Below are positions 1 to 64,000 of a DNA stretch of 64,000 nt, piece after piece. How positions within the stretch are numbered: the first letter of the stretch is position 1; the number at the start of each line of letters is the position of its first letter. The stretch comes from Spiroplasma tabanidicola (GTDB lineage Bacteria; Bacillota_I; Bacilli_A; Mycoplasmatales; Mycoplasmataceae). The position numbers and the translations under genes were made by a program. Location of the stretch: assembly GCF_009730595.1 (NCBI RefSeq), contig NZ_CP046276.1:806001-870000 (forward strand), read 5' to 3'. A model generated the notes under the pieces. That model was not told where the DNA came from, searched no databases, and saw nothing but the letters and a program-made list of their open reading frames with translations.

Positions 1-962
1 TCTGAAAGTTTTGAGTTTTTTAAAAAATGTTTAGATAAATCTTTTTCTTCTGCCATTTTTTTTACCAAAACTGTTTGATAAACTAAATAAGAATTGATAG
101 CCCCTATAAATAAAACTATAGCGATTGAGTTGAATACCATTTTTGCTCATTTAGGAGTATTTGCAAAAACATTCAAGAATTTATTAGTTCCAATATTACT
201 GATTGATAAGATTGCAACTGCATAAACTATATAAACTATTGCAACAATTATTACTCCTACAAAAATAACTCGTGGTGTAGTTTTTTCGGGGTTTTTTGTA
301 TCTGCTGCTACATAAGTTGGAATTTCAGTTCCTGAATATGAAAACATAGTCATTGTAATTGCAGGAATTAAAAGTGATCCTCCAATATAAGCATCTTTTA
401 AATTTTGCTTCATAGTATTAGAACTTAATAAATCATCGTTTACTCCATAAATTAAAGCTAGTATTAAAATAAACAAAATTGGTAAACTTTTAATAACAAG
501 AAATACTATTTGACTATTATAACTAAAATTTCTAATAAATATTTGACTACCTCCAATAATAAATAATATAAAAATAGATATAAACTTTCATAAATATTCA
601 TTATCGTATCCTGAAAATTCTTTAATAATATTTGTAATTGCCAGACTAGCTGTTGCTATTGCAACAGCTGATACAAATAACATTAAAACTCATCCTAATC
701 AAAAAGCCATAACTTTTCAGTTTGCCCTTCTTAGTCAACTATATGCTGTTCCATTTTCTTTAAAAGAAATTGTTGGTTCTACCATTATAAATGTTTCAGG
801 TAAAATTATAATTCCACCAATAATTCACGCAAATATCATTAACAAAGGATTGTTTTGACTTAAAGCAAATACACTTCCATAAGTTAAAATAATACTAGTT
901 CCAATTGTTGCAGTTAAAGTCATTGCTAAAACTGTTCAAAAACCCATTTTTTTATTTTTCAT
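1..962 (-). CDS. Amino acid permease (APC family), 3' end cut by the window
   Basis: A multi-pass membrane carrier for amino acids, probably a proton symporter in the cell membrane. About 320 residues are visible, with alternating hydrophobic segments from the N terminus (MKNKKMGFWTVLAM, then a TATIGTSI stretch in the position of the APC glycine-rich TM1 loop) to the window edge. It reads through several TGA codons as Trp. The start codon lies inside the 3' end of the upstream hydrolase (11-base overlap), so the two are probably co-transcribed. The substrate cannot be told from sequence. Confidence 0.8.
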
Positions 963-1986
963 TGTTGAATTTCTCACTTTCTTTTGCAAAGTTTAAAGTT
1001 TTTAATAAATAATCATTATAATAATCACTTATCATATAAACATGTTCTGAACCTTCTGGTGTTCAAATTTCACTTTTTATATTAGTTTCAAATTTAATTT
1101 TTTTATTATACATATCTCAACTCATTTGATAATCAATAAATGTATCACCTTTTCCATGCACAAAAAATATTGGAATATTTTTATTTAAATTCATATGTTT
1201 TAATAAATTATATTTATTTTGATTTGTTTTTGTTAATTTACTAAACTTTTTAGTATATCCTAAACTAATTAGTCATCAAGGTTTTTTAAAATAATTATTT
1301 TGAATATAGTAGCGATACTGTAGTTTGATACTACTAAATCCACAATCTGAAATAACTCATTTAATTAAATCTTGATAACTTCCAAATTGAGAATATAAAA
1401 CTGAAGTAGATGCGCCCATACTATTTCCAATTAATCCAATTGATTCAATTTCATATTCATTTTTTAGATTAGCTATAATTTCATCAATAATTTCAACACA
1501 TGAATAACCAATATCTGTATATTTACCATAGCTTTTTCCATGAGCAAATGAATCAAATGTTAAAATGTTATAACCTTGTTTGTAAAAATGATGAACTAAT
1601 CTTAGTCCTAAAAATTTATCTTCTGTTCAACCATGTAATCCAAATACTCATTTTTTAGAGTTAGCAACAGTTGCCTTAATACAGCTAATATTTCCTTTTT
1701 TTGTTTTAATATCATATTCTAAAATCTCTTCTGATTTAAAAGAATCAAATTTTAAGTTCATTTTTTTAAGATCTCAGTAGTGATATTCTAAGGTGTTTGT
1801 TAACGTTGGTATTAATTGATAATATTTGTTGTCTCCTTTATACTTGCCATATCGAGGATAAGTATAACAAAAATTTTTAAAGCTATTAAAATGTTTTTTC
1901 GACTTAAAATAAATAATCGGAAATAAAATAACGGTCAAAATAATTGTTAATAAGTTATAAGTATATTTTTTCATTTTTTTTGACAT
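952..1986 (-). CDS. Membrane-anchored alpha/beta hydrolase
   Basis: A 344-residue serine hydrolase. One N-terminal membrane anchor (residues about 9-27, preceded by lysines) suggests a membrane-attached enzyme. The oxyanion-side HGW motif is at 118-120 and the nucleophile elbow GNSMGA puts the serine near 189. A downstream HGKGD segment and a GSEH segment supply the likely Asp and His. This matches the alpha/beta hydrolase (DUF1749/lipase-like) proteins common in this clade. The substrate is unknown; an ester or lipid is the usual guess. An AGAAAG-type ribosome site precedes the ATG. Its stop overlaps the permease start, implying translational coupling. Confidence 0.8.
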
Positions 1987-2119
1987 ATCTTTATCTTTCT
2001 ATCATTTTTAAATTACAAAAAAATTTTAAATTAAAGTTTTTGAATATTTTTTTCAATATTAAAATATTTATTTTTAAACTAAGAAAAAATAAGTATAAGT
2101 AGACTAATTAAAAAACTGG

Positions 2120-3436
2120 TCTACTTTGAACATCTAAAATAAAATTGACAGTAAAAAAGTACTTTTATTGTTAAAATTTAATTGAAAGGTGTTCTTTTTA
2201 TACGGCAAAACAATGATCAAAACAAGAAAAAATTAACATAGTTAATGAGGCAAAAGAAGTTAGAATAATTAATACTGCAGTGAAATTTAATTTAAGCACC
2301 AGTACTATTAAGAGATGAAAACATGAAATAAGAACTAAAGGTGAAGGTGCTTTAGAATGAGGTAATGGAGTTCAAGCTAAAAGTAATATTAAGAAATTCA
2401 AATCTCATGATTGGTTATTTAAAGATCCTGATGATATGAGTTTAGAAGAATTGAGAGAAGCGTTAAAATTAGAGCGCGCTTTAAAAAAGCATTTGGCGAA
2501 AACTGTTAAGGAAAAGTACTTCGCCATTTTTAATGCGAAAAAGTGTTTTTCATTAAAAATAGTTTGTGAATACTTAGGAGTATCAAGATATGGTTATTTA
2601 AAATGATTAAAGACAGGTAAACCTAAATACAAAAACTATGATACAAAAATTGCTAACAAAATCATTTATATACATAATCTTTTTAAAAAACGTTATGGCT
2701 ACAATATGATTACACTCATGTTAAATAAGTATTTTAAAATGAACTTAAAACCTTGGGTTGTATACAGATATATGAAAATATTAGGCATTAAGGCAGTCAA
2801 AAAGAAAAGAGTACCGATTATGATAAATCAGGTCCATTAAGATTTAAAAATATTTTAAACAGAAATTTTAAAGCAAATAACTTAAATGAAAAATGGGTTA
2901 CAGATGTTACTTACATTAAAACAAGTTCAGGGATGGTTTATTTATCAGTCATTAAAGACTTATACAGTTCAGAAATAGTAGATTGAAAACTTTCTAAAAG
3001 ACCTGGTAATGAACTTTGCCATACAAATTTAAAATCTGCAATCACAAAAAAAGTTAAACCAAAACTTATTCATTCTGATCAAGGTTCGCCATACACAAAT
3101 GAAACTTGAAAATATTTATGTGATTCTAATAATATAAAGATTTCTATGTCGAGAAGAGGAAATTCTCCTGATAACGGTGCATGTGAATCGTTTTTTGGAA
3201 CTTTAAAAAACGAGTGTATTTATACTTATAAAGTAAATGAGCTAAATTATTCTAATATATATAATGTAATTTCTGATTATATTGAGTTTTATAATTACGT
3301 AAGACCTATATTAAAGTATAAAAAAACTCCATACAAATTCGTATGGAGAAAGTATCTTTTTAATGTCAATTTTAATTGACAAGTTCAACTTAAGTTTCTT
3401 TTTTCTTTTCTAATAACTATTTTTTTGCAACTATAA
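2120..3436 (+). mobile_element. IS3-family insertion sequence, copy A (decayed)
   Basis: About 1.3 kb containing one fused IS3-type transposase reading frame. Imperfect terminal inverted repeats are visible: the left one at about 2122-2157 and the right one at about 3359-3393. They share TTGAAC and AAATTGAC blocks and match at roughly three quarters of positions. The right repeat lies inside the 3' end of the transposase frame. The boundaries are approximate and I could not identify a target duplication. The copy is broken by a frameshift. Confidence 0.7.
2202..3436 (+). pseudogene. IS3-family transposase, one frameshift and no canonical start
   Basis: Helix-turn-helix N terminus (KINIVNEAKEV...STSTIKRW) followed in the same frame by the HTH_21-like part and an rve integrase domain, so OrfA and OrfB are fused. 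The integrase catalytic acids are visible as WVTDVTY, HSDQGSPYT and, 35-36 residues later, CESFFGTLKNE. A single missing base near 2818 shifts the frame: the first part runs to a TAA at about 2838-2840, and the second continues to 3436. The expected start position reads ACG (2202-2204) after a GAAAGGTG ribosome site, so the start codon is probably mutated too. Inactive unless a suppressor or a sequencing error is involved. Confidence 0.8.
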
Positions 3437-3615
3437 ATTGTAAAATAAATGTGCATGGTTATGCAAATGCTTGAAACTAAAAATGAGTTAGATCAACATT
3501 ACAAATGTTTTTAATAGCAATTTTTAATAGAACTTAGTTTTAAACTAAGATCTAAATAAAAAATAACAATTTATTAAAATGCTAAATATACTTTGTCAAG
3601 TATACATAATGTTTT

Positions 3616-4869
3616 TTATAAGAATGTTTCAACATAGTTTGAAACATTCTTTTTATTTTGTGTTAGTTTTAAATAAACATAGGCTGGTGGGGTTTTATGT
3701 TTTACCATTATTCTTTCATAATTATAAAATTCTATGTAATTATCAATTGATTTTTCTAAATCTAAAAAGTTATTTTGTTTTAGTTGTTGTTTTCATTCTT
3801 CTTTTAATGATGAAAAAAAAGTTTCACACATTGCATTATCTATAGAATTGCCGGGCCTAGATAACGAAATAATAATATTATTTCTTTTAGCATATCTTTT
3901 CGCAAATATAGAAGTGTATTGATTTCCATTGTCAGAATGAATCATAAGCTTTTTAGATAAATCATTTCTATAAAAAGATGCCTTTTCAAGCGTTTTTCTA
4001 TATAGTTCAACATCATTTTTTAGTGATAATTTATGACCAACAATAAAACCAGTATTAGCATCTTTAATAATGCTTAAATAAGCAAACTTTTTATTAAAGG
4101 TATATAAGAAACATCAGTTACTCAACATTCGTTTTTTAAAAATATTGATCAGTTTCTATTGACGTAATTTGGACCATGAGTAATTGTTTTAATTTCTTTT
4201 GGCTTTCTATACATTTTTTTTACCCTTATAATTGAATATAATTTGAATATTTTCATAATCCTAGCTACTTTGGTTTGACTTACCTCTAAACCTTGATTAT
4301 TTAAAATAATTCTAATTCTAGGTGATCCATATATTCCATTATTATTTGTAAAAATATTTTTAATCTTAAGAGCTAGATTCATATCAATTTTTAAATCATA
4401 TTCTGGTTTACCTTTACAGCATCATCTATAATAACTTGCTCTTGTAATTTTAAATAGTTTACATAATGATAAAACAGTGTACTTATTTTTATATTTCTCT
4501 ATGGTTTTATAGTAATTTATTACTCTTTTTCTGAATCCTCCATTAGTTCACTGAGTTTTTTTAAAATTTCATTCTCCATTTCTAGTCCTTTTAATTTTTT
4601 ATTTAATTCTGCTATTTTTTTATCTTTTGAATTTTTGAATTAATCTTAATTTTACCATTGTGCTTGTTGTGCTTTCCATTTTTAGAAATAAGTGCTGCTT
4701 CTCTATAAATTTCTCAATCTATAAACATCCTTCTAGCTGCTGAATAAGAAATGTTATAAATCATTGATAATTTTTTGTAAAAAATATGCTCATTGAAATG
4801 TTTATTCACAAGATCTTTTTTAGCGTTTAAGTCTAAAATTGTTGATTTGTTGCCTTTATGATTTGCCAT
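3616..4869 (-). pseudogene. IS3-family transposase OrfA/OrfB with two extra frameshifts
   Basis: OrfA starts at 4869 (MANHKGNKSTIL, helix-turn-helix). It breaks at 4612 because a run of A has five bases where six are needed. The leucine-zipper part of OrfA resumes in the next frame and ends with EDSEKE-stop. OrfB follows in the -1 frame across an AAAAAGA stretch (4524-4530), as is usual for IS3 programmed frameshifting. OrfB has a second defect near 4093, where a T run is one base short just after VTDVSYIP. The remaining integrase part contains HSDNGNQYTS and CETFFSSLKEE and ends at 3616. Not functional as read. Confidence 0.8.
3620..3651 (+). terminator. Strong hairpin with T-run inside the 3' end of IS copy B
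   Basis: A 13-bp perfect stem (3620-3632 with 3639-3651, 6-base loop) followed on the plus strand by a T-rich run. On the plus strand it looks like an intrinsic terminator that would stop transcription entering the element antisense to the transposase. On the minus strand the same stem lies in the last codons of the transposase. Confidence 0.6.
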
Positions 4870-4960
4870 ATAAAAAATTCTCCTTGTATAATTTTATGTT
4901 TTTTTTAACATAATGTATACTTAGAGAATTATATTTAATAAGTTAATATTAGTTTTTATT

Positions 4961-5983
4961 TTACCTATCCACTTTTTCATTAGCACCTTTTTTTTCAAAT
5001 TTTATTTGAATAAAATTAGAATATGCTGAATCTTTATTATAAGTTGACATAAGTTCTGGTCCAACATGTTCTTCTTCATTTCAATAATCTAATTTAACAT
5101 CATTTGTAGTTAATTTATAAGCTTGTCAAGGTTTATCTTCTCTACTTGTATTTTCTGAACCATTTCATGCTTTTAATACCTCTTCTAAAGTGGGATGATC
5201 TCCTTCCATATCAATTTCTCCAAGATCAACAATTGCAGTGTCTACTATATCTTGATATAAATTAATTCTTGAACATTCAACATGAACTATTTTTTCTAAT
5301 CCATCATATTTTAATAAAATTGGTGCTACAAAATAATATTTTTCTTCTTCACCTTGTCCACTATCTATATATTTTTCTAATTTATATTTTATTGTAAATA
5401 CACCATCACTATTATTAGAAGATGTTTCAGGAGTTATTATTTTTAAGCATTTAGCATCTCTTTCTTCACTTGGAACAATAACTTCTAATTTTTGGTTTAC
5501 TACTGGATTATTAATTCTTATAGAAAACGATCTTTCTTCAAATACTTTAATATATAAATTGATTTCTTCTTGTGCAAAACTTGGTTTTAATTGTACATAA
5601 TTATAAGTAATAGTAGTTGATCCAAATACTTTTGTAGAAGTTGCTAAAGCTTCAATTTTTGCTTCTTTTAAAGTTGGATCACTTGAAAATTTAACATCAC
5701 TTGTAGTAAAAAATTCTTCTTTATTTACATCTAAAAGTTTAGATAAAATATCTTGTAAAGTTGGTAATTTATTACTTCCTTTAATATCTCCTAATTCTTT
5801 AATTTTTATAGAATTTAAATCTCTTTTAGTATGTGTTGAAGAAGTTGATCCTCCTTGATTTGTATCATTGTTATTATTATTGTTTTGGTTTGTATCAGCT
5901 GGTTTTTTATTACACGCAATAATTGAACCTGTTGAAAATACTAAAATGTTTAAACTGTTTAATAGTAATAATAATTTTTTCAT
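4961..5983 (-). CDS. Lipoprotein, unknown function
   Basis: A 340-residue predicted surface lipoprotein. Basic-hydrophobic signal peptide with lipobox SIIAC and lipidated Cys24, then an Asn/Thr/Ser-rich low-complexity linker. Repeated beta-rich segments follow, with the phrases 'LGDIKGS..LPTLQDIL' and 'LGEIDMEGDHPTLEEVL'. This repeat pair around residues 65 and 260 suggests a duplicated domain like those in mollicute surface lipoproteins. The frame crosses a TGA at 5165 (Trp) and ends at the TAA at 4961-4963, 38 bases from IS copy B. The last residues (GANEKVDR) may therefore be altered. No recognisable enzyme motif. Confidence 0.75.
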
Positions 5984-6094
5984 TTTATCCTCCTTTTTAT
6001 ATAGTTATATTTTATAATTTTTAAATACTAGATCTATAAATAACTTAATATTTAACTTATTATTTTTTCAATTTAAGTTATTTTTACTAAATGA

Positions 6095-7264
6095 TTATAA
6101 ATCATCTTTTATATTATTTTCTATTGATAAATTTTTATACATTTTTTTCAATGAGTTATCTTTTTTCATGACTTCTAAATATTGATCATGAAGTTTTTTT
6201 ATTATTTCAAATAGTTTTGTCATTTCTTCATCATAATTTTCTATATATTTTAAAATTTTTTTTAAGATATCAATTTTCTTGTCATAACTACTAATCATTT
6301 CAAAAAGATTCATATAATTATCAATTGAATAAATAATAGCAGTTAATGTACTTGGACCTGCAATTATAACTTTACTTTTAAATGCATAATCTATCAATTG
6401 AGTTTGCTCACATAAAAAAGAAAATATACCTTCACTTGGCACAAACATTACAGAATAAACCGTTTTATCTTCTTCACTTATGTATTTCTCGGTTTCTTTA
6501 ATTCTGTTTTTACAATCGTTAATAAATTCATTCAAATATTTTTTATACTCTTCAGAAGAAAGATCTAAACCTGACAACTTTTCAAAAGCATTAAATGGAA
6601 ACTTAGCATCAACTGGAATATTAATAAATTTTGTAGAATCACCTTTTATAAATAAATCTACTATTAAACTTTTGTTATCATTAGTTTTTTTTATCATTTT
6701 ATATTGGGCTTCGTATAAAATATTATCAGATTTTTTTAGATTGACAATATTAGATAAAATTCTTTCTAGCATGTATTCACCGGCTTTACCTGCTTTATTA
6801 TTTTGACTTAATAAATTATCTAAACGACTAACCTTTTCTTTAACTTCGCTAATTGGTATAGTTTTTTCATTTATTGCTTTTAATGCTTCTTCTAGTTTTG
6901 TAGTGGAACTATCTAATTTATTTTTTGTTTCGTTTGCTTGTTTTAAAATAAAATCTCTAACTTGTCTTTCGGTATCATTTAAGTTTTTATCTGATTTTGA
7001 AGAAATATCACTTAAAAATGTTTTAAGATCAGACTCTGATTTAGTAATAGTATTTTTTTGTTCACTTATTATATTGCTTAATAAAGTATTTATATTAGTT
7101 GCTCTTTTTTCGTTTTCAAGTTCTAAATCTCTTTTTAGAATTTCTATATCATTTTTGTCTACACCTTCTATTTTTACATTACTTTTTCTAGTGAAAAAAA
7201 TAATCATGAAGATTGATATCAATATTATTACAATTGATAATAAAACTATAATTACAGTTTGCAT
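6095..7264 (-). CDS. rmuC: DNA recombination protein RmuC family
   Basis: A 389-residue protein with one N-terminal membrane segment (about residues 4-25), a long charged coiled-coil region (about 45-130) and a C-terminal RmuC domain (about 150-370; VDAKFPFNAF and VMFVPSEGIFSFL are typical). RmuC proteins limit DNA inversions and have a restriction-endonuclease-like fold. It lies 81 bases downstream of the PLD/helicase gene on the same strand. It could be the third member of that cluster, or simply the next gene. A clear AAAGG ribosome site precedes the ATG. Confidence 0.85.
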   Translation of the reverse strand: MQTVIIVLLSIVIILISIFMIIFFTRKSNVKIEGVDKNDIEILKRDLELENEKRATNINTLLSNIISEQKNTITKSESDLKTFLSDISSKSDKNLNDTERQVRDFILKQANETKNKLDSSTTKLEEALKAINEKTIPISEVKEKVSRLDNLLSQNNKAGKAGEYMLERILSNIVNLKKSDNILYEAQYKMIKKTNDNKSLIVDLFIKGDSTKFINIPVDAKFPFNAFEKLSGLDLSSEEYKKYLNEFINDCKNRIKETEKYISEEDKTVYSVMFVPSEGIFSFLCEQTQLIDYAFKSKVIIAGPSTLTAIIYSIDNYMNLFEMISSYDKKIDILKKILKYIENYDEEMTKLFEIIKKLHDQYLEVMKKDNSLKKMYKNLSIENNIKDDL

Positions 7265-7345
7265 AATTTAACCTTTCACCTTTTTTATACTTTTTAATTA
7301 CTTTTATTTTATAACCCGCTATTATTAAAAAAAATATAGTTAATT

Positions 7346-9859
7346 TTATAAATCATATTTGTTTAATATTTTACATATATTACTTATATAATGATTTCTT
7401 AATAATTTTTTATTATCTTCATAAGATAACTCATTTGGAAAAGAAGAATTGCCACCAACAATTACATCCGCTAAAATTTTACTTCTAGCAAAAAAATAAT
7501 CATTTTTAATCTCAAATAAACTATCAAAATTTTCAGGTACATTTAATTGATTTCAAACTTTTATTACATCTTTATCTATTAATTTTCTTTTATAAGGATA
7601 TATTCAAGAGTTTTTTAGTAAAATATAACCATTTTTAGTTTTTTTAACATAAGCTGTTTTATTTTCTTTAAACTTTTTATATAAAATTTTTCCTTCTTGT
7701 ATATATTTTGCATTAGGAAATACAGATAAGCTATAGTTATATGGCAGTTGATTAATCTTTCTTTTAGAATATTCATTAATTTTTTCGATGTTATTATGAA
7801 TATATGTGATTTTTAAATCATCTTCCGATTTAGTAATCTTTAAAAACTTTAAAATATCAAATTCAGAAAAATCTAATCCATTATATTTGTAGACAAGATT
7901 GTAAGATGTATCATTTATATCAAAAATACTTAAATTATCCCCATTAACTTCATAAATCTCATATCATCATCTACTATTTTTATCAAATATTAAAACAAAA
8001 TCCTTATTGGTTTCTGATAATATTTCAAAACATTTTAAATCTCAAACTATGTAATTAGATAAACTATTTTTATACAGAACATCTTTTTGCTGTTTTAATT
8101 TTTTTAATAACTCATTGTAACTTAATTCATCAAAATCAAATGTTAAACCTGAAAATTTAGTACAGTTGTTATCAACTAATTCAACTAACTGTGTTTCAGT
8201 GATTAAATTGCAAAATCTATTTAATCAGTAATCTTTTATTTCTATATTTGTAGCTATATCAATGACTTTTAATTTCTTATCATTGAACTTTCTTAAACCT
8301 CTCCCTAATTGTTGCAAATATATTGTTTTAGATTGAGTTGGTCTCAAAAAAATAACACTATCAATTTCAGGTATATCAATTCCCTCATTTAAAATATCAA
8401 CCACACAAAGAAAATTTAATTTTTTGTTAATAAATTTATCTAATTTTTCAGATCTATTTATATCATCTGACACTAAGTAATCTGAATTATAGCCGTTGTT
8501 AATTAAAATTTCATTAATTCTTTTTGCATGTTCTATATTTATACAAAATATTATAGTTGTAAAACAATATTCTAAATATTTTCTAATTGCATCTAAAACT
8601 AAACTATTTCTTTTTAAATTATCTGCTTTCAAAAGCAACTTAACTTCACTGTTTAAATCATCTCTTGTAAGTTTTATTTCACTTTTATCATGCATTAAAT
8701 AATAATTTATTTCACAAACTAGTTTTTTTTCAATTGCTTCATGTAATTCCATATGATACAAAACATTATCAAATATATTTGTTATACTTTCTAAACCTTG
8801 TCTTCTTTCAGGTGTTGCTGTTAAAGCAATATTATTTGTCGGATTAAAATACTTAAAAATATAATCAAAAATATTTGTTTCAGATTCATTATCAAAATGA
8901 TGAGCCTCATCATAAAAAATAATATCAAACTGATTTTTATTAAATTTATTTTTATCAATTAGATTTTTTAATAATTTATTAGTAACAAAAACAGATTTAT
9001 TTTTTATACTTTCAAAATCAATAATTTTTTGATTATTTGTATCAATTAATACTGGTTCAAAACCTTTTACAATTTGTTTGAATCTATTAAAAGCATTATT
9101 TAAAATTTCTGTTCTGTGTGTTGTGAATAATAATTTTGGTTTATCAATTACATCTTGTAAATGCAAAAACATAAAAGCTGCAACAATAGTTTTTCCAGTT
9201 CCTGTTGGTAAAATTACACTATGATTTTTATACTCAAAAAGATCTTCTTTATACTTTTCAATTATTTCTTGTTGATAATCTTTTAATATAAAACCACTAT
9301 TATCATTTTCTTTATCTCTAAAAGGATTAAAATAGTTATTTTCCATCTTAATTCAATCTTCCTTTGATAACTCTTTAAAATTAACTAATTTATAATTACC
9401 TTGTTCATTTCACATATATTCAATCTCATTTAATAAGTTTTGTTTGCTTTCATTAGATTGTAACGAAGAAATTTCTTTGCCATATAATCCTCTATATGTA
9501 AAATTTGCACTTCCTAAAATGATATCAAAATCATTTTCATACATAAAACCATAAATTTTTTTATGTAAAGGTTTCTCTCCTCTTTTAACAATTTGTACTT
9601 TAATTTCAATATTTCTTTTATACTTTTTGCTTATATAAAAAAGATCATCATAATTAAATGACTCTCCACTTTCAGTAAATGTTGAAGTTATAATTTTTAA
9701 TTTTCCATTTCTACCAAAAAAATCTTCAAGTTCCTTATCAAATTCATAAAATGCTTCCTTGGTTATAAAAGGACTTATTATATAAAAAGTATTTGTTTTA
9801 TTTATAAAGCTTTTAATAGCTTCTACTAAACTTGTAGAACTTAAATCAGAATAATGCAT
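7346..9859 (-). CDS. PLD-nuclease / superfamily 2 DEAH helicase fusion
   Basis: An 837-residue protein read through TGA codons at the domain junction. Residues 1-149 form a single phospholipase-D-like module with the H-x-K motif (H99, K101) and GSAN (116-119), as in PLD-family nucleases. The helicase core follows, with Walker A LPTGTGKT at 217-224, DEAH at 317-320, TATPERR near 348, and motif VI QQLGRGLRK at 516-524. The C-terminal 290 residues are not recognised. The architecture is like ResIII helicases with N-terminal PLD domains seen in restriction and defence-type proteins. The upstream helicase/nuclease gene ends 17 bases before this start, so they form one transcription unit. A DNA target is inferred, not shown. 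Confidence 0.8.
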
Positions 9860-9876
9860 AATATATCCTTCCCTTT

Positions 9877-11757
9877 TTAATCATTAAGTTTATCTTTAAT
9901 ATACTTTGATAAATTTTCATCTATACAATAAATATAACATCCTTTGATCGCTCTTGTTAACAAAACGTTGTATGTATTTCTAACTATAAAATCTCCTATT
10001 TCAGAAGAAACTTTTGAATCAAGCTTTTTTAAACCTTTTATTGATTTGTCAGTAGATGCTCTTTTTGTTCAATCTGTTTCTATTTTATTATTTTTCACAA
10101 TCAAATCTGGACCTATAATAACTCCAACATAATCAATTTCTAATCCTTGAGAGGTATGAATACAACCAATTTGTTCAATAGAGTTTTTTTCAAGCATAAA
10201 ATACTTATCATTTTGTAAATTTCATTGCCTTTTAAAATTACCTATCACAATATCATACAGTTTTTTATCTTTTTTTGACACTCAATTTCAACAATAACCT
10301 GCCAATACCCTTGCTGAGCAACATTTAGATTTTTTAACAATTGCTTCATACATATCTTGTGGGTTATCAAAAACTTTAAAATCAAAAGCGTTTCTAAATG
10401 ACATATCACATTTTAATCCATCATATAAAATATTATCTATAAATTGAATATAGTCATCTGCACCACTAGATCTAAACTGAGAAGTAAGTTCTTCAAATTC
10501 TAATATATTTTCATCTAAAATTCCTTCTAATTTAGCTTGTCTTTTAATTTCTTTAATTGTTCCAATATCACTATTAGTAACAAGTTGTTTTTCATCTATA
10601 AAAAAAACCGAAACTCTAGATTCACAAATTATTTCTCTAATTTGATTATTGTAGCCTTTCCCAATAGGAGTATATTGACTTCTTTCAATTAGCCTATGCG
10701 ATTCATCAACTATTGTTAAATCATAATGATTTTTAAGCAAATCAGAAAATATAGAAGAGCCTTTAAACAAATTATCTAATCTAACTTTTGTAAATTTTTT
10801 ATCCTCATTTTTATCTAAAATTAGTTTTTTAAACGCTTCTCTTACAGAAGCATTTTTAGAACAATATATTGCATTTTGTTCTTTTTGAATACAACTAGAT
10901 AATACTTTTAAAGCTATTAGTGTTTTACCAGTACCCGGTCCTCCAGGCACTATTAAAACTCTTTTTTTATTATCTTTTTTTGATTTAACAGATAAAGAAA
11001 CTATTTTTTCATATACAACTTTTTGATCATCTAATAAGTAAAAATCACTATTATTATCAATAATTTCACGCATACTATCTTGAATTGATTTACCTGGCCT
11101 TATTTGACCATTATCTATCTCATCTATAAGTTGAGCATTATCACCACTTATTAAATTTTCTTTAATATAATCTCTTAATTTCTTAAGATCTTTTTTAAAG
11201 AATAAAGGTGCATCATATAAATAATCATTATATTGACTATCAATTATATCAGGATGCTTATCAACATCATAATTATGCAAAAAAGCACATGTTAAAACTT
11301 CTATATTTTTATTACTATAAACCACTTCTGAAAAGTCATTCAAAAATCTTCCATACGCAAAAGCTTGATAAGATGGGTGACTAACTTCTCTTCTTCTTCC
11401 TCCGACATAAGTGTCAACAATCATATCACTACCTATAACTTTTATACACTCTTGTCATTGTTTCAATTCAATTATTATAATTCTTCTTTTTTCATCATTT
11501 AATCCTGACAAAATAATATCAATTCTCTTACTACTTCTTGGCAAATTATATTCTATTGCTACTCCAATATTTTTACTAATATCGTTATCTGAAAAAACTA
11601 TTCTCATTTCTCTTAAGGAATTATTTCAACTATTTTCTTCATTAATATTTACTTTTTTATTCATTTTAAATTTAAGTTCTTCTTTAATTTTTTCAATTAA
11701 AATACCATTATCTACATCTTCATTAAATCCATCAACGTTATTTCTATAAATTATCAT
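9877..11757 (-). CDS. PD-(D/E)XK-like nuclease fused to DUF2075 (SF1-type) helicase
   Basis: A 626-residue protein. The N-terminal 100 residues carry a restriction-nuclease-like pattern: E69, then KRID with D80, then IIIIELKQW with E97 and K99, which is the D...ExK spacing. The P-loop part has GPGTGKT at 272-278, Walker B TIVDESH (D350/E351), a QFR motif typical of SF1 enzymes, a TSQGLE segment and a late LLTRA motif. This matches DUF2075 ATPases. It is the first gene of the pair with the PLD/SF2 helicase and is closed upstream by a terminator at 11827-11859. Its start has no strong ribosome site nearby, so initiation is less certain. Confidence 0.8.
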
Positions 11758-11826
11758 AAATACCTCTTTTACAAATTATTATATATATTTGTTAATAAAT
11801 TTGTAATAAATAATTAATTAATAAAA

Positions 11827-11859
11827 AAACCTAATCCTTCAAAATAACAGATTAGGTTT
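11827..11859 (-). terminator. Intrinsic terminator after the PTS operon
   Basis: A 10-bp perfect stem (AAACCTAATC, 11827-11836, with 11850-11859) with a T-run on the minus-strand side. It closes the sugar-transport operon and separates it from the nuclease/helicase pair. Confidence 0.8.
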
Positions 11860-11876
11860 TTAAAAAATTAATTATT

Positions 11877-12092
11877 TTATAACATTAAAGGACTTATAAT
11901 ACAAAATAATAATATAAATATAGAGCATGTGTAAAATGCAACTGGTAAATTTCTTATGAAGTTACCAAAAAAACCTTTTTTTGTTATGCTTAAACTAAAA
12001 TTTTTTTTGTTAACAATAAATATTTTAATTATTATGCCTATAACCAAAAATATTATAGAAAGTATTAAAGGAACAAAAATTTTAACTAACAT
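11877..12092 (-). CDS. Small two-helix membrane protein
   Basis: A 71-residue hydrophobic protein with two predicted membrane segments flanking a basic loop (VNKKNFSLSITKKG). I chose the ATG at 12092 because a GAGGTG ribosome site sits 7 bases upstream, rather than the upstream in-frame codons. It overlaps the preceding gene by 11 bases and is the last gene of the PTS operon. No family recognised. Confidence 0.55.
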   Translation of the reverse strand: MLVKIFVPLILSIIFLVIGIIIKIFIVNKKNFSLSITKKGFFGNFIRNLPVAFYTCSIFILLFCIISPLML

Positions 12093-12810
12093 ATTTAAAC
12101 ACCTCTTCATAATCATTATTAAATTTAATATTTTTATATTTCACAATCTTTGTATTAACTTCTTCTTTTAAATTTTTTAAAGGTTTTAACAATAATTCAA
12201 AATCTTCAACTTTAATTAGAACATCACTGCCATCTTCATAACTTCTACAAATAACACTTTTTACTTCTATATTTTTACTAATTTTATTAAGCAAATCTAT
12301 TGTTTTTTTTGTATTCAAAGTACAGTTATGATTTAAATAAAAATAACTATTAATATAAGAAAGTATATTTACATATCCTTTTCTTATAATCTCTATTTTT
12401 TGCTCTTTAACAAAAAATATAATAATTTCTTTTTTTCTTAATTCTATATAAACTTCATTTTCTTCTTCTATCAAAGAGTTCAAAAAATCTATTTCAGAAA
12501 TCATCTCTATATTATCTTGTTTTTTTAAATTATATCTATTTACAAACTTAAAGTTTTTTATATTATTTGTTTCTAATAATTTAAATATTCTTACTTCAAA
12601 ATCTTCAAAAGAATTTATTTTTCTATTTTCGCTAAAATTTATAGCTAACATATTTATGTTTTCTTTTAATTTTTCTGTACAACCATCACCTATTTCAATT
12701 ATTTCATTACTTAATAAATTTCTTAGTACCATAGCATTTTCTTTTTTAATAAGTTTTTTACCTTCATAAATATTAATTACATTTCAGTCAGCATCAATTA
12801 TATATCCCAT
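12082..12810 (-). CDS. Unknown protein with weak MreB-like N-terminal pattern
   Basis: A 242-residue soluble protein. The first 80 residues follow the order of an actin-like MreB N terminus: a YEGKKLI strand, an IIEIGDGCTEKL segment where MreB has its VGEEAK-ML motif, an NINMLAIN stretch, and then FEDFEVRIFKLLE where MreB has IADFEVTE-ML. The nucleotide-binding loops of real MreB (GTANT and the later phosphate and adenosine motifs) are not visible, and the protein is about 100 residues shorter. If related, it is a degenerate or repurposed actin fold. The start has a GAGGTGAT ribosome site. Its ATG overlaps the stop of the phosphatase gene (TAATG). Similarity is by eye only. Confidence 0.35.
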
Positions 12811-13310
12811 TATAGATCACCTCAGTTTGTGTTCATTTTATTTGCTATTTCTTTAAATGGGAAATTATTTTCCAAAAATTTATAAACTCCTAAGTTTAAT
12901 TTCATATACGGATAAAAATCTTTTATATATTTTTTTAAAGCCTGTTTAAAATTATCATGTGGTAAAACTTTCATAACAACTAGAAAAATGAATATAGTTG
13001 AAGCACTTCTACTAACACCTAGTTGACAATGAGTGTAAATATTTGTCTTTTCACTATTTTCAATTAGGAATTTAATTGCTGGTACAAACAAATCATTACA
13101 AAAGTCATCAGGATCATGTGAATCTTTCATATTAATAGCCATTTTATCACCACTTAAAATGAAATATTGATTTTTATAGTTATACTCTTTTTTAGAATTT
13201 AAAATATTATAATATATGTCACCTATTTTTAATTCACATTGATGATCAATTAAATTTAAAGAAAATTGATCGCCAAGATAAATGTTATTTAAAATATTTT
13301 TAAAAGGCAT
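12810..13310 (-). CDS. Dual-specificity (cysteine) protein phosphatase
   Basis: A 166-residue protein with the cysteine phosphatase signature HCQLGVSRSAS (C95, R101), typical of dual-specificity phosphatases. An acidic DSHDPDD loop at 63-69 could supply the general acid. The frame ends with a TGA read as Trp (NWGDL-stop). The stop of the PTS gene overlaps its ATG (TAATG), and its own stop overlaps the next gene, so three genes are translationally coupled. The substrate is unknown. In this context a phosphoprotein or phosphosugar linked to PTS control is plausible. Confidence 0.85.
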
Positions 13311-14944
13311 TAGCTTTCAACTCCTAATTTTTCTCTAACTATAGTTGCTATGTTTGTAACTCTTGGTCCATATATTATTTGCATTTGATCACCAATTTCA
13401 GCATATCCATAAGGTTTTGTTTTATCAACCAATTCTTTGTTAAACTTACTTTTATCAAACATGGTTACTCTAAGTCTTGTGACACAATTTGCCATTATTT
13501 TAATATTTTCTGGCCCTCCACAACCATCAATAATGTTTTTTATAAATTCTTCATCATATTCTTCTTTTTTATTTTTTGTACTAGATTTTATTTTTTTATT
13601 TACATTTTCTGATTGATCAACTTTTTTTAAATCTTTACCAATAACAGCAACTTTACCATCTCTACCTGGAGTTTTAAGATTTAGTTTTTTTATCAATATA
13701 AAGAATGTACCGAAATATAATGCCCCCATTATAGGTCCAACTACAAATAAACCTCATACGTTTTGAATTTTATTTCAATTTATGGCATCTACCGCTAATC
13801 AAGTTATTATACCGCTTCCTCGTGTGCTAACTTGAGCAAAATTACATACGTACATAATCATATAAGTGAATCCTGTAAAGAAAACATGGATACCATATAA
13901 TATTGGAGCTGAAAATAAAAATGTGAATTCTAAGGGTTCTGTAGTTCCAGCTAACATTGATGCCAATAAAGCTGATATTATGGCACTACCAACAACTTTT
14001 CTATTTCCTTTTGGAATACAGAAGTACATCGCTAATGCAGCACCTGTTAAACTAAATATATTTGTAGGAAATGTTCCATTAACAATTCAAGTGTCTTTTG
14101 CTTTTATAAATTCTCCTGATCCTAATTTAGCTATAGCAATGTTGTATATTCCTTCAATTTTTTCTCCAGAAGGAGAAATTCATTCTCCACCTACTGATGT
14201 ATAATATAAGAAATAATTTAAAACTTGATGTAATCCAAATGGAATTAAAGCCCTATTTGCGACTCCATACAAAAATGGAGCTCCTGCATCTAAATATTGT
14301 CAAGAATTCCCAACAGCTTTTAAACCTTGAGAGATATATATTCATAAAATACCAAGTGGCATACCAATGATTCAAGCAACCAAAGTTGAAGCAACCGGTG
14401 AAAATCTTGGGCCTCCAAAAAATGATAGAAACTCTGGAAATTTTAATTTATAAGTTAATTTATGTATATAAAATCCTAATAAACCTGCTATCATACCTCC
14501 AAAGGCACTATATTGGAATGATGTTACTCCAAATCTTGTAGAAAGACCAAATTCTTTAGGTGTTTTTAACATCTCTGGATATACACTTTGTAGCATTAAG
14601 TTTGCTGCAAAGTGAATTGCTGCATATGCCATTAATCCAGAAAGTGCTGCTGAAACTTTTTCTGATTTTGCAAGTCCAGCTGCTAATCCAACAGCTACTA
14701 AAAAGTCAATATTAGATATTGCAATCATACCAATGTTTTTTATTGCATCAAATGCAATTTTTACATTTCCTGTATATGTTCCCGCTTGTGTAGCAATTGC
14801 TTGTCCTGCATATCCAATACTACCAATTAACGCTAATAATGGAATAACAGTAACAGGAACTAAAATAGCTCTTCCAAAACCTTCAAGTGAAGAACGTAAT
14901 TTTCCAAAAAAATGTTTGTAATTTATTTTTATACTTTTATTCAT
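13310..14944 (-). CDS. PTS sugar transporter EIICB component
   Basis: A 544-residue phosphotransferase permease of the glucose/maltose/N-acetylglucosamine superfamily. The EIIC membrane domain spans about residues 1-430, with GTTEPLEFTF near 315, the conserved substrate-site region of this superfamily. A lysine-rich linker follows, then an EIIB domain with the phosphorylation cysteine at about 487 in ANCVTRLR. There is no EIIA domain, so phosphate must come from another protein. An RpiR-type regulator lies upstream, 90 bases away. The exact sugar cannot be told. Confidence 0.9.
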
Positions 14945-15034
14945 ACTCTATTTCCTCCTGCTTTAATTATATTTATTTTGCAGGTATTTAAAAAAAGTAT
15001 AAATTTTCTTTTTTTACAATTTATGTAAAATTTA

Positions 15035-15859
15035 TTAATTAATGAAATTATTTGATTTAATTTTACTTTTAAAATGTTTTTTATCTTCATCTATATTTAT
15101 AGACAAAATTAATAATAAAAGATCTATCAAATATAAAAGGTTATATTTTTCAACAAATGGATTAGCCTTATTATTATCAACAAAAAAATTAGTTTCATTA
15201 CTTTTAATAAGAATATCTACTTCTTTATCTAAAAAAAAATTATAAGAACCACAAATAGCTATTATTTTATAAGACTTTTTATTATAAATTGTGTTTAAAT
15301 ATCTATTAATTTTGCTATTATTACCAGATAAAGATATTAATATTACAATGTTATCTTCTACTTCAAAAGCATTAATATCATAAAGTGACGAAAATATTTC
15401 AACAATAAATCCCATTTCAATTAACTGAAAAAATAACAATTGAGCTATAATTTTTGTCTTACCTGTTGCAAATATTTTAATTTTCTTATTAGAGACTAGT
15501 AATGTTTTTGATAGTTTTAGAAAATTTTCAAAATTTAAATCATCGTTTGTTTTTTTGATACTTGTAATTATTTTTTCCAAAAAACTTTGCAATAAAAATG
15601 AATAATCATTATCGTTTTGTTTTTCTTGATCTAAATAAAATTGTTTATCAAGACTAATTTTAAGTTCTTTTAAACCACTAAAACCAAGCTTTTTTAAAGT
15701 TTTTGTAATAGCACTTTGTTCACATTTTATTTTATTAGATATATTTTTTAAAGAGAGTTCTTTATAACTATTTAAATTTTCTAAAATATAATTACTAATT
15801 TCTTTTTCTTGCGGCGATAATTTATTTATTTCATTTAAAAACTTATACTTAACATCCAT
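15035..15859 (-). CDS. MurR/RpiR-family transcriptional regulator
   Basis: A 274-residue regulator. An N-terminal helix-turn-helix domain (about residues 1-75, with LSLKNISNKIKCEQSAITKTLKKLGF) precedes a SIS sugar-phosphate-binding domain (about 110-240, FATGKTK and LISLSGNN). It sits directly upstream of, and co-directional with, the PTS EIICB gene. It probably senses the phosphosugar made by that transporter and controls the operon. Confidence 0.85.
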   Translation of the reverse strand: MDVKYKFLNEINKLSPQEKEISNYILENLNSYKELSLKNISNKIKCEQSAITKTLKKLGFSGLKELKISLDKQFYLDQEKQNDNDYSFLLQSFLEKIITSIKKTNDDLNFENFLKLSKTLLVSNKKIKIFATGKTKIIAQLLFFQLIEMGFIVEIFSSLYDINAFEVEDNIVILISLSGNNSKINRYLNTIYNKKSYKIIAICGSYNFFLDKEVDILIKSNETNFFVDNNKANPFVEKYNLLYLIDLLLLILSINIDEDKKHFKSKIKSNNFIN

Positions 15860-15985
15860 ATTTATTAACTCTTTCTTACTTAATTTTTATTATACATAAT
15901 TACCTTATCTTTTCAAAAGTTTGTAAATTAGTTTATCTAAATAAATTTAGTGCAATTAATTATGCTTTTCAATATTATTTATTAT

Positions 15986-16017
15986 AAAAAAGCACTTTTA
16001 ATTAAAAGTGCTTTTTT
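15986..16017. terminator. Bidirectional terminator
   Basis: A near-perfect palindrome (AAAAAAGCACTTTTA and its complement) flanked by A and T runs. It ends the decayed ABC ATPase gene on the minus strand, with its last base two bases before that gene's stop codon. Confidence 0.8.
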
Positions 16018-16018
16018 A

Positions 16019-16714
16019 TTAAATTTTTCCTTTATAAAACTTATTCATTAAATTTCTTACTGTCCCATATTCTTTTCTAATTTCTTCAATTGTTTTATCT
16101 AGTAAAACTTTATTATCAGAAATTATAATTAAACGATTACACAATTGTTCAATTTCATCAGGGTGATGAGAAACAATTAATAAAGTTTGTTTATTTTTTA
16201 CTTTTTGTTTAAAAAATTCAATTATTTTAAACTGTAATTCTAAATCTAATCCAGTTGTTAATTCATCAAGAATTATAATTTTTGGGTCATTTATTACAGA
16301 TAATAAAGCATTAAATCTTTGTTTTTGTCCTCCACTTAAACCGTTTAGTGGTGTTTTAAAAAATGGCATAACATCAAAAGTTTTATCAAGTTCTAAAAAT
16401 TTTTCTTTTGTAAATTTTGGAAATACACTATAATAAAAATCAATTATATCTTTTGCACAAATTCCAGTTGGTCAATTTCCTTCTTGAAATTGAATCCCAA
16501 TTTCTTATTTTAAATTTTTTTCAATATTTATATTAATTTCTCCTTTAGTAGGGCTTTTAATTTTTGCAATCATTTCTACTAATGTAGTTTTTCCAGCACC
16601 ATTTCTTCCTAAAAAAGCAACAGCTTCACATTTTTCAATATTTAAAGATACATCATCTAATACAATTTTGTTTTTAAATTATTTACATACATTTTTTACT
16701 TCAATTAAACTCAT
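16019..16714 (-). pseudogene. ABC transporter ATP-binding protein, two nonsense codons
   Basis: The frame from MSLIEVKNV to the TAA at 16019 shows a full ABC ATPase: Walker A GRNGAGKTT, signature LSGGQKQR, Walker B IIILDE, H-loop VSHH. Two TAA codons interrupt it, one a few residues into the gene (VCK-stop-FKNK) and one after INIEKNLK. Reading frame and motifs are otherwise intact, so decay looks recent. It pairs with the broken ABC-2 permease upstream. Confidence 0.85.
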
Positions 16715-16731
16715 AAAATAATTCTTCCTTT

Positions 16732-17592
16732 CTAACCTTTTTTATGTCATCTAAATCTTCAGATTCCCAGTGTTGAAAAAGCAATAATTATTAAGATTGA
16801 TCCAAGTACTGGTTGTCATGTACTACTAAAATCTTTAAATAAAGGTACTTCATTATCATCATATCTTCCAATATTAAAACCTGCACTTTCTAAAGTACCA
16901 TTTTTATACTGAGAAAATAACATTATTGAAACTGCATACTTTAAAGGCACAAAATATGTAAATATTCTTATTCCCTCTACTCCTTCATATAATCTTGGAT
17001 CTAACATTGTTCCTGAAAAAAACATACATATCCATTAGAGATATTCCTTGATTTAATCCTTCATCTCCCATTATTCCACCAAGTAAAACTCCAATACTAA
17101 TTGCAATTAAAGAAAGTAAACAAATTGATAAAATAAAATATCCTCAATTCATAGTTTTATATAATATTGCAACATTTTAATTATCAAGAATATATCCAAC
17201 TAATAGTTCTAATAATACTCCAGATCATGTAATTAAAAAATAAAATGCTGCTATACATAATAAGAATAAGGGTTTATTAATAGCTGTGGTTTCTACTCTT
17301 TTTAAAAATATTGAGTTTTTTCATTCTACTATTGTAGAATATAATGAAACAATAATTCATAATGAAGGAAGTACATAATAATTTAATATTGAGCTTCCTG
17401 GTTTACATATTTACTTTAAATAATAAATATAACATTACTGTAAAAAATACTGGAATTACATATGTAAATAATTGTCCTCTAATATTTTTAAAATATGATT
17501 TTTAAATTAATTTAAACAATTCAAAAAAATTCATAAAAGCTTCTTTTTTTATCAAAACTTAAATCGTCTTTAATATTTAAATTTTCCTTCAT
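16732..17592 (-). pseudogene. ABC-2 type permease, multiple frameshifts and stops
   Basis: The start (MKENLNIKDDLSF) and the end (MFFSGTMLDPRLYEG..., then a hydrophobic tail ending in RWHKKG) belong to one membrane permease. Between them the frame is lost several times by stops and shifts, although hydrophobic pieces such as IVSLYS-like and LIAISIG-like stretches survive in different frames. It was the membrane partner of the adjacent ATPase. Confidence 0.7.
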
Positions 17593-17820
17593 AACTTTTA
17601 CTCCTTATAAAATTTTTTAAAATGTTTTATAAGTTGTAAAGTGTGGTGGTTCCTCCATTATTTTACTTAGAAGAAAAATTTTATTTAATTTTATTTTTGC
17701 TTTTAAACTTTTAGTTTTAATAAAGGATCGTATAAAAGCAAATATTTTTGAACTTTTAAAGAAATTAGCTAAAAAACTTAAAAATTTTAATAGTTCATAT
17801 TTAATATATTGTAAAAATTT

Positions 17821-18312
17821 TTAAAATTTCTTTAAAAAATCATATCTAATAATTGCTTTAATAAGTTTAAAACAAAAATAAGCTATTATTGTTGTTACTA
17901 AAAAACAAGCAAAAAAACCAAATGTTTTAATCATAACTAAACTTTCAAAAAAACTAAGATTATCTACCTTTTCTACTTTTAAAGCAAATTGTGTTAATCT
18001 AACTATTAATAATGGTACACATGTATTGATTAGGTTCAATAAAAATAAGACATTATTTTTAACTACATTAAAATTAGAGTTATTATTTTTAGATGCTTTT
18101 AAATATTGTTTAAATTGATAAACAGATTCATATACCATAAATGCTAAAAATAAAACTATAAATAAAACTAATCCAAAATACTTTAAAAAATCAGTTTTAA
18201 ATATGTAATTATTATTTGTATCATAAGGATTAAAAAAGAAATTCAAAAAATATGTCGATAAAGCTATAAACATCGCTAGAATAAACGTTGTTTTTAAAAA
18301 CTTATTTAGAAT
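17821..18312 (-). CDS. Membrane protein, probable ATT start
   Basis: A hydrophobic protein of about 163 residues with four to five predicted membrane helices. The first ATG in frame (18273) has no ribosome site. A strong AAAGGAG lies at about 18318-18324. The frame is open up to it, and five bases after it comes ATT (18310-18312), giving ILNKFLKTTFILAMFIALSTY. I therefore extend the gene to that ATT, which mollicutes can use rarely. Alternatively the original ATG was mutated and the gene is decaying like its neighbours. No family recognised. Confidence 0.45.
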   Translation of the reverse strand: MLNKFLKTTFILAMFIALSTYFLNFFFNPYDTNNNYIFKTDFLKYFGLVLFIVLFLAFMVYESVYQFKQYLKASKNNNSNFNVVKNNVLFLLNLINTCVPLLIVRLTQFALKVEKVDNLSFFESLVMIKTFGFFACFLVTTIIAYFCFKLIKAIIRYDFLKKF

Positions 18313-18532
18313 AATAACTCCTTTGAAATATTTTGAACTTTTTTCTATGAAAACAATTTTTAAAATAAAATAAAAGTTTTTTAGTAAATAAATATTTATT
18401 AATCAGATTATATATATTTAAAAGACTTACCTAAAATTTTATTATTTAGCTTTTTATAATTTCTAAATTGATAAATTAAAGTATTAAAATTTTCTTAAAT
18501 AATATAATTTTGATTATTTAATAAATAATTTT

Positions 18533-18976
18533 TTACATATATATTTTTTCATAATAACTTATATTTGCAATACCATTTAAAACCTTTTCATTACTATATT
18601 CTAATTCTAAATATATTAAACAATTGTTAATATATTTAATATTTTGAAACTCACTTTTTAATAAAATAAATAATCCTAAAATATCTTTATTTGAAGAATA
18701 CAATCGTTTTTTGTTCTGTTCATTACCTGTAGATTTAGCAATTGATTCAATTTGTTCTTACATAGTGTCTGTTATAACATTTATTATTATATTTTTATTA
18801 GTTTTTATATTTTTATATGCATTTGAAGAAGTATTAATTCCAATCATAACAATATCATTTACATTATAAATAGAACTAATTGGAGTAATATTTGTATTTT
18901 TATTTTCATCAATACTTGAAATTATACAAACTGGAAAACCTCAATATAAAGTTTTACTTTTTATTTATTTATACAT
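18533..18976 (-). pseudogene. Flavin-reductase-like (FMN-binding split barrel) remnant
   Basis: A frame of 148 codons with two TAA stops (after MYK and after DTM). It otherwise reads as a flavin reductase-like protein: LYWGFPVCIISSIDENKNTN, PISSIYNVNDIVMIGI, NAYKNIKTNKNIIINV. This follows the usual order of the split-barrel family. It lies between the decayed ABC genes and the alcohol dehydrogenase. Two isolated nonsense codons with the rest well kept suggest recent inactivation. Confidence 0.65.
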
Positions 18977-19081
18977 ATAACAATCCTTTCTATTAGAATA
19001 AATTCTAAATAAATAAAAAATATAATTGAACTAGTAAAATAAGTCAATATGGTTATTTATAATGACTATTAGTATCATTAA

Positions 19082-19118
19082 AAAAACATATAAATAATAA
19101 GATTATTTATATGTTTTT
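19082..19118. terminator. Long terminator hairpin after the alcohol dehydrogenase
   Basis: A 16-bp perfect stem (19082-19097 with 19103-19118) with a 5-base loop and T/A runs on both sides, three bases past the dehydrogenase stop. Likely bidirectional. Confidence 0.8.
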
Positions 19119-19121
19119 AAT

Positions 19122-20168
19122 TTATTCTGGAAATTTAATTAATACTTTTAACGTTTTATTATCTTTTGCATTTTTAAATACATCAAATGCTTTTTCAATA
19201 TCTTCAAAATTAAATTTATGAGATATTAATTTTTCAAAAGGTATTTTATTTTTATTAATGTTTTCAATTAATTCTAGTGAAGAATTAGCATTAACTAATC
19301 CAGTTGTTAAAGTAATGTTTTTTATTCATAAATCTTGTAAATTAAATTCAACAGATTCTCCAAATACTCCAACAATTGCTATATGTCCTGCTGTAGAAAC
19401 TATTTTTTGAGCTAAATCAAAGGTGAATTTTGTACCAATTGCTTCAATAACTACATTTGAGCCTTCATTATTTGTTATTTTCATAATTTCTTTTATAGCT
19501 TCTTCTCCAGTTGCACAAACTATATCAGTTGCGCCATGTTCTTTTGCAAAGTCTAATCTTGATCGATCTAAATCGATCATAATAATTTTTTTAGGATTTA
19601 TTTGTTTTGCTGTCATTAATCCAGCCAATCCAATTGGACCAGCTCCAATTATAGTAACAACATCCCCTTCTTTAATTCGGCCATTTAAAACTCCAATTTC
19701 ATAAGAAGTTGGGAAAATATCACTTATTAAAACATAGTTTTCAAATCCCTTTTTTGGATCAATTTTATGTAATGAATTTGTTGCATGCGGAACTCTTAAA
19801 TATTCTGAATGCGTTCCATTAATTAAATGTCCAAAAATTCATCCTCCATCTTCACAGTGAGATTGACAGTTTGTTGAACAATACTTACATTTTCCACAAC
19901 TAGTAATACATGAAACTATTACTACATCTCCTATTTTTAAGTTAGAAACTTCACTTCCTAATTGTTCAATTCTACCAATACCTTCATGACCTAAAACACA
20001 TCCATCTGGAACTTCAGGAACATCACCTTTAAGAATATGTAAATCTGTTCCACAAATTGTTGTATACATCATTTTTACAATTGCATCAGTTTGCTTTTGT
20101 ATCCCTGGTTTTTCTATTTCTTTTACTACGTATTTTAAATTACTTTTATCAAAACATGCTGCTTTCAT
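19122..20168 (-). CDS. Zinc-dependent alcohol dehydrogenase (MDR family)
   Basis: A 348-residue medium-chain dehydrogenase. Catalytic zinc ligands C39 (ICGTDLH) and H61-E62 (GHEGIG). The structural zinc cluster C91, C94, C97 and C105 (C101 also present) lies in CGKCKYC...C. Rossmann fold GAGPIGL near 175, followed by an acidic MIDLD that suggests NAD rather than NADP. The likely role is reversible oxidation of an alcohol in fermentation. Its own leader contains an inverted repeat (see 20181-20225). Confidence 0.9.
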
Positions 20169-20180
20169 ATATTATTACCT

Positions 20181-20225
20181 CCAAGATTATATTAACACTT
20201 TTTCCAAATGATTAAAATATCTTGG
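20181..20225. promoter_or_regulatory. Inverted repeat upstream of alcohol dehydrogenase
   Basis: CCAAGAT (20181-20187) and its exact complement ATCTTGG (20219-20225) frame an AT-rich centre of 31 bases, and the adjoining bases partly continue the symmetry. It could be an operator or a weak mRNA stem in the leader. The first arm overlaps the ribosome site region (GGAGG) of the dehydrogenase. Confidence 0.3.
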
Positions 20226-20287
20226 AATTTTTTATAAATATATTTTATACAAAAAACTATATAAATATAGGTTTTTTTGACTATAAA

Positions 20288-21070
20288 TTACTCTTCACTT
20301 ATTTCATCATCTTTTAACTCTTTTATATTAATAACTTGATCATCTGGAAAATTTGCAAGTTCATTTATATAATTTAATAAATCCACACCTTTTTTTAAAT
20401 CATTAAAACTATGTTCTTTTACTTTATCAAAGTCTAAATCATCTGCATCTCTTCCTTTAGCAATTTTTTCAAAATGCTTCATACCATCTTTTCCAATTTC
20501 AAAGTTTTCATACTCATCACCATAATTAATCATATAATCTTTTAAAATATGTTGTGTTTTATATTTATATGAAATGATTTTAAAGTTATTTTGATTAAAG
20601 AAAAAATCATACAAATCATATCCTTTAATTAATAAATACTCTTTTAAAATGGGTAAATCATTAAAAATACTTACAAAAAACTCTAAAGCAGCTACTTCTA
20701 AAAACTTTGCCATATATAAGAATTTTTCAATATTATTTTCTTTTACATAATTTGCAACAAATATTGCCAATTCTTCTAATTTTGCTAATAAATCACTTTG
20801 TGTAGATCAATCATCTTTAAATTGATATACAACTTCATTTGAGCTTACAAATTTATTACAGACTTCATCAAATACTAATGTATTTAAACATACTGTATAT
20901 GGAATATCATTAATTGTAATTTTTTCAAATTTTTCTCTAGTTCATTTTGTAAACTGAAATGCTTCAAAATCAATTACACATAAACGTTGAGGTTTTAATC
21001 TATTAATTACTTGAATAGCTGTATTTTTATTAAATGCTAAGTAATAATTCTCTTTTTTAACTAAATGCAT
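20288..21070 (-). CDS. Unknown protein, possible DnaQ-like exonuclease motif
   Basis: A 260-residue acidic protein read through TGA Trp codons. Near the N terminus LCVIDFEAFQF contains D34-x-E36 on a hydrophobic strand, the pattern of motif I of DEDD exonucleases and RNase-H-fold enzymes. I could not find convincing later motifs. The C terminus is very acidic (KELKDDEISEE). It lies between the dehydrogenase and a divergent lipoprotein gene. Function unknown; the nuclease idea is weak. Confidence 0.5.
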
Positions 21071-21220
21071 ATTTTTTCTCCATTTTTTAATTATAAATCA
21101 AAAGTTTATAACAATTTTTTTATTAAAGTTTTTTTATATTATTTTATATTTTTTTATAAATATCAATAGTAATTTCTTTATAAAAAAGATAATATTAATA
21201 TTTAAGGAGTATAGATATAA

Positions 21221-22645
21221 ATGAAAAAATTATTAACATTATTAGCATCAATCGGACTTGTAAGCACAGCTTCAACTGCAATTATTGCATGCAATAACAC
21301 CACACAAGATGTTATTACTGATTTAAATAAAATTTCTAACAAAGATTTAAAAACACTTGTTGGAAAAGATCAAACACCAAGTCTTGAAAGCATTGTACAA
21401 GCAATCAATTGATATAATGACAATATTAGTTTAACAGTTGATGAGGTTGAATTTAGCGGTGAACCTACCACTTCAAAAGCAACTATAAAAGCAAAAGATG
21501 ATGCAAAAATCTTTAAAGGAAAAGTTAATGTAACTTACAATTATAGTGTTGGAAATGCTTTTAGCATTTCAATATTTGAAGATGCAATCAATAACGTTGG
21601 ATTTGGAGCAAGTTTAAGACCAAATAGCTATAATTCAGGCTTTTTAATGTCTTCAAACTTACAAAATAGATTAGTTGTTAAAGATAGTTTAAAAAAATTT
21701 GTTGTAGAACTTGCAAAAAAAGCAAGTAGTTATGTTGCTTTTACAGCAGATCAAATTATGGATATGATAGATATCAATTATAGAGATGGACAAAATAAAT
21801 CAATTATAGAAACAGATAAAGAAACAAAAATTGAAAAACTTTATATAACTGTAAAAGATGGCCACCAAAATGATATTAAAAATTATATATCTTATGGAGT
21901 TGCAAAAATTAATTTAAAAGAACAAATAGACTTAAAAACAGCTGCAACTCAAAAAGATTTAGGAAAAATAACTTTTATAAACATGGATTATGAAGAAGAC
22001 CAAAAATCAAAAATTATTGTAGAATTCATGAATAAAAATTCTAATATCACTGTGGATAATGCCAGTCAATTTTCTATATCAAATTATAATTTAAAAGGTG
22101 GATTTGCAACAATAAATAATGGATTTAACGGTAGTTACACTAATGAAGTTACTGTTAAATTCATTGCTGATATTCAAAATAATGAGAATATTCAAAATTG
22201 AGATTTATCAATTATGAGCAATAGTCCAAATAGCGAAGAATGAACTGATTGAAGTTTTTTTGATGCAATGAAGCTAAAAAAAGATCCTAATTCAAGCGCT
22301 TTAAACGATGATGAATTAACTACTTTAATAAATTATATAATGAGTTTAGAAGATAGCGAACCTTACTCAATGTATTGAATTCAATTTAATGAAGGTAAAA
22401 AATATTTTTTAGATACACAAGGTAGTGGCGAAGAACAAGGTAAAGTTAAATTTAGTGATTTTAAAAATGATTTTTTATCAATATTTGATGTAACTGTTAA
22501 TACAAACGATGTGCCTTCTGAAAACGAAGGACCATTTGATGCAACTGGTTCTATAACAATAGAAGTTAAAAAAGGACAAGAAAATAAATACTTAGATAAA
22601 GGATATATTTTATCTGGTAAATTAAAAACTTGATATAGTGTATAA
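21221..22645 (+). CDS. Lipoprotein, unknown function
   Basis: A 474-residue surface lipoprotein. Signal peptide MKKLLTLLASIGLV with lipobox AIIAC and Cys24, then DLNKISNKDLKTLVGKDQTPSLESI, a repeat-like opening found in related lipoproteins. The remainder is rich in beta-type segments (GSYTNEVTVKF, GSITIEVKKG). An AAGGAG ribosome site precedes the ATG, and a terminator follows the TAA. It is convergent with the giant permease gene and shares that terminator. Confidence 0.8.
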
Positions 22646-22650
22646 AAAGA

Positions 22651-22676
22651 AAAAAGTGATAAATTTATCACTTTTT
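22651..22676. terminator. Bidirectional terminator between convergent genes
   Basis: A perfect palindrome (AAAAAGTGATAAA and its complement) with T and A runs on both sides. It lies between the stop of the lipoprotein gene (22645) and the stop of the permease gene (22686). Confidence 0.85.
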
Positions 22677-22685
22677 TTATAAAAA

Positions 22686-25600
22686 TTAATCTATTAGAAT
22701 TGTTGGTGATTCAGTTCTAATTTTTTTTGTTGTTAAGACAATTGCCCCCACATAAGAACTTACTATTAAAACTGAAGAAACTATTGGAGTTCACCACATA
22801 AATCCAACAGGTATAGAAACTAAGTATGTAGAAACATATTGAAGCACATAATAAACACATAAATAACTTAATGCTGTTGCTAATACAAACAAAATTACTG
22901 AAAAAATGGTTACAAATTTAAATGTATATGTAATAATTTCTCGATTTGAATACCCCATTGATTTCATAACAACCATAAATTTCTTATATTGATTTACATA
23001 CAAATCAGAAATTAAAATTATTGATAATGTAGAAATAATAATAGTAAATGCTATAAAGAAAGCTCCAATTGTAATTATTAATGAAGATATTTGATTAACT
23101 AAGTTTTTTTCTTCACTAATAAATTTTGTATCTTTAATTTCTGTTGTTGCTAAGAAATTATTTGGAGCATTAACTGAATAATCTCCCATTTTTGGGTTCA
23201 TTGAAAATGAAGCTTGTGTACTCATAAAATAAGGTTCTTTAGAGTTTAAATAACTTCCATTGTATCATAAATGGGGTTTTACTGATTTTTGTTCTTCACT
23301 TGAACCAAACATTCAGTTATTTTTATTTGATTCACTAATTTGTGATTCAGGTGTATTTATTTTATAAGTATCTATATTTACCCCTTCTCCTGCTTCATAT
23401 TGTCCTGAAGGATTATTTTTATCTTCATAACTAAAATCAAATGGTAAATATCTAGCTGTACTATAACCATTAATTAAGTTTACTAAACTTTGATCTGCAA
23501 CAATCATACTATCTCCATAAACCGAAATATCATCATATTTTTGAAGATTTATTTTACTTACATTTTGATTTGAAATTTTATTTCATTCTATTTGTACATT
23601 ATTAGATATATTAATTGGATTATCTGATCTTGCAAAAGCATATTCTAAGAAACTAGTTCTAATTGTTGTTAAGTTGCTTGTTTCACTACCAGATAAGTTT
23701 GTTTTTGGTTTTGAATAAACATTTGTTGGTTCAAAATAATACGAATAAGGTCTAATTCACAAATAACTACTTGGACTATAACCTAAAGTATTTTTTCAAT
23801 CATTTATTGTATCATCTGGAACTTGTGATTGATCTACTTGTCCATATCATGCATCTTTATACTTATTATTTCCTAAACTTAAAATATTTTTAAAGTCATC
23901 ATATTTTTCATATGGTATAAATAACATCACATTATCATATTGATAATATGGTCTAATTGATGCTTTTAATTGTTCTTGATCATTTATGTTAACTTGTTCT
24001 AGGTTATAAAAACCATATGCATCATCAACAATTTTTTTTGCTTTTTTATATCTATCAAATCCATCAATATAAAAATCATCTCCTGAAATATTATCTTGGG
24101 TTTTAAATATTGGAGCATAAGTAAATTTTGAGTTACTTAATGATGCAGGATCAAGTCAACCTTTGTTTTGACTATTTACTATTGAATTATTATAACTTTG
24201 ATAATCTCTATCATCATATTTTCAAGCACTATTTGGAATATTTATTCCATCTTTTGTTAAAGTAAATCTAGTTACATTTGTTTTAACATCTTGAATTTGA
24301 CTATCTTTAAACTCATAGTTGATACTTGATTGTTTATTTGCAAGCACTGGAATATTTAAAGTTTTTGAATCAATATCATAAACTTTTATTCCGTTTATAA
24401 TTAAGTTTTCTTTTGGAATAACTCTTCCATACAAAATATTTTCGATATCTTTAATATCTTTATCACTTAAAAAAATATTATTTGCACTATTTGATATTTT
24501 ATAAGCACTTTGAGTTTTATCTAAACCTGTGACTAAAGGATTATCTTTTTGATTGTTCATAACTACTTTTGTATAAAAGGAATCATCTTTTGGTATATAT
24601 GAGTTAAAATCTCATCCAAAGCGATATTGATTTATTCTGTTATTAGATTGATTAACATAATTTCTTACATAAGCTGGAGTTTCAGCTAATATTATACTTA
24701 TGATTTTATCTTTTCAAGTTCCTTCAAATGCATTTATATCTATATTTGCAAATAAAGTTTTTAAAATTGGAGGTAAACCATTAGTTAATAAAGATGATAC
24801 TTGTAAAATTTTTTCTTTTCTTTGTTCTAAGTCATTATATTTTGGATTGTCTGAATGAATGATTCATTCTAATAATAATTGCACATCTTCAATACTAATA
24901 CTTTTTCCGATCATTTGAACTAAGTTGTTCCCAAATAAAGAAGTCATATATGAAATTATATTTGCATTATCTAATGAATTTCCATTTTCATCTTTTACAC
25001 CTTCAATTACTCTGTCATAGGTTCAATTATAATTAAGTTTATTATCAACTTTTTTATCTTCTGAAATTAAAATTTTTGGTATGACAGAATGTTCTGAAAG
25101 TGGTTGAACAGCAGAAGTAGATTTACCAATTAGTCCAATATCACTATCTAATACACCTTTTGTATCAATATAATTATTTTCATAACTCTCTACTCCATTT
25201 CATGGAGATAATGCTGTTTTTGAAAAAGGTGCATTACCTATTACATCAACATTTGAAACAGAACTTGAGTAATCAGCATTTTTATAATATTCATTTAAAG
25301 TTTTTTTAACAACTCCAGGCATTGACATGACTCCTGAAATTAAAAATGAATTTAAAAATATTGTAATAGCAGTTAATAAAGTTTTTGAAAAACCATTAAT
25401 AGCAAGCTCAGTACTAAACTTTGTAGAAAATGATTGTTTATAAGTTAATACTTTTTTTAGTGTTTCTAAAAACTTATTTCTTTTATTTAAACTTTGATCT
25501 GTTGCAATTTCTAATACTGGTTTTTTTACTAATAAATATGCAACAAGATATGAAACTCCTAATGTTAAAATACCAAATATACTAAATGAAGCTAAAATTG

Positions 25601-28133
25601 CTTCTCAATCAAAAGTTGATTGCCAATAAGAACCTCCAGCATAAGAAATAAGTAAACTTACTATGGCTTCTTGGCAAAATGCAGAAATAACTCAAGCAAT
25701 TGGAACAATTATAAACGAAGAAATAATTCCATAAGATAAATATGATACAGCAATGTGAGAATTTTTTGAACCCATTGCTTTTAAGATTGATATTTCTCCA
25801 GCATTTAATTGAATTGTTTTTTTAATTGCAATTAAAGTAGCAGCAAGTGCTATCAATGCAATTAAAGTTGCAGCTAAATATGAAAATATTTGAAATGTTT
25901 TTGTAATTTTTGGCGCTAATGTCCAATTGTATGCAAAATTTGAACTATCAAATGTTTTATACTCTTCAAAATTTTTATTAAATGATGCAAGTAAATCTTG
26001 TGTATTAATACTTTTATTAGTTTGATTTATATTTTGACTAACTTCTTGTTTAGCATTGTAAGACTGATATAAATATCACTCTTCTGACATCATATTTGAA
26101 TAGTAATCTAAAACTTGTAATTCACTCTTGTTTTTTTCATTTGCAGTAACAAAATTATATAAAAATTTAGAAGTATATTTTGCATAATCATTTGTTACAA
26201 CTTGTGCTAAAGTTTCTTGAGTTCCATAAACAATTACACTTTTTTTACTATTTGGAACTGGTATATTTATATCTGCAATAGGAAAAAAAGTTAATGGGTC
26301 AACTCCAAAACCACTGATTACAAAAGTAGAACCTCCTATTGAAATAGTTGAACCTAGCTTATAATTATTTGCTTTTGCAAATTGCGGATTAATTATAATT
26401 TCATTTGATGCTGTAGGAAAGTTTCCAGAAACTATTGACAATCTTGATTGTCATTGATCATCTAAAACTATTAAACGATATTTCATTTCTTTTTGAGAAT
26501 CAGGAAAAGACATTTCTGCTCTTAAATCAGATTTAACATTTGACGCTTGTGCAACTATTTTATTTTTTAAATAAAATAGTTTTATATTATCAATATTGTT
26601 TCTATTTAACTCATTTTTTGTTGCAAATGTAGTAAAACCATTTTTTTCAACTAAATTTTCATTTAATGTAGAAGTTTCAGATTCTAATTTTAAAAGTTTT
26701 AATCTATCTCTTCTAATTACATTACCTGTTGGTTGATTTTTATTATCAACACTAACTACTAACTGATTTAAACTTCCTCTTATTCCCCTTTCATAATTAT
26801 CATCACTTTCATTAACATAATAATTTTTATAATTAATATTTTTATTTTCATTTAATGTATTTGACGCTAAATCAATTTGTTGCAAATATGGTAATTGATA
26901 TTTATTTTCTTCAACATTATATTGCATTTGATAAAGTTTATTTTTATAATCTTCATTTAAGTAATCTTTTTGATCTGAATATATATTTCCAAAAATATAT
27001 GTATATAAAACATTTGCGATTACTTTTCTATCATTATCGTTACTTGACTCATCATAATAAGCAAATCCTGGGTTTTCATTTGTATTTTTTAAAGCATCAA
27101 AAGTTTTTGTTAAAACTGTTTGATCAATAACTTTATTTTCTTTATCATTTTGTGCTATAAATATTGATAAGTCAATATAGTGTTGTACATAATCAATTGT
27201 GTTATTAATAATTTGTCCAATTAAAGTATTAAATGCAGATAATAAATATAAATCATATATAGATATATTTTCGTTTGTTAAAGGATTATTCTCATTAAAA
27301 ATTTGATTAAAATTACTCTCATTAATTATGTTATTTTCAAACAATTTATTATAAGTTGTTGTTTTTAAATAATCTTTTTTATCTTTTAAATCATTTAAAA
27401 AATTAGTTCTTAAAGCTAAAATTGTGGTTTGATAAAAATCTTTATATACTTTACTTTTAATTGAACTATTATCAATAAAGTCAGCATACTTTGTTAAGTT
27501 TGTAATTTTTAATTGATTATATTTTTCATAAGAATTTTTATACTCAATTTTTCCGCTATATTCATCATATTTATAATGAAAAATAGGTTCTAAAAAACTA
27601 TCACTAGATAATAGGTTAAAAAATGAGTTTTTCACTTCAGTTTGTCTAAAAGATTTTGCAATAAATGTATCAATATATTCTTTTTTATATTCATCAACAA
27701 AACTATTATCAATATTTTTTAATGAGAATTGATCTTGATTTTTTGATGCATTTCCAGATAAATATGTTGCATTTTCATTTAATGAAATTAAGTTAAAATT
27801 ATAACCAACTCCATTATTTGCTTGATTATATGTATCTAAATCACTAAATTTTTTTGCTAAAAATTGAAAATCTACAAAATCCATCATAGGAACAGATTTT
27901 AAATCTAAATTATTTACAGTTCCTACTTCTCTAGAAGAAACATAATCAAACTTATCCATTTTTGACATGACTTGTTTATAGTTGTTTATTATTCTTGTTG
28001 AAGCAGATAGAGATATTCCTAAAATTAATGAAGCTATAAAAGTTAAAATAATAATTACATAAAATTGAATTTTAAATTTATATACACCTTTTATTCCTTG
28101 TTTTAAATATAGGAATATACTAAACTTTTTCAT
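22686..28133 (-). CDS. Giant FtsX-like ABC permease
   Basis: A 1815-residue membrane protein read as one frame through many TGA codons. One N-terminal helix (about 22-43), a large extracellular region of some 500 residues rich in Asn and Tyr, a cluster of helices around residues 740-890 (FSYLAATLIALIALAATLIA, then ILKAMGSKNS, the MacB/FtsX hallmark), a second huge extracellular region, and a C-terminal helix cluster (about 1680-1815) with another VVMKSMGYSNRE. FtsX-type permeases normally pair with an ATPase, but none is adjacent. The size and extracellular loops suggest lipoprotein handling or surface mechanotransmission. Divergent from the next lipoprotein gene. Confidence 0.85.
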
Positions 28134-28228
28134 TATTTACCTACCTTTTGTTAATATATTTATACTTTAATATTAATTATAAGAAAATAACTTTTTTTAT
28201 ACAAAAAACTTTTAGTAAAATGCTTCTA

Positions 28229-28234
28229 TATAAT
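28229..28234 (+). promoter_or_regulatory. -10 box of the lipoprotein promoter
   Basis: A perfect TATAAT 19 bases before the ATG of the lipoprotein at 28254, with an AAGGAG ribosome site between. The -35 region is weak. Confidence 0.45.
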
Positions 28235-28253
28235 CTATTTAAGGAGAAAAAGT

Positions 28254-30830
28254 ATGAAAAAACTATTAGCAGTACTATGTTCATTATCAATATCATCAAC
28301 CTTATTTTCAGTGACTTCATGCTCGCTTGTAAATTATGAAAAACAATATGTAAAAAACAAAGTTAATTCACTAGTTGATATAGCAAGTTTAGCTTCTAGA
28401 AGTGCTATTTTAAATGATGTTGAGGGAATTGATGTTGATTATTTAAATACTTTTATTGGTAATAAAAAAATCAAAGATTTAGAACCTAATTTTAGTGCTT
28501 CAGATCAAGCATCAACAAGCAGTGTTGTTAACTCAGTTTTTGATAAAACTTTAGATAGAAGTTATTATGAAAATTTAGCTTCAAATAGTGAATATAATTT
28601 ATCAAGTAAAACTTCACCCAATTCTTATGCAGATTCAATTGTTGATAATGGTTTATTAATATTATCAACTATTAAATCATCTGGTGGTATAAAACCATCA
28701 CTTGGAGGAGTTATTGAGGGACTTATTCCTCAACTTTCTAGTATTTTTGGTAATTTAAAAAATGAATTTAATATTGATAAAAATTGATCTGATTCATTGT
28801 CTCAACTTGCTCCATATGCACAACAATTGATAAATGATTTAGATAAAACTAATCTAATTTCAACAATTTGTCGTTTACTTTTTAATATTAATTTTATAAA
28901 TGATAAAAAAGTGGATGATTCAGTTATAGATAATTTAACTCCAATGATTTTAGGAACTAATAGTGAAAAAGTTACCAATATTCCTTTTATTATTGAAGAC
29001 TATATCAATAATGTAATGTTTAAAGATTTTAAAGGACAATATAAAGATAAATTTAATGAAACTCATAAAATTGATTTAACTTTAAAAGTTGTTCAACAAT
29101 CAGCTTTGAGAAAATTAAATAGATTTTTATACAATTTAAGTGGAAATGAAGATAATAATTTGAAAGCAGAATTAAGTCTTGATGACTATTTACCTATTGA
29201 TAATTCAAGTTGATTTAGAAATAATTTAGCACAAAGTTTAGGATATATAATAAAAAACACTGACAAATTAAACTATGCTTCAATCTTAGAAAATATAAAT
29301 GATATTTTTTATATCTTATCAAGTTTAATAATCAATATTGGTTTATTTGATTTTGAACAAATCAATAATGATTTAAGCACTAATATAAGTGAAGAACATT
29401 TATTTGAAAAACAAAGAACAAATAAAGAAGTTTTTAAAGAATTAAATGATCAAAGCAATCAAAATCATTTAGTAATAAGTTTTAATAGTGAATTAGAAAA
29501 ACAAAATGGAATAATTACAAATAATATAAAAACAAAAAGAAAATTTAGTATATACAGTTTCTTAAAAAATATTTCACTTGCAATTAATCCAAATGCAGAC
29601 AAAGGAAGAGATATGCAAAGAATTTTATTTTTATTGTTATATTCTAATTCTCCAACTAAACAAGATTATTTAATACCAGAAAATTTAGGATTATTAGATG
29701 TTTTAAGTTTAGGATCAGATAAATTAGAACAAGAAGTTACAGGCACAGATAGTTTGTTAAATGGAGTTATTCAAGCATTAGGTTTTAAATTATTTGATAT
29801 TTTAAAAGATATAAGTCTTCCTGAATTTTTAAAAAATATTGGTGCTCTTGCTGCTTCAAGATTATTTGGGATAACTGGAGATTCAATAGTAAATGATAGA
29901 AGTATAATGGGATTGTCATCTTTATTAAAATTAATTAACTCATTTACAGATACTGGAATTAGTATTAGTGATGAAAGTACAAACAAATTACAAAATGGTT
30001 TTCAAGCCTTATGAAATAAAGACTCAAATGTTTTAACAGAGTTAACAGGATGAAAAATTAACAATAAATCTTTAAATTTTGTAAACATTTTTAGCATGGA
30101 AATAACTTCAGGTTTATATTTAAATACAATTTTAAAAATTTTTAGTGAAATTTATAATGAAAATAGTGAAGCTAGAAGCAAATATAATTCTGAAAAAGAA
30201 AAAAATCAGCAAGGAAATGTTAGTGATGGTATTAAAAAATTTGCATCTAGTGCTACAAATAAATTTAAAGTATATTTTAATAATAAAATAAATAGTGATG
30301 AAGGTTTAGTAAAAGATTTAAAAGGAACATCTGGTAATTCAAGTGGAGAGTATAATACATTAACAACTGCTTTATCATTAATGAAATATAATGGACTTGC
30401 ATTAAGAGATGATGATTATAAAAATAATAATCTTTCTTTTGCTGGATATAAAGGTTTAATGTATGCATTAGGTTATAAAGAAGGAGTTAATGAATTTAAA
30501 GACAACTCGATTTTAAAAGCAGCAGAAATAATTTTTGATGATAATCATTTCGAAAACATTATGACAAATACATTAGATGACTTTAAGTTTTTATCAAATA
30601 CAAAAAAAGAATATATAAAAGATAAAATTGAACCTTTAATTGATTCTAAAAACTTTGTTTCAAAACTACTTACATATTCTGAAATAGATAATAAAAATAT
30701 TTTAGGAACTATAAGTTTTGAAATTAGTTACACCCCTATAAATAAAAACATTTATAAATATCAAATTACATTAATGGAAAACTCTAAAATGGAAAATTGA
30801 AAAATTAGTGAAGTAAAAAAAATTGCTTAA
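28254..30830 (+). CDS. MOLPALP-like lipoprotein
   Basis: An 858-residue lipoprotein. Signal peptide with lipobox VTSC and Cys23. The body is a long, mostly helical, polar protein with leucine-rich segments such as LGLLDVLSLGSDKLE and LPEFLKNIGALAASRLFG, and a basic-acidic beta segment at the end. Paralogous in style to the lipoprotein at 31931. I assign it to the mollicute MOLPALP lipoprotein type from memory of its features. It is transcribed away from the giant permease and shares its last four bases with the stop of the convergent hydrolase gene. Confidence 0.65.
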
Positions 30831-31816
30831 GTAATTTTTTTTTCATTTTCGTTTTCATTTTCTTCTTTAGAAATATCTATATACTCACTTTTATAATTTA
30901 AAACTGATTCTAGAAATTCATTTATATCTCGATAAACTTTTTCTTTTCCAACTTCATTTAAAATTTCATGACGCATATTTAAATATAATCTTAATTTAGA
31001 ATTAAGTCCATTTTTTTTATAAATCTTTTGTAACTTTCTTGGGTCTTTTCCAAATTTACCAACACTATCTTTATCACCTGAAATTATAAAGATTGGTAAA
31101 TCTTTTGGAATTCTATCAATATAATCTTGTTTTTGAATTTGATTTAATCCAAAAAATAAATCTTTAAAAGCAGAACTTGTAAAAACTTGTCCAGCTAAAG
31201 GATCATCTAAAAAATTCTTTACAACATTTTCATCAGTACTTAATCACTCTACACCTGTTTTTCCATGCTTTTTAAATTTTGCATTTAAAGGTTTGTAACT
31301 TAGTTTTCAAATGAGCTTATCAACATTTTTTTCTCCATATTTTTTTTGATTTTTTTTAGCAACACCTAATCCAAAGTTTAATACTAAACTTGAGTATAAT
31401 GCAGTTCCTACTATTATAGCTCCATCAACACTATCTCCATAATTAGAAATATAATTTCTAACCATAAAACTACCCATCGAATGTCCAACTATTACAACTT
31501 TTAAATCTTTATATGTACTTTTTATAAAGTTATTTATAATATGTAAATCTTTAATTATAATATTTCATCCATCTTCTTTGGCAAAAAAACCTAATTCATT
31601 TTCTTCTAAATTAGCAGTTTTACCATGACCTCGATGATCTGAACCAATTACTATATAATTATTTTTGTTTAAGAATTCTACAAAATTAATATATCTCAAT
31701 GTGTGTTCTGCACTACCATGAACTAGATGAATTACTCCAACTGGATTTTTTACTTCATCTCAGATATATGTATGTAATTCTTTATTGTCAAAGCTTTTAA
31801 TCTTTATTTCTTTCAT
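30827..31816 (-). CDS. Alpha/beta hydrolase, monoglyceride-lipase/lysophospholipase-like
   Basis: A 329-residue enzyme with LVHGSAEH (oxyanion side), SDHRGHGKT, the nucleophile elbow VGHSMGSF, ISGDKD for the acid and MRHEILNE for the histidine. All are in the order of lysophospholipase/monoacylglycerol lipase proteins. It ends in an acidic tail (ENENENEKKIT). No signal peptide, so cytoplasmic. Likely role: breaking down host-derived lysolipids or monoglycerides. Its TAA stop overlaps the convergent lipoprotein stop in the palindrome CTTAAG. Confidence 0.85.
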
Positions 31817-31899
31817 ATATTTTTTCCTAACTTTATTTAATATTTTATAATAATTTAATAAAAAACAAAAATCTAGTTACAGTTAATTTTTTATAAAAA

Positions 31900-31921
31900 A
31901 ACCGATTTGTTATAATCGGTT
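31900..31921 (-). terminator. Intrinsic terminator after MOLPALP-like lipoprotein
   Basis: An 8-bp stem (AACCGATT, 31900-31907, with 31914-31921) followed on the minus strand by a run of seven T. It ends the gene that stops at 31931. Confidence 0.8.
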
Positions 31922-31930
31922 AAGTAATTA

Positions 31931-34126
31931 TTATAATTTTGAAATAGAACTAACTTTTAAGTATTTACCTTCATAACTTAATTTGATTTCAAATTTATTT
32001 TCTGTATTTGTTGTAGCATCTTTTACAGTGTAAGTAAAGTCATTAGTTTGTTGTCCATCAATTGTAACTTTTAAACTATCAAATACTTTATTTGCTTCTG
32101 ATTTTGTAACTTTTATTTTTTCACCAAAATCATTAATCATACCATTTAAAGTATTACCAACTACTCCAACTCAAGTTACATTTTCTTGAATAACTGTTTG
32201 TAATTGTTCTAGAACTGATTTTTCTTTAATACTTCCATCACTATTTAATCCCAATATATTCATCATATTATCAAGATCTGCTAATGCATTTGATAAAGTA
32301 CTATTTGTATATAATCTTTTAAACAATTCAGCAAAACTATCAAATTTAACAATAACATCACTTGTATCATCATCTCTTGCTTCAGGTTTTTTAGGAGTAG
32401 CATTTTCAATCATTTTATTAACAATGAATTGTAAAGAATTTGTAGTTAAAAATCCCATTCCTAAATCTTTTTTACTATCAAAAACTTTTACTTCTTCTTT
32501 TTTAGAAGCAAATAAAGGTAATTTAAAGATATTTTCAATTGGACCTTGTAACATTTTTTTAATTGATAGTCCTAATTTTTCATTTTTATTATCATAAAGA
32601 TATTCTATTCATTTTCCTATTGTTGCAAAATTTGAATTTCAATCACCATTTTCAACAATACTTTTAATTAAAGTTTTTAACATTCCATCTGGGAAACTAG
32701 AAATAAAATTTGGAATCATTTCAAAAGTACCTTTTAAATCATTAGTTAAAAGACCGTTTGAACTTTCACATCCTATACCTCAATTAATGAATGTTCTTAA
32801 AAATGAATCAATGTAAATTTTATAAATTACAGCATCCATTGATTCATTTCCTAATAGAGCTATTGCAAATTGAGAAACTATATTAATTAGTCCATTTTTT
32901 AAACCATTATAAGGTTTTAATAAATTTGTTCAATTACCTTTTGCACTTGTATTTTCACTTTTTGTTTCTGAAGGAGTTGCTAAAAATGCACCTAAAAGGT
33001 TTCTTATAACTCTTGCTCCTAATCCTTTTGAACTTTCTCCTTCTTTAGCTGATGTAGAACTATCATTTACAATAATACTTAAAACTTTTAATGCATTACT
33101 AAAATTAAACACATTATCTTTTTCTGCAACTTTTGTTGTTCTTTTTGTATCAATTTCACTTATTGTTAATTCTTTTGAAGTTAATTCTGTAACACTATAA
33201 GAATTTAAATAAACTAATAAAGTTCTAACAAAGAATAAAACTCCAGGCAAACTTCCAATATCTGTTAATAAATCTAAATTTATTTTTTTAGATCCATTTA
33301 AGACCCCACCAATATTTTGTCCTAAAACTTTTGAAGCTCCAAAGATATTACTGTTGATATCTCTAGAATTTTTATAACTTAATGCTTCAGAACTACTATC
33401 TTTATTTATAATTTTATCAATTGAATTTGATAATGCAATAATACTTGCATTCATTGCATCTTCAAAACTTAAAAATTCTCCCTTATCATCTTTATATGCA
33501 TCAATACTAAAAGCTTTTTCAAAATCTTTTAAAACATCATCTGTAACGATTTTTCCTAATGATTTAATCAAATCAACTGAAACAAAATCTTTTAGTTTTT
33601 GACCAACTAAAGCCATTAATCCTGGAAATGCAGCAGGATTTGCAAGTGATTTTAAAATAGTTGGAACAGATTGTAATAATGATCCTAAAGTTGACATAGT
33701 ACCACTTATTTCTGGTGCAACTACTTCACCTTTATAAACACTATCATCAACTGCTACATCACTTGAAACAAATTCACTACTATTTTTAAAGTATTTACTT
33801 GCTATTTCACTATATCTAGTATAGGCATTTGTTTCTACACCAGAAAAACTTATAATTTTTAAGTTTGATATATAATTGTTTTTTACATGATCATTCATAA
33901 TGTATGAAGAACTGTAATGAACTTTATTTAATCCTTCACTTGTTGTATCAATTTCATTTTGATTTAAATACAACGCTTTTGCATACTGAGACATTAAAAT
34001 AGAAATGTTATCTTGATCTTCTTTGCCATCAAAACTCGTATTAGTTTTTGCACCACATGCAATTGCAAATGACACTGGAGAAGCACTGATAGATAATACT
34101 CCTAAAATACTAATTAATTTTTTCAT
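31931..34126 (-). CDS. MOLPALP-like lipoprotein
   Basis: A 731-residue lipoprotein. Signal peptide MKKLISILGVLSISASPVSF with lipobox AIAC and Cys24, then an early helical region (ALYLNQNEIDTTSEGLNKVHYSS) typical of this paralogous mollicute group, and several leucine-rich helical blocks (IIALSNSIDKII, VLFFVRTLLVYLNSY). It lies 15 bases downstream of the GDSL lipoprotein gene and is probably co-transcribed with it, the membrane protein and perhaps the ABC exporter. Confidence 0.7.
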
Positions 34127-34141
34127 TGTATAACCCCTTTA

Positions 34142-35302
34142 TTAAATATTTATCAAACCTAATTGTGATAATAAGTTTCAAATTTTATCTGCTACGAATT
34201 TATGACCAGCAGCTGTAGGATGAACTTGATCTATAAAGAAAAATTCATCTATATTATTTACTTGATATTCTTTTCTGACAGTTGCATTAATATCAATGTT
34301 TGTTAAATCTAAACTTCCTAAATCAAATGCAGTTGATGTACATAAGTTATTTTCTATGTTTGCATTTGGAGTTGTTTTTTTAAATTCATCTAAAATATTT
34401 TTTAACTCTGAATAAAGATTGTATGTTTTAATGACATCATTTGTTTCTTTATTTATTTTTGTTATTAAATTTGATAATTTTGAGTCAAACTCTTGGCATA
34501 ATAATTTAATTTTATTTAAATCATCTTCAGTATATGGTTTTTCTGTATTTTTATTGTTATATCTAGGAGTTAATAAAATATCTGGAGGACTTGCAAAAAT
34601 GATTTTTTTTGCACCATTGTTGATTAAAGTATAAAAACATTTTTTTATATTTTCTATTGCATTATTCATAATATCTGCTTGTGCATTCAAATCATCTCTT
34701 GCATCAGCTAGAGCAAATAAATCGTTTCCCCCAATTTCAATAAAGAATAAATCATTTTCATTGATAACTTGTTGTTGAACTAGAGCAACTGCTTGTTTAT
34801 AAATTCCAGTTTTTCCCATCAATAATTGTGATGCTAAACCAGATCCTTCATATGCAGTTGCTCCTCCAACTGAATAATTTCTTCCTCAAGACTTTTTACC
34901 TTTATAGTCAACATCAGCTTGGTGAATTAAGTTAGATGATTTAAAACTATCTGCACTAAAGTTTAATTTTTGGTTTATTAGTTCAGCAGTTCTTAATCCA
35001 TTACTAAATCCATTTTTATATTCTCCTGACATTTTTGCATCAACACCAAGTTCATCTTTTGCAATTGTAACTAATCCACCATTATCACTTAAACTATCTC
35101 CTAATGTATAAAAATTAGAAACACCAAAATGATTTGCTGGATCTTCACTTGTATCTACAGCATTTGATTTATCAATGTCTTTACCAATAAGATTGTCAAA
35201 AGTTGTATTTATTTTTGCTTGTGCAGGTAAACATGCTACACTAGCTGATGCAGTTGAAATAGAAATAGTTACCATTGAAAGTAATGTAAGTATTTTTTTC
35301 AT
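34142..35302 (-). CDS. GDSL/SGNH esterase lipoprotein
   Basis: A 386-residue lipoprotein esterase. Lipobox SVAC with Cys24, block I FYTLGDSLSDNGG with the catalytic serine at 70, block III IEIGGNDLF, and block V DQVHPT with D358 and H361. All catalytic blocks of the SGNH family are present. Anchored on the outer face of the membrane, it probably cleaves host lipids or glycans esters. The stop of the upstream gene overlaps its ATG (TAATG). Confidence 0.9.
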
Positions 35303-36228
35303 TAGCTATTACCTCTCTTTTTGTTAATGATTAACATTGTTAAAGTATATGTAAAGCAAGGAATAACAACAATTAATAAAATAAGGAAAAATACTACTCC
35401 TGCTCTTAAGTTATCTAATGTACTTGTGAAAAAAGGAACATATAACTCACTAGTTTCAACTTTTTGTTTTGGCATTTTTGATTCATCTAAAGTTTTATCT
35501 TTAAATATATTATGTCCCATAACATTCATACCAAATTTTATATTTTCGATTTGTTTATTTAAATATCAAATTTTGTTGTTTACTAACAATGTTCCTAAAG
35601 ATGCGCTAACATCAATTCCACTTATTCCAGGATCACTTGCTTGTAATTTACTTTCGTACACGTCTTGATCTATAATAGTTTGATTTCTTAATAAATCATT
35701 TCTAATTGATGAAGAAAAAATTTCTTTTATTCCTCCATTTTTGAACATTCATTGAATTCCAGAATTAACATATCCAAAACTCAAGAATTTAGTTGAAACA
35801 GCTTTGTCAAATTTAATTAGATCTTCACCTAAGTCGTATAAATCTACGTCTCCTTTTTCATCTCTAACTTTTGCTCATCTTGTTTCATATCATTCATTTG
35901 AGAATTTTTCATAGTCACTTCTTTTTTGACTATAATTTTCTGTTTCGTAAGAATTTAATGTAGAAATTGAGTCACTTGTATATGCTTTTTTAATAACGTT
36001 TTCCATTACTAGATCGTAAGATACATCTTTACCATCTACAACAAAAACACCTTTTGGCATAACTTCCCCGATTTGTTTATGGATACTGTTTATGAATCGT
36101 AATGATTCTATACCAACACCTGGAATCACCATAAGTAAGCTAAATAAAAAGTAAACTGAAAATACTATTGGAAAAATAATTAATTTCAATTTTACTTTTG
36201 TAGTAAAAAAATCTTTAAATTTTTGCAT
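35302..36228 (-). CDS. Membrane protein with large extracellular domain
   Basis: A 308-residue protein with one N-terminal helix (about 15-40) and one C-terminal helix (about 270-300). About 220 polar residues lie between, predicted outside the cell. No family recognised. It sits between the ABC exporter and the GDSL lipoprotein gene and is coupled to the latter by a TAATG overlap. It may be an accessory to that surface enzyme. Confidence 0.7.
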
Positions 36229-36332
36229 TTATAAAACCTTCCTAATATTTTGTATTGCTTTATTTTATAGTTTTTTTAGAAAATAGCAAAGCGTTTTTTA
36301 TTAACTTGAAAATTATTTTAAATTTATAAAAA

Positions 36333-36357
36333 AAAATACTTCAAACAGAAGTATTTT
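36333..36357 (-). terminator. Terminator overlapping the ABC exporter stop
   Basis: A 10-bp stem (AAAATACTTC, 36333-36342, with 36348-36357) followed on the minus strand by a long T-run. The far arm includes part of the stop codon of the ABC gene. Confidence 0.75.
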
Positions 36358-38374
36358 AATCCATTAATCCTGCTTCATATAATTTTTTGAAATGTCCTTC
36401 TTGTTTTTTTAATTGATCAAAAGTTCCTACTTGAACAACTCCTTGATCTCTTCCTAAAACAATAATTTGATCACAGTTTTTAATTGTTGAGAGCCTATGC
36501 GCAATACTTATTGAAGTTCTACCAACCATAAGTTTATCTAATTCTTTTTGTATTTCTTTTTCCACAATATTATCTAAAGCACTTGTAGCTTCATCTAAAA
36601 TTAATAATTCAGGATCTTTTAATATCATTCTAGCTATAACAAGTCTTTGTTTTTGGCCTCCAGACAACATCATTCCACGTTCTCCTAAAATAGTTTTATA
36701 ACCATCAGGTCAAGTCATAATTAAACTATGTAATTCAGCTTTTTTAGCAGCTTCAATAACTTCTTCATCAGTTGCATCAAATCTACCATATTTAATATTG
36801 TCAAATACATTTCCATATAAGATTTGAGGTTCTTGTTCAACATAACCAACTTTATCTAAATAATTTGCTAGATTTACATTTCTTAAATCTGTTTTTCCAT
36901 TAATTAAAATTTGTCCTTTACTTGGATCGTAAAATCTTAATAACATTTTTGCAACTGTTGATTTTCCTGCCCCAGTTTCTCCAACAAATGCATAACTTTT
37001 CCCATGTTCAAATGTAAATGAGAATCTTGGTAATATGATTTTTTCGGGTTTTTCAGGATAAGCAAATTCAATATCTTTAAAGATAATATCTCCATTAATA
37101 TTTTTAATTTTTTCTCCAGTTTCTTCATCATAACTAACATTTAATATTGATTTTGATTTTATGATCTCATTAATTCTTATAGATCCAGCAGATGCTTGAA
37201 TCAATCCAACGATTAATCTTGTTATTTGCATAATTGGTCCAACCATTGTACCAATTCCACTTATAAATGATGATAAAGTTACTGCTAAATAGTTTGGATT
37301 GTCATAATACATTAATGCTGCTGCAACTACAATTGCAACTTGAATTGAACTTATTCCAACTGTAATCACAGTAATTATACTTGACTGAGTTGCTATTAGA
37401 GTTCTAGATTTTTTATTGTAATCAACATGTATTTTTTTAAATCTTTCAGTTTCATAGTTTTCAGTTCCACTTGCTTTAATTAATCTAATAGTTGCAATTC
37501 TATCAGTTACATCTCCATTAATATTTGTGATTGATTTTCTAACTCTTAAAGCAATTTTTTTAACTACTCCAAATGTAGTTATCAACACTCCAAATATTGA
37601 TATCATTAATAAAATAACTACTCCTGTTAGTTTTAAATCAATTGTTGATAAAGTTGCAATAGATCCACAGAAAGTAAATAATGCTCCCATAAATGTAACA
37701 GGAACTTGTTGAGCTTGTTCTCCGATTATTTGAGTATCTGCAACAATTTTAGTAAGGATTTCTCCAATTTTTTTATCAGAATAATAACTCATATCTTGTT
37801 TTACAAGTCTTTCTAATGCTTTGTTTCTTAACTCAATCTCAATATTTTTTCCCATAATACCAGCGATATATTGGGTTAAATATGTTGTTATTCCTAATAA
37901 TATAAACAATCCTAATTGTACATAAATTCATTCTACTCACCCTAAATGTAAGTTCCCAATTTCTGTATAAAAGTTTTTTGAGTTACTTAATAAATCAATA
38001 TCACTATTGTTTAAAACATAACTGTCATCTCCTTTAAATTTAACTCCCTCTAGTTGTGCATTTAAATCCGCAACCGTTAAAGAATTACCTTGAGATTGGT
38101 ATAAGTGAAAAATTTGTACCGCAGTTAAAGGTACTAATAAAATTTTCATCATATATTGAATAACTTTTGGACCCAAAACTGAAGTTCCAGATGAAATCGC
38201 TGCTATCAAAACTAAAATGATGGCTGTTCAAATATGTCTTGCTAAATAATGTCTTACAATTCCTAAAAAATTACTTTTAGGCTTTTTTTTGAAATATTCT
38301 TTTTCTGCTGCTTTTGTTTCTTTTAGATTAGGATCATCAAAAACTTTTTGCTCAGCTTCTTTTTCTTTTGTCAT
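36356..38374 (-). CDS. ABC exporter, fused permease and ATPase (MsbA-like)
   Basis: A 672-residue half-transporter. A charged cytoplasmic N terminus (about 1-45) is followed by an exporter membrane domain (about 48-400), with an unusual 60-residue polar loop after the first helices ([17 protein letters not shown]...). The ATPase domain has Walker [10 protein letters not shown], signature [12 protein letters not shown], Walker [13 protein letters not shown] and the H-loop IAHRLST. It acts as a homodimer or with another half-transporter, exporting lipids, peptides or drugs. Confidence 0.9.
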
Positions 38375-38450
38375 TTTTTCTCTCCTTTTTTTCATATAAA
38401 AAATTGTTTTTATTTATAAAAACATCATTTTAGATTAGTAAAAATAAAAA

Positions 38451-39101
38451 TTATTTTCTTAAATCTCCATTATTATATTCGGTGATTTTAATATATACTG
38501 TGTGCTTATAATTTGCTACTTTATAATTAATTAAATCTCTTAATTTTATTCTTACGTTTAAAATTATTGAAATTAAAAATATTACAAAATTTGTAGTAAC
38601 AATCATTAGTCTAGATACACTTTTTGATAGTAAATTAAATATTTTAGCTAAAAATTCAATATGTGCTAAAAAATGAGTTATAACACCAATATAAGTCATA
38701 AAAATTAAATTCATTATTGAAAATTGAGTTAAGAATATTGAGTTTATAATTAATGCAATTTCTGAACTGTTTGAAAGTAACAAAAATGAAAAAGTTAATA
38801 ATAATAAAATTGTTGCTAATGTTTTCATAGCTACAAATTTCTTAGTTTGCAAATTATCAAGTCTATTAATAGTTTTTTTATCATAACTTAAATAATAGAT
38901 AACTAAATTAACAATATTTAAAATATGAATAAAAATAATTAAAAGTAAAATTAAAAAATATGAAAAAACTAACGAAATTATTGCAAATTCTTTAAACTTA
39001 AAAACTACTCTACTAAATGGATCTAAAAAAAGAATAATCAATGAAATTAAAAAATATAGTATAATCTTTGATAAATTGTTTTTCAATTTTGTTTTTATCA
39101 T
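38451..39101 (-). CDS. Membrane protein, unknown
   Basis: A 216-residue protein with about five to six predicted helices and a basic, polar C-terminal tail ending in NNGDLRK. Short spacing to neighbours and no recognisable motif. It lies between the ABC exporter and another unknown membrane protein, both on the same strand. Confidence 0.65.
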   Translation of the reverse strand: MIKTKLKNNLSKIILYFLISLIILFLDPFSRVVFKFKEFAIISLVFSYFLILLLIIFIHILNIVNLVIYYLSYDKKTINRLDNLQTKKFVAMKTLATILLLLTFSFLLLSNSSEIALIINSIFLTQFSIMNLIFMTYIGVITHFLAHIEFLAKIFNLLSKSVSRLMIVTTNFVIFLISIILNVRIKLRDLINYKVANYKHTVYIKITEYNNGDLRK

Positions 39102-39180
39102 TTTTTAAATCCTCCTTACCTCTATGAATTATTATAACTATAAATTAAAATAAAAATCTATAAAATTATCCAATAAAAAA

Positions 39181-39205
39181 ATGGTAATTTAAATAAAATT
39201 ACCAT
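39181..39205 (-). terminator. Intrinsic terminator
   Basis: A 10-bp stem (ATGGTAATTT, 39181-39190, with 39196-39205) followed by T-rich sequence on the minus strand, just past the stop codon at 39208. Confidence 0.65.
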
Positions 39206-39207
39206 GT

Positions 39208-40518
39208 TTATTTTTTTAATTCAACTATCACATTACAAAATTCATAGTAAGCTTCTGCACCAATATCAATCATTGCATCAGTTAGTTCTTCTTCATTTTT
39301 TAAACCGTTAAATAAATTGTGTTTAAAATCATCTACATATTTTGTTAAACTTTTTTCGAATCCTTTAATCAAGTCATTTTTTGTTTTTTCACTAATTTCA
39401 ATTCTACTTGCATTTAAAAATTCAAAATAGTCATTTAAAACTTGTAGTGAGTATGCTTTATATTTAACAGTTGCATAAAGTTGTGCTAATAAAATTAATT
39501 TTTTTGATTTAATATCTCCAAATTGTTTAATAAAATCCATTTCATTAAAATTAAATACAACATTTTTAAATTTAACTGTTAAATCATGGATTTTTATTTC
39601 TATTTCTTTTTTATCAAATTTAGAATCTAAGTTAAATAAAAAATTTTTAACTTTAATCTTATTTTTATCAATTTGTTTTTGAATGTACTCATATCGATTT
39701 GTTTGATTTGTTAAAGAGTCATAACTTCAAAATTTATAATCGTCAATAATATTAAATTTATGATTTTTCAAATCTGGAGTAATGCTTATAATTGGTTTTA
39801 AAGGAATAAGTTCAAGTTCTTTATCTTTTGGATCATTTTTTTTCATTCTTCTTACAATATCCATATTTATTTTTTTAGCTTTTTTTGCAATTAAATCAAA
39901 AAATATACTAGACAGAACTATACTACATAATGAATTAAACAAGATTGTTGTGATAGATAAAATAGTACAAATTACAGCAAAAGCACTTAAATTTAAAATA
40001 GGTATATTATTTTCATATTTTCAAAAATCTTTTGCATATCCTACAAGTTCAAAAACTTTACTTGATTTATTATAATCAAATGCTTGTGAAGATAAAAAAA
40101 TAAATAAGCAGATATTTGAAATTATTAATATTAAATTATCTAATATTACAATAAAGTTCAAAGCAATTAATCCTACTTTTAATTTTTCATTTTGCTCTTT
40201 TGTTTTTTCTTTAAAAAGTTTATATGAATATTTAGAATAAAAATACATAATATAAATTGCAGCACCAATTTTAAAAATATTAAAAACATTAGCATCATTT
40301 AATCCTGCTTCAATAACTACTTGATTGTTATTGTTATCTTTAATATTAAAGTCATCTAATATATCTATGAAACCATCATATGTAAGTAACTTAAAATCTT
40401 GATAAATGCAAAGAATAATAAAAATTATACTTAAAGTCATCAAAGTAATACTATTTTTTTTATTTATTGCTCAAACTAGGCGCTTTTTATCTACCTTTGA
40501 AGCCATTGCACTTTTCAT
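39208..40518 (-). CDS. Membrane protein, unknown
   Basis: A 436-residue protein with about four to five helices in the first 220 residues, including a pair around residues 120-180, and a soluble charged C-terminal half. The tail is helical (DFIKQFGDIKSKKLILLAQ...). It reads through TGA codons as one frame. No family recognised. A weakly similar layout to its neighbour at 38451 suggests related envelope roles, but that is a guess. Confidence 0.6.
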
Positions 40519-40580
40519 TAAATTTCCTCTTTCAAATCTTTACTTTAAATATTATATAAAAAACTATTATTAATTTCTAG

Positions 40581-41315
40581 TTATTTTTTTGCAATAAATG
40601 TTATAGTTTTTAAATTTATAAGAGTTTTATTATTATAATTTTTTATTATATCAATATTTTTAAAACCAATTGATTTTAAAATCATTTCAAATTCAAAAAT
40701 CCCATATCACATTAATTTTACTTCTTGTTGTTCAACTAATTGATCATTTATTAAATAATCTATTTTAGTAATAGTAAATTGTTCTTCTCAATTGATTTCT
40801 TTACTATAATTATTTACTTGTAAATCAAATTCTTTTAAATTATGAGTGTAAAAATGATTTATCCCCTTTTTATATTCATTAGGCATAATTAAATCTATTG
40901 CTAATCTTCCATTTGAAATTAAACTAACATAAAAATTTGTTAAAACTTTTAATAGTTCTTGTCTAGATTCAATTAAACAAATACTTGCATTTGGCATAAT
41001 AATATATTCATAATAATTTTCTTTTTTAAATGCTTTTAAATCTGCTTTTATTAGTGTTGTTTTAAGATTATTTGCTTTTAAATTTTTCAAACACAAATCT
41101 AGCATTTCATTTGACTTATCAACGCCTTCTATATCAATCTTATATTTTAAAAAAGGTATTAATAATCTACCATTTCCAACTCCCGCTTCTAAAACTTTTC
41201 CTTCAACTGGCATTAAAAGGTTTTTATAGAATTCTAAATCACCATCAACACTTGTACCTGGTGGTTTTGTAAAATCATAAAGCATACAACTATAATTTTT
41301 ATATTGATTTTCCAT
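40581..41315 (-). CDS. SAM-dependent class I methyltransferase
   Basis: A 244-residue enzyme with the SAM-binding motif VLEAGVGNGRLL (motif I), an IEGVDKSNEML segment (motif II acid) and IKADLKAF. I chose the ATG at 41315, preceded by AAGGAGA, over an upstream in-frame start. The substrate is unknown. It resembles small-molecule methyltransferases rather than tRNA or rRNA enzymes with extra domains. Confidence 0.75.
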
Positions 41316-41382
41316 AAAAAAAATCTCCTTAGTTATTAAATATACTATAAAGTATAGCAATTTACAAAGAGATTTGTTTTTT

Positions 41383-42069
41383 TTACATTGTATATTTTTT
41401 ATGTTTTACATATTTAATAAGGTCATTTGCAAGTGTACCTTGAGCTTTTGCCAAAATTTCACTAAACTGAAATTCATTTGGTTCTTCTGACATTGTGTCA
41501 CTTACAATTTTAAATGAAATTATTGGTTTATTTAAATTGTATGCTGCTTGAAAAAAACCATTACATTCCATATCAACAACATCAATTTTATCTCCAATTT
41601 TATTAACAAAAAATTCAACTTGTTCTTTTTTACTTATAAAAATATCACTTGTTGCAATATTTGTATATTCGATGTTTCCTATAAAACTTTTAAATTCTTT
41701 ATTTACAATCGAATCACTTGTAAAGTATCTGGGCATTTTTGGAATTTGTCCGTATGCATAACCAAATCCAGTAGCATTTGCAGCTCCATAATAAGCTTTA
41801 CTTACAAGTAATTTATCAAGTCTTTTGAAATCAGAGTTAATACATCCAACTAATCCTGAGTTTATAAATAAATCAATATTTTCATATTCCGAATTTAAGT
41901 AAGTTAAACAAGTAGCTGCATTTACAATACCAATTCCGCTGATCGCAATTAAAACTTTATCTTTTTTATATATTAGAAATGGATCTGAAGTAATTTGTTC
42001 AGCTTCTAAAAGTCCGATAAAATCTTCTGCTTCTTGTTCCATAGCAAATAACACACAAACTTTACTCAC
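41383..42069 (-). CDS. mtnN: 5'-methylthioadenosine/S-adenosylhomocysteine nucleosidase
   Basis: A 228-residue nucleosidase that cleaves MTA and SAH to adenine and a sugar, recycling the by-products of SAM reactions. Shows the family pattern MEQEAEDFIGLL, ISGIGIVNAATCLTYLN and, at the C-terminal side, VVDMECNGFFQAAYNLNKPIISFKIVSDT with the catalytic DMEC and SD. It starts with GTG after a very strong GGAGGAGG site and overlaps the nadD-yqeK gene by 8 bases. Confidence 0.9.
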   Translation of the reverse strand: MSKVCVLFAMEQEAEDFIGLLEAEQITSDPFLIYKKDKVLIAISGIGIVNAATCLTYLNSEYENIDLFINSGLVGCINSDFKRLDKLLVSKAYYGAANATGFGYAYGQIPKMPRYFTSDSIVNKEFKSFIGNIEYTNIATSDIFISKKEQVEFFVNKIGDKIDVVDMECNGFFQAAYNLNKPIISFKIVSDTMSEEPNEFQFSEILAKAQGTLANDLIKYVKHKKYTM

Positions 42070-43174
42070 TATTTACCTCCTCCTTTACTCAATATTTATA
42101 TGAATCAATTAGTTTTGATCCAATATTTTCTTTTCCGTGTTTTTTTACAGATGCTTCATATTGATTTTTTAGCAATTCTATAAAACCAAGTTTTAAATCT
42201 CTATAAACCAAAGTTCTTATTTTTTCAATACCAGGATAATCTCTTTCGATTGAAATTTTATCAGCGCAAAACACAATCATATCCAAAACTGACATTTCTT
42301 TGTCAGCAACAGTATGTTTAAATATTGCATTGATTATTTCTTCATCATCAAATAATCATTCATATTTTAAATGAAAAGCACCCGAAAAGGAATGCCAAAC
42401 TGGTTTTGGTTCTTTTAATAAAGATTGATCGTACTTTTTAATTATATCAATTGTTTTTTCATCATTTCATCTTTTTGTAATATCATGTAAAGTTCCTGCA
42501 ATTAAAGCTTTTTGTAAATCATAATTATTCATTTGCGCCAATTGCAATGCTGCTTGACCTGTATTTAAACAATGAAAATATCTATCTTCTTCCATTTTTG
42601 TTTCAAGTCTTTCATATAAATACAATAAAGATTTATTTATATAGTCATTTACTTCTTTAATTTGTAAATCTATATCAATTAAGTTTCTAATTTTAGTAGA
42701 ACTTAAAAAGTTATTATCGAATTTAAAAGTTTCTAAATTATATTTTTTTATTATTTCATTATTTATATGTTCTGGGTCTCTTATAAAAACTTTAAATTTG
42801 ACAGTTTTTATCAAATCACTAAAATGATCTCATTTTTCAAAATTATCAAGTTGATCTGAACCCATTATAAATGAAAAATCAAAATTAGGATAGTTTGTAA
42901 CATAGTGCAAAATTGTATCATAAGTATAACTTCTTACTGTTTTTCTAATTTCAAATTTTTTTACTTTTACATAATTTAAATTTTTTACTGCCAAATCAAT
43001 CATTTCAAGTCTTTGTGTAACACTAGAAGTTGAAACTGTCTTAAAGGGGTTTACATATGCAGGTAATACTCAAACTTCATCAAAGCCTAAATCATATTTG
43101 CAAGTTTTAATTATATTTACATGATCTGTATGAATTGGATCAAAAGATCCGCCAAATATTGCTATTTTTTTCAT
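42062..43174 (-). CDS. nadD: Bifunctional NadD-YqeK: nicotinate-nucleotide adenylyltransferase and HD phosphatase
   Basis: A 370-residue fusion. The N-terminal half is a nucleotidyltransferase with GGSFDPIHTDH (residues 8-18), IMGSDQLDNFEKW and the ISSTKIR-like SSTKIRN. It makes NAD precursor dinucleotide from NaMN and ATP. The C-terminal half is a YqeK-type HD domain (FHCLNTGQAA, GTLHDITKR, then HTVADKEMS), which hydrolyses Ap4A-like dinucleotides. This fusion is usual in mollicutes. Its start overlaps the HAD gene's stop (TAATG). Confidence 0.9.
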
Positions 43175-44031
43175 TAGCCATTAGAAAGTAAACTTGTTAA
43201 GTACTTTCCAACCCCGTTTTCATCAATACTTTCTAAAACTTTTTTTGCAACTTTTTTAAGAGGTTCAACTGCATTCCCAACACAACACCCATTATCTGAT
43301 AACTCTACCATTTCTAGATCATTATTATTATCACCAACTACATGAATATCTTTAACATTTAGTTTTTTTATCTCAGCAAACATTTTTAATCCAAATGCTT
43401 TATTAATACCACTGTTCATAGCATCAACTAAAATTCTACCTTGCATTCTTGTTGTTGGATGCGATAGATTTAATGAACTTAATAATTTATAAGTTTTATT
43501 TAACAATCTTTCATCTTTATTATCTGGAAAAGAAAATAAAAATTTAACTGGATTATAAGTTTTATTCATAATCACTTCTTTTAAATCATTTAATGATTCT
43601 ACAAACTCAATATCTGGTTGTAATGACTTTTCATAATCTTTATATAAATTTTGAAAATATAAAGCTCTTTCTGCAGTTTTTGGAGCAACTAAATAATCAG
43701 CTGAATAAAACAATAAATCTATATTATTTTCAATTGCAAAATCGAGTAGTTTTTCACTTATATTTAAGTCAATTACACTTTCAAATAGTACTTCTCTTGT
43801 AATTGGGTCTGTAATAGTTGCGCCATTACATCCAATAACAGGAAGTGTTATATCAAGTTGAGAAACATAAACTTTGGTTGTTGCAAAAGTTCTTCCAGTT
43901 ATTAACATAAATTTTGAATCACTTTTTTCTTGATAATTAAGAATATCTTTAACAGTTTCGTTTAATATTTTAAAATTAGAATTTAGAACTATAGTTCCAT
44001 CTAAATCACTTGCAACATAAGGTAATTTCAT
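43174..44031 (-). CDS. HAD-IIB (Cof-like) phosphatase
   Basis: A 285-residue phosphatase with motif I DLDGT (9-13), motif II LITGR, a conserved lysine in the C2 cap region, and motif III/IV GDNNNDLEM. This places it in the Cof/YidA group acting on small phosphorylated metabolites. First gene of a coupled set with nadD-yqeK and mtnN. Confidence 0.9.
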   Translation of the reverse strand: MKLPYVASDLDGTIVLNSNFKILNETVKDILNYQEKSDSKFMLITGRTFATTKVYVSQLDITLPVIGCNGATITDPITREVLFESVIDLNISEKLLDFAIENNIDLLFYSADYLVAPKTAERALYFQNLYKDYEKSLQPDIEFVESLNDLKEVIMNKTYNPVKFLFSFPDNKDERLLNKTYKLLSSLNLSHPTTRMQGRILVDAMNSGINKAFGLKMFAEIKKLNVKDIHVVGDNNNDLEMVELSDNGCCVGNAVEPLKKVAKKVLESIDENGVGKYLTSLLSNG

Positions 44032-44112
44032 ATTTCCTCCTTATATGTTTACTACTATACCTTTATATAAATTTAACACTTTTTTATATAAATACAATTT
44101 TTAAATGAAATA

Positions 44113-45846
44113 TTATTTTTTGTAAATAAAATTAGTTAAAAAATGCTCAATTGCCGGAAAAGCAACAATGTATAGTTTAATTCCATTATCTAAATCAATT
44201 CTTGGATTAACTTCAAGAATATCATTTACTAAAAGAACCATTGAAAACTGACAATCTTTTGGCAGTTTCAATTGTTTTGATATTTTTTTATAATCTTTAA
44301 AGATTATATTAAATCTTGGTGTTATAACTTTTTTTATAATATTATCTAAACCTTTATAAGTTATTAAACCACATTTATAGATATGTCACATTTGTGGCGC
44401 TTCTGGAAAGAAGTGGTTAACAAAGAAAAAACATTTTTTAATATTTTCTTCATAAGCAATAGCGTCAACAAAAACCTCATCAACACTACCTCGATTAATA
44501 TTTGCTTTTTGCTGAAAAAAAGGAATTTTTTCAGGTTCAATATTTTTTATTATTGAAAATCGCTTGTGCAGACTAACCAATGAATCTTTTAACATTTCTC
44601 TCAATCTTGAATTCATAAGTTTATTAAAATTTGTCAAAATCGAAGCATCAAATAACATTCATTCTTTATGAGCATGAAAACTCATTCAAATAATTTCTGG
44701 AAATCCGACTAAATTACTTTTTTTATTATTATCAAAAAAAGCTAATAAAGGTTTTTTATAAATACCTTCTTGATAAAAATCTTCTAATACATTTTTTTTA
44801 AAAGGTTCATCTCTTTGTCTAGAATAAGTTATATTTTTTATCAAACTAACCACTCATTCACCACTTAAACGGTTATGAAAATGTTTAAATATTGTTCCAT
44901 ATAGATTTGTAACATAACCTTCATAATCATAAACGTTATAATACCTAAATGAAAAGATTAGAGTTTCTAAAATTTCTAGATATTCATTTAAGTTTAAACT
45001 TTCACTATATGATACTTTTGAATAAATATCTTCACGATTCGCACGAATACTTCTTTTTAAAGAATCATCAATTCAAATATTATAATCAAAAATAAATTCT
45101 TTTCTTTTTATTTCTAAATCGTCATCATCTAATTTAAAAATAGAGTCAAAATTTAAAGGTTTTAAAGCATTATAAGCAACTTTAATAGATGATAAATTAT
45201 CTGGTTCTAGTTCTAAAATATATTCTCTTAATTCTTTTGCTTGTTTTACATAACTTTGCATCCAAATCAACATAAATAAATCTTTATAAGCTTTCAAATC
45301 ATATATTTTTGTATCAACAAATTCATCCATTTTTGTAAAATAAATCAAATATTCAAAATCTTGTCCCATAATCGCAAAACTTCATGCTGATAATGACTCG
45401 TAAAAAACTCTAAGACTTTGCAAATAAATCTTATAACTAAACTTTTCATTTCCAAATTTATGAACTCTTAAATCAACATTATATTTAGTTTTATTAACTG
45501 TTGAAAGTAACATATATTCTTGTGCTAATAATCTTGCAGATAAATAAAGCATTGAACAAACAAAAGCTCTACCTGACTCTTTTAATTTTTCTTCTCCAAC
45601 TGCAATAAACCCTAAATGTGAATCTCTTAAATGAGTACTATAGAATTGAATTTTTTTATAGATTTCTTTTTCTAACTCATAAAAAAAATCTGCCATTCGG
45701 TTTTCATTTTTGCTCATAATATTAATCATTAATTTAATATCATCTGGGGTGATACCAAAATAGTCAAAATAATTTAATTGACTGTTAAAATCATAAAAAT
45801 TACCTCTCCCAGAAAGTTTTTTAAAGAAATCAAATTCTATTTCCAT
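44113..45846 (-). CDS. Large protein of unknown function
   Basis: A 577-residue soluble protein, helical and acidic, with no signal peptide and no motif I recognise. It reads as one frame through TGA codons. Mostly amphipathic segments such as ELEKEIYKKIQFY and RLREMLKDSLVSLHKRFS. It is preceded by a TATAAT box (about 45876) and by the structured region 45929-46200, which could be its leader. Possibly a clade-specific gene. Confidence 0.6.
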
Positions 45847-45928
45847 ATTATCCCCTATTTTGATAACTAAATTAATTATACCTTATTTATTTTTATAAAA
45901 AATCTTTCATTAATTTGTAAAAAAATAC

Positions 45929-45957
45929 TTGTATTGTAAAAAAATAAGTGATATATT
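45929..45957 (+). promoter_or_regulatory. Candidate plus-strand promoter
   Basis: TTGTAT (45929-45934), 17 bases, then TATATT (45952-45957). It points into the structured region that ends with a plus-strand terminator at 46171-46197, but no ORF follows in that direction. Confidence 0.35.
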
Positions 45958-46200
45958 TAATATGTCCTTTAGGGCGCACTTATGGTTGCAAATATTTAAT
46001 ACATCACTTTCATTAAATATTCGCTAAACAACATCCTTTCTTTCGACTCGACTTGTATCTACTTCCATAAGTGCTCAGTTGGTATAAGTCTTATTCATTA
46101 CTCATTCATATCTTTTTAATTATTAGTAAATCAACATTTATATTATGTGAAAACATACTAAATAATAAAAAAAAAGCGTTCTACTCAAACGCTTTTTTTC
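45958..46200. ncRNA. Candidate structured RNA in a 399-base gene-free gap
   Basis: The only gene-free stretch of this size in the window. A 10-bp perfect outer stem (GCACTTATGG, 45976-45985, with 46065-46074) encloses a 13-bp inner stem (45988-46000 with 46012-46024), plus a more G/C-rich linker than its surroundings. Which strand is transcribed is not settled. A plus-strand promoter-like site and terminator flank it. One inner base pair is A-C on the plus strand but G-U on the minus strand, while a small hairpin at 45965-45976 favours plus. On minus it would be the leader of the 577-residue gene, with a TTGATT/TATGAA-like promoter near 46100-46132. No SRP, tmRNA, RNase P or T-box signature. 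Confidence 0.35.
46171..46197 (+). terminator. Terminator hairpin at the end of the structured region
   Basis: A 10-bp stem (AAAAAGCGTT, 46171-46180, with 46188-46197) followed by T bases on the plus strand. Because a separate terminator (46221-46244) already serves the minus-strand lipoprotein gene, this one probably ends a plus-strand transcript. Confidence 0.6.
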
Positions 46201-46220
46201 TGTTTAATTTTAATAAAATA

Positions 46221-46244
46221 AAAAGCTCAAGTTTTTGAGCTTTT
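46221..46244 (-). terminator. Terminator of the 850-residue lipoprotein gene
   Basis: A 10-bp stem (AAAAGCTCAA, 46221-46230, with 46235-46244), located just past the TAA at 46246-46248 on the minus strand. Confidence 0.7.
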
Positions 46245-46245
46245 T

Positions 46246-48798
46246 TTATTGATCATTTCCAGGGTATCAATCAATATTGTTTTCGTTTAAACGAACTAAT
46301 TGATCTCATAGCTGAGAAATTACATCTTCATTTTGATTTTCATAGAATATTTTTAATAACATTGGAACTTGTGCATCCATTATGTCATTTCCTTCTAATT
46401 TTCATCATGTTTTTCTATCTAATGATTTATAGGTCTCATAAACTTCACCATAGTTATTTAATATTGAGGCTGAATATTGAAGACTTATGTTTGATACATA
46501 ATTATTAATTGATTTAGTTCCTTCTTTATAAATTCCATTTCTTAATTGAGATTCACCAGAACCAAGTACATCAACTGGTGCAGCATGGAATGGTAAACCA
46601 TTAAAGTTATTTTTTAAATTACTTAAATGAGCAGCAAATTGTTTATCATCATTCTTTTCTAATTGATTAAATAATTGCGCTTCTGTAATAATATCATTGA
46701 TATTCAATCGTTTTTTGATCAACTCTCAATTATCAACACCTTCTTCACCTGCAAAATCAGAAGAAATATCATATGTTCATATATTTCCTTTTCTAATTAC
46801 GTCTCTTGGAGTCAATAAATCAGTTGCTAAAGCTTGATTTTGTACATCAAAGGCAGTTAATATTTTTTGATCAACTAATGATGAAATTATATCCATTAAA
46901 TATCTAATTCTAAATTTATCTTTATCATCGTCGATATTAGAATTATATTTTTTTAATAAACTAATCAATTCATTTACATTGCTTGGAACATTTCCATTTT
47001 CATCTGCAAATAAATCTAGGAAAATCATTGTATCGTTAGTTGAACCATAAGCATTATCTTCTGCTTTCGCTGTTAAATAAACATGAGCTGAGTTATATTT
47101 CAAGTATTTTGATAATAATCCTGATATTCTTGGTTGTATAAATAAATTATTAAATCCAATGTCACTAATGAATTCAGTTTTGTTGTATCATTCAACAAAC
47201 TCATTTGTTGAACTAGGCATTAATTTAACATTTTCTGCATCTGGATCATATCAATACTTGCTCATTTCTACTTCATTTTCTTCGTCTTCTTTAATAAATT
47301 CTTTGTAATAGTAATTCATTTTAAATAAAGTATTGAAATTAAGACCAAAGAATAAGTAATCTCTAACATTTTCAAGTTTAATTTTGTTATAGACTCATTT
47401 ACTACTATTGCTTTCTGAATTTGCGCTATTTAAATCAAGTGAAAAATCATACATAGTTAAGTTAAATTCTTTAGAAGTAAAATCTTTTTGTTCTCCTGCG
47501 CCGAGACTTAAATATCTACTTGAAAAGAATGTTCTATCCATTCTTTCGTACAAGTTGCTGATATCTTCTTCTTTAACATTATTTTGTGCATTATTATCTT
47601 GTAATTCACTATAATAAGTTAAATCATCTTGAAGTTTTTGTTTTAACTCATCATCTTTTACAATATTAATAATCATTTTTGTATTTTCAATTAATTGAGC
47701 AAAAAATTCTGATCAAACTCTTGCTGCTTCAATTTTATCTTCGTCTTCAATTGGTGTTGCATCTCCAATTAAGTTATTTCTTTTAATAAGTTCCATAAAT
47801 ACGACTGAAAATACTTGATTTCTCATTCTATTTTCAATATCAAAAATATCAGTAGATTCACTTAAAATAATTTGATTGTTTTTTAAATTTGTAGATACTT
47901 TATCTTTTATTTCTTCTTGTTTTTCTTTTAAAATTCTATTTATTAATTGAGAATTTAATAAAATATTATTAACAAAATCACTTACAGAAGGACTATATCC
48001 AAGAATTGATGCAGGTAAACTAGTATCTGTTTCATCAAAAATATTTGCTAATTCAATTAAAGTAGAACTATTTGTAAATCCTTGATAAATAACTCCCCTT
48101 TTTTCAGTTTGAGTATTTGAAGATGAAGAAATAGGATCTACTGCTAGAGGAATTTTATCATTTTTTGGTTCTTTTCAAACTGCTCCTACTGTTGAATTTT
48201 TGACATCAACAGAAGTATCGCTATTAACTTTAATACTTCTATTTATATTTATACGTGCATATGCTGGTGCTTTTTTTGGATTAGTTCAACCTACTAATTC
48301 ATCATTTAAAAATGTCACAGAAACAGATCAATCATTTTTTCCTAATCATCCAGCAGCATTTTCTGCTAATGCTTGTTTTCCTTTATTTAAATTTAATAAG
48401 TCTCTTAAATTTCATTTTGAAGCTTGTCATTGTAACTTTGAATATAATCATCCAAAGCCCGGAACTTTTTGAGCGATTTGAGTAACAAGTTGGTTTGACA
48501 TAATATATGTTCTTAAACTTGACATAAACGCCCCAGTAACCGCTTTATCTCCATTTTTTACGATATCTGAAAAACCTAATGCTGCAATAATAGCATCTGC
48601 ATTTTTAGCTTCAATTCCTGCACCCATTTTTACATTATTTTCTTTTAGTTTTTTAGTATCTAGTGTAGTTAATGAAAGTATTTTTTGTTGATCTGAATAA
48701 GACCAAGACATTCCAGCTCCACCTTCACATGATGCGACAAGCGATGTTGATGCTGAACCCATTAAAACCGTCATCAATAAACTCATTATTTTTTTCAA
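46246..48798 (-). CDS. Large lipoprotein, unknown function
   Basis: An 850-residue lipoprotein read as one frame through TGA codons. The signal peptide MKKIMSLLMTVLMGS ends in lipobox LVASC with Cys24. I chose the TTG at 48798, with an AGGTG ribosome site about 10 bases upstream, over a GTG nine bases earlier. The body is mainly helical, with acidic linkers and Trp-rich patches (WLYSKLQWQASKWNL). The repeated theme of Asn/Ser-rich stretches is typical of mollicute surface proteins. It may belong to a paralogous family; function unknown. Confidence 0.7.
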
Positions 48799-48879
48799 AA
48801 CTAGCACCCACCTTTTATAAAATTATATCAAACAAAAATTGCAAATATCTATTATTACTAATAATATTTGCAAACAAAA

Positions 48880-49584
48880 TTATTTTTTTCTCTTTTTTTC
48901 AAGTTTTTCAATTCTTTTTTGATCTTTTTTTTCATAATATGATGCTTTTCATTTTTCAATAACTATATTTATTTTTTTAAATACATATGCACAACCAATT
49001 CCAATTCCTCATCCAAACACTACCACTGAATAAAAACATCCTACACCATAGTATAAAAAAGCAAATATTCCAGCAACATGTTTTAAGTAATTATCACCAA
49101 ATGTTCCCAGAATTGCTAAAAAGGTTTTATGAGGTAATATCCCACCACCACCAATGTAAGAAAATAAGCCAGGAATTAATATAAAAGAACCCGCAAGAAT
49201 AGAATAATGTATAAATTTACTTCATTTTAAATACTCATCTTTTGGTACATTTATAAATTTATCACTTAAAACCTCTTCAATTAATCATCTAACTGAAACA
49301 AAATATAAGATTGGAACTATTATAATAACCGGCACTAAAGCAACTCCTGCTGCAAAAATAAAACCATGAGCAGCATTAGGTTCAACTAAACTTTTTCCAA
49401 AAAGAGCATAAAATCCAAAAACATAATATTTAAAACCTGATTCAATATGTGGAACAATCATACTAAAAATTAGCATAAAAAACTGAAATAAATATAAACA
49501 AACTAAAGTAAAAGATAATCAAAACATTTTATATAATCTTTGATAGGGTTTAAGTTTAATTAAAAAGTTTGTAAATAATTTCAT
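48880..49584 (-). CDS. Membrane protein, unknown
   Basis: A 234-residue protein with about five predicted helices, a glycine-rich loop FSYIGGGGILP and a highly basic coiled C-terminal tail (KKDQKRIEKLEKKRKK). The tail suggests cytoplasmic contact with RNA or lipids. It is divergent from ispH, with a promoter region between. Confidence 0.6.
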
Positions 49585-49645
49585 ATATCTGTTCCTTTCA
49601 ATAATAATATTTTAAATTATTTTTATAAATATAAGTAAAATTTTA

Positions 49646-49651
49646 TATAAT
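49646..49651 (+). promoter_or_regulatory. -10 box of ispH
   Basis: TATAAT 31 bases before the ispH ATG, with an AGGTAGG ribosome site in between. The -35 region is weak (TTATAA at 17-base spacing). Confidence 0.4.
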
Positions 49652-49682
49652 TTTAGTTAAAATATCTCTAGGTAGGTTAGCT

Positions 49683-50555
49683 ATGAATGTAATAAAAGTA
49701 ACACCAAGAGGCTTTTGTTTAGGCGTTGTAAAATCAATAAAAATGGCAAGAGATGCTTTAAAAACATATCCTGATAAACAAATATATATGATTGGATTAT
49801 TAGTTCATAACAAAATTATTGTAAAAGAACTTGAAGATCAAGGAATTATTGCCATCGATGATTGAAAAAAATCCAGAATGGATATAATAAAACAAATTCC
49901 AAAAGGAAGTGTTGTTATTTTTTCAGCACATGGAACTAATGGGGATGTTGTTAAAAAAGCAAATGAATTAGGATTAATTTGTATAGATACAAAATGTGAA
50001 TGAGTTTTAGAAACCGAAGACTTAATAAAAGAATATTTAAATAAAAATTATGAAATTATTTTTATAGGTACCTATTTTCATCCTGAAACAATTGCATTAA
50101 CAAGTATTAATGATAAAAACATTCATTTAGTAACCAATATTTATGAAGTAAAAAAATTGAATATAGATAACAAAAAAATTTTAGCAACAAATCAAACTAC
50201 ATTATCAATAATTGATACCGAACTTATTTATAATGAAATCAAAAATAAGTATCCAAATTGCATAATAAAAAATGATATTTGTGAAGCAACACTATTAAGA
50301 CAGCAAGCGGTTTTAGACTTAGATGAAAATCACATTGATTTATTATATGTTGTTGGAGATAAAAGAAGCAATAATACATTAAAACTTGTAGAACTAGGTA
50401 ATAATAAAGGGATTAAATCTTTAAGAATTGATAGAAAAGAAGATATCAATAAAAATGATTTAATAAATATAAAAACAGTTGCAGTAACAGCTGGTGCTTC
50501 AACAAGTAGTATCATTCAAAATGAGGTAATAAAATTTTTAGAAGAAATTGAATAA
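49683..50555 (+). CDS. ispH: 4-hydroxy-3-methylbut-2-enyl diphosphate reductase
   Basis: A 290-residue iron-sulfur enzyme, last step of the MEP isoprenoid pathway (HMBPP to IPP and DMAPP). The three cluster-binding cysteines are in their usual contexts: PRGFCLGV near 12, DTKCEW, and NDICEAT. Other family blocks include SAHG and the TQTT-like NQTT. It lies next to the DUF34 gene, as yqfP lies next to yqfO in Bacillus, but in opposite orientation. No other MEP gene is in the window. Confidence 0.9.
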
Positions 50556-50579
50556 AAAAAATCAGAAATCTGATTTTTT
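50556..50579. terminator. Bidirectional terminator between ispH and yqfO
   Basis: An 11-bp stem (AAAAAATCAGA, 50556-50566, with 50569-50579) with only two loop bases. It sits between the stops of the convergent genes ispH (50555) and the DUF34 gene (50580). Confidence 0.8.
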
Positions 50580-51374
50580 TTAAATGTAATTAAATGTATT
50601 TTTGATGTCGTAAGGAATTACAACTATGTCATCTCCAAATGTTTTATTTATTTTTCCAGAAATATCATCAATAAAGTGATTTTCCATATAATGTCCTAAT
50701 GTTAACATTGTGATTTCGTTTTGGTCTGCATAAAGTCATTCGCTTCATTTTGCTTCACCTGTTACAAATACATTATTCTCAAGTTGTTCAGAAATCATAC
50801 AATCAGCTCCAGCCCCTGGAGCTATATAGAATTTTTTTATCAAACAGTCTAAATTTGCATTTTTTGAAAGTAAACTGCTTTGTTTTCCAAAGACAAATTG
50901 CATTTTTTGAATTACTTCTTTTAATGTCAATTCACTTAATAACTTAACTTTATATCCTTCTTTAATAGAACCAATCTTAGTTGCTTCTTCTATATTAAAT
51001 TGACTTGCTAATAATTCCATTAAATTATTATTTTTACTAGTATCATAGTTTGTGTGAATTGAATATACTTGAATTTCATTTTCAATTAATTGTTGATAAA
51101 TTACTTTTTTTGCTTGATTCTTCATTTCCTGATCTAATTCATTAAAAATGAAAGGATGCTTTGTAATTATAAAATTTGATTTAATTTCTATAGCTTTATT
51201 TAATGCTTCTTTTGTTAAATCTAAACAAACTACTACATTTTCTACAACATCTTGACTTGGTAAACCATACACTTCTTGAATTTGAAATCCAACCTTATCT
51301 CATTCTGGTATTTGTTCTGTTGGGAATAAATCATTTAAATACTTAACCATATCGCTGGTCTTAATTTTTGACAT
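50580..51374 (-). CDS. NIF3/DUF34 family protein
   Basis: A 264-residue metal-binding protein (NIF3/YqfO). Typical features are PEWDKVGFQI near the N terminus, FIITKHPFIFNEL, VYSIHTNYDTS (histidines and aspartate of the metal site) and APGAGADCM near the C terminus. In Bacillus, yqfO follows yqfN (trmK) downstream of sigA, and this order is kept here. It overlaps trmK by 14 bases. The biological role is unsettled. Confidence 0.85.
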
Positions 51375-52062
51375 CGTTTAAATTCTCCTTTTTTAACATT
51401 TTTGATATTAATTTCTTTCTTTTCATAAATCTTTTAAAATTTTTATCTTTTTTAGGAATTTGATTTAATAAAGAAACTAGTTTTTGTTCTTCAATCATTC
51501 ATTTTTCAATAAACAATGAATTATTTTTATTTTTAGAAATAATCGGACCGAATATAACATCTTTTTTTGACTTAATTTTTTGTCCAGCAAACTTATTTAT
51601 TTTAAAAACCTCATAAATAATATCGTTATCCTTGATTATATTTTCTGATTCAATATAATATTTTTTTTCTTTCACTCATAATCGTATATTTTCAGCATTA
51701 GTGTTTGAAGATATTACATAACAATCAATATTATCATTATCTTCTTTTAAAATATTTAGAACTGTATTTGAACCCATTCCTGCAATAATGCATGAGGTTA
51801 TTTTAATATTTTTTTGTTTTGTTCATCCAATACCATCCGTTAAAAGCGTTTCTATTCTATCACTAACTCCAAAACTCAAAATATTATTTTTAGCAACTGA
51901 TAATGGCTTTTCGGCAACATCAGTTGCATAAATTTTTTTAGCTTTGTTGTCTTTTGCTAAATAAATAGCAATATAACCATGATCTGTTCCTATATCAGCA
52001 ACAATTTCTCCGTCTGAAATCATTTTACTAATAGCAATTAATCTTGGTGTAAGAATACTCAT
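51361..52062 (-). CDS. trmK: tRNA (adenine(22)-N1)-methyltransferase
   Basis: A 233-residue SAM enzyme. The N-terminal ADIGTDHGYIAIYLA is motif I of the TrmK family, followed by YATDVAEKPLSVAKNN and an AGMGSNT segment. The C-terminal helical tail contacts tRNA in homologues. Its position after sigA matches Bacillus. Confidence 0.85.
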
Positions 52063-52063
52063 A

Positions 52064-53488
52064 TTAACCTTTAAAGAAATCCCTTAAAACTTTGGCTTTT
52101 GGATTAGAAGCTGAAGGTTTAAATTTTCTAATAGTTTTTGCTTCTATTTGTCTGATTCTTTCTCTTGTTACTTTTAATTCTTTTCCAACTTCTTCTAAAG
52201 TTTTTGGAGAATCATATTTTGCTAAATGTAATTGGATCATTTTAGTTTTATATTTTTTGTTTGCTTGAATTTTTTCAATTGTAGTATCATAGTGAATATC
52301 TAATTCATTAATAGTTTCTTTTAAATCTTCAAAAGTTTCGTCTTCACATTCTTCTGCTAATCTAACTAATGTTCTTAGTTTTGTTGGTAAAATTCCAAAA
52401 CGCATACGAATAACCTTTTCTTCTCTTGGTTGTAAAATTTCTGCAAAAACATCATCTATGACTTCACGTAAAGCTTCTTTTTCTGCATATTCATCTGGTG
52501 AAGCGATATCTTTATCTTCAACAAAATCTCCAAAGTGAGTATCATCTTCATCCCCAAATGGTTTTTCTAAACTTACTGGTTCTATTGATAACTTTTTAAT
52601 TTCAATAACTTTTTGAGCAGTAAATCCTTTTCCAAACTTTTTAGCAACTTCTTTTGGTGTTGGTTCTCTTCCTAGTTCCTGAGTTAATTGTCTTTCGATT
52701 CTTGTAAGTTTGTTAATTGTTTCAACCATATGAACCGGGATACGAATTGTTCTTGCTTGATCCGCTATAGCTCTTGTAATCGCTTGACGAATTCATCATG
52801 TTGCATAAGTTGAAAATTTAAAACCTTTTGTATAATCAAATTTATCAACAGCTTTCATTAATCCAATATTTCCTTCTTCAATTAAATCCGCAAAGTCTAA
52901 ACCACGGTTTAAATGTTTTCTAGCAACTGAAATAACCAATTTAAGATTAGAAGTTATTAATTTATCTCTACCTTCTTTTACAATATCTGGATCTTCATCT
53001 TCTAACATTTTTGCATATTCTACTTCTTCATCTTTTGTTAAAATTTTTGAATAACCAATTTGATTAAAGTAAGATTTAATAATATCTTGAATTTTAGTAT
53101 CATTACTAATTCCGCCAACTCTATATTTAAGTTGAGTAGAACTAGTACTTCCATCTTTAATTTTTTTTGAATCTTTTTTTATCGTTTTAAACTTAGCAGC
53201 TAATTCATCTGCAGTTTCAGAATCATCGTCTTCATCGTCTTCATCATCTAAATCTGATAATTTTTCCAAATCTTCTTCATCAATTAATTCATCTGTAAAA
53301 ACTACATTTCTATTTGCTAATTCTTCAAAAATTTGTGATAATTCTTCTTCTTCGATATTAGGAAATTTTTTATTTACTGCTTCATAAATTTCTTCTTGTG
53401 AAATTTCATTATCATTTTTTTCTAAATAAATAATTAAATACTCTTTAAATTCTTCTAGTGTATTAAACTTTTTAAGATTCATTGTCAT
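52064..53488 (-). CDS. sigA: RNA polymerase primary sigma factor
   Basis: A 474-residue primary sigma factor. An acidic, poorly conserved N terminus is followed by regions 2.1-2.4 ([31 protein letters not shown]), region 3 and region 4 with the helix-turn-helix [20 protein letters not shown]. Between the 4.1 helix ([11 protein letters not shown]) and that HTH there is a 60-residue insertion absent from ordinary sigma-70 proteins. I chose the ATG at 53488, behind AAAGGTGG, which overlaps dnaG by 17 bases. Confidence 0.95.
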
Positions 53489-55427
53489 AATATGTACCAC
53501 CTTTGTTTCTAAATTTTATATAATTTTTGGATAATAACTCAAAGTTTTCTGCTAATTCTTTTTTTATGAACTGATCTGTTGCTTTTTTTAATTCTTCAGC
53601 TTTTTTACTTAATTCATCAAGTTGTTTATATAGTTCAATTTGATAAAACATATCTTCTATTGCCTTTTGACTAACTACTTTGCTATGTTCCAAAAATAAT
53701 ACTTTTTTCATTTTTTTTAGAACATTGTAATAATGCTGATTAGTTTTTTCAAAAATATTTTCAATAGCTTCATAATCATTACCAATATAATTATTGCTTC
53801 TATATTCTTCGATAATTCTTTTTACAATAATTTTGCAACTCGCACTATCGAATTTGTTAATATTTTTTTCAATGATATTTAAATGTATATCACTTTTAAT
53901 TAAACTCAAAACAATGCTTGCTTCTGCTAAGTTTTTTGTTCTTTTTGCGAGTTTTAATGTTCTTTTTATATATGATTCTTCAAGTTTAACATCACTTGGT
54001 ATTTTTTCTTCATAATAATCATCTATATAAAAATCTTTATCCCTTGGTATGAATTTATTGAAATCTGGTATTGCATTTTCAAAATCTATTGGTTCATAAT
54101 TTTGAACATACTCAACCGCTTCATTTACATTATCATTTACTTTTAAAGGTTCTTTTACTTGTTTTTTAATTACTTCTTTGTCAATATTTGTTAATTTTGA
54201 TAATCTTTCAATACTTGATTCTCTTAAAATTTCACTTGACTCATGACTAATTACATCAGTTACAATATCTATAAATTCTTTAATTTCTCAAGAATTTTGT
54301 AAATCGTATTTTTTTTGATAATAATTAATAACAAAATCAATTGGTGATAGTGCTTTTTTAATCATTTCTTTAATTAAATTTGCATTTCCTTCGACAACTA
54401 ACTCATCAGGATCTTTATATGTATTATTATAAATAATTTGTACATTTATTCTTTTATCCATTAGAAACTTCGCCGCTTTTAAAGCAGCTTTTATTCCAGG
54501 ATCATCTCCATCCAAAAACAATTTAAAGTTTTTTGTGAACTTAGAAAATAATTTAACATGATAATCTGTAAAACTCGTCCCCATTATTGCAACTGAGTTA
54601 TGAATATCAATTCTTTCTAAACTTATAACATCCATAAATCCTTCAAGAATTATGACTTCATCATTAATTCTTATATCTTTTCTTGCGTTTGCAAAATTGT
54701 AAGCAAGATGTGATTTTTTAAAAACTAAATTTTCTGAACTATTTTTATATTTTGGTTCTTCACCATCAATAAATGCTCTTCCTGAAAATCCAATAATATT
54801 TTGTTCATCATCTGTAATCGGAAAAACAATTCTATTTTCAAATACACACCGATTATTTACACCCTTTGTATAAAATAACCCAGAAGCAATAATATCGTTT
54901 TCTTGATGACCTTTTTTTAATAAAATATTATATAGTTCAATATTTTTTGGAACAAAACCAATTAAAAATTTATTAATCTCATTTGGTTTAATATTTCTTT
55001 TTTCTAAATATTGTTTTGCTAATTTTGCTGTTTTTGTTATTAATAATCCATTAAAAAACTTTGCAGCATCATTATTTATATCAAATATTTTTTGTGCTGC
55101 ACTTGAATATTTAGGTTTATCATCTACAAGTTTTAAACCCGCAATACTAATATTAGCATCTTTTGCAATTAGAGAAATTGCTTTTAAAAAAGTTACATTA
55201 TTAAATTCTTCAACAAATGTTATAACATTTCCTCCAACTCCACAGACAAAGCATTTAAAAATTTTTTTATCTTGCGATATACTTAAGGATGGATCTGAGT
55301 CATCATGAAAAGGACAAACAGCTATATAGTTTCTACCTTTTTTTTGTATATCAATATATTTACCAATAATATCAACAATATTAACTTGATTTAATATATT
55401 ATCAATTTCATTTCTACTAATAGCCAT
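53472..55427 (-). CDS. dnaG: DNA primase
   Basis: A 651-residue primase that makes RNA primers at the replication fork. N-terminal zinc ribbon ([10 protein letters not shown] then CFVCGVGG), catalytic core with the Toprim motifs ILEGFMD and LDGDDPG, and a C-terminal helicase-binding region that is helical and charged. Upstream of sigA as in Firmicutes. Confidence 0.95.
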
Positions 55428-55442
55428 ATTATCACCTCCAAA

Positions 55443-56816
55443 TTATGATAATTTGTTTTTTAAATAGCTATTTAAATCTGGTATTGATATTCTTTCTTGT
55501 TCCATAGTATCTCTATTTCTAATCGTTACACAATTATCATTTTGAGTATCAAAATCAATTGTTATACAATATGGAGTTCCTATTGCATCTTGTCTACGAT
55601 ATCTTTTTCCTATGTTACCTTTTTCGTCAAAAGTACAAGCTATATTTAAATTTTTATTAATATGTTCATATACTTCTAAACTTTTATCTATTTGTTGTTT
55701 TTGTAAAGGTAGGATAGCAATTTTATAAGGAGCTAAATTAACTGGAAGTTGCATCACAATTCTTTCTCCATTATCAAGTTTTTCTTCTTTATAACTTTGA
55801 CAAAATATAGCCAATAATAATCTTTCAACTCCAACACTTGGTTCGATTACATGAGCTAAATATTTTTCATTAGTATTTGGATCTAAATAAGTAAGATCTT
55901 CTCCACTTACTTTTTGATGCTGAGACAAATCAAAATTCCCTCTATTTGCAATTCCTCATAATTCACCAATTCCAAATGGAAATTTAAATTCAATATCAAC
56001 TGTTCTTGATGAGTAATGAGCAAGTTCTTCTTTATCATGTTCTCTTAAAATATAATTTTCTTTACTTATTTTTACTATATTATCTAAAAATTCTTGTACT
56101 TGATTAAGTCAATATTCAAATCAGTCTTTTGAATCATTTGGTGAAAAGAAGAACTCTAACTCCATTTGTTCAAACTCTCTTGTTCTAAAAATAAAATTTC
56201 CAGGTGTTATTTCATTTCTAAATGATTTACCAATTTGTCCAATTCCAAATGGTAGTTGTTTACGAAGAGTTCTTTGCGCATTTTTGTATTGAACAAATAT
56301 TCCTTGTGCAGTTTCTGGTCTTAAATAAACTATTGAACTTGCATCTTCTACAACTCCTTGATTAGTTTTAAACATTAATTCAAATTTTCTTATATTTGTA
56401 AAATCACATTTCTCACATTTAGGACATTTTATTTGTTTTTCTTTAATAAAATCTTCAAGTTGAGTATCACTTCAACCCCCAACATTTAAATCTAAAAATT
56501 TTTCTTCGATTAATTTGTCAGCTCTTCATCTAGATTTGCAGTTTTTACAATCCAATAATGGATCATTAAAATTACCTACATGACCACTAGCTTGTCAAAC
56601 TTTTGAATTCATTATAATAGAAGTATCAAGACCAATATTATAAGGATTTTTTTTAATAAAAAAATCTCATCACGCTTGTTTTAAATTATTTTTAAGTTCT
56701 GCTCCAAGTGGACCATAATCTCAAGAATTAGCAAGCCCTCCATAAATTTCTGAACCTTGAAATACAAACCCCATAGATTTAAGGTGTGCAATTAGCTTTT
56801 CCATTTCGATTTTCAT
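55443..56816 (-). CDS. glyS: Glycyl-tRNA synthetase (single-chain, class II)
   Basis: A 457-residue homodimer-type enzyme, joining glycine to tRNA(Gly). Class II motifs include [22 protein letters not shown] (motif 2) and [10 protein letters not shown] (motif 3, ending in an arginine). Four-cysteine zinc ligands in CKNCKSRW and KCPKCEKC are expected for this type. Preceded by an unusual folded leader (56834-56871). Confidence 0.95.
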
Positions 56817-56833
56817 TTGTTATCTCCCATATA

Positions 56834-56900
56834 AAAAGTTTCTAGCACAAACTTTTCAGTCGATGCTAGAAAAACATTATAATTTTGTGCTTTAAGCACT
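56834..56900 (-). promoter_or_regulatory. Folded leader of glyS with mutually exclusive hairpins
   Basis: Between the recO stop (56924) and the glyS start (56816). Hairpin A pairs 56840-56847 with 56864-56871 (8 bp). Hairpin B pairs 56834-56841 with 56849-56856 (8 bp) and is nearer the ribosome site. They share bases 56840-56841 and their arms interleave, so they cannot form together. A third small stem (GTGCTT/AAGCAC) lies at 56887-56899. No T-box sequence (GGTGG) is visible. Confidence 0.4.
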
Positions 56901-56923
56901 ACTTTGTCAACCCACTATAAGTG

Positions 56924-57706
56924 TTATTTATATTGTATAGCATTTACTTCACTTATGAAAGTAGATGCACTATTTTTTAGTATTCTTGAACCGCTTATAA
57001 ATATGCCTAAATCACTCTCTAAATAATCTAACATAAGATTATGTAAAACTATAATATCAACTGCATTATATCTTTGATCTACTAAATAGTTAAATGTATG
57101 TTTATTGAAGTTTGAAAGAATATTTACAAAAGAGAGTGGTTGAATAATTTCTCCTGGTCATAAACATCGTTTACATACCAAAGTTTTATCGCTATATTCA
57201 AACCTTACAATTGGATAGTCTCTTTTTTTGCATCTTGAACAATAGTTTAAATTAAATTTATACTCACTATTTTGAATATAAAATAATAAAAATAGTACAT
57301 AGTTATTAAAAACATTGATGTTATTATCAATGTTTTCTAGCATAGTTTTAAAAGCATTATATATTTTATAGTTTTGAAAACCAGGAACTGATAATTGTTC
57401 TATCATACTTATTGTTACACTTACATAAACATAATTAACATAAGTTTTTGCAATATTAAAATACTCTTTTTTTAAATTACCAGTTTTTAATTTACTGATT
57501 TTATTATCACTTCTACTTTTAAAAATTTCAAAATCACTATAACTTAAAGTTTGTATTGAATACTTATTTTTAGAAGCTTCTTTATTAACCCCTGGAGCAA
57601 AAAAAGATAGAACTCCATATTGTTTTGAATATACTTTTATTACTTTTGCATAATCATCATAATCATAACTATTCAAAACAAATCCTTCTATTTTTATAGC
57701 TGCCAT
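56924..57706 (-). CDS. recO: DNA repair protein RecO
   Basis: A 260-residue recombination mediator that loads RecA together with RecR. An N-terminal OB-like part (GFVLNSYDYDDYAKVIKVYSKQYGVLSFFAPG) is followed by a helical region and a zinc site (CSRC and CKRC about 21 residues apart). It lies 8 bases downstream of era, as in Bacillus. Confidence 0.9.
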
Positions 57707-57714
57707 AAAATCAC

Positions 57715-58617
57715 CTAATATGTATCAGTATCATAACCTAATTGTTTAATTAATGACGCAGAATTTCTTCATTTATCTTTAACTTTCACAAATAGTTCTA
57801 AGTAAAATTTATTTGCAAATAATATCTCAAGTTTTTCTCTTGATTTTATTCCAATTTGTTTTATTTTACTTCCCTTGTTACCAATAATAATTCCTTTTTG
57901 ACTATTTCTTTCACAAATAATTGAAGCAATAACTTTAATAATATGAGTATTTTCTTCAAATTTATCTATTAATATTGCTACACTATGAGGAATTTCTTGT
58001 TCAGTTTGTAACAAAATCTCTTCTCTTATTATTTCTCTAATTATAAAACGATCTGGTTGATCTGTATATTGATCATCTGGATAAAACTTAATACCAGTTT
58101 CAGGTAAAACATTTTTTATCTCATCTAGTAAATCAATTAAATTTTCTCCCATAGTTGCACTAATTGAAATAGTTTTTGCAAATTTAAACTCTTGACGATT
58201 TCACTCTTCAATTTTTGCTTGTAATTGTTCTTTACTAACTAAATCTGATTTAGTTATTACTAAAAAGGTAGGAACATCACGTTCTTTTAAAGCGTTTAAA
58301 ATAAATTGATCATTTTCTCCAATAAATTCATTACTTGGTGCTAAAAATAAAATTGCATCAACCCCTTTAGTTGATTGAATTGCAGTTTTATTCATAAATC
58401 TATCTAACTCATTTTTTGCTTTATGCACTCCTGGTGTATCAACAAAAACGTATTGACAATCAGGCTTATTTAAAATCCCATTGATTCTATTTCTTGTAGT
58501 TTGTGCTTTTGGAGTAATAATTGAAACTTTTTTTTCTAATAATGAGTTTAATAATGTTGATTTACCAACATTTGGTCTTCCAATTATTGATATAAATCCT
58601 GATTTTATTTTTTCCAC
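57715..58617 (-). CDS. era: GTPase Era, 16S rRNA maturation
   Basis: A 300-residue GTPase. G1 GRPNVGKST, G2 TTRN, G3 DTPGV, G4 TKSD, then a C-terminal KH domain (GIIIGNKGSKIKQIG). I chose the GTG at 58617, 6 bases after GGTGGAG. A GTG at 58629 is also in frame but would lie inside the ribosome site. Downstream of three unusual genes rather than directly after cdd. Confidence 0.9.
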
Positions 58618-58629
58618 ATTTTTCTCCAC

Positions 58630-59826
58630 CTACACACTTGTAGGTTCTAATTTTCTATCTTCTTCTCTTTTTTCTAAAAATTTCTCAAAGTCATCTTTGT
58701 TGTCAAACATATTTAAAACAACAGCTTTTATTTCTTGTGCATCTTTTATAGTTCATGTATATCTAATCGAAGCTTTTAAACTTAATACCCAAGGTATTAA
58801 TAACAATCCATAAAAATACATATATCAATTGTATTGTTGCCAGGCATTATTTTGAATTAAAGTTAAAGCATAAATTAAAAGACCAAGCAAAAATGTTTGA
58901 TTTACTCAAAAAAATATCAAACTATATTTATTATAAGGAACAACATAGGCACCTAAAAATACAATATATCCAAATATTAAAATAATATACTTAGTTAATT
59001 CATAATGAGTATTTAAAAATACATCTGTTATTTCAAAAACACTTGCTAATATAATTGCAAATCATCCTGCTGCAATCATTTCTCTTCTAGCTTTGATTTC
59101 ACCAGGAGTTACTCAAGTTTTAAAAACAAAAGCATTTTCTTTATCTTCTGTTTTTCTATATCTATCAATTCTAATTCATTCTCGATTTCACATATTAACA
59201 TCTTTAAAAATACCTATTAAAGGTCTAAATGATCTTAATAGTAAATAGATTCCAACAATTCAAAGCCATTGGGTTTTTACCATTTCTCATACGTAACTTA
59301 TATCTTTAAATTTTTTTAAAATACCTACTCAATCTAAAACAAATAAAAAACTACCATAGAGCAATGCTTCAGCTATAAATAAGAAATTATAAATCGTTGT
59401 AAAAATAATGGTTCCAATTCCCAAAGTTTGATTTAACATAACTATCATAGTAATTGAAAGTAATAAAATATGATATAGTTGTAAAGCTACAAAAATATTT
59501 AACAAGTTAACTTGATCTCTAAATAAATAGTTATCTTCACTTGGTACTATAAAAGATTTGTTTGCTTCAATTTGAACAGCAACTCTTGCATAAATAAAAT
59601 AAAAAACAAAGATTAATTGAAATGGGAGAGCATATGTAGCAGCACATAAACATCTAATTCTTGCTAAAAAATCACCTTCAGAAACCATGTTAACGTGTTT
59701 AGATTTTAAAAACCTTTTAGTATACATGTTTCCAACTGGTCCATGAATTAAAGCTTCTTGAAGTGCTTCTCTTCTTCTTTTCGCAAAGAGAATTCCTCCT
59801 TTGCTTCTTCTTCTAGTTGTTCCCAC
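58630..59826 (-). CDS. Membrane protein, unknown
   Basis: A 398-residue membrane protein with about eight predicted helices and a strongly basic N terminus (MGTTRRRSKGG...AKRRREA), suggesting an RNA- or lipid-facing cytoplasmic end. Its stop (TAG) directly precedes the era ribosome site. It lies among genes inserted between cdd and era of an otherwise conserved cluster. No family recognised. Confidence 0.7.
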
Positions 59827-59839
59827 TATTTTTCTCTCC

Positions 59840-60511
59840 TTAAAATGCTATATTTACAAGTATAAAAATAAATCCCACAGCAATTGGTACTATTGCTCCA
59901 AAATATACTATTTTAAAATCTTTTCAAACTTTTTCCTTTTTAGATAAATTAATTTGTCTAACTTCATCGTTTACAACTTTTTTAACTCTAACTCATTCAT
60001 AGTATTTATTTATACCACATAATACAAAAGCACACATTAACAATACTCAAATTGATACAAACCCTGTATTTGAATCCATATTTTTTTGGTCAAATAATCA
60101 TTTAAAAAAGTCTAAATAACTTCCTCCACAAATGATCAAAATACACACCACCATTATGAAAAAATGATACATTGCCCTTTTCCAAATGACTTCAAAGATA
60201 AACTTTTTAGCATATAATTCATTAAAATATCAAACTAAATCTCTTGAGTTATATTCCATAGCTCCTTTAAATATTGTTTTTGCATAATGCACATCTCTAT
60301 ACAATCTAACTTTATCAATACCTGTTATTCTTGGTAATTTTAAATCGTATTTTAGCTTTTCAAAAAGTTTTTCACCATCAACCTTAGTATGCAATCTTAA
60401 ATTCAAAATTCTTTTTTGAATTCCAGCAAAATAAAGAGGTGTAATTATTATCATAAGCATTCCAATCGCAGACAAAACATCTGAAACAATTGTTTTTTCT
60501 GAAATTCCCAT
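59840..60511 (-). CDS. Membrane protein, unknown
   Basis: A 223-residue protein with one N-terminal helix, a soluble middle (about 40-95) and two to three helices in the C-terminal half. It ends 13 bases before the start of the next membrane protein and is probably made together with it. Confidence 0.65.
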
Positions 60512-60567
60512 ATTTTCACCTCTAACTTATATAATTATATAAAATATTTGCTTAAAAAAATAAAAAA

Positions 60568-60583
60568 ACACAATTTAATGTGT
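60568..60583 (-). terminator. Weak terminator
   Basis: A 5-bp ACACA/TGTGT stem with a six-base loop, followed by seven T on the minus strand, 12 bases past the stop of the gene that ends at 60595. Confidence 0.4.
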
Positions 60584-60594
60584 CTTATTTAATA

Positions 60595-61329
60595 TTAAAT
60601 GCTTTTTTGACTAAAATTTTTGTCTAACAAGAATTCTGAGTTGTGCATTCAAAGTTTTAAGTAATATTTAAAATTTAGATTGCTAGTTCATTGAGAAAAA
60701 GGTAAATTTGTAATTTCGGCTATTAATTGATTATAAATTTTTGTCATATTTTCAAATTCTCAATCTTTTTTTGCAAAACACATTGGTGGTATATTTTTGA
60801 AAATTAATAACCCATTAATTACCATAAGTGATAAAAATTCAGTATATTCTCCTAATTTTTTATCTACAACTAATTTTAAATTTCATAACGCTAATTCTTC
60901 AATAACTACATCATTATCTAATTTTTCCAAAATCCTTGAACACATTTTTTTAAAATATTCTAAAAAATCAATACTTTCAATAGTATCACCTTGAAAAAGA
61001 CTTATATACTTTTTTTTAGGATCTAACATTCTGTAAACTTCACTTAAATCCAACATAGTTAGGTTATCAATTTTTTCATCAATATTTTTTTCATTAATAT
61101 AAACAGTGGTTAAAAAATTTTTAATATAACTTCATGCTTTTCCAGCATTAATGATTTGAGGTTCAAAATCTTCATTTATTGATTCATCTTCAAATTCTTC
61201 ATCATATAAGCAATCATACAATTCTTGAGTTGATGTTTTAATATTATAGTAATTACCAAAATTTTGAATCATTTTAGCACCAATTCAATTTCAAATATGA
61301 TCCTTATCATTTAAATCTATTTTATTCAT
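60595..61329 (-). CDS. Unknown protein, possibly a degenerate Fic-fold protein
   Basis: A 244-residue acidic protein. A C-terminal segment (VINGLLIFKNIPP...KKDWEFENM) is reminiscent of the Fic fold, where a helix ends in ...GLPP followed by a short strand and a Y/W-rich helix. The catalytic HPFxDGNGR motif is missing, so any AMP-transferase activity would be lost. Resemblance is by eye. A weak terminator follows, and the gene lies between cdd and a membrane gene. Confidence 0.4.
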
Positions 61330-61411
61330 ATTTTTCCTCCGACTTTAATAAAATAATATTATTTTTATTAAACTTTAATATATTTAATATAAATATAATA
61401 ATTTATACTTA

Positions 61412-61813
61412 TTAATCTAAGTTTTGTTTTGAAAAACTTAATGGGAGAAGTGATTCAAGAATATATTCACCTGCAAAACCTTTTTTATTAAATATTCAAA
61501 TTTTTTGATCTGAATTTAACAATTCTATCATTGTTTGTCTACAAGTCCCACATGGTGATCCTAATATTTCTGAATCAGTATATAGAGAAAAAACCTCTAC
61601 ATCATTTGCTTTATAACCTTGAGAAATCATTTGAGGCAAAGCACATCTTTCGGCACAAATTGTTGGATTATATGCTGAATTTTCTACATTTACTCCAACT
61701 ATTTTTTTATTATTTTTTAAATAAATGATACAAGAAACTCTAAAGCCTGAATAAGGCACATAAGCATTTTCTTTTAGTTCTAACAATTCCTTAAATATAT
61801 CATTTTTATCCAT
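61412..61813 (-). CDS. cdd: Cytidine deaminase
   Basis: A 133-residue enzyme converting cytidine to uridine (salvage). Zinc site CAERCAL with the catalytic Glu, and PCGTCRQ with two cysteine ligands. I chose the ATG at 61813, 6 bases after GGGGA. Neighbours dgkA and ybeY keep the Firmicutes order. Confidence 0.95.
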
Positions 61814-61841
61814 AATAATTCCCCACACAAAAGTAATTATA

Positions 61842-62246
61842 TTAATTTATCAAACTTGATATTTTAGATATGAACGGTTCTAAATAAATTAGAAAACCAA
61901 TAGCTACTGATATAATTGCATTTAAAATACTTGCAGCAGCACATATATCTTTTATTTTTTTTGCTTGAATATTGTATTCAAAACTAAGCAAGTCAACAAA
62001 GTTTTCAATTGAAGTATTAACAAACTCAAATCCAATAAGAACACCAATTGTTAATAATATTATTGATCATTGAACATAACTTAGTTTTACTCAAATCCCC
62101 AAAGCAATACAAAGGATTATGGCAAATAAATATACAATTAGCGTGCTTTCTTCTTTGAAAGCAGTAATCATACCTCTAGCAGCATTACCAAATTTGTTTT
62201 TTACCCTAGTACCAACTTTGGCTTTTTTCTTTACCTTATCTGCCAT
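61842..62246 (-). CDS. dgkA: Diacylglycerol/undecaprenol kinase family
   Basis: A 134-residue membrane kinase with three helices, a basic N terminus (ADKVKKKAKVG), and the family motif FEFVNTSIENFVDLL. Acts on undecaprenol or diacylglycerol. In a wall-less cell the substrate is uncertain, since undecaprenyl-linked wall synthesis is missing. Confidence 0.85.
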
Positions 62247-62265
62247 TTGTAACCTCCTAAATTTA

Positions 62266-62739
62266 TTATACTACTATGTCATACATAACATTTACTTCTT
62301 TTAAAATACTTTCTGTTAGATTAAACATTATTTTTTCTTGCTTTTCATCAACTTCATGATCATATCCTAAAACATGCAATAGACCATGAACAAATAACCA
62401 ACACATTTCATCATCAATTTTATGCTTATATTTAAGAGCTTTATTTTGTGCTTCGTTATAAGTTATAAAAATATCTCCTATTTCTTTAAAACCGATTTGA
62501 TCATATATTCCACTCGGATCATCAATAGGGAAAGAAATTACATCACCGACATATTCTTTATTACGATATGTTTTATTTAGTAATATTGATTTTTCAGGTA
62601 ATATGAAAAACACTGATAAAAGCAGCGTTTGATTAATATTTAAATGCATTTTTGTAATTTTAAGTAATGTTTCAAATATAGTTTCATATTTTGTTAGTTC
62701 TATATTGTCATCTTCATAAATAAAGCTAATTTCGTCCAT
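62266..62739 (-). CDS. ybeY: Endoribonuclease YbeY, 16S rRNA maturation
   Basis: A 157-residue metallo-RNase. The zinc motif HGLLHVLGYDHE supplies three histidines near residues 117-127, preceded by GDVISFPID, conserved in YbeY. Confidence 0.95.
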   Translation of the reverse strand: MDEISFIYEDDNIELTKYETIFETLLKITKMHLNINQTLLLSVFFILPEKSILLNKTYRNKEYVGDVISFPIDDPSGIYDQIGFKEIGDIFITYNEAQNKALKYKHKIDDEMCWLFVHGLLHVLGYDHEVDEKQEKIMFNLTESILKEVNVMYDIVV

Positions 62740-62770
62740 ATTATTCCCTATTTATAAAGATTATATCAAT

Positions 62771-63151
62771 TTATTTTATGTTAGATATCATATAATTCAA
62801 TAAATTTATTTTAGGACCAATTATAAAAACTTTATTTTTTGAAACTTCTAATCCTTCTAAATCAATATTTTTAAGTTGTCATATTCCTTCTTCAAATCTT
62901 AAAAAATCCTTAGAATATTTTTTGTAACCATTTTTATACTCTATTTTAATGGATTTTATGCTATTAACATCAAATTTTTCTTGTAAAAAAACATACACTT
63001 TTTTTTCGTACTTATCATCATCATTTAATTTATCTTGAATAATATAACTACCTGCATAAATAGTAGTTTTTTTAAACATTATCAAACAAAATAGTAAGAT
63101 AACGATTACAATAAAAGAATAAAAAATATAATTAATTATTTTTTTCATCAT
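62771..63151 (-). CDS. Small membrane-anchored protein
   Basis: A 126-residue protein with one N-terminal helix (about residues 5-25) and a charged extracytoplasmic domain (KIEYKNGYKKYSKDF, then a WQLKN segment). Its start overlaps the stop of the ABC subunit gene (TAATG). A candidate accessory of that exporter; family unknown. Confidence 0.65.
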
Positions 63152-64000
63152 TACATCTCCATTCTTGTTTCGAAAAATTGTTGATAAACAGGATTGTGAT
63201 CAGTCATTATTATCAAACTATCATTTTTAAGTTTTAAAAAAGTATCTAATAAATAATATGCAGTTTGCCTATCTACATTACTTAAGGGCTCATCAATCAA
63301 ATATAAATCTTTATTAGTAAAAAAAGCAGATATAAAATTAATAATTTGTCTTTGCCCTTTACTTAAATTTGCACCATTATCAATTATTCTTTTGTTAATG
63401 TCAATATTATTATTTTGTAATATTTCAAATAAATGAAATTCTTTAAAAACGTTTAAGTCAATTTTGTTTTGGAATTGTTGAATATTTGATCAGACACTTC
63501 CTGTGAATAGAAAATCATATTGTCCGATATATAAAATTTTGTTTTTTAAAACTTTTTGATTTAGTTTTTTATATTCTATACCATTAAAAAATAACTCTCC
63601 TTCGTAATCTTCTATACTAGCTGACATAAGATGCATTAAACTAGTTTTACCACAACCACTTTTACCAAAAATAAAAGTATTATTATCAATTTTTCGATTG
63701 ATATCAAATAAAATTTTTGCTTCATTTTTGTACTTATAAATTTTTTTAAACTCAATAGATTTAATTTTATCTATTTCTAGTCCTTTAACTTTATCTTCTT
63801 CTTTCTCAAATAAAAAAACTATTTGCTGCATAGCGATTTTATTATCTTCTTTATTAATAATAAAGTTGAATAACATTGATGAGAAATTATATATATAACT
63901 TGATGTTGTAACATAAAATAATAATTGTGAGAAAGTTATTTGCTCTTTTAAAATTAAATTACCAGCAATATAAAATATCAACAGCGAGAAAAATTTTGAA
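63151..64000 (-). CDS. ABC exporter permease/ATPase, 5' end cut by the window
   Basis: The last 280 or so residues of a permease/ATPase half-transporter. Membrane helices (QLLFYVTTSSYIYNFSS) are followed by an ATPase with Walker A GKSGCGKTS, Q-loop GQYDFLFTGSV, signature LSKGQRQIINF and Walker B LYLIDEP. The Walker B glutamate is followed by PLSNVD. The compact Q-loop and ATPase style resemble bacteriocin or peptide exporters, but the peptidase part, if any, lies outside the window. Confidence 0.85.

Follow-up and report, generated by a model that had tools for sequence, protein, structure and literature searches.

A Schlafen-type nuclease-helicase gene beside a SauUSI-like gene in Spiroplasma tabanidicola, and the link of the nuclease-helicase family to MazG

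Two adjacent genes in a 64,000-nucleotide stretch of Spiroplasma tabanidicola DNA, the whole of which is called the window here, encode a PD-(D/E)XK nuclease fused to a Schlafen-type helicase (P0001) and a PLD nuclease fused to an SF2 motor (P0002). We regard the two as anti-invader enzymes that form an accessory unit, most likely co-transcribed, and would degrade invader DNA, with a probability of about 0.6. The wider family of P0001 is most commonly accompanied by a different gene, coding for a MazG-type NTP pyrophosphohydrolase. This pairing seems undescribed in the literature searched and looks to us the more interesting result; against a background of the already known helicase family, SauUSI and Nhi, the MazG-DUF2075 pairing appears to be the new part.

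Architecture and setting of the two genes

The coordinates, strand and 17-base gap given for the two genes in an earlier, sequence-only reading match the open reading frames exactly under genetic code 4 (Table 1), and the minus strand reads AAAAAGGGAAGGATATATT immediately 5' of the ATG of P0002, which provides a good Shine-Dalgarno sequence, GGGAAGGA. That reading also placed a terminator ahead of the pair, and there is indeed a strong hairpin with a U-tract, which a simple terminator scan did not pick up and which parts P0001 and P0002 from a conserved operon upstream. The catalytic sites that it assigned, a restriction-type D...ExK with an SF1 motor in the first protein and an H-x-K PLD site with an SF2 motor in the second, hold up in the comparisons below.

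Table 1. Coordinates of the two genes, their domains and related features; plain numbers are window positions.
Feature	Location	Strand	Remarks
P0001, 626 aa	9877..11757	minus	intact ORF under code 4 (TGA=Trp)
P0001 N-terminal PD-(D/E)XK (RecB-like) nuclease	residues ~38-160		motifs, model
P0001 SF1 Schlafen-group-3 (DUF2075) helicase	residues ~240-613		Pfam, motifs, fold matches
P0001-P0002 intergenic stretch, 17 bases	9860..9876	minus	carries Shine-Dalgarno for P0002, read directly
P0002, 837 aa	7346..9859	minus	intact ORF under code 4 (TGA=Trp)
P0002 PLD nuclease	H99-x-K101, G116-S-x-N119		Pfam PLDc_2/RE_NgoFVII
P0002 SF2 motor	residues 190-540		Pfam ResIII and Helicase_C
P0002 C-terminal domain	residues 545-837		no convincing HMM match
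RmuC gene	6095-7264		81 bases downstream of P0002
Terminator-like hairpin and U-tract	about 11819..11866		-14 kcal/mol, z -3.8
Conserved upstream operon (PTS transporter, dual-specificity phosphatase, 242-aa protein)	12082..14944	minus	
Restriction-like cluster with P0002-type gene, G004	L035:5204-12991		
Restriction-like cluster with P0002-type gene, G030	L033:3678-13778		
Remnants, G075	L245:4077-4475 and 12947-14066		
Remnant, G030	G030:C1:952525-952926		
Solobacterium chain	L141		NUDIX(-13)PLD-SF2(5)MazG(3)DUF2075, spacing in bases
Faecalicoccus pleomorphus chain	L145		PLD-SF2(12)NUDIX(-25)MazG(-3)DUF2075, spacing in bases
Further chain	L152		MazG(-3)DUF2075(21)PLD-SF2, spacing in bases
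UPF1-like helicase near DUF2075 gene	L123:2501-5602		also L084, L093, L111, L114, L120

The helicase part of P0001 matches the complete Schlafen-group-3 (DUF2075) profile (PF09848; residues 265-613, profile positions 1-354 of 354, E 5e-90) and has the Walker A and B motifs and the motif VI arginine of that SF1 group. In an alignment of 54 homologues, drawn from bacterial, archaeal and viral sequences (the last as contigs), the start codon lines up throughout. R602, the SF1 motifs and the Walker motifs do not vary among them, nor do D80, E97, K99 and Q100 in the N-terminal part and P128, Q131 and Y135 of the RecB-type Q motif. The single-sequence model reached a pLDDT of only 30, and an AlphaFold model from the 54-row alignment was used in its place (mean pLDDT 90.8, pTM 0.91). 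In this model D80 on strand 78-87 is predicted to face E97 and K99 on strand 90-99, so that the proximity of the three residues, which the earlier reading had proposed as a check, comes out favourably, on what are apparently the two strands of one hairpin. The hairpin lies between helix 38-55 and the helix 128-142 that carries Q131 and Y135 (Q-x3-Y); this is the order of secondary structure of the PD-(D/E)XK fold, whose core runs alpha-beta-beta-beta-alpha-beta, and with the invariant D80/E97/K99/Q131/Y135 it places P0001 among the RecB-like nucleases. The best fold match of the model is the Dna2 nuclease-helicase, then RecD2, UvrD and SLFN11 (Z about 17-19 for the SLFN11/14 helicases), in a whole-model search that is dominated by the helicase part.

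In P0002, residues H99, K101, G116, S117 and N119 of the PLD site, together with the DEAH-box DE and the QQLGRGLR of the motor, are retained in all 14 aligned proteins. Its best PADLOC model is mREase_IV (E 8e-42), and the structure of the type IV restriction enzyme SauUSI (PDB 7clg) aligns with residues 14-544 (E 2.4e-41) in an alignment that ends at residue 565 of 953. P0002 thus shares the fusion of a PLD nuclease to an SF2 motor with SauUSI, but its C-terminal domain cannot be aligned to SauUSI and, unlike SauUSI-type neighbours elsewhere, lacks the DUF3427 region that would correspond to the target domain (PF11907, no match at E<=10). Relatives with the same C-terminus were found in 5 of 392 genomes at E<=1e-100 (G000, which is the window's own genome, G016, G030, G004 and G011), and among the 392 the full-length P0002-type proteins are confined to the window's own Mollicutes family.

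The PTS/phosphatase operon is kept in G001, G004, G010, G013 and G018, and the DNA behind it has a different content in each of them, which places the pair in a variable slot; that of G013 holds a decayed PLD-SF2 gene and a C5 methyltransferase. RmuC, encoded on the other side of the pair, is usually regarded as a housekeeping recombination protein. Its own distribution in the genus is patchy, with matches at E<=1e-20 in 8 of 20 genomes, and RmuC was hence of no use for an empty-site comparison, for which the PTS/phosphatase operon was used instead. Two seemingly broken transposase-like stretches in opposite orientations lie some 2 kb away from RmuC (window 2280-4128), and further off the window contains a number of lipoprotein-like genes of very large size, along with a gene for an 1815-aa permease-like protein (21221-36228 and 46246-48807).

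Distribution of the two families and recurrence of the pair

Matches to P0001 are present in 14 of 60 relatives and matches to P0002 in 32 of the 60, contrary to the suggestion in the sequence-only reading that small mollicute genomes rarely keep such genes; their distribution is accessory and of a defence type. At E<=1e-40 P0001 homologues occur in 73 of 392 genomes of the phylum, and most complete genomes in the window's genus and family lack the gene. The 80 P0001-family loci kept represent many bacterial phyla and archaea, and homologues are also carried by plasmids, phages and viral contigs; viral and genome contigs gave matches to an alignment query and none to pattern scans with single proteins. 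In a tree the P0001 of the window joins that of G016 (weakly) and then that of G003, within a clade of its own family. This distribution is patchy in the manner of mobile defence genes. On a plasmid of Hymenobacter canadensis (L038:8001-11987), two DUF2075 paralogues stand in tandem, preceded by genes for a restriction enzyme and a methyltransferase.

The exact pair is intact in a single other genome, G016, in which the P0001 and P0002 homologues are 67% and 52% identical to those of the window and have the same order and tight spacing. Decayed remnants of both genes were found within one genus (G030 and G075), a P0001 remnant in G030 lying directly behind an intact P0002-type gene. Most members of the P0001 clade (G003, G017, G006 and G062) have P0001 without P0002, so that cooperation of the two is not obligatory, and a fixed two-gene system was rejected because P0002-type proteins flank only few P0001 homologues.

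A broader association is apparent in a census of the neighbours of 146 loci of the DUF2075 nuclease-helicase family, a set that was assembled by homology and whose members are not entirely independent of one another. At 9 of these loci a SauUSI-type PLD-SF2 enzyme is encoded within 4 kb of the DUF2075 gene, where about 0.5 would be expected from a background density taken as uniform in the spans searched and with genome sizes roughly averaged, a comparison that overstates significance since defence genes cluster anyway. NUDIX genes are equally frequent (9/146), and the two are jointly the next-commonest neighbours. Seven of the nine PLD-SF2 loci are same-strand chains, in operons from Bacillota and Bacteroidota that sometimes include NUDIX; MutT-type genes next to SauUSI homologues have been noted before in Streptococcus (PMC7641849). 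The PLD-SF2 proteins near DUF2075 genes outside the window's family belong to a different subfamily from P0002 (24-31% identity), with a DUF3427 C-terminus in the two that were scanned, and the association therefore has either two or more origins or an ancient divergence behind it; its recurrence in other phyla argues that the pairing is more than coincidence. Of the module that had been proposed, the operon-like layout stands, and so does recurrent co-occurrence at the level of PLD-SF2 with DUF2075; its definition by these two genes does not, the intact pair being found elsewhere in G016 only and MazG adjoining the DUF2075 gene at 73 of the 146 loci, against 9 with PLD-SF2.

Defence context and proposed function

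Nhi (nuclease-helicase immunity) of Staphylococcus epidermidis and AbiO are single-chain defence proteins, as P0001 would be. A PADLOC run on both proteins, advised in the earlier reading, returned partial AbiO and PDC-S41 matches for P0001 beside the mREase_IV match of P0002. The AbiO model aligns with the helicase part of P0001 (E 5e-11); the Nhi model aligns with the helicase part of P0001 relatives (E 1e-15 for L138) and gave no match to P0001 at E<=1 and none in G000. These models cover only part of the helicase of the family, in P0001 and its relatives alike, and the N-terminal nuclease of P0001 lies outside any match. PDC-S41, which is only a candidate system, matches P0001 partially (E 1e-23) and in some relatives includes the N-terminal part, but it is a weak match for the full-length protein and its library entry names no MazG partner. 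The substrates of Nhi are phage replication intermediates, which it degrades irrespective of sequence (PMC11084316, PMC10732053); it is described further in PMC11811056. P0001 resembles the Dna2/RecB-type nuclease-helicases in combining RecB-like nuclease motifs and an SF1 motor in one chain, and differs in being accessory, patchy and much smaller, with a Schlafen-type helicase. That helicase (PF09848) is common to Nhi, AbiO and the human Schlafens, among them Schlafen 11/14; P0001 shows no Schlafen N-terminal RNase core and has a PD-(D/E)XK nuclease instead. Human Schlafens act in antiviral defence.

Genes near members of the P0001 family include those of SIR2-HerA, BPTD_3080-type restriction, Druantia, ABC-3C and type I restriction-modification systems, as well as C5 methyltransferases and MrcB. 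In G017 (L027:8801-13509) the gene of a P0001 homologue (60% identity) follows, after 31 bases, a SIR2-like and HerA-like gene pair with the composition of the known SIR2-HerA defence system. From this context and the distant similarity to Nhi and AbiO, a defence role for the pair is likely; an antiphage interpretation had been put forward before, and its domains, residues, layout and defence-type distribution are sustained here, though not these two genes as the module.

It is doubtful, although worth serious consideration, that P0001 and P0002 are two independent, stand-alone defence genes that came to be neighbours in a variable slot, with no functional coupling. P0001 homologues are mostly without P0002, some P0002-type proteins lack P0001, and the slot behind the PTS operon varies in the genus, as its decayed PLD-SF2 gene and C5 methyltransferase in G013 illustrate. 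However, order and tight spacing have been retained in G016 at 52-67% identity, and chains of MazG, DUF2075 and PLD-SF2 genes with spacings of about -28 to 21 bases are present in L141, L152 and L197; coupling of the two proteins is plausible.

We think it improbable that P0002 serves as restriction subunit in a complete restriction-modification system, with the methyltransferase encoded elsewhere. Its relative in G004 (38% identity) does lie directly behind a C5/N4-N6 methyltransferase fusion and ahead of a Z1 gene, the P0002-type gene of G030 is beside an Eco57I-type methyltransferase, AIPR and Z1, and G000 has two C5 methyltransferases about 255 kb from P0002. Yet neither G000 nor G016 has a methyltransferase next to P0002, as an operon of type I, II or III would, and in G016 nothing matched PF01555 and nothing exceeded the cut-off for PF00145. 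More improbable still is a role of P0001 in DNA repair or replication, as a Dna2/RecB-like nuclease-helicase with MazG as a nucleotide-pool sanitiser. Dna2 as first fold match would fit such a role, and a MazG partner with NUDIX nearby suggests nucleotide hygiene, but the absence of P0001 from most complete genomes of its genus and family speaks against it, as do homologues on plasmids and phages, often among restriction genes.

We read the P0001-P0002 pair as a reduced, sequence-independent unit for the degradation of invader DNA, and infer its mechanism as follows. P0001 belongs to a wide RecB/Dna2-like nuclease-helicase family for which a MazG nucleotide pyrophosphohydrolase may often be the working partner. 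It probably loads on phage or plasmid DNA that is single-stranded or broken; it would translocate by its SF1 motor and degrade the strand with its PD-(D/E)XK site, needing no sequence-specific mark, in the manner described for Nhi. P0002 would be a SauUSI-like, ATP-driven PLD restriction enzyme in which the choice of target probably falls to the unique C-terminal domain, and cuts made by P0002 would supply P0001 with ends to work on.

MazG, the usual neighbour of the nuclease-helicase family

The commonest neighbour of the DUF2075 gene is a MazG-type protein of 105-115 aa, encoded at 76 of the 146 loci and directly adjacent (within 150 bases) at 73, always on the same strand; it lies upstream in 59 cases and downstream in 18. 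These proteins match the Pfam MazG-like and MazG families, and E33, E36, E56 and D59 are invariant in 15 of them. The pairs occur in Bacillota, Bacteroidota, Pseudomonadota, haloarchaea, Woesearchaeota and a Microcystis phage, and within the Mollicutes in G110 and G043. There is no MazG gene beside P0001 in the window; a profile search of G000 (A2) found none elsewhere in the genome either, and none was found in the other members of the P0001 clade among the 60 genomes searched. The nuclease-helicase has thus persisted without MazG in this lineage, which would have lost the partner.

Our literature search found no pairing of a DUF2075/Schlafen protein with MazG or another nucleotide pyrophosphohydrolase, many journals lying outside its coverage. 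DefensePredictor (PMC13092281) lists the MazG domain among predicted, untested defence domains, with no partner named in the text. We tentatively propose, as a possibility with odds somewhat against it, that MazG and the PD-(D/E)XK-Schlafen-helicase form the core of an undescribed bacterial and archaeal defence system that couples nucleotide destruction to DNA degradation, with PLD-SF2 and NUDIX as extensions and the window as a MazG-less, PLD-SF2-extended form. The presence of MazG with the nuclease-helicase at about half of the 146 loci, in bacteria and archaea alike, makes this a compact and directly testable hypothesis. It gives accessory MazG proteins a concrete partner, and raises the question of whether nucleotide depletion or sanitising supports DNA degradation in phage defence. 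A UPF1-like helicase (AAA_11/AAA_12) of about 1000 aa, encoded near the DUF2075 gene in six loci, is a possible further partner.
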